57,226 nt of DNA. It comes from an uncultured Clostridia bacterium (GTDB lineage: Bacteria; Bacillota; Clostridia; Lachnospirales; Lachnospiraceae). Position 1 is the first letter of the stretch. Each line of letters begins with the position of its first letter. The translations under genes were made by a program, and so were the position numbers. Below, piece by piece: positions 1-57,226 of the stretch. Under the pieces are notes generated by a model. The model saw nothing but the letters and a program-made list of their open reading frames with translations, had not been told where the DNA came from and made no database searches. The DNA lies in assembly GCA_948467395.1 (NCBI GenBank), contig CAOKDX010000021.1, positions 1-57,226 on the forward strand, given 5' to 3'.

Positions 1-7
1 CTTGTAT

Positions 8-664
8 TTACTGGATTTGTTCTAACTTTAGTCTTATTTTACCGTAAGCATCTCCCAGCCTTGCACCTGTCCAATACAGCATTTCAAATGCATAAAAGGA
101 CTGGGGCTTATCCATAACTGCCTCAGAAAAGCGTTTATACTCTTCCTTTGTCCAGAATAACATTTCTTTAGTTTCCTCCTTTCCCATGCACCCCGCCTGT
201 CTTGCAGGATTGCTTTTTAACTGATAGTACCTGCAGGCATGATTGAAAATGCAGCTAAGCTGATTATGAATGGTTTTTCGGTAAGTAGGTGACAAACCCT
301 TTCCATTTTCATCCTTCTGCGCCATCAATTCATTCTGCCATTTCATAACATCCGAAGCTGTAATTTCATTCATCTTCTTATCTGCAAAATAAGGAAGTAT
401 TTTTGTTCTCACAATATGCTCCTTTGTTAACCACGTATTACGCTTTAACCTGTTCTGCACATCCTCTGAATACAGATTGAAAAATTCTCCAAATGCCATA
501 TCCAGATTACATTCCTCCCGCATTTTGAAATTTCTCTCAAAATCAAGAGCCTCTTTTTTTGTTTTAAATCCACGTCTTTTAACCTGTCTGTTTTCGCCTT
601 TCCAATCCTTACTATAAAACTTAACAAACCAGGTATCTGTTGCCTTGTCCTTATATGCCGGCAT
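8..664 (-). pseudogene. Truncated tyrosine recombinase (integrase), catalytic domain lost
   Basis: About 218 aa from an ATG preceded by AAAGGAGA, which I prefer to the upstream in-frame TTG that lies inside that Shine-Dalgarno sequence. Residues about 1-55 form an Arm-type DNA-binding domain (DTWFVKFY, KRRGFKTKKEA). Residues about 65-165 form a SAM-like core-binding domain (ITASDVMKWQNEL, SCIFNHACRYY). The catalytic domain only begins (MLYWTGARLGD, holding the first catalytic Arg) and then breaks into a short unrelated tail and a stop. Intact relatives are about 370-400 aa with an R-H-R-Y set, so H, the second R and Y are missing. The gene follows the excisionase-like gene in the same orientation, the usual xis-int order of Tn916/ICE-like elements. 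It should be inactive. Confidence 0.85.
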
Positions 665-747
665 CCAATCGTCTCCTTTCAAAATTGATATTTGCAGCAG
701 GGCAAATAAGGTATTAAATAATCCCCCATCAGCCCTGCCAGTGCTAA

Positions 748-936
748 TTATCGCACTTCACTCGGTATCATGAATTTCTTCATAAAGTAATTTCTATTTA
801 CTTTTCCATTCAAAACCATATATCCCTGACTTTTCAGTTCAGCATTCAGCTCTCTGATAATCTGATATGCCTTTGATCTGGAAATACCGAGTAATCGTCT
901 GATTTCATCAGCCTTAATAAACATACATTCCTCCAT
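748..936 (-). CDS. Small HTH DNA-binding protein, excisionase-like
   Basis: 62 aa from ATG with GGAGGAG five bases upstream; the reading frame is open further upstream but only this start has a good ribosome binding site. The N-terminal half (FIKADEIRRLLGISRSKAYQIIRELNAELK) is a helix-turn-helix of the MerR/excisionase type, followed by a short beta-like tail (LNGKVNRNYFMKKF). Such proteins sit immediately upstream of integrases in Gram-positive integrative elements and direct recombination towards excision. Here the integrase downstream is truncated, so this gene may be a leftover or may retain only a regulatory role. Excisionase is inferred from size, fold and position; a plain transcription regulator is the alternative. 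Confidence 0.65.
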   Translation of the reverse strand: MEECMFIKADEIRRLLGISRSKAYQIIRELNAELKSQGYMVLNGKVNRNYFMKKFMIPSEVR

Positions 937-1206
937 CTGAGCTCCTCCTTTCGTCGTGTTATGTATCCGGTCAGGAATATTTTTGTGGCTTCCGTTCGTA
1001 TCAGATGCTGTCAGTCTCACAACCGACCTTTAGTGCCAGCCTTACGGCTCACCTGTGGGCTACTCCTGCTCGAGTTCCTTTCCCACTCTTGACGAAAGTG
1101 TCTTCCTTTGCTCTTCCTGATTTCTCAAGCCTTCTCGCAAAGTCTGTTGGCATCCGGTACAGCTCCTAAAGTTTTCAAGGTGCAATCGTTGCATTTTGAT
1201 ATTCTA

Positions 1207-1290
1207 TACAAATTTGTAGTAAATATCTCTTTGAGATTATTCTATACACATCTGTAGTAAAAGTCAAGCATTTTTCTATATATTTTTGTA
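1207..1290. promoter_or_regulatory. Operator array between xis-like gene and XRE repressor
   Basis: Three related palindromes lie in the divergent intergenic region: TACAAATTTGTA (perfect, 1207-1218), TACACATCTGTA (1245-1256) and TATATTTTTGTA (1279-1290), each preceded by TCTA and spaced 38 and 34 bases apart. A weaker fourth relative (TATAGATTTTTA, 1347-1358) runs into the repressor ribosome binding site. The arrangement is typical of an XRE repressor controlling both its own gene and the int/xis operon. The rest of 937-1371 has no gene that I can support. Confidence 0.65.
1239..1267 (-). promoter_or_regulatory. Sigma-A promoter for xis-int, overlapping an operator
   Basis: On the minus strand TTGACT, 17 bases, TAGAAT. 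The second palindrome (1245-1256) fills the spacer, so a bound repressor would block this promoter. It is the only good match to the consensus upstream of the excisionase-like gene. Confidence 0.6.
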
Positions 1291-1371
1291 TTAAAAATTC
1301 TTTCTTTTTCATTTTGAATGTGATATACTTATTTAATCCAGTTATGTATAGATTTTTAGGAGGAGCCCATC

Positions 1372-1911
1372 ATGAATTTTGGAGATAGATTAAAGAAAAT
1401 ACGCACATTCAGAAAAATGACAATGGATGAATTTGGAGAAGCTCTTGGTCTTGAAGGTAAAAACCGTTCTGTTCGTGCATCTCAGTACGAAACCGGTGCC
1501 CGTTATCCCAAGCGTGATATGCTTATGAAAATCGCAGAGGTTCTCAGGTGTAATTACAAAGCGTTAGATGATTATGGTCTTGGCTCCGCTGAGGACATTA
1601 TAGAAACACTTTTCTGGTTAGAAGAAAGTGCTTCCATAAATACATCTAATAAACATTTTCCCGAATATGAAGCACCCGGCAATCTGATTACATTGTGTGA
1701 AATGCAGCCTGTAAGCAACGACAAAGATGTAAAATGCACTTACAATGAAGATTCTAATACATCCATGTTTGTCCCTGTCGCAATCACAATTAATTATGGA
1801 TTGGTAAATGATTTTCTTTTAGAATGGAATAAGAAAAAACAAGAACTTGCCAATGGAGAAATAACTCCGGCAGAATACTTTGAATGGAAAATAACATGGC
1901 CTCATGCCTAA
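1372..1911 (+). CDS. XRE-family transcriptional repressor of the integrated element
   Basis: 179 aa, start ATG with AGGAGGAG upstream. Residues about 1-65 are a Cro/CI-type helix-turn-helix (GDRLKKIRTFRKMTMDEFGE, then SQYETGARYP). The C-terminal 110 residues have no motif I recognise, and no LexA/CI-type Ser-Lys peptidase pair is evident. Transcribed divergently from the excisionase and integrase genes across the palindrome array, it is the natural candidate for the factor binding there. A possible minus-10 (TATACT, 1324-1329) lies 43 bases before the start, with a poor minus-35. Its role as the element's maintenance repressor is inferred from position and fold. Confidence 0.75.
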   Translation: MNFGDRLKKIRTFRKMTMDEFGEALGLEGKNRSVRASQYETGARYPKRDMLMKIAEVLRCNYKALDDYGLGSAEDIIETLFWLEESASINTSNKHFPEYEAPGNLITLCEMQPVSNDKDVKCTYNEDSNTSMFVPVAITINYGLVNDFLLEWNKKKQELANGEITPAEYFEWKITWPHA

Positions 1912-2090
1912 AACATACTGCCTTGTCCGCTGTGCACCACCTCGATTTCGCTTCGTTTCATCCGGGTGGAGGGCATTCGCCCTATAGGAACAGCGTCGCT
2001 TGTCCAGAAGAATGTAAGCATTCCCTGTCCAACCGATACTATTCCTGCACTGCTCATTTTAGTACCAAAATAGTACCAACGGACATAAAG

Positions 2091-2132
2091 AAAGCTCGCA
2101 AGCGCCCATTTTATAGGCTTTTGCGAGCTTTT
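2091..2132. terminator. Rho-independent terminator downstream of guaA, possibly bidirectional
   Basis: AAAGCTCGCAA pairs with TTGCGAGCTTT across an 18-base loop, with T or A tracts on both sides, so it could stop guaA on the minus strand and the XRE gene on the plus strand. The remaining 1912-2090 holds no gene I can support. A direct repeat TAGTACCAA (2060-2068 and 2071-2079) lies just beside it. Confidence 0.7.
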
Positions 2133-2137
2133 GAAAA

Positions 2138-3676
2138 TTACTCGAACTCTATCGTCCCAGGCGGTTTACTCGTCAGATCATACATTACCCGGTTAACCCC
2201 CTTCACCTCATTGATGATCCGGTTCATCACCTTCTGCAGCACATCAAAAGGAATCTCCGAGCACTCTGCCGTCATAAAATCCGTAGTATTCACGGCACGG
2301 AGCGCCACCGCATAATCATAGGTTCTCTCATCCCCCATCACTCCCACGGAGCGCATGTTGGTAAGGGCTGCAAAATACTGTCCAAGTCCTTCAATGCCTG
2401 CCTTTGCGATTTCCTCCCGGTAGATCGCATCGGCATCCTGGACGATGCGCACCTTCTCAGCAGTTACTTCTCCGATGATCCGGATACCAAGACCTGGGCC
2501 TGGGAAAGGCTGACGGCTTACGAGATATTCTGGTATCCCAAGCTCTCTTCCAGCTTTCCGCACCTCATCCTTAAAGAGAAGGCGGAGCGGCTCGATGATC
2601 TCCTTGAAATCCACACAGTCAGGAAGTCCACCTACATTGTGATGGGACTTGATCACCGCTGATTTGCCCAGACCGGATTCGATCACGTCCGGATAGATCG
2701 TTCCCTGTACAAGGAAATCCACAGCACCAATCTTTTTTGCCTGCTCCTCAAAGACACGGATAAACTCTTCTCCAATAATCTTACGTTTCTGCTCCGGCTC
2801 CGTGACGCCGGCAAGCCTGCTGTAAAAGCGCTCCTGGGCATTAACACGAATGAAATTCAGGTCATACGGACCATCTGGGCCGAATACGGCTTCCACCTCG
2901 TCACCCTCATTTTTACGGAGCAGACCATGATCTACAAACACACAAGTGAGCTGCTTTCCAATCGCTTTTGAGAGAAGAACTGCCGCCACAGAAGAATCTA
3001 CCCCACCTGAAAGAGCGCACAGAACTTTCCCACCGCCCACCTTCTGACGGATAGAAGTAATGGTATCATCTACGAAAGAGGACATCTGCCAGTCACCATG
3101 GCAGCCGCACACCTTATATACAAAATTATGAAGCATTTTCATTCCCTCAGCTGTGTGCATCACTTCCGGGTGAAATTGCGTCGCATATAATTTTCTTCCC
3201 GGATCTTCCATGGACGCAACCGGACACACCGGCGTTGTTGCTGTTATAGTAAAGCCTTCCGGAGCGGAAGCAATATAATCCGTATGGCTCATCCAGCAGA
3301 TGGTCTTTGTCTCTACATCACCAAAGAGCAGGGAGCTGTGATCTACTTCCACCTCTGTTTTCCCATATTCACTGACAGGGGCATTCTCTACTGTGCCATC
3401 CAGCATATATGCCATAAGCTGTGAGCCGTAGCAGATGCCCAGAATGGGAATTCCCAGATCAAATATCTCCTTCCCGCAGCGCGGCGAATCGTCTTTATAG
3501 ACACTGTTTGGTCCACCTGTAAAAATGATCCCCCTGGGATCCATTTCCCGGATTTCATCCAGGCTCAGAGTATAGGGATGGACTTCACAATATACACTGC
3601 ACTCCCGGACACGTCTGGCGATCAGCTGGTTATACTGGCCTCCAAAGTCAAGTACGATCACTAGTTCCTTTTTCAT
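2138..3676 (-). CDS. guaA: GMP synthase (glutamine-hydrolysing)
   Basis: 512 aa from the ATG that follows GGAGG by five bases; an ATG four codons earlier overlaps that site. The protein converts XMP, glutamine and ATP to GMP in the cytoplasm. The N-terminal class I glutamine amidotransferase carries the nucleophile in GICYGSQ (Cys about 82) and the HPEV histidine. The ATP-pyrophosphatase domain has SGGVDSS. The C-terminal dimerisation domain ends [11 protein letters not shown], the normal end of the protein. The 3' end of guaA is a known insertion point for integrative elements, which fits the integrase remnants just downstream; the gene itself is intact. Confidence 0.97.
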
Positions 3677-3721
3677 GGTTTCCTCCATTCATACTGATGA
3701 TTGTTTATGTATCGACTCAAT

Positions 3722-4927
3722 TTAGTCAAAATACCCTTTAAATTTTACCTCATGTCTGCCTTTCGGAAAAAGATGCCGGTACAATTCAATGAAATAGTCG
3801 TCGGTGACACTTGCGAGAAAATCTGTGACAAGCTGGTTCGGCTCCTGATCTTCATATGGTTCATATTCTGTGCTGATATAAAAGTTATTCTTGTTCACAT
3901 ATGAAATATGATGCTGGTATAGAATGCTGTTCCTGTCACCGCTCTCTGCCTGATGCAGAAATTCTTCGTAGAGCTGATAAAACATGGGGCGAATCTCATT
4001 TTGATATAAGGCATTTAATTCGCTGTTATTATATATCATCGCGTAATTCTCACTTTTGGCACTGCGCAGAGCCTCAAAGTATTCCTCATCCATCTTGAGA
4101 TACGGCATCCCGTAACTGTTCTCAATAATGTTTACACTGAAATTGTTAATGATCTCGGCATTGGAAGTTCCAATTACGCCTCCAGTAAAGGCTTCCTCCT
4201 GCAGGGCGCCAAGTCGCATGGCGTCCTGCCTGTCCTTGCCGAGATAGGCAATGATGTCGCAGATCCGCACAACACAGCCCTCCAATGTGCAAGGGATCAG
4301 TTCAGCAATACAGGTCTGATCCAGGCAGCACTGTTCCACCTTTTGATCAAATTCCTCAAAGCCAGTTAGCAGGCGGGGACGATACTCGCGCAATTCCAGT
4401 TCCCCATTGTGACACAGGATCCCATCCAGTGTCTGAAGGCTGATATTCCGGTGGATGATCTGATCGAGCACACGAACACTCTGCACATTGTGGCAGAAAT
4501 ATCTGCCGGTGTGCTCATGGTACAATTCATTTAAAATGCGTTCTCCCGCATGTCCAAACGGGGTATGGCCGATATCATGCCCCAGAGCGACCGCCTCAAT
4601 CAGACTTTCATTCAGACCAAGTATCGCACCGATATTTCTGGCGATCCGGGAAACCAGCTGCACATGAAGGGACCGACGGGATATGTCGTCGTTCTGATAA
4701 AAAGAAAATACCTGGGTTTTATCTGCGTACCGATTATAATACGGAATATGCATAATCTTCTCTGTATCACGCACAAATGCCGGACGCCACAAATTTGCCC
4801 TGTCATGTTCCATGCTTCGCCGCACAATATCCTCATCCCGGAAGGCATAAGGATTCTGCCAGTGCGCAGCCCGGTGAGATTCTATCCTTTCCAGAAGCTG
4901 ATTCGAAAGAGAATGATACTCCGCCAC
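3722..4927 (-). CDS. dgt: dGTP triphosphohydrolase-like HD-domain protein
   Basis: 401 aa, GTG start six bases after GGAGGG. HD-domain metal residues are visible: His88 (SLHVQLV), the His117-Asp118 pair (ALGHDIGHTPFGH) and downstream His residues in the same domain. The LSRSLRHT-type dNTPase layout is seen as QNDDISRRSLHVQLVSRIA. Family members cleave dNTPs to the deoxynucleoside and triphosphate and so lower dNTP pools. Which nucleotide is hydrolysed or acts as allosteric activator cannot be read here. It lies 45 bases upstream of guaA in the same direction; the pairing is common in Clostridia and may be one purine-nucleotide transcript. Confidence 0.88.
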   Translation of the reverse strand: MAEYHSLSNQLLERIESHRAAHWQNPYAFRDEDIVRRSMEHDRANLWRPAFVRDTEKIMHIPYYNRYADKTQVFSFYQNDDISRRSLHVQLVSRIARNIGAILGLNESLIEAVALGHDIGHTPFGHAGERILNELYHEHTGRYFCHNVQSVRVLDQIIHRNISLQTLDGILCHNGELELREYRPRLLTGFEEFDQKVEQCCLDQTCIAELIPCTLEGCVVRICDIIAYLGKDRQDAMRLGALQEEAFTGGVIGTSNAEIINNFSVNIIENSYGMPYLKMDEEYFEALRSAKSENYAMIYNNSELNALYQNEIRPMFYQLYEEFLHQAESGDRNSILYQHHISYVNKNNFYISTEYEPYEDQEPNQLVTDFLASVTDDYFIELYRHLFPKGRHEVKFKGYFD

Positions 4928-4968
4928 AATTTCCCTCCATTTCTGCCTTTCCGGTAACTACTGCAGAA

Positions 4969-5535
4969 TTATTTCTCCCGCACTTCCAGTTCCGTCTCCT
5001 TCTCCATGCCCGCAAGCCGCCGGGAAATGGATACCGTCACATACAGATCCGTGATTCCACTAAATACCAGCGCCGCCCCCAAAAGATAGACAAGCAGTTC
5101 CTTCCCAAAGGGATCAACCAGGAGTACGATTCCGAATATAATGTTAAAGATTGCCATACAGAACGCCACATACCAGGTCCCGTGTCCCAGACGCAGCATG
5201 TCCACTGAGTTCTGCATCTTCAGTATCCCACTGATTGTGACAAGGAAACCTAAAACCACCGGAATCAGGGCAATCAGCTGGTCAACCTTGATAATCACCA
5301 GAATGCCACCCAGAACCGCGCTGAGTCCCACCACCAGATCATACCGGTAAAGCATACCGGTAATATCCTTCCTGAGATAACTGATCAGTGAGATCACACC
5401 GATTATCATCAGCATGGCTGCCAGCATATAACAACTGGTACGCATAACCTCATCCGGCCACATAATAATGATCACACCAAGAACGATAAAAAGAACTGCC
5501 AGTGTGACAAGATTCCATTTAATCTGTTTCAGCAT
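4969..5535 (-). CDS. DUF308 (HdeD-like) integral membrane protein
   Basis: 188 aa, ATG start with AGGAGA upstream. Six hydrophobic segments are evident (LVTLAVLFIVLGVIIIM, MLAAMLMIIGVISLI, VVGLSAVLGGILVII, LIALIPVVLGFLVTI, FCMAIFNIIFGIVLLV, LLVYLLGAALVFSGI) and the C-terminal tail is charged. This matches the DUF308/HdeD architecture of two triplets of helices. HdeD is linked to acid resistance in Escherichia coli, but clostridial members have no proven function, so I assign none. It lies 41 bases upstream of dgt on the same strand. Confidence 0.8.
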   Translation of the reverse strand: MLKQIKWNLVTLAVLFIVLGVIIIMWPDEVMRTSCYMLAAMLMIIGVISLISYLRKDITGMLYRYDLVVGLSAVLGGILVIIKVDQLIALIPVVLGFLVTISGILKMQNSVDMLRLGHGTWYVAFCMAIFNIIFGIVLLVDPFGKELLVYLLGAALVFSGITDLYVTVSISRRLAGMEKETELEVREK

Positions 5536-5638
5536 CTTTCATTCTCCTTTTTCCTGTATACCATCTAACACTCTTTCATCAGTATACTCATTTTATATCA
5601 GAAAGTCAATGATCCTGCCGCACGGACACGGAAAGGGA

Positions 5639-7024
5639 TCACTGAAATGCCTGCGCCTTTTTCTTCCATCTGCCCCTCATATAAAAAACTGTCGTGACCA
5701 GGGCGCCAATGAGCCAGGAGCATAAAAGCGAGATAAAGATGCACTCCTGCCTGCCGTTAGGCAGCTCCGCACTTCTGGTCAGCCAGGCGATACCGTATGC
5801 CACCGGCACACGGACAATCACCGTTGTAAACAGTGAAATCCACATCGGTGTCATTGTATCACCGGCCCCCCGCATAACACCGGATAAGCTCTGGGTGACC
5901 GCCATGGCCACATACCCCGCCGCAATGATTCCCATCATATCCCTGCTCAGATCAACCAGTTCCGTTGTATTGGTAAAGATGCCCATGAGTGGTTTGCCAA
6001 AGATCAGGATCAGGGCCGTGAGGGCCGCCGTGGTCAGAACGGCAACCAGCGTCCCCTGTTTGGCTCCCTGGATCACACGGTCATGCTTTCTGGCCCCCAC
6101 ATTCTGACCGGCGTATGTAGTCATGGCTGAGCCAAAGGAAAAATTAGGAAGCATGGCAAAGCCGTCCACACGCATCACGATAACATTTGCCGAGATAAAC
6201 ATCTCCCCAAAGCTGTTAGTCAGCGACTGCACTACGATCATCGCCATGGAGAAGATCGCCTGGGTCAGTCCGGAAGGCAGGCCCAGCTTGATAATCTTGC
6301 CGGAGAATTTTTTATTGTACTTCATATAATGAAGCTTCAGGTCAAAAATATCCGTCAGCTTCGCCATACGGATAAAGCAGAGAACAGCAGAGACTGCCTG
6401 TGCGATAATGGTAGCCCAGGCAACACCACTTACCCCCATACCGAGCTTTGCCACAAAGAGCAGATCCAGTATAATGTTCAGCACGGTAGACACGAGCAGA
6501 TACACAAGAGCCGAAAAGGCGTCTCCCAGCCCCCGGAGGACACCGCTCAGTATATTGTAATAAGCACAGCCCACAAAACCTAAAAACATGATCATAAGAT
6601 AAGAATAACACCAGTCAATAATGCTGGCCGGGGTATTCAGCATAACCAGCAGCGGACGAACCAGCACAACAGAGAGCAGCATAATGATCCCTGTGGCGAT
6701 GGCCGTCAGCAGGATACAGTTTCCCACAGTATAGGACAGTTCCTCTCTCTGCTTCGCACCGAAATACTGCGCCACCATAATACTTCCGCCCATACTGATC
6801 CCGATAAACAGTACCAGCAGGAGGTTTAGGATCGGTGCGGCGCTTCCCACTGCCGCCAGTGCATTGTCCCCCACATACTGTCCCACCACAATGCTGTCCA
6901 CTGTATTGTAGAGCTGCTGGGCAATATTTCCAATCAGCATGGGAACAGTAAAACGGACAATCTGTTTCCATGGTCTGCCCACAGTCATGTCCGTAGCCTG
7001 AAATAGTTTCTTTATTTGTTCCAA
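5639..7024 (-). CDS. MATE-family multidrug efflux transporter
   Basis: About 461 aa with twelve predicted membrane helices in two homologous halves (IVRFTVPMLIGNIAQQLYNTVD in the first half and KLGLPSGLTQAIFSMAM in the second), the MatE repeat layout. These proteins export organic cations and drugs in exchange for Na+ or H+. The start is uncertain: a GTG four codons earlier overlaps AGAGGTG, while this TTG lies nine bases after that site and is preferred. The substrate cannot be inferred. It is followed by the DUF308 gene about 100 bases on. Confidence 0.9.
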   Translation of the reverse strand: MEQIKKLFQATDMTVGRPWKQIVRFTVPMLIGNIAQQLYNTVDSIVVGQYVGDNALAAVGSAAPILNLLLVLFIGISMGGSIMVAQYFGAKQREELSYTVGNCILLTAIATGIIMLLSVVLVRPLLVMLNTPASIIDWCYSYLMIMFLGFVGCAYYNILSGVLRGLGDAFSALVYLLVSTVLNIILDLLFVAKLGMGVSGVAWATIIAQAVSAVLCFIRMAKLTDIFDLKLHYMKYNKKFSGKIIKLGLPSGLTQAIFSMAMIVVQSLTNSFGEMFISANVIVMRVDGFAMLPNFSFGSAMTTYAGQNVGARKHDRVIQGAKQGTLVAVLTTAALTALILIFGKPLMGIFTNTTELVDLSRDMMGIIAAGYVAMAVTQSLSGVMRGAGDTMTPMWISLFTTVIVRVPVAYGIAWLTRSAELPNGRQECIFISLLCSWLIGALVTTVFYMRGRWKKKAQAFQ

Positions 7025-7099
7025 TTTAATATGCACCTCTTTTCAGCAAAGCTGTTTCTACTGTATGACAATTAAAAATAAAAGTCAAGTACCTTTCCA

Positions 7100-7128
7100 T
7101 TGACACAGAAAGAAAAATTTTCTATACT
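7100..7128 (+). promoter_or_regulatory. Sigma-A promoter of lysA
   Basis: TTGACA, 17 bases, TATACT: five and six matches to the housekeeping consensus with ideal spacing. Transcription would start near 7135, giving a leader of about 93 bases before lysA. Confidence 0.8.
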
Positions 7129-7227
7129 TACAGATACAGCAATATACGTTGTACCATACAGATACGGGCCGCAAATCACCAAATCTGACGGCTCATTGCG
7201 TACGCGGGAAAAATTGGAGGCAGTACA

Positions 7228-8505
7228 ATGAAAAAGACTACAATACTAAATCTGGAACAGGTAAAGGAAATCGAAAAAACCTGTCCAACACCATTTCATA
7301 TCTATGATGAGAAAGCAATCCGCAAAAATGTCCGGGAACTAAAGGAAGCCTTCTCATGGAACAAAAATTACCGGGAATACTTCGCTGTAAAAGCGACCCC
7401 AAACCCATTTATCCTGAAGATCCTTCAGGAGGAGGGCTGCGGCGTCGATTGCTCCTCATTTACTGAGCTGATCCTTTCGGAGGCGCTTGGATTCTCGGGA
7501 TCGGATATTATGTTTTCATCCAATGTCACTCCCATGGAAGAATACAAAAAAGCCAGCGCACTGGGCGCCTATATCAATCTGGATGATTACACCCATATTG
7601 AATACCTGGCAGGAGGCCCCGGTATTCCGGAGACCATCTGCTGCCGGTATAATCCCGGCGGTGTATTTGAACTCGGTACAGATATCATGGATAATCCGGG
7701 AGAATCCAAATACGGTTTTACAAAAGACCAGATGATCGCAGGCTTCCGGCGACTGATGGAACTGGGAGCAAAGAAGTTCGGGATTCATTCTTTCCTGGCC
7801 AGCAACACCGTTTCCAACGAATATTACCCTGCTCTCGCCGGGATTCTTTTCGAACTGGCTGTAGAATTAAAGGAAAAAACCGGCGCTGACATCTCCTTTA
7901 TCAACCTGTCTGGCGGAGTGGGAATCCCCTATACACCAGATAAAGAGCCAAACGACATTAAGGTTATCGGGGAGGGCGTCCGCCAGAAATATGAGGAGAT
8001 CCTTGTTCCCGCCGGCCTTGGGGACGCCGCCATCTTTACCGAGCTGGGACGATATATGCTGGGACCCTACGGCCAGCTCGTGACAAAGTGCATCCATCAG
8101 AAGCACATTTACAAAGAATATGCCGGCCTGAATACATGTGCCTGTGACCTGATGCGCCCGGCCATGTATGGCTCCTACCACCATATTACGGTCCTGGGAA
8201 AAGAAGACGCCCCCTGTGATCACAAATATGATGTGACGGGATCCCTCTGTGAAAACAACGATAAATTTGCCGTAGACCGCATGCTCCCCAAAATTGATAT
8301 CGGGGATTATCTTGTGATACACGATACCGGGGCACATGGATACGCCATGGGATACAACTATAACGGCAAGCTGAAATCCCCGGAGCTCCTCCTGCAGGAG
8401 GACGGAAGTGTAAAAATGATCCGCAGAGGTGAAACTCCGCAGGACTATTTCGCCACCTTTGATTTTTGCGATATCCTGAACAATATTGATTACAGCGTAA
8501 AATAA
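7228..8505 (+). CDS. lysA: Diaminopimelate decarboxylase
   Basis: 425 aa, ATG start after TTGGAGGC. A fold-type III PLP enzyme with an N-terminal alanine-racemase-like barrel (FAVKATPNP, PLP lysine about 55; HSFLASNTVS; NLSGGVGIP) and a C-terminal beta domain carrying the substrate loop (GSLCENNDKF) and the HDTGAHGYAMGYNYNG tail. It decarboxylates meso-diaminopimelate to L-lysine. The sequence belongs to the longer clostridial subgroup (RYNPGG rather than RINPN). It is monocistronic: it has its own promoter, a strong terminator, and neighbours on the opposite strand. Confidence 0.93.
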   Translation: MKKTTILNLEQVKEIEKTCPTPFHIYDEKAIRKNVRELKEAFSWNKNYREYFAVKATPNPFILKILQEEGCGVDCSSFTELILSEALGFSGSDIMFSSNVTPMEEYKKASALGAYINLDDYTHIEYLAGGPGIPETICCRYNPGGVFELGTDIMDNPGESKYGFTKDQMIAGFRRLMELGAKKFGIHSFLASNTVSNEYYPALAGILFELAVELKEKTGADISFINLSGGVGIPYTPDKEPNDIKVIGEGVRQKYEEILVPAGLGDAAIFTELGRYMLGPYGQLVTKCIHQKHIYKEYAGLNTCACDLMRPAMYGSYHHITVLGKEDAPCDHKYDVTGSLCENNDKFAVDRMLPKIDIGDYLVIHDTGAHGYAMGYNYNGKLKSPELLLQEDGSVKMIRRGETPQDYFATFDFCDILNNIDYSVK

Positions 8506-8536
8506 AGCCTGGATGAAAGACGGGAATCCAATCGCT

Positions 8537-9670
8537 CTATCCTTTCCAGATGGAGGACCATTTAGTAAAGGTTCTCCGTCTGTTTTTCTGCTGATATGCC
8601 CGCACCCTGAAATAATAAGTATTCCCTGATAACCCTTTGATGGTAATATTGTTCTTTCCGGTTCTCTTTTTCTTCGCTCTTTTCATAGATCTGGTCTTCG
8701 CATACTGAATCTCATACGCCCTTGCGCCGGCTGCCGGCGCCCATTTCACATACGCCCTGTGTGCCTTCCTCTTTCTCTTCAGCTTCTGAAGCCTTATTCT
8801 TCTCTTTGAAAAAACCTTTACCCGCCGATAGATCAAAGAGGGTTTTGATACCATTCTGGTTATAACAACCGGTTCCCTTTTATCCTCTTTTTCTCCCCCG
8901 GGTTCTTGGGCAGGCTTCGTAATTCCGATACCGGAATCGGGTATATCCGGAGTATTCCCGGTATCCGGCGGTACTTTTTTCTCCCTCACTGTTACCTGTC
9001 CACACTGCGGCAGTGTCACGGGCTCATTCAACCGCAGGTCTGCCGGCGTAAATGTGACGTCGTATGTCCCCGTACCGGGCTCCGGTATCAGTTCCTGCTG
9101 TGCAAATGACCACACACCCTCCACCGACGATTTCCAGTAAACCCGTTCCGGTACGACTGCCGACCGGGACAATGGCTGCCCGCTCTCGATATCCTCTCCC
9201 CGAAGACACAGTTCCCCCGTTTTCTCTATGTATGGAATATGACGGCGGAACCTGCCGCCATATTCAGTAACCAGTGCCCCACTGCCGGACACCCTTGATT
9301 CCGGGTCAGATGCATCCAGAATCCCCATGACCCTCGCCGTTCCCTCCATCCACAGCTCAACACCCTTCAATGTAAAACAAACCCCGGCTGGTACTATCAC
9401 CGTCACATTGTGCGGGAGATAGATAAAACCGCCATAATCCCGTCCTATGACATTCTGATCACCCTTTACCGTCAGAGTACCGCCGTATTTTTTGCACATG
9501 TCCACTGCTTCGATAAAGCTGTCTGTCTCACCCTGTTTTCCTCTTTCGGTCTCATAACAAAAAGGCACAGTCTCTGCCTCTGCTGGCACACTTTGGAAAA
9601 AACAGCACGCTGCCGACAATAAGGCAGCCAACAATAGTATTCCCCTCAATCTCCCCGTTCGTATCCCCAT
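8537..9670 (-). CDS. Secreted protein with C-terminal fibronectin type III domain
   Basis: 377 aa from the ATG after GGGGGAG. The N-terminus is a clear signal peptide: basic n-region MGIRTGRLR, hydrophobic core ILLLAALLSAACCFF, likely cleavage after AEA. Residues about 35-190 resemble a beta-rich domain with GG turns (GGTLTVKGDQNVI, NVTVIVPAGVCFTLKG) as in parallel-beta-helix surface proteins. A Pro/Asp-rich linker follows (about 235-270). The C-terminus (about 295-377) is an FN3-like domain (VKWAPAAGARAYEIQYA, YYFRVRAYQ) preceded by a highly basic stretch. There is no sortase motif. The function is unknown; a wall-associated or matrix role is a guess from the domains. Confidence 0.7.
   Translation of the reverse strand: MGIRTGRLRGILLLAALLSAACCFFQSVPAEAETVPFCYETERGKQGETDSFIEAVDMCKKYGGTLTVKGDQNVIGRDYGGFIYLPHNVTVIVPAGVCFTLKGVELWMEGTARVMGILDASDPESRVSGSGALVTEYGGRFRRHIPYIEKTGELCLRGEDIESGQPLSRSAVVPERVYWKSSVEGVWSFAQQELIPEPGTGTYDVTFTPADLRLNEPVTLPQCGQVTVREKKVPPDTGNTPDIPDSGIGITKPAQEPGGEKEDKREPVVITRMVSKPSLIYRRVKVFSKRRIRLQKLKRKRKAHRAYVKWAPAAGARAYEIQYAKTRSMKRAKKKRTGKNNITIKGLSGNTYYFRVRAYQQKNRRRTFTKWSSIWKG
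8547..8587 (+). terminator. lysA terminator embedded in the converging gene
   Basis: CAGATGGAGGACC and GGTTCTCCGTCTG form a 13-bp stem (two G-U type pairs on the plus transcript) with a 10-base loop, then TTTTT. The stem lies inside the last codons of the converging minus-strand gene. Confidence 0.8.
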
Positions 9671-9742
9671 ATACGCTCCCCCTTCTTCTACATATATAGT
9701 ATGTTTCACCAAAAAACAACAATATATAGTGTTTGGTTTCCA

Positions 9743-9771
9743 GTCTAACACAATCTGCCGCGTTATGTCAA
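9743..9771 (-). promoter_or_regulatory. Putative promoter of the secreted FN3 protein
   Basis: On the minus strand TTGACA, 17 bases, TTAGAC. The minus-35 is perfect and the minus-10 is weak. It lies between the serS terminator and the signal-peptide gene, where a new promoter is expected. Confidence 0.5.
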
Positions 9772-9774
9772 TAG

Positions 9775-9815
9775 AAAAAACTCCAGACAGATCCGAATCC
9801 GGATTGTTTGGAGTT
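9775..9815 (-). terminator. serS terminator
   Basis: On the minus strand AAACTCCAAACAATCCG pairs with CGGATCTGTCTGGAGTTT (two mismatches, GATT loop) and is followed by TTTTTT. It closes the serS transcript. Confidence 0.85.
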
Positions 9816-9842
9816 TCCCTTTTCTTCTATTCATTTTCCGTC

Positions 9843-11129
9843 CTATCGGACTACTTCTAAACACGCCTTTCCACCCATATATGGCCGCAGCGCTTCAGGT
9901 ATATTAACAGAACCATCTTCATTCAGATTATTTTCCAGAAAAGCGATCAGCATGCGCGGCGGCGCCACGACGGTATTGTTCAGGGTGTGGGCAAAATATT
10001 TTCCGCTCTCTCCCACAACCCGGATCTTTAGGCGTCTTGCCTGGGCGTCTCCCAGATTGGAACAGCTCCCCACTTCAAAATATTTCTTCTGGCGCGGAGA
10101 CCACGCCTCTACATCCACCGACTTCACTTTCAGATCTGCCAGATCCCCGGAACAGCATTCCAGGGTGCGCACCGGTATATCCAGAGTGCGGAAGAGATCC
10201 ACCGTATTCTGCCACAGCTTATCAAACCACAATTTACTCTCCTCCGGCCTGCAGACAACGATCATCTCCTGTTTCTCGAACTGATGGATCCGGTAGACGC
10301 CTCGCTCCTCGATCCCATGCGCCCCCTTCTCCTTGCGGAAACACGGGGAATAGCTGGTCAGCGTCTTAGGCAGCTCCGTATCCGGTATGATCTTATCAAT
10401 AAATTTACCGATCATGGAATGCTCGCTTGTTCCGATCAGGTATAAATCCTCTCCCTCAATCTTGTACATCATGGCATCCATCTCATCAAAGGACATCACA
10501 CCTGTCACAACATTGGACCGAATCATAAAAGGCGGTACGCAGTAGGTAAAGCCGCGGTCAATCATAAAGTCCCTGGCATAAGTGATCACGGCGGAGTGGA
10601 GCCGTGCGATATCACCCATAAAATAATAGAATCCATTTCCCGCAACATCCCTTGCCGCATCCAGGTCTATGCCGTCAAACCGTTCCATAATATCCGTATG
10701 ATAGGGAATTTCAAAGTCTGGCACCACGGGTTCACCGAATCGCTCTAGCTCCACATTATCACTGTCATCCTTTCCAATGGGAACACTTGGATCAATGATA
10801 TTGGGAATCACCATCATAAGCTCATTGATCTTCTCAGCCAGCTCGGCTTCTTTCTTCTCCAAAACAGCCAGCTCCTGAGCGTAACCGGCAATCTCTGCTT
10901 TCAATGCCTCTGCCTCTTCCTTCTTTCCCTGGCCCATCAGAGCCCCGATCTGTTTGGAATTCTTTTTTCTCAGGGCACGGAGGTCATCCGCTCTTTGCTG
11001 GGTCTCACGGCGCTCCCTGTCAAACTCTATGACCTCGTCCACCATCGACAGCTTGCGGTCCTGAAATTTATTTTTAATGTTCTCCTTTACGATATCGGGA
11101 TTCTCCCGTAAAAATTTAATGTCTAACAT
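9843..11129 (-). CDS. serS: Seryl-tRNA synthetase
   Basis: 428 aa from ATG after AGGAGGAG; upstream in-frame codons have no site and do not belong to the family. It charges tRNA-Ser. The N-terminal coiled-coil tRNA-binding arm (about 30-105, MVDEVIEFDRERRETQQRAD onward) is followed by the class II core: motif 1 around IARLHSAVITYARDF, motif 2 SPCFRKEKG with the loop GVYRIHQFEK, and motif 3 NNTVVAPPRMLIAFLEN, a normal ending. No T-box leader fits in the 82 bases before it, so it may be co-transcribed with the neuB-like gene upstream. Confidence 0.97.
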   Translation of the reverse strand: MLDIKFLRENPDIVKENIKNKFQDRKLSMVDEVIEFDRERRETQQRADDLRALRKKNSKQIGALMGQGKKEEAEALKAEIAGYAQELAVLEKKEAELAEKINELMMVIPNIIDPSVPIGKDDSDNVELERFGEPVVPDFEIPYHTDIMERFDGIDLDAARDVAGNGFYYFMGDIARLHSAVITYARDFMIDRGFTYCVPPFMIRSNVVTGVMSFDEMDAMMYKIEGEDLYLIGTSEHSMIGKFIDKIIPDTELPKTLTSYSPCFRKEKGAHGIEERGVYRIHQFEKQEMIVVCRPEESKLWFDKLWQNTVDLFRTLDIPVRTLECCSGDLADLKVKSVDVEAWSPRQKKYFEVGSCSNLGDAQARRLKIRVVGESGKYFAHTLNNTVVAPPRMLIAFLENNLNEDGSVNIPEALRPYMGGKACLEVVR

Positions 11130-11211
11130 GGCTCTCCTCCTGTATTTCATGTACCGATTATACAACACATCGAAACCGGTTGCAAGGGCTCCGGGACGTT
11201 TGTACAATATT

Positions 11212-12240
11212 TCAGTGAAAATCCTCTTCCTTTAATAATACATTTTCATCAATATCCTGCGCCGCATACCTTCCGATCACTTCCTTCATCCGATAAGCGG
11301 GAATTCCCGTCCCTGGACGCTTGGACCAGATCATATCCTCTTCGATTCTCTGCCCCTTCTTGATGGGGCATTTTGTCACAAGGCTGCGGAACGCCCACCT
11401 GCGCGTCTGCTCCTCCTCCGGATGTACCTTTTTCTGATTCCCCAGCGCGCTCTCAATCTTACGGATGCCGTCCACCAGATGATAGAGATCATGAAAATCA
11501 ATGGAAACCGGCTGATCCGGCGCCTGTAGCTTTTTGTCCAGAATCACATGCTTTTCTATAATATTGGCCCCCAGTGTGACGGCGCCAAAGGAAGTGTACA
11601 GATCCGGCGTATGGTCAGAATGCCCGATCACCGTATCCGGAAAGAATTTCTGCATCTCACTGATAAAATTCAGGTTAATATCCTCATAATTGGGGGGATA
11701 TTCAGAAATGCAGTTGGTAAAGGCCAGCTGCACATCCGCCTGGGACAGGATGTCATATGTCCGCCGGATTTCCTCTGGCGTACACATACCAGTTGAAATA
11801 ATCATCGGTTTCCGAAGCCGTGCGATCCGGACAAGCGTAGGGATATCCGTCATCTCGCCGGAACCAATCTTAAAGGCGTCAACCCCCAGCGCATCCAGCT
11901 CATAGGCAGCCTTCAGAGAAAAGGGCGTGCAGAGATACTGAATGCCAATTTTCTTACAATAGTCCATCAGCTCTTTATGCTGTTTTAAAGACAGCGCATG
12001 CTGCTTTAGAAAATCATACAGCGGCATATCAAACCGTTCGGCCGCCGGCACATTCGGAAGCATCTCCTCATCCGGAAGGTGATGCTGGAATTTAATGCAA
12101 TCGGCTCCCGCCAGTCGGGCCAGGCGGCACATTTCCATTGCCGCATCCACATCACCCATATGATTGTCACTTGCCTCTGCAATTATGTATGCGGGATATT
12201 CGGAACCGATCCTTCTCTTCCCAATCTGAATCTCACTCAT
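11212..12240 (-). CDS. NeuB-family nonulosonate synthase with SAF domain
   Basis: 342 aa from ATG after GGGGGTG. A TIM barrel of the NeuB type (YIIAEASDNHMGDVDAA, GADCIKFQHHLPDEE, FKIGSGEMTDIPTL, VIGHSDHTPD, IIEKHVILDK) is followed by a C-terminal SAF/antifreeze-like domain (about 285-342, VTKCPIKKGQRIEEDMIWSKRPG). The family condenses PEP with an N-acyl-mannosamine or similar sugar to give sialic, legionaminic or pseudaminic acid; the exact substrate cannot be fixed. It is an orphan: no NeuA, NeuC or transferase lies beside it, and the nearest NeuA is more than 30 kb away. It is 82 bases upstream of serS on the same strand. Confidence 0.85.
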   Translation of the reverse strand: MSEIQIGKRRIGSEYPAYIIAEASDNHMGDVDAAMEMCRLARLAGADCIKFQHHLPDEEMLPNVPAAERFDMPLYDFLKQHALSLKQHKELMDYCKKIGIQYLCTPFSLKAAYELDALGVDAFKIGSGEMTDIPTLVRIARLRKPMIISTGMCTPEEIRRTYDILSQADVQLAFTNCISEYPPNYEDINLNFISEMQKFFPDTVIGHSDHTPDLYTSFGAVTLGANIIEKHVILDKKLQAPDQPVSIDFHDLYHLVDGIRKIESALGNQKKVHPEEEQTRRWAFRSLVTKCPIKKGQRIEEDMIWSKRPGTGIPAYRMKEVIGRYAAQDIDENVLLKEEDFH

Positions 12241-12335
12241 AAGCACACCCCCTGCCAGCCTTTACCAGTATTATATCGGCTTTTCCAAAAACGGTCAAGG
12301 CAGGAACTGTTAATATCAGCCACCTCATCCAGAAT

Positions 12336-12364
12336 TTGACACCTGACGCAATTTTTGATATCCT
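12336..12364 (+). promoter_or_regulatory. Promoter of the alanine symporter gene
   Basis: TTGACA, 17 bases, TATCCT, about 37 bases upstream of the AGGAGGT site. Confidence 0.6.
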
Positions 12365-12400
12365 TTTTTATATTGAATCTGTGAGGAGGTATTTTCTAAT

Positions 12401-14071
12401 ATGGAAATAATCGCAAATATTTTATCTGCTGTGGACAGCTTCGTCTGGGGACCCGTCATGCTGGTGCTGCTTGTGGGCACAGGGATCTTTCTCACCATCC
12501 GCACCGGTTTTCTTGGCTGGCGCAATCTGCCCTATGCATTGCGCAGTGGTCTTGGACGGGACGCCCGTACTACGAAAAGAGGAGAGGGAGATATCTCTCC
12601 CTTCTCCGCACTGACTACCGCTCTCGCCGCCACCATCGGAACCGGAAACATCGTCGGTGTTGCCACCGCCATGGTATCCGGCGGTCCCGGCGCCCTGATC
12701 TGGATGTGGCTCTCGGCTTTCTTTGGTCTCACATCCAAATTCAGCGAGTGTATGCTGGCCATTAAATACCGTGAAGTCAATGAAGCCGGAGAAATGTCCG
12801 GCGGCCCGATGTACACAATGAAGCATGCTTTCAAAAACAAAAAGGCCGGCGCGGTCCTGGGATGGTTCTTCGCCCTGTTCGCCGTCTTCGCCTCTTTCGG
12901 TATCGGCAACCTGACACAGGCAAATTCCATCGCCTCAGCCGTTCATTCCACCTTCGGCGTCCCTCTCTGGGTACTGGGCATCATTATCACCGCCCTAGCA
13001 CTGGTCATTATCGTGGGAGGCATCAAGTCCATCTCCCGGGTATCCCAGGTCGTTGTGCCGCTGATGGCCGTATTTTATATACTCGCCGGTCTTGTCGTGA
13101 TCATAATCAATATTGAAAATGTACCGGCTGGCATCACTATGATCGTGAAAATGGCCTTCAGCCCCCAGGCCGTCGGAGGCGGCTTATGCGGCAGCATTAC
13201 GGCGGCCATGATGAACGCCATGCGGTATGGCGTCGCCCGCGGCGTATTCTCCAATGAAGCGGGCATGGGCTCTGCCGCCATCACTGCGGCAGCAGCCACC
13301 ACAGACAGTCCGGTACGCCAGGGCTATATCAATATGACAGGAACCTTCTGGGATACCATTGTAGTCTGCACCATCACCGGTCTTTGCATCGCCAGTTCCG
13401 GTGTACTTGGTACGGTAGAAGCTTCACCTGATATAACCGGAAGCTATACTGTAGAAGCTTCCCGGATTATTTTGATGGAACAAAATAGTAAGAATATGGA
13501 ATATAAAATGAAGACAGATCAGAATGAAAAAGGCGAGTCGGTCCTTTTGCTGGTCCCGGCGCAGGCAGCCTCTGATTCCCAGCCTATAACCCTGACAGCC
13601 ACAGAAAATGCCTCCGCAACAGACTTAAACGGTACATATCAGGACAGCGGTCTCAATGAATATACCTTCCTGCCGGACGGCACCTATGAATACCATGCCC
13701 TTCTCACCGGATCTGCCCTGACCATCGCCGTCTTTGAGAACGCCCTTGGCTCTCCCGGAGGCTGGCTTGTCTGCATCGGCATCGCCCTGTTCGCCTTCTC
13801 CACCATCCTCGGCTGGGAATATCACGGCGAGAAAGCCTTTGAATATCTTCTTAAGACGCACAAATATAATATGATCTACCGGATCTTCTTCTCCCTGATC
13901 GCCTATATCGGGGCGACGACGACACTGCAGATCGTATGGGATTTCTCTGACATCGCCAATGCGCTGATGGCCGTGCCCAATCTGATCTGCCTGCTGGCAC
14001 TGAGCGGTGTGGTGGCAAAGGACATGAAGGAATTCCAGAGTGTCATCAAAAGTGAAAGGAAGAGGGCGTGA
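12401..14071 (+). CDS. AGCS-family sodium:alanine symporter with an inserted loop domain
   Basis: 556 aa, ATG after AGGAGGT. The signature region of the alanine/glycine:cation symporters is clear (FSALTTALAATIGTGNIVGV, then MWLSAFFGLTSKFSECML, YGVARGVFSNEAGMGSA), and the C-terminal helices end normally (STILGWEYHGEKAFEYL). Family members are about 450-480 aa. The excess is a roughly 100-residue hydrophilic insert at residues 336-434, between helices, with beta-type repeats such as LNGTYQDSGLNEYTFLPDG. It probably imports alanine or glycine with Na+. The insert probably faces outward, judged from its place in the fold. Codon use in the insert looks slightly more AT-rich than its flanks. Confidence 0.9.
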   Translation: MEIIANILSAVDSFVWGPVMLVLLVGTGIFLTIRTGFLGWRNLPYALRSGLGRDARTTKRGEGDISPFSALTTALAATIGTGNIVGVATAMVSGGPGALIWMWLSAFFGLTSKFSECMLAIKYREVNEAGEMSGGPMYTMKHAFKNKKAGAVLGWFFALFAVFASFGIGNLTQANSIASAVHSTFGVPLWVLGIIITALALVIIVGGIKSISRVSQVVVPLMAVFYILAGLVVIIINIENVPAGITMIVKMAFSPQAVGGGLCGSITAAMMNAMRYGVARGVFSNEAGMGSAAITAAAATTDSPVRQGYINMTGTFWDTIVVCTITGLCIASSGVLGTVEASPDITGSYTVEASRIILMEQNSKNMEYKMKTDQNEKGESVLLLVPAQAASDSQPITLTATENASATDLNGTYQDSGLNEYTFLPDGTYEYHALLTGSALTIAVFENALGSPGGWLVCIGIALFAFSTILGWEYHGEKAFEYLLKTHKYNMIYRIFFSLIAYIGATTTLQIVWDFSDIANALMAVPNLICLLALSGVVAKDMKEFQSVIKSERKRA

Positions 14072-14093
14072 ATAAAAGACTGGTCTTACGCTG

Positions 14094-14127
14094 GCGCAGC
14101 GGCGCCAATTGATAACCACCGCTGCGC
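14094..14127. terminator. Hairpin between converging genes
   Basis: GCGCAGCGG and CCGCTGCGC form a perfect 9-bp stem between the symporter and the converging aminopeptidase gene, touching the stop codon of the latter. There is no strong T run, so terminator activity is uncertain. Confidence 0.4.
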
Positions 14128-15437
14128 TATATCCTCCACAACCCGTCCTTTAACTGGCGGATCCCGCTCTCATAAAAGGCCCGGACCGCTTTTATCATTT
14201 CTACCACATCCCGGCATCCCGCCGTCTCTACCGCACTGTGCATCGCCAGCTGGGGAAGGCCGATATCCAGCATCGGGATACTGAGCTGGCGGCTCAATAG
14301 ATTTCCCAGAGTACTCCCCCCTGGCACATCGGCCCGGTTGGCAAAATGCTGTACCGGAATCTTCTGCCGCCGGCACATCTCTTCAAATGCTGCCGCCGTC
14401 AGTCCTGTGGTTGTATACTTCTGGCTGGCGCTGTACTTGATCACGATCCCTCCATTAAGGAGTACCGGAAATTCCTGGTCGCTTTTGGCCGGAAGGTTCG
14501 GATGGATGGCGTGGGCATTATCCGCACTGACCAAAAGGCTGCGGCTTCTGACCCGCGCGCTCTGCTCGGCAGACATGCCCAGCTTCTCTTCAATCCGGGT
14601 CAGAACCTCTGGGAGAAATGAGCCCATGGCTCCCTGCCGCGTACCGCTCCCCACCTCTTCGTTGTCAAACATGCACCAGATATCCAATATATCTGACTGA
14701 CCTTTCCCAGACAGGTCCGCCTGCAGAAAGCCCTGCAGGGAAGTCCAGGCACAGGCGAGATCGTCAATCCGGGGGGACATATAATATTCCTTGTCTACCC
14801 CCACTGTAACTGCCTTCTGACCTGCTGTCAGCAGAAGATCCATGTCCAGCAGCTCCGCCGCGGAAGAAAGCCCCGCCCTTCCAGCAATATAATCCAAGAG
14901 CTCCGCCGTCCCTCCGCCATAGACCGGCTGGAGGTCAATTTGAGGATTATAAACATATCCTTTATTGATTTCCCGGTTGAAATGAATGGCAAGATTTGGT
15001 ATCACGAAAATATCCCGGTCCGCCTGCACCAGCCTTGTCTCCACGCCATCCGGCGTCCTCGCGATAACGCGGCCGGCGAAGGACAGGGGACGGTCCAGCC
15101 AGCTGGAAAGAATCATCCCTCCATAGCCCTCCACCTCAGCCCTGGCATAATATTTCCCCTCCGATCTGCTCTTCTTGATCCGGAATGCGGGGGAATCACT
15201 GTGACTGGCTGTCATATGACAGCAGGCCGTCTCGCCTTCCGGAATCCGAAAGGCGATAACACTGGACTGGTTCCTCGTGACATAATAGCGGCCGCCGGGC
15301 TTCAGGTCCCAGCGCCCGCTTTCCTCCAGTCCCTGAAATCCTTCCTGTCCAAGCATTTGTTCACAGCTCCGGACGGCGTGGAACGGACTCACACCTTGAT
15401 CCAAAAAGTCAAAAAGCTCCCGCATCACCTTTTCCAT
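14127..15437 (-). CDS. apeB: M18-family aminopeptidase (aspartyl aminopeptidase type)
   Basis: 436 aa, ATG nine bases after AAGGAGGT. Cytosolic dizinc aminopeptidase of family M18. Metal and catalytic motifs are visible: TASHSDSPAF (first His and Asp), the PRIDDLACAW segment, CMFDNEEVGSG (Glu pair), LLVSADNAHAIHPN, and MHSAVETAG near the end. It removes N-terminal residues, acidic ones preferentially in characterised members. It is the last gene of a long co-oriented series running from ireB (22733) through birA and hflX. Confidence 0.92.
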   Translation of the reverse strand: MEKVMRELFDFLDQGVSPFHAVRSCEQMLGQEGFQGLEESGRWDLKPGGRYYVTRNQSSVIAFRIPEGETACCHMTASHSDSPAFRIKKSRSEGKYYARAEVEGYGGMILSSWLDRPLSFAGRVIARTPDGVETRLVQADRDIFVIPNLAIHFNREINKGYVYNPQIDLQPVYGGGTAELLDYIAGRAGLSSAAELLDMDLLLTAGQKAVTVGVDKEYYMSPRIDDLACAWTSLQGFLQADLSGKGQSDILDIWCMFDNEEVGSGTRQGAMGSFLPEVLTRIEEKLGMSAEQSARVRSRSLLVSADNAHAIHPNLPAKSDQEFPVLLNGGIVIKYSASQKYTTTGLTAAAFEEMCRRQKIPVQHFANRADVPGGSTLGNLLSRQLSIPMLDIGLPQLAMHSAVETAGCRDVVEMIKAVRAFYESGIRQLKDGLWRI

Positions 15438-15474
15438 TTACCCATAACCTCCTTACCGGCGCTGCCGCACTTCC

Positions 15475-16743
15475 TCAGCTAAGGAACGGCGGCACTTCCG
15501 CCTCCACATAGATTCCATCCTCCCGGTAATCTTCCTTTTCCAGCCTGCCATACTGGCGGATCTTCTGGATCTGCCCGGCATCCGCATAGGGAATCAGCTT
15601 TTCGATCCGAACAAAGCCCTCATTTAATAATGTCTCTATCTTTTCCAGCAGCGTGTCCAGCCCGGTACCCTCTCTGGCAGAAATGGACAGACATGCGTCA
15701 CTCCGCAGGTCTTTCAGGGAATCGCGGCCATCCCCGCTGAGCCGGTCGATCTTATTAAATGCGGTGATAACTGGTTTATCTTCGACGGCAAGCTCCTTTA
15801 ATGTCTCATAAACAACCGCCATCTGGAAATCATGTTCCGGATTGGAGGCGTCTACTACGTGCAGGATCAGGTCCGCATACTTCGCTTCTTCAAGTGTAGA
15901 ACGAAAGGCCTGCACCAGCGGATGGGGCAGTTTGCTGATGAATCCCACCGTATCGGTAAAAAGAATCTTCTGGCCGTTCTCCAGCTGCCGCTCTCTGGTG
16001 GTGGGATCCAGCGTTGCAAATAACATATCCTCCTCCAGCACCTTTGCCTCCGTTAATGTATTCAGCAGGGTAGACTTTCCGGCATTTGTATATCCCACAA
16101 TGGCCACCGTGGGCATCTGGTTCCTGCTGCGCTGCCGGCGCATTGTATCCCGGTTCTGCACCAGTTCCTTTAGCTGCCGGTTCAACACGGAAATCCGTTC
16201 CCGGATCAGCCTTCGGTCCATCTCCAGCTTTTTCTCACCTGGTCCGCGGGTGCCGATGCCGCCGCCGAGACGCGACAGGGATTTCCCCAGTCCGGTGAGG
16301 CGCGATGAACGGTATCGAAGCTGGGCCAGCTCCACCTGAAGCTTACCCTCACTTGTGCTGGCATGAGCAGCGAATATATCCAGTATCAAAACCGTTCTGT
16401 CGATCACCTTGCAGGAGAGCTCCTCCTGCAGATTGGAGATCTGAGCCGGGGACAGCTCATCATCACAGACAATGGCATCGGCACAAAGAGAGTCTGCCAT
16501 TTCCCGCAATTCCTCTATCTTCCCTCTTCCGATATACGTGCCCGGATGGACCGCTTCCCGGTTCTGGACCAGGCGTCCCACAGTCCTGGCTCCGGCGGTA
16601 TCTGCCAGCTCCTGCAATTCATCCAGTGATTTTTCTACACTTGTAGATGCCTGAAATTCCCAACGGTTTGGTGCCGCTCCGGAATCCACTGCCACCAGTA
16701 TGATCCGTTCCCTCTCCTCTGCTGTCTCAAACGTTCTTTCCAT
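15475..16743 (-). CDS. hflX: Ribosome-associated GTPase HflX
   Basis: 422 aa, ATG after GGGAGGT. The N-terminal HflX subdomain (TYIGRGKIEEL, VCDDELSPAQISNL, DRTVLILDIFA) and a glycine-rich linker (RLGGGIGTRGPGEK) precede a TRAFAC G domain with G1 GYTNAGKSTLLN, G2/G3 FATLDPTTR and DTVGFI, and G4 NKID. HflX splits stalled or hibernating 70S ribosomes under stress. It is 18 bases from birA upstream and 37 bases from apeB downstream. Confidence 0.95.
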   Translation of the reverse strand: MERTFETAEERERIILVAVDSGAAPNRWEFQASTSVEKSLDELQELADTAGARTVGRLVQNREAVHPGTYIGRGKIEELREMADSLCADAIVCDDELSPAQISNLQEELSCKVIDRTVLILDIFAAHASTSEGKLQVELAQLRYRSSRLTGLGKSLSRLGGGIGTRGPGEKKLEMDRRLIRERISVLNRQLKELVQNRDTMRRQRSRNQMPTVAIVGYTNAGKSTLLNTLTEAKVLEEDMLFATLDPTTRERQLENGQKILFTDTVGFISKLPHPLVQAFRSTLEEAKYADLILHVVDASNPEHDFQMAVVYETLKELAVEDKPVITAFNKIDRLSGDGRDSLKDLRSDACLSISAREGTGLDTLLEKIETLLNEGFVRIEKLIPYADAGQIQKIRQYGRLEKEDYREDGIYVEAEVPPFLS

Positions 16744-16761
16744 GAATCAACCTCCCAGTCT

Positions 16762-17760
16762 TCAGTCAACGGGCCGCAGCGTAATCTCACCGGTCCGCAG
16801 TACTTTTATATCTCCGTCCCTCAGCTGCACCATCAAACCGCCGTTCTCATCAATATCCAGAGCCGTTCCGTATTCCCACTCCTCGGGGTTATTAAAATCT
16901 ACACCTGTAGAGAATCGAACCTCCTTACCGATCACGCTGGACCAGCGCCGGTAATCATCCAGAAAGGTGCGCTGGGATAGTCCGTCATACAGCTCATATA
17001 ATTCATTCAGCACAGCCGCCGCCAGTGTATTCCGGGGCACCTTCTGTCCCTGTGTACAGACGGCTCCCACAATGTCGCTGAGCTCATCCGGATACCCTTC
17101 CTCCGGAGTGCGGTAATTGATGCCGATCCCAACAACGACCGTATCGATCCTTCCGGTCTCAAAATCGGAAACTGCCTCCGTAAGTATTCCGCAAATCTTC
17201 TTTCCATGCAGATATACATCATTCACCCACTTAATCTCCGGTTCTTCCTTTAGAACACGGCGGATGGCCCGGCAGACAGCCACCGATGCAGCTGTGGTCA
17301 CCAGGATAATATCCCTTGACTGGCCGGCATCCGGACGAAATAGGATGCTCATATAAATTCCCGTTCCTATCGGGGAGAAAAAGCCCCTGCCCTTCCTTCC
17401 CTTTCCGGCAGTCTGTGATTCCGCCAGGACCACAAGCCCATGGCGGGCACCTTCCAGGGCACGCCGCTTCACCTCCTGATTGGTGGAGTCCACACACTGA
17501 CAGACACAGATCTCCCGGCCCTGGTAGCCCTCCTTCAGGGCGGGAATGATTCCCTCTGCCGACAACACATCGTTATCGCCGGTGAGCCGGTATCCCCTGT
17601 TGTTAGCGGCATCCACCCGGTATCCCTGCTGTTTCAGTGCCTTTACCGCTTTCCACACTGCCGCCCGGGTCACACCCAGCCTGTCTGCAATATCCTGTCC
17701 TGACAGATTCCTGTCCCGGTTTGTCTCTAGCAGCTTTAAAACCTCCGTCTTTACACTCAC
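16762..17760 (-). CDS. birA: Bifunctional biotin ligase / biotin-responsive repressor
   Basis: 332 aa, GTG start after GGAGGTGGGG; the start overlaps the stop of trhP by four bases (GTGA), indicating translational coupling. Residues about 1-60 form a winged helix (LSGQDIADRLGVTRAAVWKAVK). The central ligase domain carries the biotinyl-AMP loop (GKGRKGRGF) and KWVNDVY. The C-terminal SH3-like domain ends the protein. It attaches biotin to carboxyl carrier proteins and, with the HTH, probably represses biotin genes. No biotin operon lies in the window. Confidence 0.93.
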   Translation of the reverse strand: MSVKTEVLKLLETNRDRNLSGQDIADRLGVTRAAVWKAVKALKQQGYRVDAANNRGYRLTGDNDVLSAEGIIPALKEGYQGREICVCQCVDSTNQEVKRRALEGARHGLVVLAESQTAGKGRKGRGFFSPIGTGIYMSILFRPDAGQSRDIILVTTAASVAVCRAIRRVLKEEPEIKWVNDVYLHGKKICGILTEAVSDFETGRIDTVVVGIGINYRTPEEGYPDELSDIVGAVCTQGQKVPRNTLAAAVLNELYELYDGLSQRTFLDDYRRWSSVIGKEVRFSTGVDFNNPEEWEYGTALDIDENGGLMVQLRDGDIKVLRTGEITLRPVD

Positions 17761-18992
17761 TCGTCCCCACCTCCGGCCTGCTGCCGCAGAATCACCCCGG
17801 CGTGAACCGGCCTGCTGAGCCGAATCCAGATTCTCTCTCCCGGGTGCGGACAGCTATCAACCTCTCCATATTCGTTGTACATGCGTTCCACCGTCGCCGT
17901 AATATTCTCTCCCTCCGGCATCATCAGCTCGATCTCATCCCCGGCACAGAACTTATTTTTCTGGCGGAAGACCGCCAGTCCGTCCCCCGTAACCTCATCC
18001 ACCCTGCCAAGATAAGTATACCCTCTGACATAGGTATTATTATCATAAATCTGTGTTTCATGATCCGTGGGGCCAAAGAAAAATCCGGTTGTAAACTGCC
18101 GGTAGGTACACTTGGCAATCTCTTCCCGGTAATAGGGAAGTTTCTCACTGTATTTTCCGGGATCCTCAAAATAATCATCCACCGCCTGGCGGTATGTCCG
18201 GGCGACCACCGCCACATACAGCGCCGTTTTCATGCGCCCCTCAATCTTGAAGCTGTCGATTCCGGCCGCTGCCAGCTCCGGGATATGCTCGATCATGCAC
18301 AGATCCTTTGAGTTAAATATATACGTTCCCCTCTCGTTTTCCTCAATGGGCATATATTCCCCCGGACGGGTCTCCTCCACAATATGATAACGCCAGCGGC
18401 ACGGATGGGTACATGCTCCCAGATTCGCATCCCGCCCTGTAAAATAATGGCTGAGAAGGCATCTTCCCGAATAGGAAATACACATCGCCCCGTGGACAAA
18501 TGTCTCAATCTCCAGATCCTGTGGGATATTCTCCCGGATCTGTGCGATTTCCTCCAGCGACAGCTCTCTTGCCGTCACAACCCGGACAGCCCCCTGTTCC
18601 CGCCAGAAATTGAAAGTCATATAATTCACATTATTTGCCTGGGTACTGATATGCACATCAATCTCCGGGCAGACCTTTCTGGCAATGGTAAAGACGCCTG
18701 GATCCGAAATGATCAGTGCATCCGGCCCTATCTCCTTTAATTCTCCAAAATACTGCTCCACACCGGCAAGATCCCTGTCATGCGCCGTGATATTCGCCGT
18801 CACATACACCTTCCCGCCCCGGTCATGGGCATACCGGATTCCCTCTCTCATATCCTCCAGGGTAAAATTTGTAGCCTTCGCCCGGAGTCCATACATTTCG
18901 CCTCCGATATAAACGGCGTCCGCGCCGTAATCAAATGCCGTCCTCAGCACTTCCAGGCTGCTGGCCGGCGCCAAAATCTCAGGTTTCTTCAT
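17757..18992 (-). CDS. trhP: U32-family tRNA U34 hydroxylation protein
   Basis: 411 aa. Peptidase U32 family, now known to include prephenate-dependent tRNA 5-hydroxyuridine synthases (TrhP/YegQ; Bacillus YrrN and YrrO). N-terminal barrel ILAPASSLEVLRTAF, family block SFKIEGRMKTALYV, and cysteines that may bind an Fe-S cluster (CISYSGRCLL, ACTHPCRW). It is directly downstream of, and overlaps, the trmR methyltransferase that converts ho5U34 to mo5U34, so the pair makes one wobble modification. Only one U32 gene is present, whereas Bacillus has two. The specific name rests on context; older annotations call these collagenase-like proteases. Confidence 0.85.
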   Translation of the reverse strand: MKKPEILAPASSLEVLRTAFDYGADAVYIGGEMYGLRAKATNFTLEDMREGIRYAHDRGGKVYVTANITAHDRDLAGVEQYFGELKEIGPDALIISDPGVFTIARKVCPEIDVHISTQANNVNYMTFNFWREQGAVRVVTARELSLEEIAQIRENIPQDLEIETFVHGAMCISYSGRCLLSHYFTGRDANLGACTHPCRWRYHIVEETRPGEYMPIEENERGTYIFNSKDLCMIEHIPELAAAGIDSFKIEGRMKTALYVAVVARTYRQAVDDYFEDPGKYSEKLPYYREEIAKCTYRQFTTGFFFGPTDHETQIYDNNTYVRGYTYLGRVDEVTGDGLAVFRQKNKFCAGDEIELMMPEGENITATVERMYNEYGEVDSCPHPGERIWIRLSRPVHAGVILRQQAGGGDE

Positions 18993-19650
18993 GTGCCGCC
19001 TCCTTTCTCTTTGTACTGATGGTTATGCCATCCCCGATGGGCAGGCAGATTGTCTCCAGCTCCCGGTGGTGCGTCAGAACCTCCAGATATTCCCTCATCC
19101 TTCCGTGGATCGTCCGGTCCCTCCGGGTCACCGCATAGCGGGACTGCAGGATGTCGCCCTCATGCATAATATTATCTGAGACCAGCGTTCCGCCTCTCAC
19201 AAGCAGCTCCATAACCCCAGGGAGAAAATTCAGATACTGCCCCTTAGCGGCATCCATAAAAATAAAATCATATTGAAAGCCCTGTCCCACGAGGTCAGGA
19301 AGAACCTCTGCCGCATCCCCCTCCACCAGACAGATTCTTCCGCCGCTGTCATACCTTTCAAAATTGCGGCGTGCCGCCGCCAGTCTGGACGCCACCTTTT
19401 CTACAGTTGTAATCCTCGCATTTTCCGGCATATATTCTGCCATCAGCAGAGCCGAGTATCCCACTGCTGTCCCCACCTCAAGAATCCTTTGCGGCTTTTG
19501 GGTGCGGAGCAGATAGCGAAGCACATCCCCTGTGCCCCGGCGTATAATGGGTACTCCCTGCTGTCTCGCTTCCTTTTCCAGCTCCTGTATATAAACAGGA
19601 GGTTCTTCCCGGAACAGCTCCAGAAAAACCTCCATACGTTCTTCCTCCAT
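18979..19650 (-). CDS. trmR: tRNA 5-hydroxyuridine O-methyltransferase
   Basis: About 223 aa. A class I SAM-dependent O-methyltransferase of the COMT type: ILEVGTAVGYSALLMAEY (motif I), TVEKVASRLAAARRNF (acidic ribose-binding region), and metal-binding FDFIFMDAAKGQY and VSDNIMHEG. Homologous to Bacillus TrmR (YrrM), which methylates ho5U34 in several tRNAs. Start choice is between the ATG after GGAGG (used here) and one five codons later; a GTG overlapping the previous stop is less likely. It overlaps trhP by 14 bases. Confidence 0.88.
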   Translation of the reverse strand: MEEERMEVFLELFREEPPVYIQELEKEARQQGVPIIRRGTGDVLRYLLRTQKPQRILEVGTAVGYSALLMAEYMPENARITTVEKVASRLAAARRNFERYDSGGRICLVEGDAAEVLPDLVGQGFQYDFIFMDAAKGQYLNFLPGVMELLVRGGTLVSDNIMHEGDILQSRYAVTRRDRTIHGRMREYLEVLTHHRELETICLPIGDGITISTKRKEAAHEET

Positions 19651-19676
19651 GATTGCCTCCATAATGTACCACGCCA

Positions 19677-20027
19677 CTATCTCCCATGAAAGATCTCATT
19701 CAGGATTTCTTCATAGGTCATACTGGTATTGAGTGTATAAATCCCGGGACAAAGCGAACTGTCCCTGCTCTCCTCCAGTTTCATGCGGAGATAAAAGGTA
19801 TATCTATCCTTGATCAGATTCTGCCTGGCAAGATCAGCCGCCACCTCATATTCCGTCCTGCCATTCTCTATTATAAAGGTGCGGTCTTCCCCCGGCGGCA
19901 GCTCCGCCATCGTCTCCCCCAGTATATCATAGGCAAACGAATAGCCCGCATGTACGATCTGTATACAGCCGAACAGGACAAGACCATAAAAGATAAAATT
20001 CAGAAGTACGATCAGTATCGTGCGCAC
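19677..20027 (-). CDS. Short MltG/YceG-like membrane protein, no catalytic domain
   Basis: 116 aa, GTG start nine bases after AAAGGTG. One N-terminal membrane helix (ILIVLLNFIFYGLVLFGC) is followed by a LysM-like YceG subdomain (GRTEYEVAADLARQNLIKDRYTFYLRMKL) and the LCPGIYTLNTSMTYEEILNEI ending. Full-length MltG is over 330 aa and cleaves nascent glycan strands with a catalytic Glu in its C-terminal part; that part is absent. The place between rnj and trmR matches YrrL/MltG in other Firmicutes, so this looks like a reduced ortholog, common in this lineage, and not a fresh truncation. A regulatory or scaffolding role is possible; I assign none. Confidence 0.75.
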   Translation of the reverse strand: MRTILIVLLNFIFYGLVLFGCIQIVHAGYSFAYDILGETMAELPPGEDRTFIIENGRTEYEVAADLARQNLIKDRYTFYLRMKLEESRDSSLCPGIYTLNTSMTYEEILNEIFHGR

Positions 20028-20042
20028 TGTGCGTAACACCTT

Positions 20043-21716
20043 TTATACCTCCATAATAATCGGCAGTATCATCGGATTGCGTTTCATCTTTTTCCACAAA
20101 TAATCATTCAGGGAATCCTTGATCTCCGTCTTCATCCTTCCCCAATCGGTAATCCCCCGGTCATAGAGACGGTCAAGGGCAATATTCACGACCTCACGGC
20201 ACTCATCCATGAGATTTTCAGACTCCCTGACATAGACAAAGCCCCTGGACACAATATCCGGTCCCGACAAAATCATATTGGAACCCTTTTCCAGTGTCAG
20301 AACAACCACAAGAAGTCCATTCTCAGACAGATGCTGACGGTCCCGGAGCACAATATTCCCCACATCTCCCACGCCAAGGCCATCCACCATAATACCCTGG
20401 GCCTGGACTTTGCTGACCTTCTTCGCACTATTCTCCTTCAGCTCCAGCACATCGCCGGACTGCAGGATCACTACATTTTCCTTCGGTATCCCCATTTTCT
20501 GGGCGACATTGCTCTGTCCCAGCAGATGCTGGTATTCGCCATGCACCGGAATGGCATATTTCGGTTTCACAAGGGAATAGATCAGCTTGACCTCCTCCTC
20601 ACAGGCATGTCCCGAAACATGAGTGTCCTGAATGATAACCTTCGCTCCCTTAAAGGACAGCTCATTGATTACCTTGGAGACAGATTTCTCATTTCCCGGA
20701 ATCGGCCGGGAACTAAAAATAACCACATCCCCTGGTTTGATAGTAATCTTCCGATGGATGCTGGCGGCTATGCGCGACAGCGCAGCCATGGCCTCTCCCT
20801 GGCTTCCCGTCGTAATCAGCACCAGCTGGTCGTCCGTATAATTCCCCATTTCCTCCAGGGTAATGATCATATTATCCGGAACCTGGATGTAGCCAAGCTC
20901 CATTGCCGTATTTACAATATTTACCATACTGCGGCCTTCTATCACTACCTTGCGGTTCTGCTTCTTCGCCGAATTGATCACCTGCTGCACCCGGTCCACA
21001 TTGGAGGCAAAGGTGGCGACGATAATACGGCTCCCCGCATTCTCTTCAAATATCGTATCAAATGTTTTGCCCACGGTCCGCTCTGACATGGTAAAGCCCG
21101 GTTTCAGTACATTAGTACTGTCGCACATCAGCGCCAGCACGCCCTTCTTTCCCAGCTCGCCAAAACGTGCCAGATCAATTGTATCACCGAAGACCGGTGT
21201 ATAATCCACCTTAAAGTCGCCAGTATGCACGATGACACCGGCCGGCGTATAGATCGCCAGGGCGGCAGAATCCGCGATACTGTGGTTAGTTCGTATAAAT
21301 TCAATGCGCAGGTCGCCCAGATTGATATACTGTCCGTAGGTAACCACCTTTCTCTTCACACTATTGATCAGGTTGTGCTCCTTCAGTTTATTCTCGATGA
21401 TAGCCATAGTCAGCTTAGTGGCGTAGATGGGAACATTCAGTTTCTGCAGCACATAGGGAAGGGAACCGATATGGTCTTCATGACCATGGGTGATCACAAA
21501 TCCTTTCACCTTCTCCCTGTGATCCTCAAGATAGCTGATATCCGGAATCACCAGGTCTACCCCCAGCATATCATCCTCCGGAAATGCCAGTCCACAGTCT
21601 ACCACAATAATACTTGTCTCTGTCTCAAAGGCAGTGATATTCATACCAATCTGCTCTAAACCACCTAAAGGAATGATCTTTACAGACTCATCCCCTGTCT
21701 TTCCTTTTTTCTTCAA
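20043..21716 (-). CDS. rnj: Ribonuclease J
   Basis: 557 aa, TTG start after AAAGAGGT. Metallo-beta-lactamase/beta-CASP ribonuclease: GHEDHIGSLPYVL (HxHxDH), GDFKVDYTP, SNVDRVQQVI and SGHACEEEVK in the beta-CASP part, and a C-terminal domain. It acts as a 5'-3' exonuclease and endonuclease in mRNA turnover and rRNA maturation. It ends three bases before the possible GTG of the mltG-like gene, so the two are probably coupled. Confidence 0.95.
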   Translation of the reverse strand: MKKKGKTGDESVKIIPLGGLEQIGMNITAFETETSIIVVDCGLAFPEDDMLGVDLVIPDISYLEDHREKVKGFVITHGHEDHIGSLPYVLQKLNVPIYATKLTMAIIENKLKEHNLINSVKRKVVTYGQYINLGDLRIEFIRTNHSIADSAALAIYTPAGVIVHTGDFKVDYTPVFGDTIDLARFGELGKKGVLALMCDSTNVLKPGFTMSERTVGKTFDTIFEENAGSRIIVATFASNVDRVQQVINSAKKQNRKVVIEGRSMVNIVNTAMELGYIQVPDNMIITLEEMGNYTDDQLVLITTGSQGEAMAALSRIAASIHRKITIKPGDVVIFSSRPIPGNEKSVSKVINELSFKGAKVIIQDTHVSGHACEEEVKLIYSLVKPKYAIPVHGEYQHLLGQSNVAQKMGIPKENVVILQSGDVLELKENSAKKVSKVQAQGIMVDGLGVGDVGNIVLRDRQHLSENGLLVVVLTLEKGSNMILSGPDIVSRGFVYVRESENLMDECREVVNIALDRLYDRGITDWGRMKTEIKDSLNDYLWKKMKRNPMILPIIMEV

Positions 21717-21751
21717 AATATACCTCTTTTCCGCATCCTAATGGATGCTCT

Positions 21752-22018
21752 CTACTCAAATCTCAGTTCAATCTCTTCTTCTAACAGTTCTTCAAAATAT
21801 TTGGAAATAATCCTCAGCTCTTCTTCGTCTTCTACCGTCTGATATACTACTGTGCCTTCTTCCTCCGTCTCCTTAAGAAGCATCGCATCCGCATCCTCTT
21901 CCAGGGAATCTGCCACAAGAAGATAGGAGCCTCCTGCTATATCTGCTTTTTCCACAACAAAAAAAGCTTCCTCGCTACCATCGTCAGCAGTAAGCATGAT
22001 CTTACCATTTTCCGACAT
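21752..22018 (-). CDS. DUF1292 protein (YrzB family)
   Basis: 88 aa, ATG after AGGAGGACATT. Very acidic, about one quarter Glu plus Asp, with the family pattern KIMLTADDGSEEAFFVVE and YLLVADSLEEDADAMLL. Function unknown. In Firmicutes it is nearly always between ruvX and the downstream genes, as here. Confidence 0.85.
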   Translation of the reverse strand: MSENGKIMLTADDGSEEAFFVVEKADIAGGSYLLVADSLEEDADAMLLKETEEEGTVVYQTVEDEEELRIISKYFEELLEEEIELRFE

Positions 22019-22040
22019 AATGTCCTCCTGTTATAAAGTG

Positions 22041-22460
22041 TTACCGAATGGAATCAAGATAGCCCTGCAGAATCAGGGATGCTGCAATCTTATCAACATA
22101 TGATTTGCGGTTCTCCGGGCGGACACCGCCCTCCTTCAGCACGTCCATAGCTGCCGCCGTACTCAGCCGCTCGTCCCACAGCACGACCTCAAGTCCGGTT
22201 CTGGCTATCAGCTTATCCATAAATTCTTTCGTATGCTGTACCCGTTCTCCCTCCGAATTGTTCATATTCTTCGGATAGCCGAGTACAATACGCCCTACCT
22301 CATGCTCCTGTGCCAGCGCTTCGATGCGGGCAAGAGTCTGACGCAGCTTGTTTTCGCCTTTTCTTTTTATTACTTCAACAGGCTGTGCCGTCAGCAGCAT
22401 GGAATCACTTATGGCCACGCCGACTGTCACAGACCCGTAATCAAGTCCCATGATTCTCAA
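22041..22460 (-). CDS. ruvX: YqgF/RuvX RNase H-fold nuclease
   Basis: 139 aa. RNase H-like fold with the conserved N-terminus [38 protein letters not shown], and [11 protein letters not shown] near the end, which carry the acidic metal ligands. Linked to 16S pre-rRNA 5' maturation in E. coli and to Holliday-junction-like activity elsewhere. The start is TTG (AGGA just upstream); an ATG three codons later would remove residues conserved in the family. It lies six bases after ireB. Confidence 0.93.
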
Positions 22461-22466
22461 AATTTC

Positions 22467-22733
22467 CTAGTTCCCCTTCAGGTTATTATTAATATAATCC
22501 TCCAGAAACATCTCTATGATCTCATCACGCTCCACGCGCATAATGAGACTTCTGGCGCCCTTATGGCTTGTGATATAAGTCGGATCACCAGACATCAGAT
22601 ACCCCACAATCTGATTGACCGGATTGTATCCCTTCTCTGTCAACGCAGTATAAACAGACGCAATAACATCACTGACATCATAATCGCGGTCCATATCAAC
22701 CTTAAAATACTGCGTATTATTCATTTCCTGCAT
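22467..22733 (-). CDS. ireB: IreB-family regulatory phosphoprotein
   Basis: 88 aa from ATG nine bases after AAAGGA. The sequence matches the DUF965 family throughout (NNTQYFKVDMD, VYTALTEKGYNPVNQIVGYL, SGDPTYITSHKGAR). In enterococci IreB is a substrate of the IreK Ser/Thr kinase and modulates cephalosporin resistance. N-terminal Thr4/Thr7-type sites may correspond to the N-N-T segment here. First gene of the ireB-ruvX-DUF1292-rnj run. Confidence 0.9.
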   Translation of the reverse strand: MQEMNNTQYFKVDMDRDYDVSDVIASVYTALTEKGYNPVNQIVGYLMSGDPTYITSHKGARSLIMRVERDEIIEMFLEDYINNNLKGN

Positions 22734-22774
22734 TCTCTCACGTCCTTTATAATAATCATAACCCAATTAGTCTT

Positions 22775-22803
22775 ATTGTAATATAACTGTCATAATTTCG
22801 CAA
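22775..22803 (-). promoter_or_regulatory. Promoter of the ireB operon
   Basis: On the minus strand TTGCGA, 17 bases, TACAAT, about 41 bases before the ireB start. Confidence 0.6.
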
Positions 22804-22834
22804 CCATTTTTTTAAAAAGAAGCAGGTTAGGACG

Positions 22835-24136
22835 CTATTTCGAAAGTACCTTCCCGATTCGTACATCGTAGATCTCATTCGCCCGAAAGCCCTGTTCCTG
22901 TGCCTCCGATAGAGGGACACCCACCTTTACATAGCGGCCGGTATGGCCGTAAAGATATGTTTCTCCGTTTTCTACTATTGTCTCCTCAAAAAGAACCTGT
23001 TCTGTCTGCCCGATAAACCGCTCCCCATACTCCCTGCGGTATATCTCTGCATCTGAGATCAGCAGTTCGCTGCGAATGTTTTTCCATTCCGGGGAAATCT
23101 GTTCCTCCATAACGGCAGCCGGAGTGCCTGACCGGGGCGAGTACTTAAATACATGGATATCCGCCAGCCGGATATCCTGAAGAAATGCTCTGGTCTGCTG
23201 AAATTCGCTGTCCGTCTCTCCAGGGAAGCCCACAATCACATCTGTCGTAACTGCCGGCTCATGGAAATAACGCCGCAGCATATCCACCTTTTCTTTGTAT
23301 TCTACAGCAGTGTAATGTCTGTTCATCCGCTGGAGAACTGTATCACAGCCGCTCTGCAGGGAGAGATGGAAGTGGGGACAAGCCTTGTCTATCTGTGCCA
23401 GACCCTGCAGAAATTCCTCCGAAATAATGCGCGGCTCCAGAGAACCCAGCCGGATCCGCCGGATTCCCTCCACCCGGGCCGCCTCCCGGACTGCGGCCAG
23501 AAGAGGTTCTCCTTTGGCCCGGACAAATTCTCTTGCATCCGATGTTTCTACTCCATAAGAAGAGAGATGAATCCCCGTCAGGACTACCTCCTTATATCCC
23601 GCCGCAGCCAGATTCCGCACCTGGGAGACGATCTCTCCCAGAGGAGTGCTCACCAGCTTGCCGCCGCCCCTGACATAGGGAATGATACAATAGCTGCAGA
23701 ACTGATTGCACCCATCCTGGATCTTTAGAAAAGAGCGGGTCCTGTCCTGGGACAAAGCACCCCGCTGCGATTCGACACCAGTAGACCCCTCTGCAAGTCC
23801 CAGTCTCTGCAGTACCTGTTCCGCCACAGTCCTCTTATCCCTGTTGGAAAAGGCCGCATCAATGGCCGGATCCTCCGCCAGGGCACCGCCGCCGCTCTCC
23901 ACATAGCATCCCACTGCCGCCACGAAGCTCTGGGGATTCTTCTTTTTGGCCCGGTGAATCATCTGCCTTGATTTGCGGTCCGCCATATTTGTTACCGTAC
24001 ATGTATTAATAATGTACACATCCGCCTTTTCCTTGAAATCCACAATCTCAAAGCCTCTCTGACGGAACTGCTCTATCATCTCCTCTGTCTCATAGAAGTT
24101 GACTTTGCAGCCAAGTGTGAGAAATGCTGCCTTCAT
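22835..24136 (-). CDS. mtaB: tRNA t6A37 methylthiotransferase
   Basis: 433 aa, ATG after GGAGGG. Three domains: MTTase N-terminal (TLGCKVNFYETEEM, INTCTVTNMADRKSRQ, AAVGCYVESG supplying three Fe-S cysteines), radical SAM core (GCNQFCSYCIIPYVRG, the CxxxCxxC motif), and a C-terminal TRAM domain (QVLFEETIVENGETYLYGHTG). It converts t6A37 to ms2t6A37 in ANN-decoding tRNAs. It lies just upstream of the ireB operon, which has its own promoter. Confidence 0.95.
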   Translation of the reverse strand: MKAAFLTLGCKVNFYETEEMIEQFRQRGFEIVDFKEKADVYIINTCTVTNMADRKSRQMIHRAKKKNPQSFVAAVGCYVESGGGALAEDPAIDAAFSNRDKRTVAEQVLQRLGLAEGSTGVESQRGALSQDRTRSFLKIQDGCNQFCSYCIIPYVRGGGKLVSTPLGEIVSQVRNLAAAGYKEVVLTGIHLSSYGVETSDAREFVRAKGEPLLAAVREAARVEGIRRIRLGSLEPRIISEEFLQGLAQIDKACPHFHLSLQSGCDTVLQRMNRHYTAVEYKEKVDMLRRYFHEPAVTTDVIVGFPGETDSEFQQTRAFLQDIRLADIHVFKYSPRSGTPAAVMEEQISPEWKNIRSELLISDAEIYRREYGERFIGQTEQVLFEETIVENGETYLYGHTGRYVKVGVPLSEAQEQGFRANEIYDVRIGKVLSK

Positions 24137-24231
24137 ATATGTCCCTCCATTCCTGATGAATCCCTAATAGTGTCTAAGCATTTTGCACAAAAAACATATA
24201 AAAAAATTCACCCCATCGTAAATATTTGATA

Positions 24232-24260
24232 TTGACATAATCCCTCTTTCATAATAGTAT
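24232..24260 (+). promoter_or_regulatory. Promoter of the HPr-like gene
   Basis: TTGACA, 17 bases, TAGTAT; an alternative minus-10 (TATATT) lies three bases further on. Confidence 0.6.
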
Positions 24261-24305
24261 ATTAGTGAAGGTCTAAAGCCTTCAAAAACATTAGGAGGTA
24301 ATAGT

Positions 24306-24539
24306 ATGAAAACCGTTAAGATTTCTTTGAATTCCATTGACAAAGTAAAAGCTTTCGTCAACGAAGTAACAAAGTACGATGCCGAATTTGATCTGGTATC
24401 CGGAAGATATGTGATCGATGCAAAATCCATTATGGGAATCTTCAGCCTGGACTTATCCAAGCCCATTGACCTGAATATCCACAGCGAAAACGATGTGGAT
24501 GAGATCCTGGAGAAACTGGCATCCTTTATTGTGGAATAG
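24306..24539 (+). CDS. HPr/Crh-like protein lacking the active-site histidine
   Basis: 77 aa, ATG after AGGAGGT. The HPr fold is recognisable: the helix region DKVKAFVNEVTKYDAEFDL and the regulatory-serine block DAKSIMGIFSLDL, equivalent to Ser46. The phosphorylatable His15 region (GIHARPA in true HPr) is replaced by NSIDKVKAF, so it cannot take phosphate from enzyme I. This is the Crh pattern: HPr kinase could still phosphorylate the serine for CcpA-type catabolite control. Monocistronic, with promoter and terminator. Confidence 0.85.
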   Translation: MKTVKISLNSIDKVKAFVNEVTKYDAEFDLVSGRYVIDAKSIMGIFSLDLSKPIDLNIHSENDVDEILEKLASFIVE

Positions 24540-24602
24540 TCCATCCTGCAGGATGACCGATTCCGCAGACATAACTATATTGGGTTTGTTACTTACAGTG
24601 GG

Positions 24603-24632
24603 GCGGCGAAACATGCCGCTTCTTTTCTATTT
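24603..24632 (+). terminator. Terminator of the HPr-like gene
   Basis: GCGGC and GCCGC pair around GAAACAT and are followed by TTCTTTTCTATTTTC. Confidence 0.65.
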
Positions 24633-24654
24633 TCATTTCTATTCTTTTTCATAT

Positions 24655-25836
24655 CTATAGGGAAACATCGATGATCTCCCTCTCAGCCACGGCCCTCGAC
24701 ACCATACCGTCAATCTTATCCGCAAGCTTTTTTTCCGATGCCTCCATTTTTTCAATACTCGGCTTCGTCACCGGATGCTTTGCCACGAAAATCGTGCAGC
24801 AATCCTCAAAGGGCTGGATGGAGGTTTCAAATGTATTGATCTTCTCTGCCAGCTCGATGATATCATTTTTGTCGAATGCAATGACTGGCCGGAATACCGG
24901 CATATGGCAGACCGCATCCGTTGCCGCCAGGCTCTGCATGGTCTGGCTTGCCACCTGGCCCACACTCTCACCCGTGATCAGTGACAGACAATGCCTCTCC
25001 TCTGCAATGATCTGTGCGATGCGCATCATATAACGGCGCATAATAATAGTCAGCTCATCGTGGGGGCATTTGTCATAGATGTAGAGCTGGATATCCGTAA
25101 AGTTCACGATGTGAAGCTTAACCGGTCCCGTATATTCCGAGATAAGCCGTGCCAGATCGACCACCTTCTGTTTCGCCCTCTCACTGGTGTACGGCGGCGC
25201 ATGAAAATAAACCGCCTCAATCCGGACGCCCCGCTTCGCCATCATATATCCGGCAACCGGACTGTCAATCCCGCCGGATAACAGCAGCATGGAACGGTCG
25301 GCCGTTCCCACCGGCATCCCACCCGGCCCCTTTATGCTAGTGACATACACATAGGCCCGCCCCCGGATCTCCACATACACTTTTATCTCCGGCTGGTGCA
25401 CATCCACGCTGGCATTTTCCATATTCTCCAATATATAATGTCCGGCTTCGGAGCAGATCTCCGGACTCTGCATCGGATAATCCTTATCACTCCGCTTGGC
25501 AAACACCTTAAAGGTAAAGGGTCTGTCTCCCAGCTCCTCCCTCATATGGGCCACCAGCTCCTGACAGACATGATCAAAGGACTTGTCCTCCACCAGAACC
25601 ACCGGACAGATATGGGCGATACCGAATACATGGGTCAGCCCTGTGATCACTTCCTCCGGATCAAAGTCGGACTCCGCTTCCACATAAATCCTCCCCTGCT
25701 CCTTCTGGACGAGAAATGTCCCCTCGCACCGGCCCAGTCTCTCCTTCACCCGGCGGACCAGCGCATCTTCAAATACATACCTGTTTTTTCCCTTTATCCC
25801 TATTTCTGCATATTTTATTAAGAATGCCCGTACCAT
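24655..25836 (-). CDS. thiI: tRNA 4-thiouridine synthase (no rhodanese domain)
   Basis: 393 aa, ATG after GAGGAG. NFLD-THUMP region at residues about 1-165 (TFKVFAKRSDKDYPMQSPEI) and PP-loop pyrophosphatase domain with LLSGGIDSPVAGYMMAKRG. Adds sulfur to U8 of tRNA and can support thiazole synthesis. At 393 aa it lacks the C-terminal rhodanese domain of the E. coli enzyme. In such lineages a dedicated cysteine desulfurase passes sulfur directly, and exactly that gene is upstream (17 bases). Confidence 0.95.
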   Translation of the reverse strand: MVRAFLIKYAEIGIKGKNRYVFEDALVRRVKERLGRCEGTFLVQKEQGRIYVEAESDFDPEEVITGLTHVFGIAHICPVVLVEDKSFDHVCQELVAHMREELGDRPFTFKVFAKRSDKDYPMQSPEICSEAGHYILENMENASVDVHQPEIKVYVEIRGRAYVYVTSIKGPGGMPVGTADRSMLLLSGGIDSPVAGYMMAKRGVRIEAVYFHAPPYTSERAKQKVVDLARLISEYTGPVKLHIVNFTDIQLYIYDKCPHDELTIIMRRYMMRIAQIIAEERHCLSLITGESVGQVASQTMQSLAATDAVCHMPVFRPVIAFDKNDIIELAEKINTFETSIQPFEDCCTIFVAKHPVTKPSIEKMEASEKKLADKIDGMVSRAVAEREIIDVSL

Positions 25837-25853
25837 AGCGGCTGCTCCTCTCT

Positions 25854-27017
25854 CTATCCTCTCTGATAGCGGGCCAGCATCGGAACCAGCCGCTTCAGAC
25901 AGTCAATGGTAAAATCAATCTCTTCCTGCTCCGTAAAGATAGAAAAACTGAAACGGAGGGTGGAATCCAGCAAAGCATCCGGTACGCCAATGGCTTTCAG
26001 CGTACCGCTGATCCCCGGATGATTAGATGAACATGCGGAACCCGAAGAGACATAGATCTTTTCCTCCTCCAGCGCATGAAGCAGCACCTCACTCTTCACA
26101 CCGGCAAAGCCCACGCTGATAATGTGCGGCGCCGTGCCCTCCAGCAAATCCATTTGACAGGCATTCACCACTGCCCCCTCCACTTCCGGAATCCGTTCCA
26201 GAAAATGTTTTTTTAAACAAAAGAAATGATCCCGGTGTACATCCAGTTCCCCACACATTTTCTCCGCGGCAAGACCAAGACCGGCAATACCCGGCACGTT
26301 TTCCGTCCCGGAACGCCTGCCTCTCTGCTGCCCGCCGCCATGCATGCAGGCATGCAGCTTTACCCGATCCCCCGCATAGAGAAAACCGGTTCCCTTCGGC
26401 CCGTGGATCTTATGCCCGCTGACGCTCATAAGATCCACTCCCATACGCCGGGGCTGCAGCCTTACTTTCCCGTATGCCTGAATGGCATCTGCGTGGAACA
26501 GAATCTGTTCATTATATTCCTTGACTGTCTCCGCCAGCGCCGATACGTCCAGGACCGCACCAACCTCATTATTAACCAGCATAACAGACACGAGTATAGT
26601 ATCCTCCCGCAGTGCCTCCTTCAATGTCCCGCAGGAGATATGGCCCTGGGGATCCACCGGCAGATAACTCACCTCAAAACCATAATTCTCCAGATAAAGC
26701 AGGGGCTGATGAACAGAGGGATGTTCAAAGCAGGTAGTAATAATATGCCTTCCCCGGCGCCTGTTGGCCATGACCGATCCCATCAGCGCCAGATTGTTGC
26801 TCTCCGTGCCTCCGGAGGTAAAAATAATATTCTTCGGCTCACACTTCAATGTCCGGCAGATCCGTTCCTCCGCCTGCCGGATATAGCGTTCCGCCTCCAC
26901 TCCCTTCATATGAAGGGAAGAGGGATTTCCATAATCCTCATACATTATCTGCCTTACCAGCTCGCAGACTTCCGGCAGAACCCGGGTAGTGGATGCATTA
27001 TCCAGATAACATTCCAC
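25854..27017 (-). CDS. Cysteine desulfurase (NifS/IscS family), partner of ThiI
   Basis: 387 aa, GTG start seven bases after GGAGG. PLP aminotransferase fold class V: YLDNASTTRVLPEV, FTSGGTESNNLAL, the PLP lysine in SVSGHKIHGPKG, and the active-site Cys in SSGSACSSNHPG. It moves cysteine sulfur to an enzyme persulfide. Adjacent thiI suggests a NifZ-like dedicated role in s4U rather than general Fe-S assembly; no IscU or SufU is nearby. Confidence 0.93.
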   Translation of the reverse strand: MECYLDNASTTRVLPEVCELVRQIMYEDYGNPSSLHMKGVEAERYIRQAEERICRTLKCEPKNIIFTSGGTESNNLALMGSVMANRRRGRHIITTCFEHPSVHQPLLYLENYGFEVSYLPVDPQGHISCGTLKEALREDTILVSVMLVNNEVGAVLDVSALAETVKEYNEQILFHADAIQAYGKVRLQPRRMGVDLMSVSGHKIHGPKGTGFLYAGDRVKLHACMHGGGQQRGRRSGTENVPGIAGLGLAAEKMCGELDVHRDHFFCLKKHFLERIPEVEGAVVNACQMDLLEGTAPHIISVGFAGVKSEVLLHALEEEKIYVSSGSACSSNHPGISGTLKAIGVPDALLDSTLRFSFSIFTEQEEIDFTIDCLKRLVPMLARYQRG

Positions 27018-27018
27018 G

Positions 27019-27762
27019 TCATTTCCTCCATTCGATCAGAAACATCAGCACAGACAATACTGCCAGTCCTGCCGTCTCCGTCCTCAATATTCTTTTTCCC
27101 AGAGAGACCGGCAGCGCCCCGCTCCGGGCCGCCTCTTCCACCTCACTGCGCTCGAATCCGCCCTCCGGACCGATAAAGATCCCAATACTCTTCTGTCTGG
27201 CAGCCCTCTGCATAATGTGCCGGGATTCATCCACAGTGTCGCAGAGTTCATAGGGAATCAGAACCGCAGCCAGCTCCTGTGCATATTCCAGCGCTTCTCC
27301 AAAATCCATACTTTCATGGATTTCCGGCAGAATCCCCCGTCCACTCTGTTTCGCTGCCGACTCCGCGATCGCCCGCCACCGCGCAAGCTTCTTCGCCTCC
27401 CTGTGGGCATCCAGCTTCACCACACACCTTCGTGACCTCACCGGAACCACATCAGAAGCCCCCAGCTCAACTGCCTTCTGGATCACCAGCTCCATCTTGT
27501 CCAGCTTGGGAAGTGCCTGAAACAGGACAATCCTCGCCGGAAGCTCTGTCACGGCAGGTCGTTCTTCCTGGATTCGAAGGAATACACCGGTATCCTGAAT
27601 GTCCTCTATTATACAATAATAATCCGTCCCCTGTCCACAGGAAACGACAACTTTTTCTCCCACAGACATCCGGAGCACATTTTTCATATGATTGATATCG
27701 TCCCCGGTAACACTGATTTTCCCATTTCCGACATTTTCCTCCGGCACAAAAAAGCGATGCAT
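27019..27762 (-). CDS. rsmE: 16S rRNA m3U1498 methyltransferase
   Basis: 247 aa, ATG after GGAGGG. SPOUT methyltransferase: N-terminal PUA-like domain (MHRFFVPEENV, DINHMKNVLRM) and knot region GIFIGPEGGFERSEVEEA, then LGKRILRTETAGLAVL. Its stop is one base from the start of the cysteine desulfurase, so translation is coupled. The order rsmE-nifS-thiI forms one operon. Confidence 0.95.
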   Translation of the reverse strand: MHRFFVPEENVGNGKISVTGDDINHMKNVLRMSVGEKVVVSCGQGTDYYCIIEDIQDTGVFLRIQEERPAVTELPARIVLFQALPKLDKMELVIQKAVELGASDVVPVRSRRCVVKLDAHREAKKLARWRAIAESAAKQSGRGILPEIHESMDFGEALEYAQELAAVLIPYELCDTVDESRHIMQRAARQKSIGIFIGPEGGFERSEVEEAARSGALPVSLGKRILRTETAGLAVLSVLMFLIEWRK

Positions 27763-27788
27763 GATTCCCTCCGTTTATTCCGCACAAA

Positions 27789-27817
27789 CGGCACAAATGG
27801 ATGTTCCATCTGTGCCG
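27789..27817 (-). terminator. Hairpin downstream of the FliD-like gene
   Basis: CGGCACAAATGGA and TCCATCTGTGCCG pair as a 13-bp stem (one mismatch) with a 3-base loop. The following T run is short (TTTG), so it may be an imperfect terminator. Confidence 0.5.
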
Positions 27818-27864
27818 CCGTATTGCTATTTCTATTCTGATCTGATACGTTACCTGTTCCGAAA

Positions 27865-28569
27865 TTAGTATTTGATGGTACCACTTGATGTATACGTCTT
27901 CTTGCCTGTATTTACCGCAATCTGATTTGCGCACTGATTGCTCAGGCTGGTGGCCTTCTGTGAAAGACGTGAAGCAAAAGATACACCGCCGGAAAATGCC
28001 GACTTAATCGTGCTCATCTGTGCCTTCTTGAATTTGTCCTCATCCAGGGAAAGGGTATTGTCCTCATTGATGGAAATCCCCATCTTGCCCAGTATACCGG
28101 AAGATTTACTTACATTTCCGGTCATCCATAACGTGGTCTGAAGAATCGAATAGGAGTTGAGATTCTTCGCCGCATTTACGGTACTGTTGTAGCTGGATAC
28201 CAGGCTCTTTACATCCTCCAGCATGTCTTCCGGTGATTCCACCTTACTGTAATCAGTCTTCTGAAGCTTCGCTACAGACTCATTCAGCTTCTGGGACGCG
28301 CTCTTCATCGTAGAAAGATTTGCCGCACTGTCCGCCTTGCCGGATTCTTTGATGGACTCTTTGCTGTCTTCTGACTTCTTTACAGGATTCTTTGCATAAT
28401 ACGCCTTCAGCGCCTTTTTATACGAACCGCTCTTGATCATCTGAAGATCCATGATAGATGAGGATAACATAGAAGATGAACTACCGCCAGCTGAACCTGT
28501 TCCCATATAACTATCAAAAAAACTGTAGGAATCCGAATAAGAATTTACACCGTCAAAAAAATTACTCAT
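27865..28569 (-). CDS. FliD-like / structural Ser-rich protein of unknown function
   Basis: 234 aa from ATG eight bases after AAAGGAG. The N-terminal 45 residues are Ser/Tyr/Gly-rich low complexity (SYSDSYSFFDSYMGTGSAGG). Residues about 55-110 are Lys/Glu-rich and helical. The second half resembles the conserved core of flagellar cap protein FliD (VESPEDMLEDVKSLVSSYNS, then LGKMGISINEDNTLSLDEDK). There is no signal peptide, no flagellar gene in the window, and true FliD is over 450 aa. It may be a secreted or surface filament relative; function unassigned. Confidence 0.6.
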   Translation of the reverse strand: MSNFFDGVNSYSDSYSFFDSYMGTGSAGGSSSSMLSSSIMDLQMIKSGSYKKALKAYYAKNPVKKSEDSKESIKESGKADSAANLSTMKSASQKLNESVAKLQKTDYSKVESPEDMLEDVKSLVSSYNSTVNAAKNLNSYSILQTTLWMTGNVSKSSGILGKMGISINEDNTLSLDEDKFKKAQMSTIKSAFSGGVSFASRLSQKATSLSNQCANQIAVNTGKKTYTSSGTIKY

Positions 28570-28682
28570 AACAACCACTCCTTTGAACTATTCAATTTTG
28601 GTCATCCATTACCATATTGTATATCGGCACTTTTCATAAGTCTCTTTACCAGTTATTTCAAAATAAAAGCAAAACTTTTATA

Positions 28683-29948
28683 TTAAGGCGGTCCAATCTC
28701 AATCTGAAACACCAGCCAGTTCACCTGCTCCCACTCCTCGTTGCAAACCTTCAGTTCACCGTCATACTGATTTACAATGAGAGCCAGGGATGCCAGCCCC
28801 AGTCCTCTCCCTGTACCCTTAGAGCTGTAACCGCTCTTCGTAAACTTCACGATATCTCCCTGAGGGACATACTCGGATGTATTCCTTACAATAATCCGTA
28901 TCGCTCTCCCAGTCTCCGCCAGCTCTACATATATCTGTCCGTCCTCCTGATGCTCCAATGCCTCCACCGCATTATCAATCAGGATCCCCAGCAGCTCAAT
29001 GACATGATATTCCGGAATTCGGAGCGTGTCTTCACCCGCAGTCTTTACAGAATAACTGATCCGGCAGCCCATTTCCTGTGCCCTGTCAAATTTCGAGTAA
29101 AGAAATCCCGCAAGAACCGGGGATTGGAGGGATAGCAGCCGATTGTACTGGTTATGCTTTTCCAGTTCACCCCGGTACAGGCTCTGCCGCCGGATCAGCT
29201 CCTCCACCGTATCTGCCGTTTTATATACCCCGCACAATGCCACAAGATGATTGTCAAATTCGTGCTGCCGCATCCTCACCGACTGTACCAGATCCTGGTA
29301 AGATCCCTCATAGGCTTTCTGAAGCTCCATTTCCCTGTTCTTAATACTGATTTCTGCCCTCCCCTTCTGCCACATAACGGCAAGAATACAGATAAGCACC
29401 GTCCACAATCCAAATATGATATAATCTGTAATCCTCAGGGAATCGTCAAATTTCAGTGTAATAATAAGATAGGCGGCGCCCAGCCCACAGCAGAAAATAA
29501 TTCCCCTGACCAGCCAGTCGTGATTCCGTATCAATTTCATTATTTTCCAAAGAAATCGTTTCCTCCCCACATATGCTGTCACAAGGCAGGAACAAATATT
29601 GGCCAACAATACAAGAATATCAACAAAAAACGGATTTTCGGCAAAATAGGCCGGGATGGCAAAGAACAGCTGAACAACTACGGCATAGACGAACAGAGCC
29701 GCCGCATTTACAATCAGGCCCGCCACACCCGGATGAAATTTGATTACCATATAGGCCGCCATCACCGCATATCCTGCAAATATAAACTTCTCATCCACAT
29801 AACCGGAATTGATCAGATCCAGAATGGCCAGATCGGCCAGAAACATCAGAATATCACAGATATGAAACCGGTACTTCTGCCCGGATATGTAATTGATCCC
29901 AAGAAATAGAAACAAGAGATCAAAGAATCCACTGATCCGGATAAGCAT
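28683..29948 (-). CDS. GHKL-type sensor histidine kinase (AgrC-like)
   Basis: 421 aa, ATG eight bases after AGGAGGG. Six to seven hydrophobic segments fill residues 1-190 with short loops, as in AgrC/peptide-sensing kinases. A coiled segment then carries the phospho-acceptor-like block RMRQHEFDNHLVAL. The ATPase has N box LGILIDNAVEALEH and G boxes GRGLGLASLAL. No LytTR or other response regulator is adjacent; instead two XRE proteins precede it in the same orientation (21-base gap to the nearer one). Confidence 0.85.
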   Translation of the reverse strand: MLIRISGFFDLLFLFLGINYISGQKYRFHICDILMFLADLAILDLINSGYVDEKFIFAGYAVMAAYMVIKFHPGVAGLIVNAAALFVYAVVVQLFFAIPAYFAENPFFVDILVLLANICSCLVTAYVGRKRFLWKIMKLIRNHDWLVRGIIFCCGLGAAYLIITLKFDDSLRITDYIIFGLWTVLICILAVMWQKGRAEISIKNREMELQKAYEGSYQDLVQSVRMRQHEFDNHLVALCGVYKTADTVEELIRRQSLYRGELEKHNQYNRLLSLQSPVLAGFLYSKFDRAQEMGCRISYSVKTAGEDTLRIPEYHVIELLGILIDNAVEALEHQEDGQIYVELAETGRAIRIIVRNTSEYVPQGDIVKFTKSGYSSKGTGRGLGLASLALIVNQYDGELKVCNEEWEQVNWLVFQIEIGPP

Positions 29949-29969
29949 TATGCCGTCCCTCCTGCGTAC

Positions 29970-30332
29970 TTATTCGACGGATTCTAAAACATCCATCAGA
30001 TACCTCATCATGCGAAATACAGACTCCTTTAGAACTCTTTTGGATTCCCCGGATTCGATCATGCCGATCTCATTCATCAGCATCTCACTTCTGGCAACGC
30101 CGCCATAGATAAAATTCAAATCGCAGTTCAGCTCGTTAAGCAGTATCTCATTGTACGGGCCGGAGATGGCATTGGTCCCATTTAAGATTTTATTGACAGC
30201 ATCCCTCTCAATGCCAAGTATTTCTGCCAGCTGATCCCTGGACACACCAATGGTTTCGATGAAATATCTCAGATTCCTGCCTGCCAGTACATTGGATGGA
30301 TTCTTTCCTTTGTAATTTGGTCTTTTACCCAT
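29970..30332 (-). CDS. XRE-family HTH regulator, co-transcribed with the kinase
   Basis: 120 aa, ATG seven bases after AAGGTG. A Cro/CI HTH at residues about 18-75 (NLRYFIETIGVSRDQLAEIL, RDAVNKILNGTNAISGP), then a helical tail with MIESGESKRVLKESVFRMMRYLM. It lies 21 bases upstream of the histidine kinase gene, so the two probably share a transcript and may act in one pathway. Target unknown. Confidence 0.78.
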   Translation of the reverse strand: MGKRPNYKGKNPSNVLAGRNLRYFIETIGVSRDQLAEILGIERDAVNKILNGTNAISGPYNEILLNELNCDLNFIYGGVARSEMLMNEIGMIESGESKRVLKESVFRMMRYLMDVLESVE

Positions 30333-30420
30333 TCGTTGACACCTTCTTTTACTCCTATCATATCAACTATTTTTCATATTATGTATGGATAAATTATATT
30401 CTCATTGATTTTCTGTCTTA

Positions 30421-30744
30421 TTAGTGCTCCATGGTCAGTCTGTATGCGGTTTTCAGCAAGGCGTCCACTGTCTCCAGGGTTCCCAGTTTGAACCGGTAAA
30501 TCGTCTTGAAGATCTCATCATCATACCTTCTGGCTCCCTGTCCCGTCATGATGTAATCCAGACTGACTTCCAGCACCTCTGCCATCCTCTGAAGGGTATG
30601 GGATGAAAAGCCCTTTTTGTCATTTTCAATTTCATACAAAAATTTTGCGGAGATTCCGGTTAATTCAGCCATAGTCTCTCTTGAAAACCCTCGTTCCGTT
30701 CTTAATAACATAATCCTTGCGCCTACAGAAATTTCATTGGTCAT
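30421..30744 (-). CDS. XRE-family HTH regulator downstream of the biosynthetic cluster
   Basis: 107 aa from the ATG six bases after AGGAGATG. HTH at about residues 5-65 (GARIMLLRTERGFSRETMAE, then SAKFLYEIENDKKGFS, LEVSLDYIMTG). The short helical tail is YRFKLGTLETVDALLKTAYRL. It is 159 bases downstream of the BtrH-like gene and 88 bases before the next XRE gene. Position suggests local control, but no operator could be picked out by eye. Confidence 0.78.
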   Translation of the reverse strand: MTNEISVGARIMLLRTERGFSRETMAELTGISAKFLYEIENDKKGFSSHTLQRMAEVLEVSLDYIMTGQGARRYDDEIFKTIYRFKLGTLETVDALLKTAYRLTMEH

Positions 30745-30903
30745 TTTAATCATCTCCTGGTAGATCGAGCAGCCATAAAGCTATTTCATTTGTCTAAAAT
30801 TTATATAGTAATATTTCACATTTAAATATATAGGTTTTTTTTGAAATACGAAACTGACAATATGTCCTAAGAACAAGTACTATTGTTCCTGGTAAACACA
30901 CAA

Positions 30904-32463
30904 TTACACCTGCCGTTCCTCTACCACATAACTCACAGCCACCACATGCAGATGTGGATTGACTGGCAGCCTCACAGTTTTAATTCTCTGTGCCCTATCT
31001 CCCAAAACTATTTTATTATATGTGATAAATACCTTGGAATTAACAATCTCCCCTGTGGCTTTTTTTGAACATCCCACCTCAATGATATTCCCTGAGCTGC
31101 AATCTGAAATATCATTGGCAGTAATTTTCATTATTGCCTTGTTTCCATTTTCAAATATGACTTTGATCGAATCCTCACATCCCCCCCACTCTGCACAAAG
31201 CAAAAATGCCAGAGAGTAGACAGGAGCACTTTTATTTATAGAAATAATCTGACCCTTACACACAATATTATCATTCTTAGATCTGAAATTTGTCTTAAAT
31301 GTTATCCCATTATATGTAATTCTTTCATAGGCAGCATTTAATAAAATATATTCACCGTCACCTGTCAGGTCACAATCCCTCTTGTCTTGTTCCTGATAGA
31401 TAAAACCCCTGTTATTGCATTTGTCCCTTATATCGACAGGTATGCACTCCATCTTCACTGGCTCGGATAATGGTTGAACTTCCGGGGTTGTACTCCCTTT
31501 TATATAAGATTGCAGGATTTCATATGCCTCCCGTTCAATCTGAACTGCAGACATCAGGATATTATAAACCTTTTCATTAAAGTCCGGCCTCCACCTTGTC
31601 CTTGCTGCTTTGAACATCATGTTCATAACAGTATTCCATTTGCCAATAGAAATATAAAGATAATCAATTACCTGGGATACTTTTTCTTCCAGCTCCTGAA
31701 ATTGCTCCAGAAAAACAATAAATAAATTCCTTCCCTTTATCAATTGCCGGATCCTCGTAATCAATTCAGAATCCAGAACACAATCTACATCCATCTCATT
31801 CTCAAATTCTACGGAGGGGACGAAATATTCTTTAAAAGCATTTGTAAATTGCTCCATCTGATCAAATTGTTCGATAAAATTTACTTCTTTCAAACATACC
31901 ATTTTCAGTAATTCATGATTGGAGTACTTATTTTCGTTTTCTATTTTTACTTCAACATAAAACTTAGATGCTTTCTCTAATAATTCCAAATCTACAGAAA
32001 ATGCTTCCTCAGAAAATTCCGGATCGACGATCCATACTTTTTTATGATCTGGCTCAATTGCTACAGCTACAGCCAAATGTGCGGAATGTTCCCTTTGATA
32101 TAAGAAACCCCAATAGGAATAATAAGTATCCATATGTATGATCGTCGGCAGATCATCCGCAAGATTGCCGTCAATTACTTTCAACAGCTCATCTACATCA
32201 CGTACATCTGTAAATTCAAATCGAACTCCATTAAATTCCAGATACTCCCTGCGGAAGGTCCTTTTCTCCTCTATACAATCTCCCATCTTTCTTCCCTTCG
32301 ATAGGCGCCCTTCCTTCAGGCCAAAATACCATCCACCCGAAAAAGCCTTTGTCAAGTCAATTCCCACTGTCTCACCATAAGCAACAGCAGCATATTCCAT
32401 ACATTCTGGAATAAAAAATTTAACCCTCTTAAGATTTCTTACTTTCAAATTGATTTGTTTCAT
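30904..32463 (-). CDS. BtrH-like acyltransferase-fold protein with C-terminal beta domain
   Basis: 519 aa; the start overlaps the end of the A-PCP gene (ATGA). The N-terminal about 200 residues resemble BtrH_N, a papain/C39-like fold: Cys21 (FIPECMEYAAVAYGE), a DLPTIIHMDTYYSYW strand, His126/His129 (QREHSAHLAVAVAI), Asp147 (VWIVDPEF). BtrH moves an acyl group from a carrier protein to an amine in butirosin synthesis. Residues about 200-330 are helical. Residues about 345-519 look like a beta-sandwich (YERITYNGITFKT, SAPVYSLAFLLCAEWGG), possibly ligand-binding. Its natural donor would be the carrier fused to the adjacent adenylation domain. The family call is from pattern recognition; a peptidase remains possible. 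Confidence 0.55.
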   Translation of the reverse strand: MKQINLKVRNLKRVKFFIPECMEYAAVAYGETVGIDLTKAFSGGWYFGLKEGRLSKGRKMGDCIEEKRTFRREYLEFNGVRFEFTDVRDVDELLKVIDGNLADDLPTIIHMDTYYSYWGFLYQREHSAHLAVAVAIEPDHKKVWIVDPEFSEEAFSVDLELLEKASKFYVEVKIENENKYSNHELLKMVCLKEVNFIEQFDQMEQFTNAFKEYFVPSVEFENEMDVDCVLDSELITRIRQLIKGRNLFIVFLEQFQELEEKVSQVIDYLYISIGKWNTVMNMMFKAARTRWRPDFNEKVYNILMSAVQIEREAYEILQSYIKGSTTPEVQPLSEPVKMECIPVDIRDKCNNRGFIYQEQDKRDCDLTGDGEYILLNAAYERITYNGITFKTNFRSKNDNIVCKGQIISINKSAPVYSLAFLLCAEWGGCEDSIKVIFENGNKAIMKITANDISDCSSGNIIEVGCSKKATGEIVNSKVFITYNKIVLGDRAQRIKTVRLPVNPHLHVVAVSYVVEERQV

Positions 32464-34193
32464 TTTGATCTCTCCGTTTCTCTCAGATGGTCAAAGTATT
32501 GAATGATATCGCCTATGGTAGAAAACGAACCAGATGCCAGGTATTCATCATCTATTTCTATACCCAATTCTTCTTCCGCTTGTACAATAAAATTTATATA
32601 TGTCAGAGAATCTATTCCTAATGTTTCTATTGGCGTATGATCCTGAATATTTCCTTTTTCTGTTTCTAATAGGCCACCAAAGCACTGAATCACCCATTGC
32701 CTGCTCCCACATTTCTTATCCTGTCGGTTTTCTGACTCTTCATCATATTCTTTACAATACCTGTGGACCATTGCACTCCGGTCTATCTTAGCACTGATGG
32801 TATATAGAAAGTCATCTACTTTTACAAAGCGGGCAGGCAGCATATAGGAAGGTAATTTATCTCCTAACGCTTTGCGGAGATCATCCCCTGCCCTCTCTTC
32901 CCTGGCAGTATAAAAACAGATAATCTTCTTTCCATGAGTATCCTCCTTCAGGCAGGATACGGCATTCGTGATATATGATATCTGTTTCATACATTCATCA
33001 ATCTCCTCCAATTCAATTCTATGACCAAGTATTTTTATCTGATTGTCTTTTCGGCCAAAACATAGATAATTACCATCACCTTTTTTGCAGCCCAGATCCC
33101 CAGTCTTATAAATTCTGGCGGTCTGCCTGCCAAACTGTAAAGTTTTAAAAGATTTCTGAGTCTGCTCTTCATTATTTCTATATCCCCTGGCTACTCCCCT
33201 GCCGGAAATACAGATCTCTCCCATCTGCCCTTCTTCTGCTATTTGCTCATTTTCAGACAAAATAAACACTTCTGTCCCACTGACAGGCTGGCCAATCACT
33301 ACTTCCCTGGAGTTTGTCAGATCTGCAACAAGAGACCAGATGGTAGTCTCTGTCGGACCATACATGTTATATATTCTTGCTTTAGTTACTGCCCTCAGTT
33401 TCTCCAAAAGTAATAGTGGGAAACTCTCGCCTCCCACCATGATTACCGCCATCTTTTCCAGACAATGATATTCTGGGTCTACTGACTGTATCATCTGCAG
33501 ATAGGAGGGAGTCATTTGAATCACATTCACATCTTCATCCTGCAAAAGTTTACATACCATCCTAGGATTTTTCCGTTCATCCTGATCTGCCAGTACAACA
33601 GTCATGCCAGTACACAGGGCAAGAACGGATTCCAGGAAAAATATGTCGAACATTTCACTGGTGCAGCATGCAATCCGGCTTTCCGCCGGGAAATCAATTC
33701 TCTCCAGCATAGCCGAAATGAAATTGAGAAGCCCCTCCCTACGTACTTCCACAGCCTTTGGCCTGCCCGTCGTTCCTGATGTAAAGAGTAAATAAGCCAG
33801 CTCCTGTCTTCCCGCAGGTATGCCTGTGACTGGTTCCGGCGGAATCTCAAGATCCGTTTGATCAAAAAATAGAACCGGACAATCTACTTTCCTTTCCTGT
33901 ATCCATTCACCATCGGTTATGATATAATCAATCTCTGCCGTATCGAGCATATATTGCAGTCGTTCTGCCGGAAGTTCTCTGTCTATGGGCAGAAAGACAA
34001 CTCCCTGATCCAGTAATGACATAACCGCCGTCAAGAGCCTTGGCGTTCGTTCCATTGCCAAGGCAATTGTCGATGTTGTATGTATGTTTTCTCTTTGCAG
34101 GAAAACATCAAATTTCTTTTTCAATCGACAGAGTTCTTCTGTTTCCCACAAAACATTGTTATATACAATATTCCCATGGATTACAAAATCCAA
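32460..34193 (-). CDS. NRPS adenylation-carrier (A-PCP) didomain, predicted glycine-specific
   Basis: 577 aa. Adenylation core motifs: A3 LLFTSGTTGRPKAV (about 135-148), A4 EMFDIFF, A5 YGPTE, A7 YKTGDL, A8 GRKDNQIKILGHRIELEEI, A10 lysine in ISAKIDR. The carrier at about 500-577 has LGIDSL with Ser529 for phosphopantetheine. By manual alignment to GrsA the pocket reads D183 I184 L187 Q226 M252 G254 M277 I285 W286 plus the A10 Lys, nearly the glycine code DILQLGMIWK. There is no condensation or thioesterase domain, so the loaded aminoacyl group must be taken by a separate enzyme, most simply the coupled BtrH-like protein. A short N-terminus (about 12 residues before the domain) shows it is a stand-alone loading module. 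Confidence 0.88.
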   Translation of the reverse strand: MDFVIHGNIVYNNVLWETEELCRLKKKFDVFLQRENIHTTSTIALAMERTPRLLTAVMSLLDQGVVFLPIDRELPAERLQYMLDTAEIDYIITDGEWIQERKVDCPVLFFDQTDLEIPPEPVTGIPAGRQELAYLLFTSGTTGRPKAVEVRREGLLNFISAMLERIDFPAESRIACCTSEMFDIFFLESVLALCTGMTVVLADQDERKNPRMVCKLLQDEDVNVIQMTPSYLQMIQSVDPEYHCLEKMAVIMVGGESFPLLLLEKLRAVTKARIYNMYGPTETTIWSLVADLTNSREVVIGQPVSGTEVFILSENEQIAEEGQMGEICISGRGVARGYRNNEEQTQKSFKTLQFGRQTARIYKTGDLGCKKGDGNYLCFGRKDNQIKILGHRIELEEIDECMKQISYITNAVSCLKEDTHGKKIICFYTAREERAGDDLRKALGDKLPSYMLPARFVKVDDFLYTISAKIDRSAMVHRYCKEYDEESENRQDKKCGSRQWVIQCFGGLLETEKGNIQDHTPIETLGIDSLTYINFIVQAEEELGIEIDDEYLASGSFSTIGDIIQYFDHLRETERSK

Positions 34194-34213
34194 AAAACCA
34201 CCATCCCTCTATT

Positions 34214-35866
34214 TTACAGATAGATCAGCCTGTCACACAGGTTCAATGACGATGCCCGATGTGATACCACGATAATTGTTTTATCCCGGCCAATCTCCTT
34301 TATCGCCTGCTGCACCTCATTTTCTGCATGTTGATCCAACGCACTTGTTGCCTCATCAAAGATAAACATATCAACATCCCTCAAAAACAGCCGTGCCAAA
34401 ACAAGCCGCTGCTTTTGTCCGCCGGACAGCTTAATGCCCTTCTCGCCAATCACCGTCTCATATCCGTCAGGCAATCCATCGATAAATTTATCTATAAATG
34501 CCCGTTTGCAGGCTTTTTGCATATCCGCTTCTGTCGCACTTTCATCCCCATATAATAAATTTTCACGAATTGTTGTATGAAACAATAGATTCTCCTGCAG
34601 AACAAAACCAACTTTTCTATGGACTGCCTGCAATGAAATCTGCTTGATATTGTAATTTCCAAATAAAATATTGCCAGATGTTGGTTCCAGCATACCTACT
34701 ATCATTTTTAATAGTGTAGTCTTCCCGCGTCCGCTCTCTCCCACGATACCTACCCTTTCTCCCTGATGGATCTTCATGGAAAAATCATTCAGTACTTCCA
34801 AGCCACCATCTTCATAAGAAAATGTTACATGGTCAAAGACCAGTTCACAACTGGGAAGATCCGAAACCAGTTTTTCTTCCTCCACAGGATTTTCTTCCAA
34901 AGCAGAAAGTGCCCTGTCATAATAAACAGTCCCCTCCTGTAAATCTGTGTCCGCAGTGACTACTGCCTGGACGGTATCTACCAGCTGCGAATAATACTGG
35001 GCAAACACAAGCAATGCACCTATCGTTATATTTCCATGGAAAATCAGCAGCCCGCCAAGAAAATACAGCAAAAACTGCATCAGGAACTCATCCTTTATCT
35101 TGGGAATGATCATTACCCTTGCCACCCAGTATTCAATAAAGACTAAAAACAACCGGGAATATTTTTCTGCATAAGACATAAACCTACCCTGGCAGGTATC
35201 CTCCAAGTTCAATGCACGGATTTCCCGCCAGCCATTTAACGCAGAATCTATGTAGCCCCCCATTGCTTCGTCATTGTGCCAGATCTTTTCATCGTTCCTT
35301 CTGGCCTTTTTCCCGATCACATGATTGATCCAGAAGGTAATCGGAATTGCTATGATAAGAATAAGGGCCAGATGCCATTCCAGAACAAATAATAGGGCAA
35401 ACAATAGAATCATTTTTAAGAAATTAATGAAATACTCCGTCGTCTGTATATTGGTAAAATCGCGTACTCTCAAAACCGCGTCGTCAATAACCATTTTCTT
35501 CTCGCCCACATTTATTTTTTCATATTCTGTAAAGGGCTGTTTCAATAGATTTTCTAATATTTTAAGCTTCATCTTCACTGTCACCTGGTTATTTACCCGG
35601 TATTGACAATAATTCCGCAAAAATGTAATTCCGGTATTCATAAGCTGAATACTGGCATATCCTATTATAACCGGAAACAGGAAAACCAGCTTCTGGCCCA
35701 GAATTACCTTCTCTATAAACATGCTGTAAAACAGTGGAACAGCTAATCCCAAAAACAAAACTATAACTGCAGCGCAAAAATTTACGATATATAACTTCTG
35801 CACACCCGCTGCATATGACCGCAGCCTGCGAATAACTCGAATTCTATACTTTATCTTATTAATCAT
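34214..35866 (-). CDS. ABC half-transporter (TMD-NBD), first of a pair
   Basis: 550 aa, ATG after GAGGAGATAGG, overlapping the previous gene by ATGA. Six membrane helices (about 25-300, for example IVNFCAAVIVLFLGLAVPLF, FLKMILLFALLFVLEW) then a nucleotide-binding domain with Walker A GESGRGKTT, Q loop FVLQEN, signature LSGGQKQR, Walker B MFIFDEA and H loop SHR. It ends soon after the H loop, so the NBD is a little short. There is no C39 peptidase domain. It probably dimerises with the neighbouring half-transporter as an exporter of the cluster's product. Confidence 0.9.
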   Translation of the reverse strand: MINKIKYRIRVIRRLRSYAAGVQKLYIVNFCAAVIVLFLGLAVPLFYSMFIEKVILGQKLVFLFPVIIGYASIQLMNTGITFLRNYCQYRVNNQVTVKMKLKILENLLKQPFTEYEKINVGEKKMVIDDAVLRVRDFTNIQTTEYFINFLKMILLFALLFVLEWHLALILIIAIPITFWINHVIGKKARRNDEKIWHNDEAMGGYIDSALNGWREIRALNLEDTCQGRFMSYAEKYSRLFLVFIEYWVARVMIIPKIKDEFLMQFLLYFLGGLLIFHGNITIGALLVFAQYYSQLVDTVQAVVTADTDLQEGTVYYDRALSALEENPVEEEKLVSDLPSCELVFDHVTFSYEDGGLEVLNDFSMKIHQGERVGIVGESGRGKTTLLKMIVGMLEPTSGNILFGNYNIKQISLQAVHRKVGFVLQENLLFHTTIRENLLYGDESATEADMQKACKRAFIDKFIDGLPDGYETVIGEKGIKLSGGQKQRLVLARLFLRDVDMFIFDEATSALDQHAENEVQQAIKEIGRDKTIIVVSHRASSLNLCDRLIYL

Positions 35867-37620
35867 GAGCCTATCTCCTCACTTATAGCAAATAATGTAC
35901 GAAACTCCTCACTTGTTTGCTCCAGCTCTCTCGGCGTCCCTGTCTCCACTACCTGACCCCCGCGGAGGATTACCACACGGTCACAAAGCATAACGGAGCT
36001 CTGCCTGTGGGCAATAATGATGGATGTCCTGTTCTTTAGAACTTCCTTCCATGCCCTATGGATCTGTTCTTCTGTCTCCGTATCCAGAGAAGCAGTTGCT
36101 TCATCAAATACAATGATCGACGGATCTTTCAGATAAATCCTTGCAATCGCAATTCTCTGCTTCTGTCCCCCTGATAACTGTCTCCCCTCCCGTCCCAGAA
36201 GGGTATCAAATTTATTCTCCATCTCCATGGCGAAATCATACACTCCGGCGGCTTTACAAGCCTGCATAAACGCTTCCTCTGTAGCTTTTTCATTTCCAAG
36301 CATGATATTATAACGGATCGTCCCATCAAAGATCAGAACATCCTGCTGGACGACCCCTATATTGCTACGGATTGATTCCAGTGTACATGCAGCCGTATCC
36401 ATATGGTCGATCAGAATCCTTCCACTATCTACATGATAAAAGCCAAGAAGCAGATAGCTTAATGTTGTCTTGCCACAACCGGATTCCCCTGCCAGGGCAA
36501 TTTTTTCACTCTTCTTTATTTTCAGGCTGAATCGGTGTAATACAGATTCTTTTCCCGGATAGGCAAAAGAAATATCCTGAAACTCAATTTCCCCATCCTT
36601 CACCGATAATTCTGCGCGGCGGTGAGACTCTTCCACAACCGGGCGTTCCATAAAATCCTTTATCCTCTCAATAACCGAAATGCGCTCCTGTGCATCCATA
36701 TATCTGCTGCTGACATTTTCCAAGGCATCTGTCAAAGAATCGAAATAGGTAAGGATGACAATGACAGAACCGATTAATACCCCTTGATAAACGGCAAGCA
36801 CTGCCAGTACAGCATATAAAACCATCTGTATCCACGTATTTACATTTGCAATTATATTCTCCGCCTTAAGTGTTTCAACACTGGCATTGATATCTGTCTC
36901 AATCATTGTTTCCTGATGCTTATAAAAAATTTTTCTTACCCTGTTTTCCGCTCCCAGCAGGCGGATATCTTTTAAGGCATGAAAGACCTCATACAGCCAG
37001 CTGAGATATCTGCCATATACAGCTTGATTCCGGTCTCTTTCCTTACGGATTTTTTTACCAAATTTCCATGATACAAACACAGATACCGGAACCATAAAAA
37101 CCATAATCAGTGCGATCCACGGATCGATAAGGAAGGAAATCACCAGACAGGCAACTATCCTGATATAGTTATTGATATTATGGATTATATTTCTTACAAT
37201 AAAATGTACACATTCCATAACCCTCCACTGGATCATCTGCGCTATATCTCCATAATTGGAGTCAAGCATTGCCTTTGCATCCATTTTCAGCACGACAGAA
37301 AACATCCGGCAGCGCATCCGGTAAATGAGTTCGTTCCAAAAAACACCATACATTTCATAGAGCAGAAAATACAGTACACTGGTAAACACAGATAGGGCAA
37401 AAAAGACAATACCAATAACAATGAATAAGGACAAATTCCGGTAATATACAATTTGGTTTACCATAACGCCAAATAGCACCGGCGTCACCACTTCTGCCAC
37501 AGTGTCAAACAGCCACCCAAAATAGAACAACGCTAATTTAAAATGAAGCTTGTCCAGAAATCTATTGATAAATTTTACTGCTCCCCAAAAAGTCATTTTC
37601 GTTTTAGCTTGATCTCCCAT
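35863..37620 (-). CDS. ABC half-transporter (TMD-NBD), second of a pair
   Basis: 585 aa from the ATG five bases after GGAGG (a GTG four codons earlier overlaps it). Six membrane helices (about 20-300, including LALFYFGWLFDTVAEVVTPV), NBD with Walker A GESGCGKTT, VVQQDVL, signature LSGGQKQR, Walker B IVFDEA and AHRQSS. A full-length B-type exporter half. It is translationally coupled to the first half-transporter and overlaps the small HlyD-like gene by 17 bases, so the three are probably made in concert. Confidence 0.92.
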   Translation of the reverse strand: MGDQAKTKMTFWGAVKFINRFLDKLHFKLALFYFGWLFDTVAEVVTPVLFGVMVNQIVYYRNLSLFIVIGIVFFALSVFTSVLYFLLYEMYGVFWNELIYRMRCRMFSVVLKMDAKAMLDSNYGDIAQMIQWRVMECVHFIVRNIIHNINNYIRIVACLVISFLIDPWIALIMVFMVPVSVFVSWKFGKKIRKERDRNQAVYGRYLSWLYEVFHALKDIRLLGAENRVRKIFYKHQETMIETDINASVETLKAENIIANVNTWIQMVLYAVLAVLAVYQGVLIGSVIVILTYFDSLTDALENVSSRYMDAQERISVIERIKDFMERPVVEESHRRAELSVKDGEIEFQDISFAYPGKESVLHRFSLKIKKSEKIALAGESGCGKTTLSYLLLGFYHVDSGRILIDHMDTAACTLESIRSNIGVVQQDVLIFDGTIRYNIMLGNEKATEEAFMQACKAAGVYDFAMEMENKFDTLLGREGRQLSGGQKQRIAIARIYLKDPSIIVFDEATASLDTETEEQIHRAWKEVLKNRTSIIIAHRQSSVMLCDRVVILRGGQVVETGTPRELEQTSEEFRTLFAISEEIGS

Positions 37621-38023
37621 TTTCTCCTCCACTTGTAAAAATCAGGTTTAATAACGTCTGTTGTCCTGTCTGGATATCCAAAAAAATTTCTCCTTCTCTG
37701 ATATGTTTGCCTAGTTCATGATTCTTCAGTAAAATGTATCTTCCATCAATTTCATAAGAAGAGACCTCCTCCATTGAGTCCTCCCTTGATTGATACATAT
37801 ATATAGGCGAGTTTTGCCATACCACTGCCTCTTTTCGATCCATCCTTATCCCATTTTCTACTTTTTCTATACTCGTCTTAACAGAAGTGTAGACAGGAAC
37901 CTGTATTTGAGATGTAACACCAAAAAATGCCGCCGCTCCCAACATAAGAAAGACCACAAAACCGATCGGGTGAACTACAAACAATATTCGCCAGGTTTTT
38001 TCTCGTTTCTCCATATGTTCCAT
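37604..38023 (-). CDS. Small one-TM membrane-fusion-like protein
   Basis: 139 aa, ATG nine bases after GGAGG. A cytoplasmic N-terminus (MEHMEKREKTWRI), one membrane helix (VVHPIGFVVFLMLGAAAFFGV), then about 100 extracytoplasmic residues of beta type (VVWQNSPIYMYQSRE, HELGKHIREGEIFLDIQTG). The last segment resembles the half lipoyl/barrel motif of HlyD-type adaptors but is far shorter (HlyD is about 400 aa). Placed directly before the two ABC genes and overlapping one, it is probably a transporter accessory. No closer family recognised. Confidence 0.6.
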   Translation of the reverse strand: MEHMEKREKTWRILFVVHPIGFVVFLMLGAAAFFGVTSQIQVPVYTSVKTSIEKVENGIRMDRKEAVVWQNSPIYMYQSREDSMEEVSSYEIDGRYILLKNHELGKHIREGEIFLDIQTGQQTLLNLIFTSGGENGRSS

Positions 38024-38037
38024 TTATAATCGCCTCC

Positions 38038-39072
38038 TCATAAGTTGTTTCTGATATAGAAGACATGGTCATATAGCCCCTCCTCCTTACCTATAAGTAT
38101 AGCAAGCATGTCCTCCAGTTTCTGAATATCCGTTACTTTTCCTCGAAAGGAACATTTTAGCAGAACAGTCATAAGCTTTTCCCAGTCTGCAATAAGATCC
38201 TGTAAATATTCAATCGCTTTCTCAACCAAATTGCTGTTTACTTTCTCCCTGATCAATCTTAAAAAAAAAGAAAATAGATACTTCCTCTTTACTGTTTGAT
38301 ACAATTCGCTATGTGCATATCTTAATTCCCCACATCGTATTTTGGGTTCTAAATACACCATTCCTTTCAATTCTTCTCTAATTTTTTGATATACCCTGAC
38401 TCCATACAAAATATTTTTTTCTTTCGGATCTGACGGAAAATATTGGACTAACGAAAGAGATAGATTTTCATAAATCAGTTCTTCCCTATGCTGATTCCAG
38501 CCATCCCGTTCTATAATAGCCCAGTTATTCCTAATAGGAGAACCGCTATATATACTCCCATCCTCTGGGTTAGAAGACTCCCGTGCCATAAGATATTCAT
38601 CCGTTGGAATCTCCCCACAGTAAAAATGAGGCGCATACCAGTCTAATACAGTAATATTGTCAAGGGCCCCTTTGCCTGTTAAAATCAAATTATGCCTGCA
38701 ATGTTTCTCTTTGTAATAAGAAAAATATTGCAGGTAATATCCATCAACACATGTAATAATTGGATACCCTTCCGCCACTCTTCTTAAATTTTCCGCAAGA
38801 ACAATCTCTCCATCCCTTTCATCATCTTTTCGCTGGACTTTATCCAGCTCACTTTTAATTATGCCATTTGCTTTTTCATCATAACAAATAAAATATCTTT
38901 GTTCTTCTATAATCATCCTTGTACTGAGGCTCATGTTGATATAAAAATCATATTCCCTACACTGATAATAATTCAAAATCTCCCGGATACAATTTTGATA
39001 ACAGAAGCCCTCGTATTCTTTATCAAATAGTTTTTCAATATCCATCATCAAACTTGTTTTTCCCATCTCCAT
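38038..39072 (-). CDS. BtrH-like Cys/His/Asp protein, second copy type
   Basis: About 344 aa from the ATG after GAGGTATTT; longer in-frame starts lie inside the SDR gene. The N-terminal part has Cys24/Cys28 (EGFCYQNCIREILNYY), a PIITCVDGYYLQYF strand, His124/His127 (KHCRHNLILTG) and Asp144 (TVLDWYAPHFY). This is the same Cys...His...Asp order and spacing (about 100 residues Cys to His) as the 519-aa protein, although overall identity is low. The C-terminal 130 residues are helical. BtrH relatives act as acyl-carrier:amine acyltransferases; the free ACP and ligase upstream would supply the acyl donor. Inferred from fold pattern and context. Confidence 0.5.
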   Translation of the reverse strand: MEMGKTSLMMDIEKLFDKEYEGFCYQNCIREILNYYQCREYDFYINMSLSTRMIIEEQRYFICYDEKANGIIKSELDKVQRKDDERDGEIVLAENLRRVAEGYPIITCVDGYYLQYFSYYKEKHCRHNLILTGKGALDNITVLDWYAPHFYCGEIPTDEYLMARESSNPEDGSIYSGSPIRNNWAIIERDGWNQHREELIYENLSLSLVQYFPSDPKEKNILYGVRVYQKIREELKGMVYLEPKIRCGELRYAHSELYQTVKRKYLFSFFLRLIREKVNSNLVEKAIEYLQDLIADWEKLMTVLLKCSFRGKVTDIQKLEDMLAILIGKEEGLYDHVFYIRNNL

Positions 39073-39092
39073 AAATACCTCTTTTGCGATAA

Positions 39093-39836
39093 TCAAAATA
39101 TCCTCGAATCCAGATTGAATGCCTGCCCGCTGATCCCGCATATCGCATCCGAGCACAACAATACAATAAAAGAAAGAAAATCATCCAATGCCCCTTTATA
39201 ACTGAGAGTACTCATCCTCTCTGCAATCTGCACCTTATTTGTATTTCCCCTGTTCAGGTCAGTTGTAATATATCCGGGGCAGACTGCATTGACAGCCACA
39301 CCAAAATTCCCCATCTCTTTCGCCAGTGATTTTGTAAGCCCAATAATCCCGGCTTTTGATGCGGCATAGTTGCACTGCCCTTCACTTCCTAACTGTCCCT
39401 TTAACGATGCAATGCTTATAATTTTCCCTTTTCGTTCGGCTATCATGGACCGGGAAATCACTCGGGAACAAAGATAAGCGCTTGTCAGATTTACATTTAT
39501 AATCTCCTGCCATCGGCTCAGGCTCATAAACTGTATGTAGTCATCATCACATTTTCCGGCATTATTGATCAGAATATCAATCCTGCCAAACTTCTGAAGG
39601 GTTTCTTTGTGAAGCCTCACAACATCTGACTCCTTTGTCACATCCGCTTTTACCAGAAGATATTTGCTATTATGAGACTCTAATAATCCACACACTTCCT
39701 CCGCCGCCTGCCTGTTCTCATGATAATTGACAACAACGGCTGCCCCCTCATATGCACACCGCACAGCCATGGCACGGCCTATCCCACGTGATGAACCAGT
39801 AACCAAAATCACTTTATCTTGTAGATTTATCTCCAT
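39093..39836 (-). CDS. SDR-family 3-oxoacyl-ACP reductase (FabG-like)
   Basis: 247 aa, ATG six bases after the ACP stop. Classical short-chain dehydrogenase: TGSSRGIGRAMA for NADP(H), LINNAGKCDD, catalytic Ser (ISIASLKGQ), YAASKAGIIG with Tyr and Lys, and NAVCPGYITTD. Next to a free ACP and a ligase it probably reduces a beta-keto or related acyl group on the carrier. A broken copy of the first 35 codons lies at 56372-56480. Confidence 0.85.
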   Translation of the reverse strand: MEINLQDKVILVTGSSRGIGRAMAVRCAYEGAAVVVNYHENRQAAEEVCGLLESHNSKYLLVKADVTKESDVVRLHKETLQKFGRIDILINNAGKCDDDYIQFMSLSRWQEIINVNLTSAYLCSRVISRSMIAERKGKIISIASLKGQLGSEGQCNYAASKAGIIGLTKSLAKEMGNFGVAVNAVCPGYITTDLNRGNTNKVQIAERMSTLSYKGALDDFLSFIVLLCSDAICGISGQAFNLDSRIF

Positions 39837-39842
39837 ATATGA

Positions 39843-40103
39843 TCAGCCCTTATTGTCATTAATATAATTTAACAGTTCATTATATTTCTTCAGCACCTCG
39901 ATATCCAGATCCTCCAGACCAAATTCTATATCAAATGCCGACTCAATCTCCACGACCAGTTCCACCATCAACAGCGAATCAAGACCGAAATCGGCCATCA
40001 GGTCACATTCCGGATCCAAAAACAGATTTTCTGCCTCCTCTGTAAGATCCATTCTTGCAGTCTTTAAAATAATTTCTCTCAATTTTGTCTCTGTCTCATT
40101 CAT
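39843..40103 (-). CDS. Acyl carrier protein
   Basis: 86 aa from ATG after AGGAGGG. Four-helix acidic carrier with the phosphopantetheine site DFGLDSLLMVELV (Ser43) and the helix III region FGLEDLDIEVL. It overlaps the end of the ligase gene by eight bases, so ligase and carrier are made together; the ligase probably charges it. Not the fatty-acid ACP by context. A frameshifted second copy lies at 56487-56746. Confidence 0.92.
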   Translation of the reverse strand: MNETETKLREIILKTARMDLTEEAENLFLDPECDLMADFGLDSLLMVELVVEIESAFDIEFGLEDLDIEVLKKYNELLNYINDNKG

Positions 40104-41577
40104 TTCCAACCCTCCTGATCTTACCATTATAAGTCTTTTCAATGTGATCTGCCACTTCGATCGCACTTGGAATTTTCTGTATTTCAAGATTTGCCTTACA
40201 ATACTCATAAAGTTCTTTGATATCCAACTTCCCTCCTGCATAAGGCACAATACGCACGGCGGGCACCTCTCCCAGAAGCTCATGTTCCTGGGGATACACA
40301 TAAGCCTCCGATACTGCCGGATGGGTGCGCAGAAGTTCCTCTATCTCCTCTGGATAGATATTCAGCCCCCCTGAGATAATGACATTTTTCTTCCTTCCAA
40401 CGATATACAGGTACCCCTCATCATCAAACCGTCCCATATCCCCTGTGTGAAGCCATCCGTTTACGATTGTCCTTTCTGTTTCATCAGGATGTTTATAATA
40501 ACCCTTCATCACATTTTTTCCTTGTACAACAATCTCGCCGTCAGTACCGGACGGCACCTCCTGATCATATTCATCAAACACCTTTACACTGACACCCGGA
40601 ATCGCTTTTCCGACGGATCCCAGTTTCCTCCTGGCATCTTCCGGCAGCAGGCATGTGACACGGGGGCTGGCTTCTGTCTGCCCATAGGTCTGGACAATGC
40701 CTGTCTCTGGCAGCATCTCAATGGTTCTGGCAAGTATTTCTTCTGAAATACGGCCGCCCCCGAAGCACAGGTACCGAAAGGAGGATAAATGATCCGCTTT
40801 TTGATTGCTTTTCACCAGAAGATACAGCATAGTGGGAATACATGTGGAATTCGTACATTGATATTTCTCTATGTAATGCAGAAACCGCTTCGGGACAAAT
40901 GCCCCATCATAAATAACAATACTCCCGCCCAGATAGAAATGCGTCAGGAACTGTGATGTATTACAATACCCGAAACACATTGGCAGTACGATCAGACTTC
41001 TATCGTCACTATTCAAAGCCAGAGAAGAGATGTTGGATTCAATATTTGAAATCAGGTTTTCATGCGTCAGCATGACTTTCTTCGGGTCACTGGTTGTCCC
41101 TGATGTATGAAGCATGACAGCTACATCATCTTCTCCCTCTGAAGCCTGCCGTTTTTTCTCTGATTCCCTTCCTTTTTTGCCAAAATAACTTTGTTCATAA
41201 GAATCCACATTATATAATAAGATACCCTGGTCCAGCTCCTTTGACGCTACTTCGCAGAGATATGCCAAATGCTGATTGTCAGTTAAAATCAAATTCAATT
41301 CGCAGTAAGCAATGGTACTGAGAATCTGGTTCCTTTTGCTGTTTACTTCTATCGGTACAATCACCCTGTCCATGTAGGCGGCGGAAAAATAAGCGATCAC
41401 ATAATTGACCGAGTTTGATAGGAAGATACCAACATTATGACTGCCTGTGTCCATCAGATTTTCGGAATGGAAAACCACCTGTCTGTGGATATCGTTATAG
41501 GAATACTCATGGTCTTTATAGATCACAGCCGTTTGGGTGCTGTTCCTTTTTCTATGCAAGATGTCTTTCATCCTCAA
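40096..41577 (-). CDS. AMP-dependent acyl-CoA synthetase / acyl-ACP ligase
   Basis: 493 aa. ANL superfamily: VAVMLHTSGTTSDPKKVMLTH (P loop), FGYCNTSQFLTHFYLGG, VQTYGQTEASP, WLHTGDMGRFDDEGYLYIVG, GRKKNVIISGGLNIYPEEIE, and the catalytic Lys near the end (KTYNGKIRR). The start is TTG at 41577 (AGAGGA eleven bases upstream) or ATG two codons later with a worse site. It activates a carboxylic acid as the adenylate and transfers it to CoA or the adjacent ACP; the acid is unknown. Fragments of a near-identical gene occur at 56739-57226. Confidence 0.88.
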   Translation of the reverse strand: MRMKDILHRKRNSTQTAVIYKDHEYSYNDIHRQVVFHSENLMDTGSHNVGIFLSNSVNYVIAYFSAAYMDRVIVPIEVNSKRNQILSTIAYCELNLILTDNQHLAYLCEVASKELDQGILLYNVDSYEQSYFGKKGRESEKKRQASEGEDDVAVMLHTSGTTSDPKKVMLTHENLISNIESNISSLALNSDDRSLIVLPMCFGYCNTSQFLTHFYLGGSIVIYDGAFVPKRFLHYIEKYQCTNSTCIPTMLYLLVKSNQKADHLSSFRYLCFGGGRISEEILARTIEMLPETGIVQTYGQTEASPRVTCLLPEDARRKLGSVGKAIPGVSVKVFDEYDQEVPSGTDGEIVVQGKNVMKGYYKHPDETERTIVNGWLHTGDMGRFDDEGYLYIVGRKKNVIISGGLNIYPEEIEELLRTHPAVSEAYVYPQEHELLGEVPAVRIVPYAGGKLDIKELYEYCKANLEIQKIPSAIEVADHIEKTYNGKIRRVGNE

Positions 41578-42170
41578 CTTTTTGCAATTCCTCTCTTATG
41601 CTGTTATACCGCTCTGACTCCCGGCCAATATTCTTCTTTGCCTCTGCCATCCTTGCCCGTGGATGGAACATACGCGCATAAAAATCCATTTTCCAGTCGT
41701 ATACCTCATCGGAATTGTCCCGTCCCCTATACTGGTCAAGATAACGGACATCATCCGGCTCAAACATGTCCAATATTTTATCGTCGACCGTTTCCGGATA
41801 GAACTTCTCAGTGAAGAATAATGTATGCATAGTTGATCTCCTTTTCCTCCATTGCAAGAAAAAGTTTATGTATCTCATTCTTATGGCAATGGTTTCGCTC
41901 TCTCTCTGATAAAAGCATATAATCCAGCGCCCGTCTCAAAACATATGGAACTCCCAGAATATCTTTAAATTTCTTACATATTACACCATTTACTCGATGG
42001 TTTAAAACAAGGCAAAAAAATCTATCCCAGTCTACATTTTCTTTTGAAATAAGTTCATTGATATGCTCACCCATTTTCTCATTAAAATCTTCTCTAGAAA
42101 GCAATAAAACTATCTGCTCCAGGCTATCGAACTTAGATATCTTTTCTAATAGTGACATTCTATTTTCCAT
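41552..42170 (-). pseudogene. Nucleotidyltransferase (NTP_transf_5) split by an internal deletion
   Basis: Two overlapping open frames: 41808-42170 (120 aa, ATG after GAGGTAAAAAA) and 41552-41830 (92 aa, ATG after AAAGGAG). The first matches the helical N-terminus of NTP_transf_5 proteins (NHRVNGVICKKFKDIL, HKLFLAMEEKEINYA) and breaks exactly where the LKG strand of the catalytic domain should begin. The second matches the family C-terminus (FYPETVDDKILDMFEPDDVR, YDWKMDFYARMFHP). The roughly 150-residue nucleotidyltransferase core with its Asp pair is missing, and the frames differ by one step. A decayed gene is the simplest reading, although both pieces have ribosome binding sites. It is at the upstream end of the ligase-ACP operon. 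Confidence 0.7.
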
Positions 42171-42275
42171 TTTTTTACCTCATATAATAGTTAATTTACA
42201 AAATATAATATCCCATAAAGCTAAATCAGTCTAGTCATAAAAGTGCCAAATACCAATACCTTTTGTTCATTAATA

Positions 42276-42550
42276 TTACATATTCAGATTATCCATCACA
42301 AGAATAATCTTCTCAGCATCAGGGTAAATGGTGTCCACCAGATACCTGACTCCCTCTGCCCAGTCAATGGCGGTGCGGTGTTCCCGTACGCTCACATGGT
42401 GAACCCCTCCGAGTGGTTCCACAAAGGCAAAGATGCTGGCAGTGCCATTACGGACATATTCCGAATCGGTTTTCCGGTCACCATCGGCAAAGGATCCTTG
42501 GCCTCCCCCAGAAGCTGATAAGTTTTGACAAAACACTTTGTCAATTAGCT
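42276..42550 (-). mobile_element. IS630-family transposase remnant
   Basis: A roughly 90-codon piece of a DDE transposase: EYVRNGTASIFAFVEPLGGV, EHRTAIDWAEGVRYLVD, IILVMDNLN. The 5' part continues in another frame (KTYQLLGEAKDPLPM), showing a frameshift near 42475. Both ends of the gene and the terminal repeats are gone. It lies between the biosynthetic cluster and the AT-rich glycan locus. The rest of 42171-42614 holds nothing else I can support. Confidence 0.85.
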
Positions 42551-42614
42551 ACTGTTACTATCAATATTTTTCAGGGCAATTTATGCTTCTTATAGTTTAT
42601 TCTATTACTAATAA

Positions 42615-43667
42615 TTAAAACAACAATTGACACTTTATTGCATCCGGTAGTTTTCCCATTTTATGAAAAAGAATTGATGCATTATCATACGCCACTTCAT
42701 AAGTTACTAATTTTTCTACCAAATCACTATTTTCTTCCATATACCTGATCACTTCATCAAACTCACCTGTACCACCTATGCTACCCTGAATTGTCAATTT
42801 TTTCATCGTAATCATCTTAGAATTTGTTAATTCACCATCGGATAAACCAACATATGAAATAATCCCAAATGGATTTGTTTCTTCCAGCGCCGAGTCCAAT
42901 CCAGCCACCGTACCCGATGCCTCAAAAATATAGTCAAATCCTTGATTTAAATACCTCTTAGAATACGTGTTATGTTGTTTTCTTTCAGCTTTTAGATTAA
43001 TACAATTGATTCTTCTTTTACCGATTACTTTTTTTGCAGCATCGAACCTCTTCTGATTTATATCTGAAATATACACATTTCTAAATCCATATTTATCTGT
43101 CAAAAACAGATATGCTGCAATTCCAATAACCCCACATCCCTGAACAAGAATATCAGAATCTCTTGAAAGATTAGTTAAATTAACACTTTTTAAAGCATGC
43201 AATGACACCGCAAAAGGTTCAACCAATGCTAGCGCCTTGAATGACAACTTTTTTTCTGATCGATAAATATACTTTTTATTAACTACTACAGATTGCCTTG
43301 AAAATCCATCTAAAGTAATACCAAATTTCTCGATTGACTTACAAATATTTTTATCACGCTTACAGTTTTCACATTTTCCACACCAACAAGAACAATCTCC
43401 TGTAACATAGTCTCCGACCTTAAAGTCGTTCTCTCCCAAAGCAACCTCAGCCACTTCACCTGACCATTCATGTCCAAATATAATTGGAAAGATATGTGGT
43501 CCTCCATACAAGCCTTCATATAATTTATAATCTGATCCACAAAGACTAATTCTATTAATTCGAATTCTTATGTATCCTCGTTTCAATTTTTCACTATCTT
43601 CCATTACGTCTTCCACATTAATCTGATGTGGACTAACCAATTTTAAACTTTTCATTTTTCTCTCCAT
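42615..43667 (-). CDS. Zinc-dependent alcohol/polyol dehydrogenase (MDR family)
   Basis: 350 aa. GroES-like N-terminus with catalytic Zn ligands (SLCGSDYKLYEG Cys, GHEWSGEV His-Glu), structural Zn cysteines (CWCGKCENCKRDKNIC), and a Rossmann domain (DILVQGCGVIGIAAYLF, then VYISDINQKRFDAAK). Relatives include threonine, sorbitol and inosamine dehydrogenases such as NeoA/BtrE-type enzymes. The substrate cannot be read. Next to an IolI-like isomerase and a cyclase of the inosose-synthase type, a cyclitol or sugar-alcohol substrate is the best guess. AT-rich, unlike the housekeeping region. Confidence 0.87.
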   Translation of the reverse strand: MERKMKSLKLVSPHQINVEDVMEDSEKLKRGYIRIRINRISLCGSDYKLYEGLYGGPHIFPIIFGHEWSGEVAEVALGENDFKVGDYVTGDCSCWCGKCENCKRDKNICKSIEKFGITLDGFSRQSVVVNKKYIYRSEKKLSFKALALVEPFAVSLHALKSVNLTNLSRDSDILVQGCGVIGIAAYLFLTDKYGFRNVYISDINQKRFDAAKKVIGKRRINCINLKAERKQHNTYSKRYLNQGFDYIFEASGTVAGLDSALEETNPFGIISYVGLSDGELTNSKMITMKKLTIQGSIGGTGEFDEVIRYMEENSDLVEKLVTYEVAYDNASILFHKMGKLPDAIKCQLLF

Positions 43668-43723
43668 TTTATTGACTGTGCATAAACTCTATTATTTTTA
43701 ATTTAGACCCTCTTGAACATATT

Positions 43724-44542
43724 TTATATACATCCTTTTAAATATTCCAAACTCTCTTTCAAAGCTTTTTCGTATACTTCCGAATGATGATACAACTCCA
43801 CACTTACATATCCATTATAGTTTTCTTCTTTTAATACTTTTAATACCTTATTGAGTTCTGCTTCACCTTCACCAGGAATTAAGTGAAAATGTACTCTGTC
43901 TCTAATATCTTCAATATGAACATGTACGGCATATTTCACAGCCTTCCTTATTTTTTCTATATAATTATCTTCGCAACAAACTACATGTCCAACATCCAAA
44001 TTTAGCCTAAATCTACCTGATCCAACCATTTTTATTAGCCTAATTGCATCATCTGTTGTACCAATAAACATTCCCGGCTCTGGTTCAATTGCTATAATAA
44101 TGTTCTCACCATATTCTAAAAGACTTTTAATATGGTGTGACAAATTTTTCATTGTACTCTCATAGTCACTATTGTCTTTAAGAAAACCACTTGATATAAC
44201 TACTATGTTTGTTCCTAGGTATTTTGCTATTCTAAAAGCTTTCTGTATGCACGAAATACGTAAATTTCTCTTTGATTTTTCCTTTGTAAGAAGTGAAGGC
44301 TCATATTTTTCTGCACTCAACAAATCAGACGCACCCGTGGCAATATTAGACACTTTTATTTTTTCTTCTGCAAGTACATTCTTTATTTTTTCCAATGAAC
44401 TATCTGTTACTGAAAAAGGATTAAAAGAATCCTTATCCAAAGATAACTCAATCCCATCGTAATTATACCTTGCCACCTCACGTATAGCAGTTAATACATC
44501 TAACGAACGTAAACCATTTGAATTATAAGCAAATTTAAACAT
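43724..44542 (-). CDS. Sugar phosphate isomerase/epimerase, xylose-isomerase-like TIM barrel
   Basis: 272 aa. AP_endonuc_2 barrel with the metal-site pattern: IAIEPEPGMF (Glu), RLNLDVGHVVCCED (Asp, His), HVHIEDIRDR (His) and YVSVELYHHSE (Glu). The family includes IolE/IolI (inosose dehydratase and isomerase), EboE, hydroxypyruvate isomerase and tagatose epimerases. I cannot fix the substrate. It sits with a dehydroquinate-synthase-fold cyclase and an MDR dehydrogenase, a set seen in cyclitol pathways. Confidence 0.8.
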   Translation of the reverse strand: MFKFAYNSNGLRSLDVLTAIREVARYNYDGIELSLDKDSFNPFSVTDSSLEKIKNVLAEEKIKVSNIATGASDLLSAEKYEPSLLTKEKSKRNLRISCIQKAFRIAKYLGTNIVVISSGFLKDNSDYESTMKNLSHHIKSLLEYGENIIIAIEPEPGMFIGTTDDAIRLIKMVGSGRFRLNLDVGHVVCCEDNYIEKIRKAVKYAVHVHIEDIRDRVHFHLIPGEGEAELNKVLKVLKEENYNGYVSVELYHHSEVYEKALKESLEYLKGCI

Positions 44543-44577
44543 ATATCCTCCCTAATCAATAAATTATTCAAAATATT

Positions 44578-45756
44578 TTAATAGTCAATGACATTCACAA
44601 TAATCTCCGCCACTTCTCTTACTATTCCATTTCCACCACTGACGTTTGCAACATACTTCGAGATTCTCTTAATACACTCGGAAGCATCTGAAGGACAACA
44701 ACCTAACCCTACAATTTCCATAACTTCTTTATCATTTATATCATCGCCAATATAACATACATTGCACAACTCAATACCATATAATTCACAGTATCTTTTA
44801 ACAGCTTCAACCTTATTATTGCATCTTCCTTCATATATATCCACTTGCATTTTCTTAGAGCGACGCTGTATTAGTTTCACATTTTCCCCAGTAATGATTC
44901 CAGTTATTATTCCATGTCTTTTCAGAATCTCAAATCCAACTCCGTCTCGCGTATTAAACCGTTTTAACTCATCACCTTTCTCAGAGTAAATCATCCCGCC
45001 ATCTGTTAAACATCCATCACAATCTGTTAAAAGCATTTTTATTTCTGGGAATCTATTTGTATTTAAATAGTTTCTTCTTTTCAATAGTGACTCTACTATT
45101 GTCCAATCATTTGGTTCATCTAGTTCATAATATGAAGATTCATCCATCTCAATAAGTTTAATATTTCCTGATACACGATTTTGGCTTTTTAGCAACTCAT
45201 ATCTAGAAGTAATATAAAATGCCCCATTTTCCACCAAATAACCTTCAAAATTTTGTCTCCTAGGTCGATGAAATATATCATAATTCATTGAGCGCCCCAA
45301 TCCATCATTATCCTGTTTCCACAAAAACCTTTTTTGCCTGACAACCGAAACTACGCTATCAGTATCATCTTCACAAAACACTTTAAATCCCCTATCAAGA
45401 TCCTTGCCAGTAAGAAGAGGTGATGTTGCCTGAATTAACACAATATTATTAAAATTATATTTTGAAGCAAACTCTAACATAACCTTTTCAGTAGATGCGT
45501 AATCGGTTGCATTCTCCTGTGAACGTTCAATTACTATTACCTTATCTAATCCTCCATCTTTTTCCTCTTTTTTGCATAACTCTATTCTACTTCTAATTAT
45601 CTCACTGTCGGTAGCAACATATACTCTATCAATGCTTTGGCATTCACATGCCGCTTTCAAAGACCAGTATACCAATGGTTTTCCACAAATCATTTTTACA
45701 TTTTTTAATGGAATTGATTTACTCCCTCCTCTTACAGGAATAAACGCAACATTCAT
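44578..45756 (-). CDS. CMP-nonulosonate cytidylyltransferase fused to KdsC-like phosphatase
   Basis: 392 aa from ATG after GGAGGAAATATAAG; the frame is open further but only inside the upstream gene. Residues 1-220 are NeuA-like (FIPVRGGSKSIPLKN, VYVATDSEII, LIQATSPLLTGKDLD, YELDEPNDWTIVE). Residues about 235-392 are a C0-type HAD phosphatase of the KdsC/KDN-9-P group (LLTDCDGCLTDGGM, GIITGENV, YIGDDINDKEVM). It would dephosphorylate a 9-phospho (or 8-phospho) ulosonic acid and activate it with CTP. The same architecture occurs in vertebrate CMAS. It starts one base after the cyclase stop codon. Confidence 0.9.
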   Translation of the reverse strand: MNVAFIPVRGGSKSIPLKNVKMICGKPLVYWSLKAACECQSIDRVYVATDSEIIRSRIELCKKEEKDGGLDKVIVIERSQENATDYASTEKVMLEFASKYNFNNIVLIQATSPLLTGKDLDRGFKVFCEDDTDSVVSVVRQKRFLWKQDNDGLGRSMNYDIFHRPRRQNFEGYLVENGAFYITSRYELLKSQNRVSGNIKLIEMDESSYYELDEPNDWTIVESLLKRRNYLNTNRFPEIKMLLTDCDGCLTDGGMIYSEKGDELKRFNTRDGVGFEILKRHGIITGIITGENVKLIQRRSKKMQVDIYEGRCNNKVEAVKRYCELYGIELCNVCYIGDDINDKEVMEIVGLGCCPSDASECIKRISKYVANVSGGNGIVREVAEIIVNVIDY

Positions 45757-45757
45757 C

Positions 45758-46918
45758 TTATATTTCCTCCGCCAAAAGACTAATAGCAATAATCCGTCTG
45801 ATTCCTTTCTCAATTGCCTTTACTACAACATCTTCATCAACTCTAATTTGCCACATACCATCCATTTCAGAACATTCTCCAATTTTTTCTAGAACAACAT
45901 ACTTCGTTCCTTCTCCTGTTCTCTTGTTATCATTCTTTATTATGTCACAAATTTCTGACACTGATAACTTGCTAAGTATCTTAATATTTTCATTATTACA
46001 AAAAATTAAATCTCCGAGGACACTATAATGTATCTCAACATCTTCCAAACTAATTTTGTCCAATTCATAGCTAATTTCAGCAGCTATACACATACCAATT
46101 GCTACTGCTTCACCATGTATTATTCTCCCGTCAGTCATAAACTCAATTGCATGTCCAAAAGTATGACCATATTCAAGAATAACACAATAATCTTTTTCTG
46201 ATGGATCCCTAAACAGTATTCTGTTTTTCGACTGTGTAATCATTTCGAATAAATCAAATAGTTCTAAACTAGAAAAGTGTTTTTTGCCTTTTATAAAAGA
46301 AAACAGTTTATCCACTATATCTATATCCTGAATCATTACATTTTTCACACCTTCAGTAATTGCTGCTCTTATATTTCGAATTGATTCCGTTTCACTATAC
46401 TTTAAATCTGTCCAAACAAATAGTGGTGCATAATATCGACCAATCTGATTCTTCCCATAATATCCATTGACACCTTGTTTATTACTCAACGAACTATCTG
46501 TCATCCCCATAAAGGTAGTCGGAATTTCTATGTACGATATTCCCCTATATATCAACCCAGCCACAAGACCACTTATATTCCCTACACATCCACCTCCAAA
46601 TCCTATAACAATACTGTCTTTTGATATGTCTCTTCTAATCATTTCACAACATATTTTATCAACATTTTTTAATGTTTTATGCTTTTCAGATCCATTTATT
46701 AGTAATACCTCACAATCTACTTGGTGTAATATAAGTTCATTAACAAATGTCTCTCCGTGTGCATGAAATATGTTGTCCTCAGAAACAAAAAACACTTTGT
46801 CAAAAGAATAATTTCTTAAAATATCATAAAAACTCTTAACAATGTCATAGCCATAATATGCCCTTACCTCTGGTTCCAAATGATAATCAATATATTTAAT
46901 CAGTTCTATTTCATTCAT
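45758..46918 (-). CDS. Dehydroquinate-synthase-fold sugar phosphate cyclase, inosose-synthase-like
   Basis: 386 aa. NAD-binding IGFGGGCVGNISGLVAGLIY, substrate loop TTFMGMTDSSLSNKQGVN, GKNQIGRYYAP, Zn ligands Glu (AAITEGVKN), His (LEYGHTFGHAIE) and His (IIHGEAVAIGM). The loop LSNKQ-VN and the LVWTDL segment look closer to 2-deoxy-scyllo-inosose synthase (BtrC/NeoC type) than to AroB (VGGKTAVN) or EEVS (VGIKTGVN). All members cyclise a sugar phosphate using bound NAD and Zn/Co. There is no shikimate-pathway gene here. The family is certain; the inosose call is from remembered motifs. Confidence 0.8.
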   Translation of the reverse strand: MNEIELIKYIDYHLEPEVRAYYGYDIVKSFYDILRNYSFDKVFFVSEDNIFHAHGETFVNELILHQVDCEVLLINGSEKHKTLKNVDKICCEMIRRDISKDSIVIGFGGGCVGNISGLVAGLIYRGISYIEIPTTFMGMTDSSLSNKQGVNGYYGKNQIGRYYAPLFVWTDLKYSETESIRNIRAAITEGVKNVMIQDIDIVDKLFSFIKGKKHFSSLELFDLFEMITQSKNRILFRDPSEKDYCVILEYGHTFGHAIEFMTDGRIIHGEAVAIGMCIAAEISYELDKISLEDVEIHYSVLGDLIFCNNENIKILSKLSVSEICDIIKNDNKRTGEGTKYVVLEKIGECSEMDGMWQIRVDEDVVVKAIEKGIRRIIAISLLAEEI

Positions 46919-47000
46919 CTTTTATCTGTATGATATTATCTAGTATAACATCACTTTCTCCTTTCCATATGTCTATTCATACCTTGCTATATGTTCTATC

Positions 47001-48503
47001 TTATTCAATCACATAATCATAGTTCCTTATTTTATCACAAGTTACCCCACTCACTTCTTTAATCGCATCAAATGTTTTTTGTAATGAATTCTGTACAAAC
47101 AAATACTCCTTTTGATCATCACTTATTTCGCCTCTTTTATATTTTTTTAATCCATCTATTAGTCCATCAATTTCTGAATAAACATGGATTAGTGATATTT
47201 TCTTGCTTAACTCAATTATATCTTCTGTTCCATATTTATTTCCTAAAACAAAAATATCTTTTTTGAAAGCCAATGCTTCATACATACAGGTCGAATTAAC
47301 GCCTATCACATACATTGCATCAGCAAAAAAAGAATATATACTTTTCTTCAATCCAGCTACAACGTTAACACCTTTATCCTCAAGATTTTTATACAATCCA
47401 CTGCTATACGAAGCATATTCAAACGGATGAAGTTTCAACACAACTTCAATATCCTTAAACTCAGGTATCTCAGATAATCTGTCTGCAATATTGTAAAACA
47501 GCTTACTAAATCGAGATTGTGATACAATTAATATCGACTTGTTAATATATTTTTTTTTAGAATAATCTGCCAATATTTTTTCCAAATGTATGTTTCCAGT
47601 TGCCACAACATTAGTTTGAGGTATATGTCTATTTTTTTTTCCATTCCAAAAAGCTCCAAAGGTGAATACATAGTCTGGTAAATAATCGTGAAAATGTTTT
47701 TCCTTATAGGTGTACATTATTGGCTCATATTCTCCGGTTGCACCATGTTGTAATTCTATAACAGGAATCTTATTTTGATGTGCTACCATATTAAGAGCAG
47801 ATATTTGATTCTTTGGAGTATAGATTTCAATTATTGCTTTTGGTTTTACTTGTGCAACAATTCGTTTATAGAACTTCAATGCATCTCGTTCAAAAAAAAT
47901 CGAATCAAACACAATCTCATTAACTTCTTCTGTTTTAATATTAGTTTTTAATACTTTATTGATTCGTTGACACCAGTTATCTATACAATCTCCATAATGT
48001 TTTAGGAAATTTCTTTTAAATAACAATTTATTTATCGGCATCTTCAATCTATGCCATATCTCCAATGAATCGGTATAAATCGAATTAACCTTCTTATTAG
48101 TAAAATGGCTTTTTAAGTAAGACATATCATCCAACCAATAAGGATTTTCCAATATATAACAATTATTTTCATAATATTCTGATAATTCATCGATTTGTGT
48201 ACATTGATAATTTCCGTCAATTAATTCCTTTCTGGAATGACTTAAAAAAATCAGGTCCTTATTATCTAATTTTTTATTTGGAGCAAAAGCTTTCCAAACC
48301 TGTAAAATTTTAAACAACTTATACTTCATTCCATTCGTGGTGTGTACTCTATTTTCTGTTTTGTAGTACGTCCGCAAAAAACTATCATACACATATTCTC
48401 TAACATACTTCCAAACATGAACTCCCTCTATCTCAAAATTTAAACACTCTTTTGATTCAAACTCCAAAAATATTTCTAAAGTCTCATTAATTTTTTTCAT
48501 CAT
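47001..48503 (-). CDS. GT-B-like capsule/teichoic polymer transferase
   Basis: 500 aa, ATG seven bases after GAGG. The first 200 residues are divergent. From about 230 it has a Rossmann-type half with PVIELQHGATGEYEP, then ILIVSQSRFSKLFYNIA, IEVVLKLHPFEYASY, and YVIGVNSTCMYEALAFKKDI with a C-terminal helix. The pattern (HG loop, KLHP, S-T-EAL) is that of GT-B transferases in capsule and CDP-glycerol/polysialyl groups. Neighbouring NeuA and NeuB suggest a CMP-ulosonate donor. Acceptor unknown. Confidence 0.65.
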   Translation of the reverse strand: MMKKINETLEIFLEFESKECLNFEIEGVHVWKYVREYVYDSFLRTYYKTENRVHTTNGMKYKLFKILQVWKAFAPNKKLDNKDLIFLSHSRKELIDGNYQCTQIDELSEYYENNCYILENPYWLDDMSYLKSHFTNKKVNSIYTDSLEIWHRLKMPINKLLFKRNFLKHYGDCIDNWCQRINKVLKTNIKTEEVNEIVFDSIFFERDALKFYKRIVAQVKPKAIIEIYTPKNQISALNMVAHQNKIPVIELQHGATGEYEPIMYTYKEKHFHDYLPDYVFTFGAFWNGKKNRHIPQTNVVATGNIHLEKILADYSKKKYINKSILIVSQSRFSKLFYNIADRLSEIPEFKDIEVVLKLHPFEYASYSSGLYKNLEDKGVNVVAGLKKSIYSFFADAMYVIGVNSTCMYEALAFKKDIFVLGNKYGTEDIIELSKKISLIHVYSEIDGLIDGLKKYKRGEISDDQKEYLFVQNSLQKTFDAIKEVSGVTCDKIRNYDYVIE

Positions 48504-48518
48504 TAAATATCCTCGTAT

Positions 48519-48566
48519 AATAAGTTTGTAAGCAAGAAAAACAGCTTACAGACTTATTCTTTTTTG
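48519..48566 (+). terminator. Strong hairpin with T6 tail at the left flank of the IS110 element
   Basis: AATAAGTTTGTAAGC and GCTTACAGACTTATT pair over 15 bases (one mismatch, 10-base loop), followed by CTTTTTT. There is no plus-strand gene before it in this region. On the minus strand it would be in the leader of the transferase gene. Confidence 0.6.
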
Positions 48567-48639
48567 ATTAGACAGAAGGATAATTCTAAACATCCTTTCC
48601 GAAGATTCTTCTTCAATCATGCTGGTTCATCCATTCTCT

Positions 48640-48939
48640 GTCTATTGGTTATTAAGTTACTTTATATTCATGGTCCCAGATGTTACAATAAGTTCTATAA
48701 GAACTGTAGCTATGGTCATTGCTTCATCACTCCTGCAAAGCATTTGCTATTGCTAAGAAAGCATGCAACCCTAATGCTGCCCTAAGACTTATTACACAAA
48801 TGCTGCATCCTGGTATCTAGCCACCAGCAGGGTATTTCTGCCAGGTATTGCTCATAACGCGAGGTTTAGGCCGGCGCAGTGATCTGGGATAAGCCATGAT
48901 TACACTTCTTCATTTTTATTGAAAGGTGGTGATGAATCC
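48640..48939 (+). ncRNA. Expected location of the IS110 bridge RNA
   Basis: IS110-group transposases use a structured guide (bridge/seek RNA) made from the non-coding left end. This stretch has no open frame of note, is directly upstream of the transposase and is long enough. I could not draw the two internal guide loops by eye, so this is a positional prediction only. Nothing else is recognisable in 48567-48939. Confidence 0.3.
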
Positions 48940-49971
48940 GTGAAAGAACATATTGATTACCTCTCAACACTGTTTGTTGGGATTGACATTGCATCCCGTA
49001 TCCATGTTATTTCTGCACTTGATTTCAATGAGAAGTTCTACATCAAGATGAAACCCGTAGAAAACACTCGGGAAGGTGCTGCCCTTATGGAACAGATGAT
49101 TTCTGATGTGCTAGAGCATAACCATCTGTTCAAATACGTTGTTATCGGTATGGAAGCCACTGGTTTCTATGGTGTCCATCTTGCTAATTATCTTTCTGCC
49201 AGTGACCTGCTTGCACCATTCTCTGTCAGGGTTTACTGTCTCAATCCAAAAGAAGTTAAGAACTACAAGAAGTCCTTTAACGACATCGGGAAGAATGATG
49301 GCATAGATTCCTATGTGATTGCTGATTTTGCCCGTGTAGGACGTATTGCAATCAAACCGTGGCGCGGCTCCCAATACCTTGCCCTGCAGCGTCTTACCAG
49401 ACACCGTATGCACATCACTGAATGTATCGCAAGGGAAAAGACTTACAAGCTCAACAACATTTATCTCAAGTTCAGTGAATACGCATTACTCCGTAACTGT
49501 ATCAGTTCCTTTGATAGAGAACTCAAGGCGATTGATAAGGCAATCCTTCAGACAGTTCAGGGACTAAACCCTGACGACCACACTGTACTGGATTCCATTC
49601 CCGGGATCGGTAAAGTTTATTCAGCCGGTATCTTAGCCGAAATTGGTTCCATTAAGGCGTTTCCTAATGCCAATGCTCTTGCAAAATACTGTGGTATCGT
49701 TTGGAACGATAATGACTCTGGCGACTTCACAGCCGAAGACAGACACATGAGCAAAGCTGGCAACAGATACCTGCGCTGCTACATCATAGAAGCTGCCGGA
49801 AGTGTGATAAGGCACTGTCCCGAATATAAAGCCTTTTATGACAAGAAATATGCTGAAACAAGAAACCATCAGCATAAACGGGCACTCGCGTTGACTTCCC
49901 GTAAATTTATACGTCTGCTCTTCGGTCTGCTGGACAAGGGCCAACTCTACTCTCCGGAAAAGAGCAGGTAA
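48940..49971 (+). CDS. IS110-family DEDD transposase (recombinase)
   Basis: About 343 aa from GTG ten bases after AAAGGTGG (a TTG seven codons earlier overlaps the site). The N-terminal RuvC-like domain has FVGIDIASRIH (first Asp), VVIGMEATGFYGVHL (Glu) and DIGKNDGIDSYVIADF (two Asp). The C-terminal Tnp20 domain has LDSIPGIGKVYSAGILAEIG, YCGIVWNDNDSG and MSKAGNRYLRCYI with the candidate catalytic Ser. Full length and without frameshifts, so possibly active. It is on the plus strand against all its neighbours. Confidence 0.95.
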   Translation: MKEHIDYLSTLFVGIDIASRIHVISALDFNEKFYIKMKPVENTREGAALMEQMISDVLEHNHLFKYVVIGMEATGFYGVHLANYLSASDLLAPFSVRVYCLNPKEVKNYKKSFNDIGKNDGIDSYVIADFARVGRIAIKPWRGSQYLALQRLTRHRMHITECIAREKTYKLNNIYLKFSEYALLRNCISSFDRELKAIDKAILQTVQGLNPDDHTVLDSIPGIGKVYSAGILAEIGSIKAFPNANALAKYCGIVWNDNDSGDFTAEDRHMSKAGNRYLRCYIIEAAGSVIRHCPEYKAFYDKKYAETRNHQHKRALALTSRKFIRLLFGLLDKGQLYSPEKSR

Positions 49972-50080
49972 TCCACACTGTATATCGAACTTACGTTCTT
50001 GCCAGGCCGTAGGTCTATTAAGGTTACCCTTTTCCAAGAAAATCTTTTTCATTTTCCTCTTGACATATTACCAAATTGCT

Positions 50081-51023
50081 TTATATCAAATCAAGTCTAT
50101 CTGTATTCAAATCAAAAAGATGTACAATTTTTCTAATATTAGATAGCTCCATTGGAATATTAATATTTTCTATTTCAACATATGTCAAAAGGTTCTTAGT
50201 TACTTTTGCCCATGTAGCACATACTACTATATTTACTTCATTTGCATATTCTTGTACTCTATTAGCAATAATCTGATTAGCCTTGTTTTTGAAGTTCTTA
50301 GCATATTCTTTTACTAACTGTAAATAGTCATGATATCGTTTAACTCTTATATCAGCAAATCTATATGTATGAATATCCCAAAAGTTTTCTTTTCACGAAG
50401 TAAACCTTTTTCCCGAAGAATCTCTTCATAACTATATCTATTATAAATATTCAATCTATTATGAAAACTGGTATCATTATCTATCCTCACACGATAAAGA
50501 AATTCGTAATTTTCTTTTAGTTCATCGAAAGTCATTGTTGGTACTATTGTTATAAAGCCAACCTCAACCCTGATGCCCCGTTTTCTAATCGCATATATAG
50601 CCTCTTCTCCATCTTGTACTGAAACTCCTTTTTGCATCTCATCCAAAATTTGTTGCACTCCTGACTCTACTCCTACAAAAATAGTATCCAATCTTTTTAA
50701 CTCTAACAATCTTTTGTCTTTCACATTATTTGCGCGTAGATATATTCTAAACTTGAGTACTAACTTACGCATTTTCACTTCGTCTATAAAATCTCGAAGC
50801 CATTTTGGGCTATTTAAAGAATAATCGTAAAAGATATCATCATGAAACTGGATATACTCCACACCATACTTGTTAATAAGCATTTCAATTTCATCAACAA
50901 CTAACTTTGCACTTCTACAAATCCTTTTCCTGTAGTCATACGCACGATGAATAGAACAGAAACTACATTCCATTTTTCAATAAAGTTTGGGGCAACCAAT
51001 AACACGTTAAAGCATTTATCCAT
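50081..51023 (-). pseudogene. Decayed radical SAM protein (B12-binding type)
   Basis: Three pieces of one gene in different frames. At 51023 an ATG after AAGGTCGAGAT starts MDKCFNVLLVAPN, as in B12-binding radical SAM proteins. Then comes a jump to ECSFCSIHRAYDYRKRICRS (50973 onward), which keeps two of the three cluster cysteines but not the first, plus the barrel (YIQFHDDIFYDY, FVGVESGVQQILDEMQKG, VEVGFITIVPTMTFDEL). Near 50385 a one-base shift moves the frame to DIHTYRFADIRVKRYHDYLQ and about 100 further codons to a TAA at 50081. The B12 domain has been deleted. It lies directly beside the IS110 element. Confidence 0.8.
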
Positions 51024-51048
51024 ATCTCGACCTTCATGTCTCTATATG

Positions 51049-52866
51049 TTATTTATTTTCATTTTCTATTATCTGATTAATTATCTCAACGCATTCATAC
51101 GCATAACAGCTATTTCCTGTTTCTCTTGCTAACATAATTGAATCCGCATTTTGTCGTACAGCTAAAGCAACATCTGACAGTTCTGCTCGATTAACAATTC
51201 CTGATTCTGCATATCTTTCAAAAAACTCAGTTGCAATAATAAGAATTTTTTTCTTGGATTTACATATGTTTGCCAATTCCATCTGTATCTGAGGTAATTT
51301 GTAAGGATCTATACACAAAAGAAGATCTCCTCTTGCAATCATTATTCCATCTGAATTATCAAGCAATTCATCAATATTTTTCAATCCAAGTCTACTTTCA
51401 ATCTTACAAATAATCTTAATTCTATTATTTTTCCAGATATTAAAAAGTTCTTTACGTACTATCTCTATCTGTTCTTCGTTTGATGCAAATGAAATTGCCA
51501 CTTTATCTGGACACATTCCTTCGTCCTTCATCTTACGCAAATATTCCATATCAATTTCATCTATAGAACTAAATACAATATCACTATCTGGAAAGCAACT
51601 TGATGAGCCAGTCTTTACCCATTTATCTGATTTTGCACATTTCACTAAAATACTATTTTCACAAATTGACTCTACTATAAATACCACATGACCATCTCTA
51701 AAAGTGACTCTATCCCCTACTTTTATACTAGATATCATATTCTTAAATCCAGGCAATGGAATATTGACATAATTATTGATATTCTCAACTTGCTCATCTC
51801 TATCATATATGTTTGCATACTCATTGACTTTATATGTATACTCATCCATCCCATCTATTCTTGGTCTTGAAGATGGCAAATCTAGCAAAACATCTATTTT
51901 TTCATTCATTCTTTCAGCACCAGCAAGTGCATTTCGATAGTATCCTACAAAATCACGAGTTCTCAATCCCATATGAATTCTAAATTGTTTTACGCCTCTT
52001 TTTATCATTTCTTCCGCTTGTTGTACTGTCTGCAATGTTGGTCCCATAGTAGCTAATATTTTTGTATTTCCCATCTTCTTTTTACTCTCCATTTCTATTT
52101 TTTTTTGTTGTAACATTCGTGAAATAAAATCAATACATTTCTTCGAATTTGGACTTCCGCCCACTTCTCCAGCAAACATCAGCATATCTGCTCTTTGATA
52201 CATGGCTAGAGATACATCATTAAGTTCTGGTGAACAAATTCGTCCATTTTGCGCTAATTCCTCCAAAAACTGTGTGGCTATACATATCGGAACATTGCAA
52301 TTTATTGCTCTTGCTATTAACTCTTGTTGAACTCTTGGCAAGTCTGCATATCCCATTGCTGCGCCTAAATCTCCCCTTCCAATCATCACTGCATCAGCCT
52401 CTGCAAGTATCTCTGAATAATTCTTTACTCCCTCTAAATCCTCAATCTTTGCCATAATATTTACAGGGCCATTCATTACATTTTCCAAATACTTTCTGGT
52501 ATTTACAATGCTTTGTTTATCGTGACAAAATGAAATAATAAATCTGTCAATAAATACTCCTCTATCTACGAGTAATTTAAGAAAGGCACGTACATTCTCA
52601 TCAATAATCTCATAACTTAATTCTACATTTGGTATCAATACTGATTCCGAATTATACAAAATCATACTTTCACTGGTACATTTTACTTCAAATCCGTAAT
52701 AATGTTTTGCAACTATCACACCACAATAACTTCCATCCTTGAAAAGCATTCTATCTCCAATATCAATCTTATTACTATGTTGAAACAGATTTTCGATATA
52801 TATTGAATAATGCTTAGTCGAAAGAAAAGTCTGATATAAATTATTTTCATAAAAAACCACATTCAT
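51049..52866 (-). CDS. Pyruvate-kinase-like tandem protein, larger part
   Basis: 605 aa. It contains the second half of one pyruvate-kinase-like unit (residues 1-275) followed by a complete second unit (about 275-605). Unit hallmarks: TKILATMGPTLQTVQQAEEM (second unit N-terminus), a beta-barrel-like insert IKVGDRVTFRDGHVVF, and the PK barrel KIEDLEGVKNYSEIL / ADAVMIGRGDLGAAMG / VPICIATQFLEE / LNDVSLAMYQRADMLMFAGE. True pyruvate kinase has KxE, MVARGDLG and ATQMLESM; the ARGDLG motif survives but the C-terminal effector domain is absent. Its start overlaps the stop of the upstream N-terminal piece (TAATG). A PEP- or pyruvate-handling role in the glycan locus is plausible but unproven. Confidence 0.75.
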   Translation of the reverse strand: MNVVFYENNLYQTFLSTKHYSIYIENLFQHSNKIDIGDRMLFKDGSYCGVIVAKHYYGFEVKCTSESMILYNSESVLIPNVELSYEIIDENVRAFLKLLVDRGVFIDRFIISFCHDKQSIVNTRKYLENVMNGPVNIMAKIEDLEGVKNYSEILAEADAVMIGRGDLGAAMGYADLPRVQQELIARAINCNVPICIATQFLEELAQNGRICSPELNDVSLAMYQRADMLMFAGEVGGSPNSKKCIDFISRMLQQKKIEMESKKKMGNTKILATMGPTLQTVQQAEEMIKRGVKQFRIHMGLRTRDFVGYYRNALAGAERMNEKIDVLLDLPSSRPRIDGMDEYTYKVNEYANIYDRDEQVENINNYVNIPLPGFKNMISSIKVGDRVTFRDGHVVFIVESICENSILVKCAKSDKWVKTGSSSCFPDSDIVFSSIDEIDMEYLRKMKDEGMCPDKVAISFASNEEQIEIVRKELFNIWKNNRIKIICKIESRLGLKNIDELLDNSDGIMIARGDLLLCIDPYKLPQIQMELANICKSKKKILIIATEFFERYAESGIVNRAELSDVALAVRQNADSIMLARETGNSCYAYECVEIINQIIENENK

Positions 52867-53177
52867 TACTTCATTTTTTTTAGTGAAATCTTTTCGTTAA
52901 TATTTGCATTTGCACAAATACCAACTCGTAACCTTGTTGTTGGTATATCAACATAAATGTTCAGTCTTCTGTTGTTCATTTCTTGTGCAATTAATATATT
53001 TTCTATAATCTCCAAATTATTGCGATCCTTTTTCCCTAGATGGATTCTATAATCAAAGCAACCTTTTTTAGCACTATACAAGAAGTCATCCACCTTGCAA
53101 AGAGCTTTTCCACATGTAAGCATTATATCACAATTTTTTATTTTGTTATCTATCTTTCTATTTTTACTCACAATCAC
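52866..53177 (-). CDS. Pyruvate-kinase-like N-terminal piece, frame-separated from the larger part
   Basis: 103 aa. KNCDIMLTCGKALCKVDDFL, then GCFDYRIHLGKKDRNN and NIYVDIPTTRLRVG align residue by residue with the start of the second unit in the next gene (NTKILATMGPTLQTVQQAEE, KQFRIHMGLRTRD, DVLLDLPSSRPRI). It is thus the missing first half of unit 1. The frame ends after A8 (CTAAAAAAAATGAAGTAA); one extra A would fuse it to the larger part. Either an indel split a roughly 707-aa protein, or the two are joined by slippage. Confidence 0.7.
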   Translation of the reverse strand: MIVSKNRKIDNKIKNCDIMLTCGKALCKVDDFLYSAKKGCFDYRIHLGKKDRNNLEIIENILIAQEMNNRRLNIYVDIPTTRLRVGICANANINEKISLKKMK

Positions 53178-53205
53178 ATTCTCCCATCAACTGAAGTCTT
53201 TTATT

Positions 53206-54177
53206 TTATATACAATATCTTTCATACAGTTGCTGAAGGAATATGTTTTCATAAAATGACTGTCCACAATGAAAAGCATTATCAAATCTATAATTTTTCA
53301 TAATTGCCTGAATCCGATGTCTTATTAAGTTTTTTGAAATTCTAATATACTCTATTGTTTGATAACGAACATCCATTAACTCAGATATACTCCGTTCAAC
53401 CACAGGATCATCATAATAATAACGAATTTGATATAAGTATACCTCATATATTTTTTTTGTTTCATCGTCCCCAGATAGTTTTTCCTCTGCACGTACAGCT
53501 CTATAAGAGTCAATAGCGTACACCTCTTCAATAAATGCATGTACATCGTTCCTATCAAAAAATTCTAACTTTCGACATTGATCTATGGTAAAGAATTCTA
53601 ACATAATATTCTCAATATCACAAATATATTTACAAGCAGGTGGCCAAATAATTGCATATGCAATTTTTCCTCTTTCATAAAAAAGTTTTCTCATTCTTTG
53701 TACAATAAAATTACATTCTTTTATGGTAAACCTTTCAACAAACCATGATAATCCATACTGTACCTGCTGATAAAAATCATAACTGTCAACGATATCATCG
53801 CAAATTACATATTGCACATTGTTATACAAAGCAAGTGCCAATCGATGAGAACCATTCTGTAATCGCCCATTATAATTAAGCTCTATAGGATATTTTGAAC
53901 TTAAGTATCCATTTTTTTCCACAGAATGTATTAATTCCATAAATTTTTGCAAACTATCCTTATTCTTTGCTTCCTTAATAGTTGGTTTTTGCTCGAATCG
54001 TAATTTCTGCATTTTGTTATATAAATCGAATCCAACAGAGTTTTTATTGTAGTGTTCCTCAATAGCAAGAATGCGAACAATAATATCATACCTATTAAAT
54101 CCTTCCTCCCCTATTTCTTGCAATAAGAAAGCATCTACTATTCTCTCAAAAGGAGTTACATCCATTTTTACAATCAT
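53206..54177 (-). CDS. ParB/SerK-fold-like protein of the glycan locus
   Basis: 323 aa. Residues about 60-150 carry a ParB/Srx-like core: SSKYPIELNYNGRLQNGSHRLALALYNN resembles the DGRLxxGxHRxxAA nucleotide-binding loop of ParB and of serine kinase SerK/SbnI. There is no helix-turn-helix of partition ParB. The C-terminal 150 residues are helical and Tyr/Phe-rich, with RRYYYDDPVVER-like charged segments. In this context a small-molecule kinase or nucleotide-binding enzyme is more likely than a DNA-binding protein. Family call by motif only. Confidence 0.45.
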   Translation of the reverse strand: MIVKMDVTPFERIVDAFLLQEIGEEGFNRYDIIVRILAIEEHYNKNSVGFDLYNKMQKLRFEQKPTIKEAKNKDSLQKFMELIHSVEKNGYLSSKYPIELNYNGRLQNGSHRLALALYNNVQYVICDDIVDSYDFYQQVQYGLSWFVERFTIKECNFIVQRMRKLFYERGKIAYAIIWPPACKYICDIENIMLEFFTIDQCRKLEFFDRNDVHAFIEEVYAIDSYRAVRAEEKLSGDDETKKIYEVYLYQIRYYYDDPVVERSISELMDVRYQTIEYIRISKNLIRHRIQAIMKNYRFDNAFHCGQSFYENIFLQQLYERYCI

Positions 54178-54237
54178 CCCTCTTTATCATATTCCAACTC
54201 AATGCTGAGTTAACCAAAATCACTATACATCATCTAA

Positions 54238-55116
54238 TCAACCATTTCTTATATATTTCAGTTTTCGCCTTTGAGTTTCCTCAATTGGTAATATTCGCTT
54301 ATTTTTATAAGTCAATGCTCTGTGCAACATATCAACATCATCAACCAATTGCTTAATTTCATTTGGCAGTAATGATGCCTTATGGTCTGTTCCTTTCCAT
54401 TCCTTATCTAAAGTAAAATGCCTTTCAATAATTCCTGCACCAAGAGCAATCGCCGCGACATCCAAATTGCATCCAATATGGTGACCTGAATAGCCGATCA
54501 TTTTTATTATTCCATGATAAGACTCTTTTAATCTTTTTATTTCCAACATACACATTTCCTCATATGGTACTGGGTAACCAGACGTGCATGCATATAAAAC
54601 CAAGTCCTTGTTTCTTTTTAATTTTGTAAACAATTTTATTATTTCTTTCTCTTCTTGTATTGTTGTCATTCCTACTGAAACATGTATTTCACCTTTATAG
54701 TTCCTACAAAGCCATTCGAGCATCTGATAATTTGTATTTGACGCCGAAGGTATTTTTATATATTGGGGATTCAGTGATGCTATTTCAACCGCTGATGTCA
54801 AATCCCAAACAGAGGCAGAATATAAAACATTATGTTGTTTACAACACTCCATCAACTCTATGTGCTGGTCAACAGAAAACTCTAACACCTCTCTATGTTC
54901 ACCATAAGATTTTCCAAATGAATTCGCTGGACATGGATGAGGAGCATTATATTGCTCTTCAGTCAACAATTCGCGAATACAACGCTTTTGAAATTTCACT
55001 ACAGTAATATGACATTCTGAACTTGCAACCCTAATCATTTCTTTTGCTATATCCATATTTCCCATATGATTGCATGCTATTTCAGCAACTATACAAGGCT
55101 TTGCATAAATATCCAT
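54238..55116 (-). CDS. NeuB-family synthase without SAF domain
   Basis: 292 aa, ATG after AAGGAGGAAC. NeuB TIM barrel: CIVAEIACNHMGNMDIAKEM, VVKFQKRCIRELLT, YIKIPSASNTNYQML, MIGYSGHHIG, IIERHFTLDKEWKGTDHKAS. The SAF domain present in the paralog at 11212 is absent; the protein ends after the barrel. Such short forms occur among KDN-9-P/sialate-9-P-type synthases. With ManA downstream and the NeuA-phosphatase fusion upstream, condensation of PEP with a 6-phosphosugar is a reasonable guess. Confidence 0.88.
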   Translation of the reverse strand: MDIYAKPCIVAEIACNHMGNMDIAKEMIRVASSECHITVVKFQKRCIRELLTEEQYNAPHPCPANSFGKSYGEHREVLEFSVDQHIELMECCKQHNVLYSASVWDLTSAVEIASLNPQYIKIPSASNTNYQMLEWLCRNYKGEIHVSVGMTTIQEEKEIIKLFTKLKRNKDLVLYACTSGYPVPYEEMCMLEIKRLKESYHGIIKMIGYSGHHIGCNLDVAAIALGAGIIERHFTLDKEWKGTDHKASLLPNEIKQLVDDVDMLHRALTYKNKRILPIEETQRRKLKYIRNG

Positions 55117-55178
55117 TGTTCCTCCTTATTACCATTTTTATTAATGTTTTGTGTTAATTAGATCCTCAGCATTTCAAT

Positions 55179-55300
55179 ATATATTTCATTAGGATATATT
55201 TCATTGAGATAAAACAACGTAAAATAGCATTGTTTTCTCATTGTATTTTCAATATCAATATGATTACACATTGTTGTTTTCAACGAATACATTGATATTG
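55179..55300. repeat. Repeat-rich intergenic region upstream of the short NeuB gene
   Basis: CAATATCAAT (55250-55259) and ATTGATATTG (55291-55300) are a perfect 10-base inverted repeat, with GTTG-TTTT-CAAC nested inside. ATATATTTCATT occurs twice with a 15-base period (55179-55190 and 55194-55205). The whole 55117-55377 gap is AT-rich and gene-free; it probably holds the promoter of the neuB-ParB-like-PK-like run. Confidence 0.5.
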
Positions 55301-55377
55301 TAAACACCGCTCCCTTTATAGCGTCAACAGTTCAGTACAACAGACACCCTAAAGGAATAACTTCAACCCCGCTTCTA

Positions 55378-56379
55378 TTAGACGAATGAAACTAATACCG
55401 ACATATTTCCTGACATAGAACTTTCCTTTGCTTGGCTTGTAAGGATTAAATGGTCACCTTTATTTATCTTCTGACCGTTGATTGTACCAGATCCTTTTAT
55501 GATTGATACATTGAGAAATGGCTTGTCATTTTCAAATGTAAACGTGTCTTTGATTATGTATTTCTTCATTATATAATGCTTGCACTCCACAAAGGTTGTT
55601 ATTTCTGTAGAACCAATCACCTCAGTAGTTGGCTTTACTGGAAAATCCTCGTGTGGTGCACTGATACAAGCAATACTGTCTTCGATGTGAAGCGGTCTAA
55701 GCTGTCCATTGCTCAAACGGTCATAATCATATACTCTATATGTCACAGTGCTTGATTGCTGTGTCTCAATCAATAGTGTTCCACCCTTGATTGCATGAAG
55801 GCATCCTGGCTCAATCTGGAAAAAATCACCCGGCTTGATTGATTTAACTCTGATCCAATCATCCCATCTTCTTTCCCTAATCATTACTGCCAAGTCGTCC
55901 TTAGCCTTTGCATTGTGCCCTACCACTATTGTTGCATCCTCGTCACAATCTAAGATATACCAGCATTCTGTCTTTCCTAATGAACCATTTTCATGCTCTG
56001 CTGCATACTTATCATTTGGATGAACCTGAAAACTTAAGTCATCTGCTGCACCAATTAGCTTTACAAGAAGCGGAAATACTTCTTTTTTGATATTCCCAAA
56101 TAATTCTCTGTGGTTCTTGTAAAGCCATGATAAAGTATGCCCCTCAAATGGCCCACCTACTATTTTACAATCTCCATCTTGATGAGCACTGATTCCCCAA
56201 CATTCACCTGTCTTATCGCCAGCTTTTTCATAGCCAAATTCATGAAGAGCCTTTCCTCCCCATACAGCATCCTTAAAAACCGGCTCAAGCCTAATTATTT
56301 CAAGATCCTCTGACTTATGCGCTTTTGCAAAATCATTAGCCTCACCTGCATGTTTTATATCAAGTCCTGTTAACAACAA
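55378..56379 (-). CDS. manA: Class I mannose-6-phosphate isomerase with altered N-terminus
   Basis: 333 aa. From residue 28 it is a typical ManA: EIIRLEPVFKDAVWGGKAL, LSFQVHPNDKYA (Zn His), KTECWYILDCD (Glu), GCLHAIKGGTLLIETQQSS (His) and TYRVYDYDR. It interconverts Fru-6-P and Man-6-P, feeding mannose-derived sugars. The first 27 residues (TGLDIKHAGEANDFAKAHKS) are not part of the family, and the start (TTG) lies exactly at the join with the SDR remnant, so the original 5' end has been cut away and expression is doubtful. Confidence 0.85.
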   Translation of the reverse strand: MLLTGLDIKHAGEANDFAKAHKSEDLEIIRLEPVFKDAVWGGKALHEFGYEKAGDKTGECWGISAHQDGDCKIVGGPFEGHTLSWLYKNHRELFGNIKKEVFPLLVKLIGAADDLSFQVHPNDKYAAEHENGSLGKTECWYILDCDEDATIVVGHNAKAKDDLAVMIRERRWDDWIRVKSIKPGDFFQIEPGCLHAIKGGTLLIETQQSSTVTYRVYDYDRLSNGQLRPLHIEDSIACISAPHEDFPVKPTTEVIGSTEITTFVECKHYIMKKYIIKDTFTFENDKPFLNVSIIKGSGTINGQKINKGDHLILTSQAKESSMSGNMSVLVSFV

Positions 56380-56480
56380 CGGCTGCCCCCCTCATTTGCG
56401 CACCGCACAGCCATGGCACGGCCCAGTCCTCGTGATGAGCCAGTGATCAATACCACCTTTTCGTGCAGATTTAATTCCAT
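56372..56480 (-). pseudogene. SDR remnant (second copy, first 35 codons)
   Basis: MELNLHEKVVLITGSSRGLG then RAMAVRCANEG matches the start of the SDR at 39093-39836 almost codon for codon, ending after a G-run frameshift and a join to manA. Same orientation and same spacing to the ACP copy as in the intact block. Confidence 0.9.
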
Positions 56481-56486
56481 ATGTGA

Positions 56487-56746
56487 TCAGTCCTTCTTGT
56501 CCTTAATGTATTTTAACAGTTCATTATATTTCTGCAGCACCTCGATATCCAGATCCTCCAGGTCAAATTCAATATCAAATACCGTCTCAATTTCCACGAC
56601 CAGTTCCACATCAGCAGCGAATCAAGACCGAAATCGGCCATCAGGTCACATTCCGGATTCGAAAACAGATTTTCTGCCTCCTCTGTAAGATCCATCCTTG
56701 CAGTCTTTAAAATAATTTCCCTCAATCTTCTCGCTGTCTCATTCAT
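56487..56746 (-). pseudogene. ACP, second copy, frameshifted
   Basis: Begins MNETARRLREIILKTARMDL and keeps GLDSLLM, then a one-base deletion near 56629 (CCAC-ATC instead of CCACCATC) shifts the frame to WNWSWKLRR. The DNA after the shift still matches the intact ACP to its end (ending KDKKD in the original frame). Confidence 0.9.
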
Positions 56747-57226
56747 TTTCAATCCTCCTGATCTTACCGTATAAGTCTTTTCAATGTGATCTGCCACTTC
56801 GATCACACTTGGAATTTTCTGTATCTCAAGATTTGCCTTGCAATACTCATATAGATCTTTGACATCCAGATTCTCTTCCATGTAAGGCACAATACGTGCG
56901 GCGGGTATCTCTCCCAAAAACTTATGTTCCTGCTTTTTCCTCGTACAACGATCTCGCCGTCAGTACCGGACGGCATCTCCTGATCATATTCATCAAACAC
57001 CTTCACGCTGACACCCGGAATCGCTTTTCCGACGGATCCCAGTTTCCTCCTGGCATCTTCCGGCAGCAGACATGTGACACGGGGATTGGCTTCTGTCTGC
57101 CCATAGGTCTGGACAATGCGGCAATGGTACTGAGAATCTGGTTCCTTTTGCTGTTTGCTTCTATCGGTACGATCACCCTGTCCATGTAGGCGGCGGAAAA
57201 ATAAGCGATCACATAATTGACCGAGT
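56739..57226 (-). pseudogene. AMP-ligase, second copy, with two internal deletions (runs off the window)
   Basis: Fragments match the ligase at 40096-41577: YFSAAYMDRVIVPIEANSKR, then a jump to VQTYGQTEA-type sequence in another frame, SVGKAIPGVSVKVFDEYDQE, GTDGEIVVRGK, then a second jump to the C-terminus (PAARIVPYMEENLDVKDLYE, YCKANLEIQKIPS). About 700 and 330 bases are missing relative to the intact gene. In roughly 160 bases compared directly (56955-57118) I count about six differences. Confidence 0.9.

What the first reader, a model, noticed from the sequence alone, without database searches (positions are those of the whole stretch)
30904..41577. Two parallel activation-carrier-BtrH-like systems with a shared exporter
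One compact operon holds A-PCP + BtrH-like protein, and AMP-ligase + ACP + SDR + second BtrH-like protein, with a heterodimeric ABC exporter and a mini HlyD-like protein between. No condensation or thioesterase domain is present, so both loaded groups must be offloaded by the BtrH-like proteins, most simply onto amines of a common acceptor. I know of no described cluster with two such carrier/BtrH pairs; this is my best candidate for a new system, possibly making a lipo- or acyl-aminoacyl small molecule or decorating a peptide or aminosugar.
Basis: partly seen in the sequence, partly recalled or inferred. Interest (0 to 1): 0.88.

Follow-up and report, generated by a model that had tools for sequence, protein, structure and literature searches.

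The report
Two-carrier peptide line lacking condensation domains
A bacterium carries a compact gene set that probably joins an acyl group to glycine on two small carrier proteins using two protease-like enzymes instead of the usual peptide-joining domains, a little-studied way of making small molecules.

Summary
On the minus strand, 41577-30904, lie AMP-ligase, ACP, SDR, BtrH-like protein 2, a one-TM protein, two ABC half-transporters, A-PCP and BtrH-like protein 1; no condensation or thioesterase domain was found in them. Both BtrH-like proteins score just under the Pfam BtrH_N cut-off, but their best fold matches are AziU3, CtaG (closthioamide) and CcbD (celesticetin), over nearly all of BtrH2 and the N-terminal part of BtrH1, which also carries an AziU2-like domain. 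A Cys-His-Asp triad is conserved. The A domain carries a glycine-type code. One near-identical operon was found (L011). Two distant loci (L014, L096) keep the order carrier, BtrH2, exporter, A-PCP, BtrH1, with a tRNA-synthetase-like gene instead of the ligase. I prefer one sequential line (acyl-ACP + Gly-PCP -> acyl-Gly-PCP -> release) over two parallel offloadings; a tree test gave no extra support and nothing is assayed. 'No described cluster' is too strong: closthioamide already combines two carriers, the transferase CtaG and the transglutaminase CtaJ. New variant of a known kind; product unknown.

The parts
30904..32463 (-). BtrH1: papain-like transferase (C21/H129/D147) with AziU2-like C-terminal domain
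32460..34193 (-). A-PCP didomain, glycine-type code DILQMGMIW
   Evidence: AMP-binding 3.5e-59, PP-binding 2.3e-9; TIGR01733 over cut-off; code by alignment
34214..35866 (-). ABC exporter half-transporter B
   Evidence: ABC_membrane + ABC_tran; 45% identical to its counterpart in L096
35863..37632 (-). ABC exporter half-transporter A
   Evidence: ABC_membrane + ABC_tran; 46% identical to its counterpart in L096
   Evidence: no credible Pfam hit; one hydrophobic segment; 95% identical in L011
38038..39093 (-). BtrH2: papain-like transferase (C31/H134/D151 in this 351-aa reading; the ORF extends to 39156)
39093..39836 (-). SDR, FabG-like reductase
   Evidence: adh_short 2.5e-57; TIGR01830 3e-63, under its cut-off
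39843..40103 (-). stand-alone acyl carrier protein (86 aa)
   Evidence: PP-binding 1.1e-7
40096..41577 (-). AMP-dependent acyl ligase
   Evidence: AMP-binding 1.6e-72, AMP-binding_C 4.8e-13; best NCBIfam model a long-chain fatty-acid-CoA ligase subfamily, under its cut-off
41552..42170 (-). broken NTP_transf_5 nucleotidyltransferase (two overlapping fragments)
   Evidence: PF14907 on the N-terminal fragment, 25.0 bits, under cut-off; intact 389-aa gene in L011; break at about 41822

Best explanation
A condensation-domain-free, two-carrier assembly line. Inferred order: (1) the AMP-ligase activates a carboxylic acid and loads the stand-alone ACP; the SDR probably reduces a carbonyl of the ACP-bound acyl group. 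(2) The A-PCP activates glycine and holds it as Gly-S-PCP. (3) BtrH2 works like CtaG/CcbD: its Cys takes the acyl group from the ACP as a thioester and the amine of Gly-S-PCP attacks it, giving N-acylglycyl-S-PCP. (4) BtrH1, a similar Cys-His-Asp enzyme with an extra AziU2-like domain, takes the acylglycyl group off the PCP and passes it to an unknown amine (or water), releasing the product. (5) The ABC pair exports it. Shown here: the genes, the fold class, the conserved triad, the glycine-type code, conservation of the set. Inferred: which carrier each enzyme serves, the order of steps, the SDR step, the final acceptor.
Against: No activity is shown. Glycine-code clusters do not group on the BtrH2 tree (4 label changes against 4.8 in shuffles, 170 of 500 as low). 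The A domain of L096 has a different code, DVEQIGHVD, and L014 has a different kind of exporter (ATPase plus two ABC-2 permeases), so the shared order is of gene types. L052 has ligase-ACP-SDR-BtrH2 without an A-PCP in view (it starts at a contig end). L012, L013, L015, L016, L053 and L097-L099 have a BtrH2-type gene and an A domain but no BtrH1-type gene in the stretch (L015 has one 19.5 kb away), so enzyme-carrier pairing is not fixed. The AziU3/AziU2 match could mean other chemistry than acyl transfer. A residue-by-residue overlay on CtaG was not possible, and CtaG and CcbD are not reached by sequence profiles. The nucleotidyltransferase is broken and a decayed second ligase-ACP-SDR copy sits at the contig end.
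Confidence: 0.47

Rival explanations
1. Two parallel decorations: BtrH2 moves the acyl group and BtrH1 moves glycine, each from its own carrier, onto amines of a common acceptor such as an aminosugar or peptide.
For: BtrH and CcbD/LmbD transfer from a carrier to an amine of an aminoglycoside or thiooctose (PMC10318531 passages; PMC12945683 passages). Each BtrH gene lies near a carrier gene. In L052 the ligase-ACP-SDR-BtrH2 cassette occurs with other biosynthetic genes (epimerase, radical SAM, ATP-grasp, aminotransferase, APH families) and no A-PCP in view.
Against: No acceptor-making gene is seen beside the operon in the 0.7 kb upstream and 1.8 kb downstream that L011 shows, where a DHDPS-family gene is the only recognised neighbour; a glycine-loaded PCP is itself a natural acceptor; the common order in L014 and L096 suggests one line.
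Confidence: 0.25
2. Same acyl-glycine first step, but BtrH1 does not make an amide: with its AziU2-like domain it performs another release or ring-forming step (hydrolysis, macrocyclisation or a rearrangement on the carrier).
Against: All 17 BtrH1-type ORFs examined, the window's included, keep the Cys; CtaG and CcbD match nearly as well; no sulfotransferase family is listed for the ten proteins.
Confidence: 0.17
3. A decaying or silent remnant: the operon no longer makes a product in this strain.
For: Broken nucleotidyltransferase and a decayed second ligase-ACP-SDR copy in the same contig.
Against: All nine core genes are open with dN/dS of 0.07-0.46 against L011.
Confidence: 0.1

Closest known systems
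Closthioamide pathway (cta, Ruminiclostridium cellulolyticum)
   Same: Two separate carrier proteins, an acetyl-CoA-synthetase-type loader (CtaI), assembly independent of an NRPS, the peptidyl transferase CtaG and the transglutaminase CtaJ (PMC6772006 passages); the CtaG fold matches both BtrH models
   Different: Closthioamide uses an ATP-grasp loader for beta-alanine and an AANH thioamide synthetase; the window operon has a glycine-type A-PCP and an SDR, and BtrH1 has an AziU2-like domain. CtaJ was not compared
CcbD/LmbD of lincosamide biosynthesis
   Same: Carrier-dependent papain-like amide synthase fold; Cys-based ping-pong (PMC12945683 passages)
   Different: Cys-His-Glu triad and a thiooctose acceptor there; Cys-His-Asp here, acceptor unknown, two carriers
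AziU3/AziU2 (azinomycin)
   Different: Reaction there is aziridine formation (recalled); whether AziU3 has the triad Cys was not established here
BtrH of butirosin (PF14399)
   Same: The family profile hits both proteins
   Different: Both under the curated cut-off in hmmscan; no aminoglycoside acceptor genes recognised in the operon
Gut fatty-acid-amide pathway OaaA/OaaACP/OaaC (Coprococcus eutactus)
   Same: Stand-alone adenylating enzyme plus ACP feeding an amide-forming enzyme (PMC13142362, abstract and passages)
   Different: Oaa uses an NRPS condensation domain; here BtrH-like enzymes and a second carrier

Membership tests
Carrier-dependent papain-like amide synthases (CtaG/CcbD class) | fold shared with CtaG and CcbD | tested here: met
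Carrier-dependent papain-like amide synthases (CtaG/CcbD class) | Cys-His-Asp/Glu triad | tested here: met
   BtrH2-type ORFs: Cys 23, His 25, Asp 24 of 26 (misses: two truncated ORFs, L053_4670 with Gly for Cys, L099_7842 with Glu for Asp). BtrH1-type: Cys 17, His 16, Asp 16 of 17 (misses: L050_7349 with Tyr for His, L102_72 with Glu for Asp). Sequence columns only; not overlaid on CtaG
Carrier-dependent papain-like amide synthases (CtaG/CcbD class) | acyl transfer from carrier to amine | not testable with these tools
   needs enzyme assays
Pfam BtrH_N (PF14399) | score at or over the curated cut-off of 29.7 bits | tested here: not met
   27.9 and 27.0 bits in hmmscan, although 30.8 and 28.8 in the six-frame search. 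Relatives in L096 pass with 38.1 and 40.9; those in L014 do not, 27.5 and 18.7
Modular NRPS | A and PCP domains | tested here: met
   TIGR01733 over cut-off
Modular NRPS | condensation domain | tested here: not met
   none listed for the ten proteins; the six condensation-domain matches of the genome lie on other contigs
Closthioamide-type pathway | two carriers with papain-like or transglutaminase-type transferases | tested here: met
   CtaJ itself not compared
Closthioamide-type pathway | ATP-grasp loader and AANH thioamide synthetase | tested here: not met
   neither listed for the ten proteins; genome not searched for them
Gut fatty-acid-amide (Oaa) pathway | stand-alone condensation domain OaaC | tested here: not met
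   none in the operon
AziU3/AziU2 | aziridine formation | not testable with these tools
   fold shared

The most novel reading that the evidence does not exclude
A dedicated, exported N-acylglycine-type signal or antibiotic, probably of gut Clostridia (for example an N-(hydroxyacyl)glycyl amide, with the SDR setting the hydroxyl), made by a portable two-carrier line in which a CtaG-like enzyme replaces the condensation domain and a fused AziU3-AziU2-like enzyme performs a new release chemistry; the same core recurs with interchangeable loading enzymes (AMP-ligase + SDR, or tRNA-synthetase-like) as a family of condensation-free assembly lines.
Probability: 0.17. Interest if true: 0.75.

Novelty: new variant of a known kind. 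Interest (0 to 1): 0.52.

Why it matters
Condensation-free thiotemplated peptide assembly has, to my knowledge, one worked-out example with two carriers, closthioamide. A compact operon with a glycine-type A-PCP, both transferases, both carriers and an exporter would give a small, reconstitutable test of how these enzymes choose donor and acceptor carriers. It would also mean that cluster-finding rules that ask for a condensation domain can miss such pathways.

Tried and rejected
Considered an aminocyclitol (butirosin-like) cluster, because a 3-dehydroquinate-synthase-like gene upstream (45758-46918) has 2-deoxy-scyllo-inosose synthase as its best PDB hit. Rejected as part of the operon: the upstream genes include KDN-9-phosphatase/cytidylyltransferase-, NeuB- and mannose-6-phosphate-isomerase-like genes, start about 440 bases from the operon, and none is seen in the 0.7 kb that L011 shows upstream of its operon, which is a weak test.

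Plasmid or phage cargo: no match to BtrH2 (protein) in plasmids or phages, none to the operon DNA in plasmids.

Glycine code as a marker of one BtrH2 clade: not supported (14 rows, long branches flagged).

AziU3 catalytic Cys: tried with a 22-row profile; the alignment did not reach the N-terminus. CtaG and CcbD do not appear in the sequence-profile searches at E 0.1 or E 1, only by fold. Promoter and terminator scans were within about one and a half standard deviations of shuffles. PMC7898593 and PMC7183216 (closthioamide papers) are not held, so closthioamide details rest on passages of PMC6772006 and PMC8868522. L058 was fetched but not analysed, and the weaker matches were not widened. The small carrier model was built with some of the carriers it then found; the L014, L013, L052 and L099 carriers were therefore checked against Pfam and pass its PP-binding cut-off, while that of L096 is just under it (19.2 of 20.8 bits). 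An earlier count said that regions were fetched; that call failed and fetched them. Entry 2 gives LgrA module 2 as the best PDB hit of the A domain; that score summed two domains, and over the specificity stretch 5u89 and 4zxh are best. Paper searches: (open-licence PMC library only).

Full report
OBSERVATION. The operon is real. The ORF listing gives a tight minus-strand run: AMP-ligase 40096-41577, ACP 39843-40103, SDR 39093-39836, BtrH2 38038-39093, a 139-aa membrane protein 37604-38023, ABC halves 35863-37632 and 34214-35866, A-PCP 32460-34193, BtrH1 30904-32463. Pfam names each except the 139-aa protein, for which 'HlyD-like' is unproven (one hydrophobic segment). BtrH_N hits both BtrH-like proteins at 27.9 and 27.0 bits, under the cut-off of 29.7. 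No condensation or thioesterase family is listed for the ten proteins scanned there. A broken nucleotidyltransferase (PF14907) precedes the ligase; it is whole (389 aa) in L011.

CONSERVATION. The one relative found by the genome-contig scan, which reaches close relatives only, is L011, a contig titled 'Eubacteriaceae bacterium isolate A29_21.EX.DSS ... MGBC000043' (that MGBC is a mouse-gut catalogue is recalled). It has the nine genes in the same order at 86-98% identity. dN/dS is 0.07-0.46 for the nine (point estimates), as expected for genes kept as proteins. dS differs along the operon (0.04 at BtrH1, 0.45 at BtrH2), which suggests recombination. Homology ends at window 30932 on one side, inside the last codons of BtrH1, and identity changes abruptly from 74% to 93% at about 41822 on the other; I infer that the stretch of about 11 kb has moved or been exchanged.

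WHAT IS LOADED. The nine A-domain specificity positions read D-I-L-Q-M-G-M-I-W. In the alignment to 5u89 (recalled as DhbF, glycine-activating) two positions differ, both L to M; 4zxh (recalled as the glycine-activating AB3403) also reads D-I-L-Q-x-G. The same or nearly the same code occurs in L011, L013, L053, L014 and L099: 6 of 15 A domains examined, the window included. That this code means glycine is recalled knowledge. The ligase's acid is unknown: its best NCBIfam model is a long-chain fatty-acid ligase subfamily, under its cut-off. The SDR resembles FabG, under the cut-off; its step is a guess.

RELATIVES. Searches gave matches in 5 of 397 and 9 of 397 genomes of the family (with BtrH2, 27 with BtrH1), 11 of 392 of the order and 13 of 391 of the class, own genome included. 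I widened 27 of these matches and examined 29 stretches in all (with the window and L011; every one chosen because it holds a match). Of the 29, 11 hold two or more BtrH-type ORFs and 7 hold both types: window, L011, L014, L096, L100, L101, L102 (the last three are one genus). In L104 one of the two is a 118-aa piece, and in L053 one lacks the Cys. L051 and L015, parts of one contig, hold one of each type about 19.5 kb apart (positions). L014 and L096 repeat the order carrier, BtrH2, exporter, A-PCP, BtrH1, with a class-II tRNA-synthetase-like gene and a CYTH-type gene in place of ligase and SDR, and an ACPS-family PPTase. They differ too: L096 has another A code (DVEQIGHVD) and L014 an exporter of ATPase plus ABC-2 permeases. 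Identities to the window: L096 BtrH2 34%, BtrH1 23%, ABC halves 46% and 45%; L014 BtrH2 31%, BtrH1 23%. L052 has ligase 53%, ACP 46%, SDR 53%, BtrH2 34% and an NTP_transf_5 gene but begins at a contig end. The own genome has BtrH-type genes on two further contigs, two ACPS-family genes, and condensation domains on other contigs.

MECHANISM. I commit to the sequential model: acyl-ACP plus Gly-S-PCP joined by BtrH2, released by BtrH1, exported by the ABC pair. Reasons: a glycine-loaded PCP offers an amine; closthioamide's CtaG is proposed to do this between two carriers (PMC6772006, passages); in L014 and L096 the two BtrH genes stay with two carriers and one exporter while the loading gene changes. 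Against: the BtrH2 tree does not group the glycine clusters, several relatives have a BtrH2-type gene and an A domain without a BtrH1-type gene, and nothing is assayed.

NOVELTY. Each element has a precedent. A 2022 review says that mining with closthioamide enzymes revealed a diversity of NRPS-independent pathways (PMC8868522, passage), and a 2010 paper names BtrH-family enzymes among predicted transacylases found with ACPs and acyl-CoA ligases in other operons (PMC2922099, passages). My paper searches brought up no description of this gene set, in an open-licence library that lacks two of the main closthioamide papers. So: a new variant of a known kind.

Noticed in passing
window 56382-57226, minus strand: Decayed second copy of ligase-ACP-SDR (ligase pieces 97, 83 and 80% identical, ACP 89% then out of frame, only the first 33 residues of the SDR at 73%), ending directly at the mannose-6-phosphate-isomerase gene; the sugar locus thus sits between a decayed and an intact copy.
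   Followed up: partly
window 42615-56379: Low-GC sugar locus: Zn-ADH, TIM-barrel isomerase, cytidylyltransferase/KDN-9-phosphate-phosphatase-like fusion, 3-dehydroquinate-synthase-like gene whose best PDB hit is 2-deoxy-scyllo-inosose synthase, IS110 transposase, a short (208-aa) radical SAM gene, a pyruvate-kinase-like fusion, NeuB, mannose-6-phosphate isomerase.
   Followed up: partly
L012 2887-12806: BtrH2-type gene and A-PCP beside a gene set resembling that for 3-amino-5-hydroxybenzoate (recalled): GFO/IDH/MocA, ROK, DHquinase_II, DegT, HAD and DHQ_synthase families, plus a PPTase and a thioesterase.
   Followed up: partly
L011 704-1873, L052 5170-6321, L100 10356-11519: NTP_transf_5 nucleotidyltransferase recurs beside BtrH clusters; role unknown, possibly modification or self-protection.
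   Followed up: partly
window 30421-30753 and L057 9206-9544: The XRE-type regulator next to the operon has a 39% identical homologue directly before a BtrH-type gene in L057.
   Followed up: no
L100, L101, L102: Three genomes of one genus carry clusters with three BtrH-type genes, one or two detected carriers, a ligase and an ABC-transporter ATPase.
   Followed up: no
window 27865-29948: A GHKL-type sensor kinase with weak likeness to AgrC, and a neighbouring gene without a Pfam hit that I take for its response regulator, lie beyond the XRE genes.
   Followed up: no
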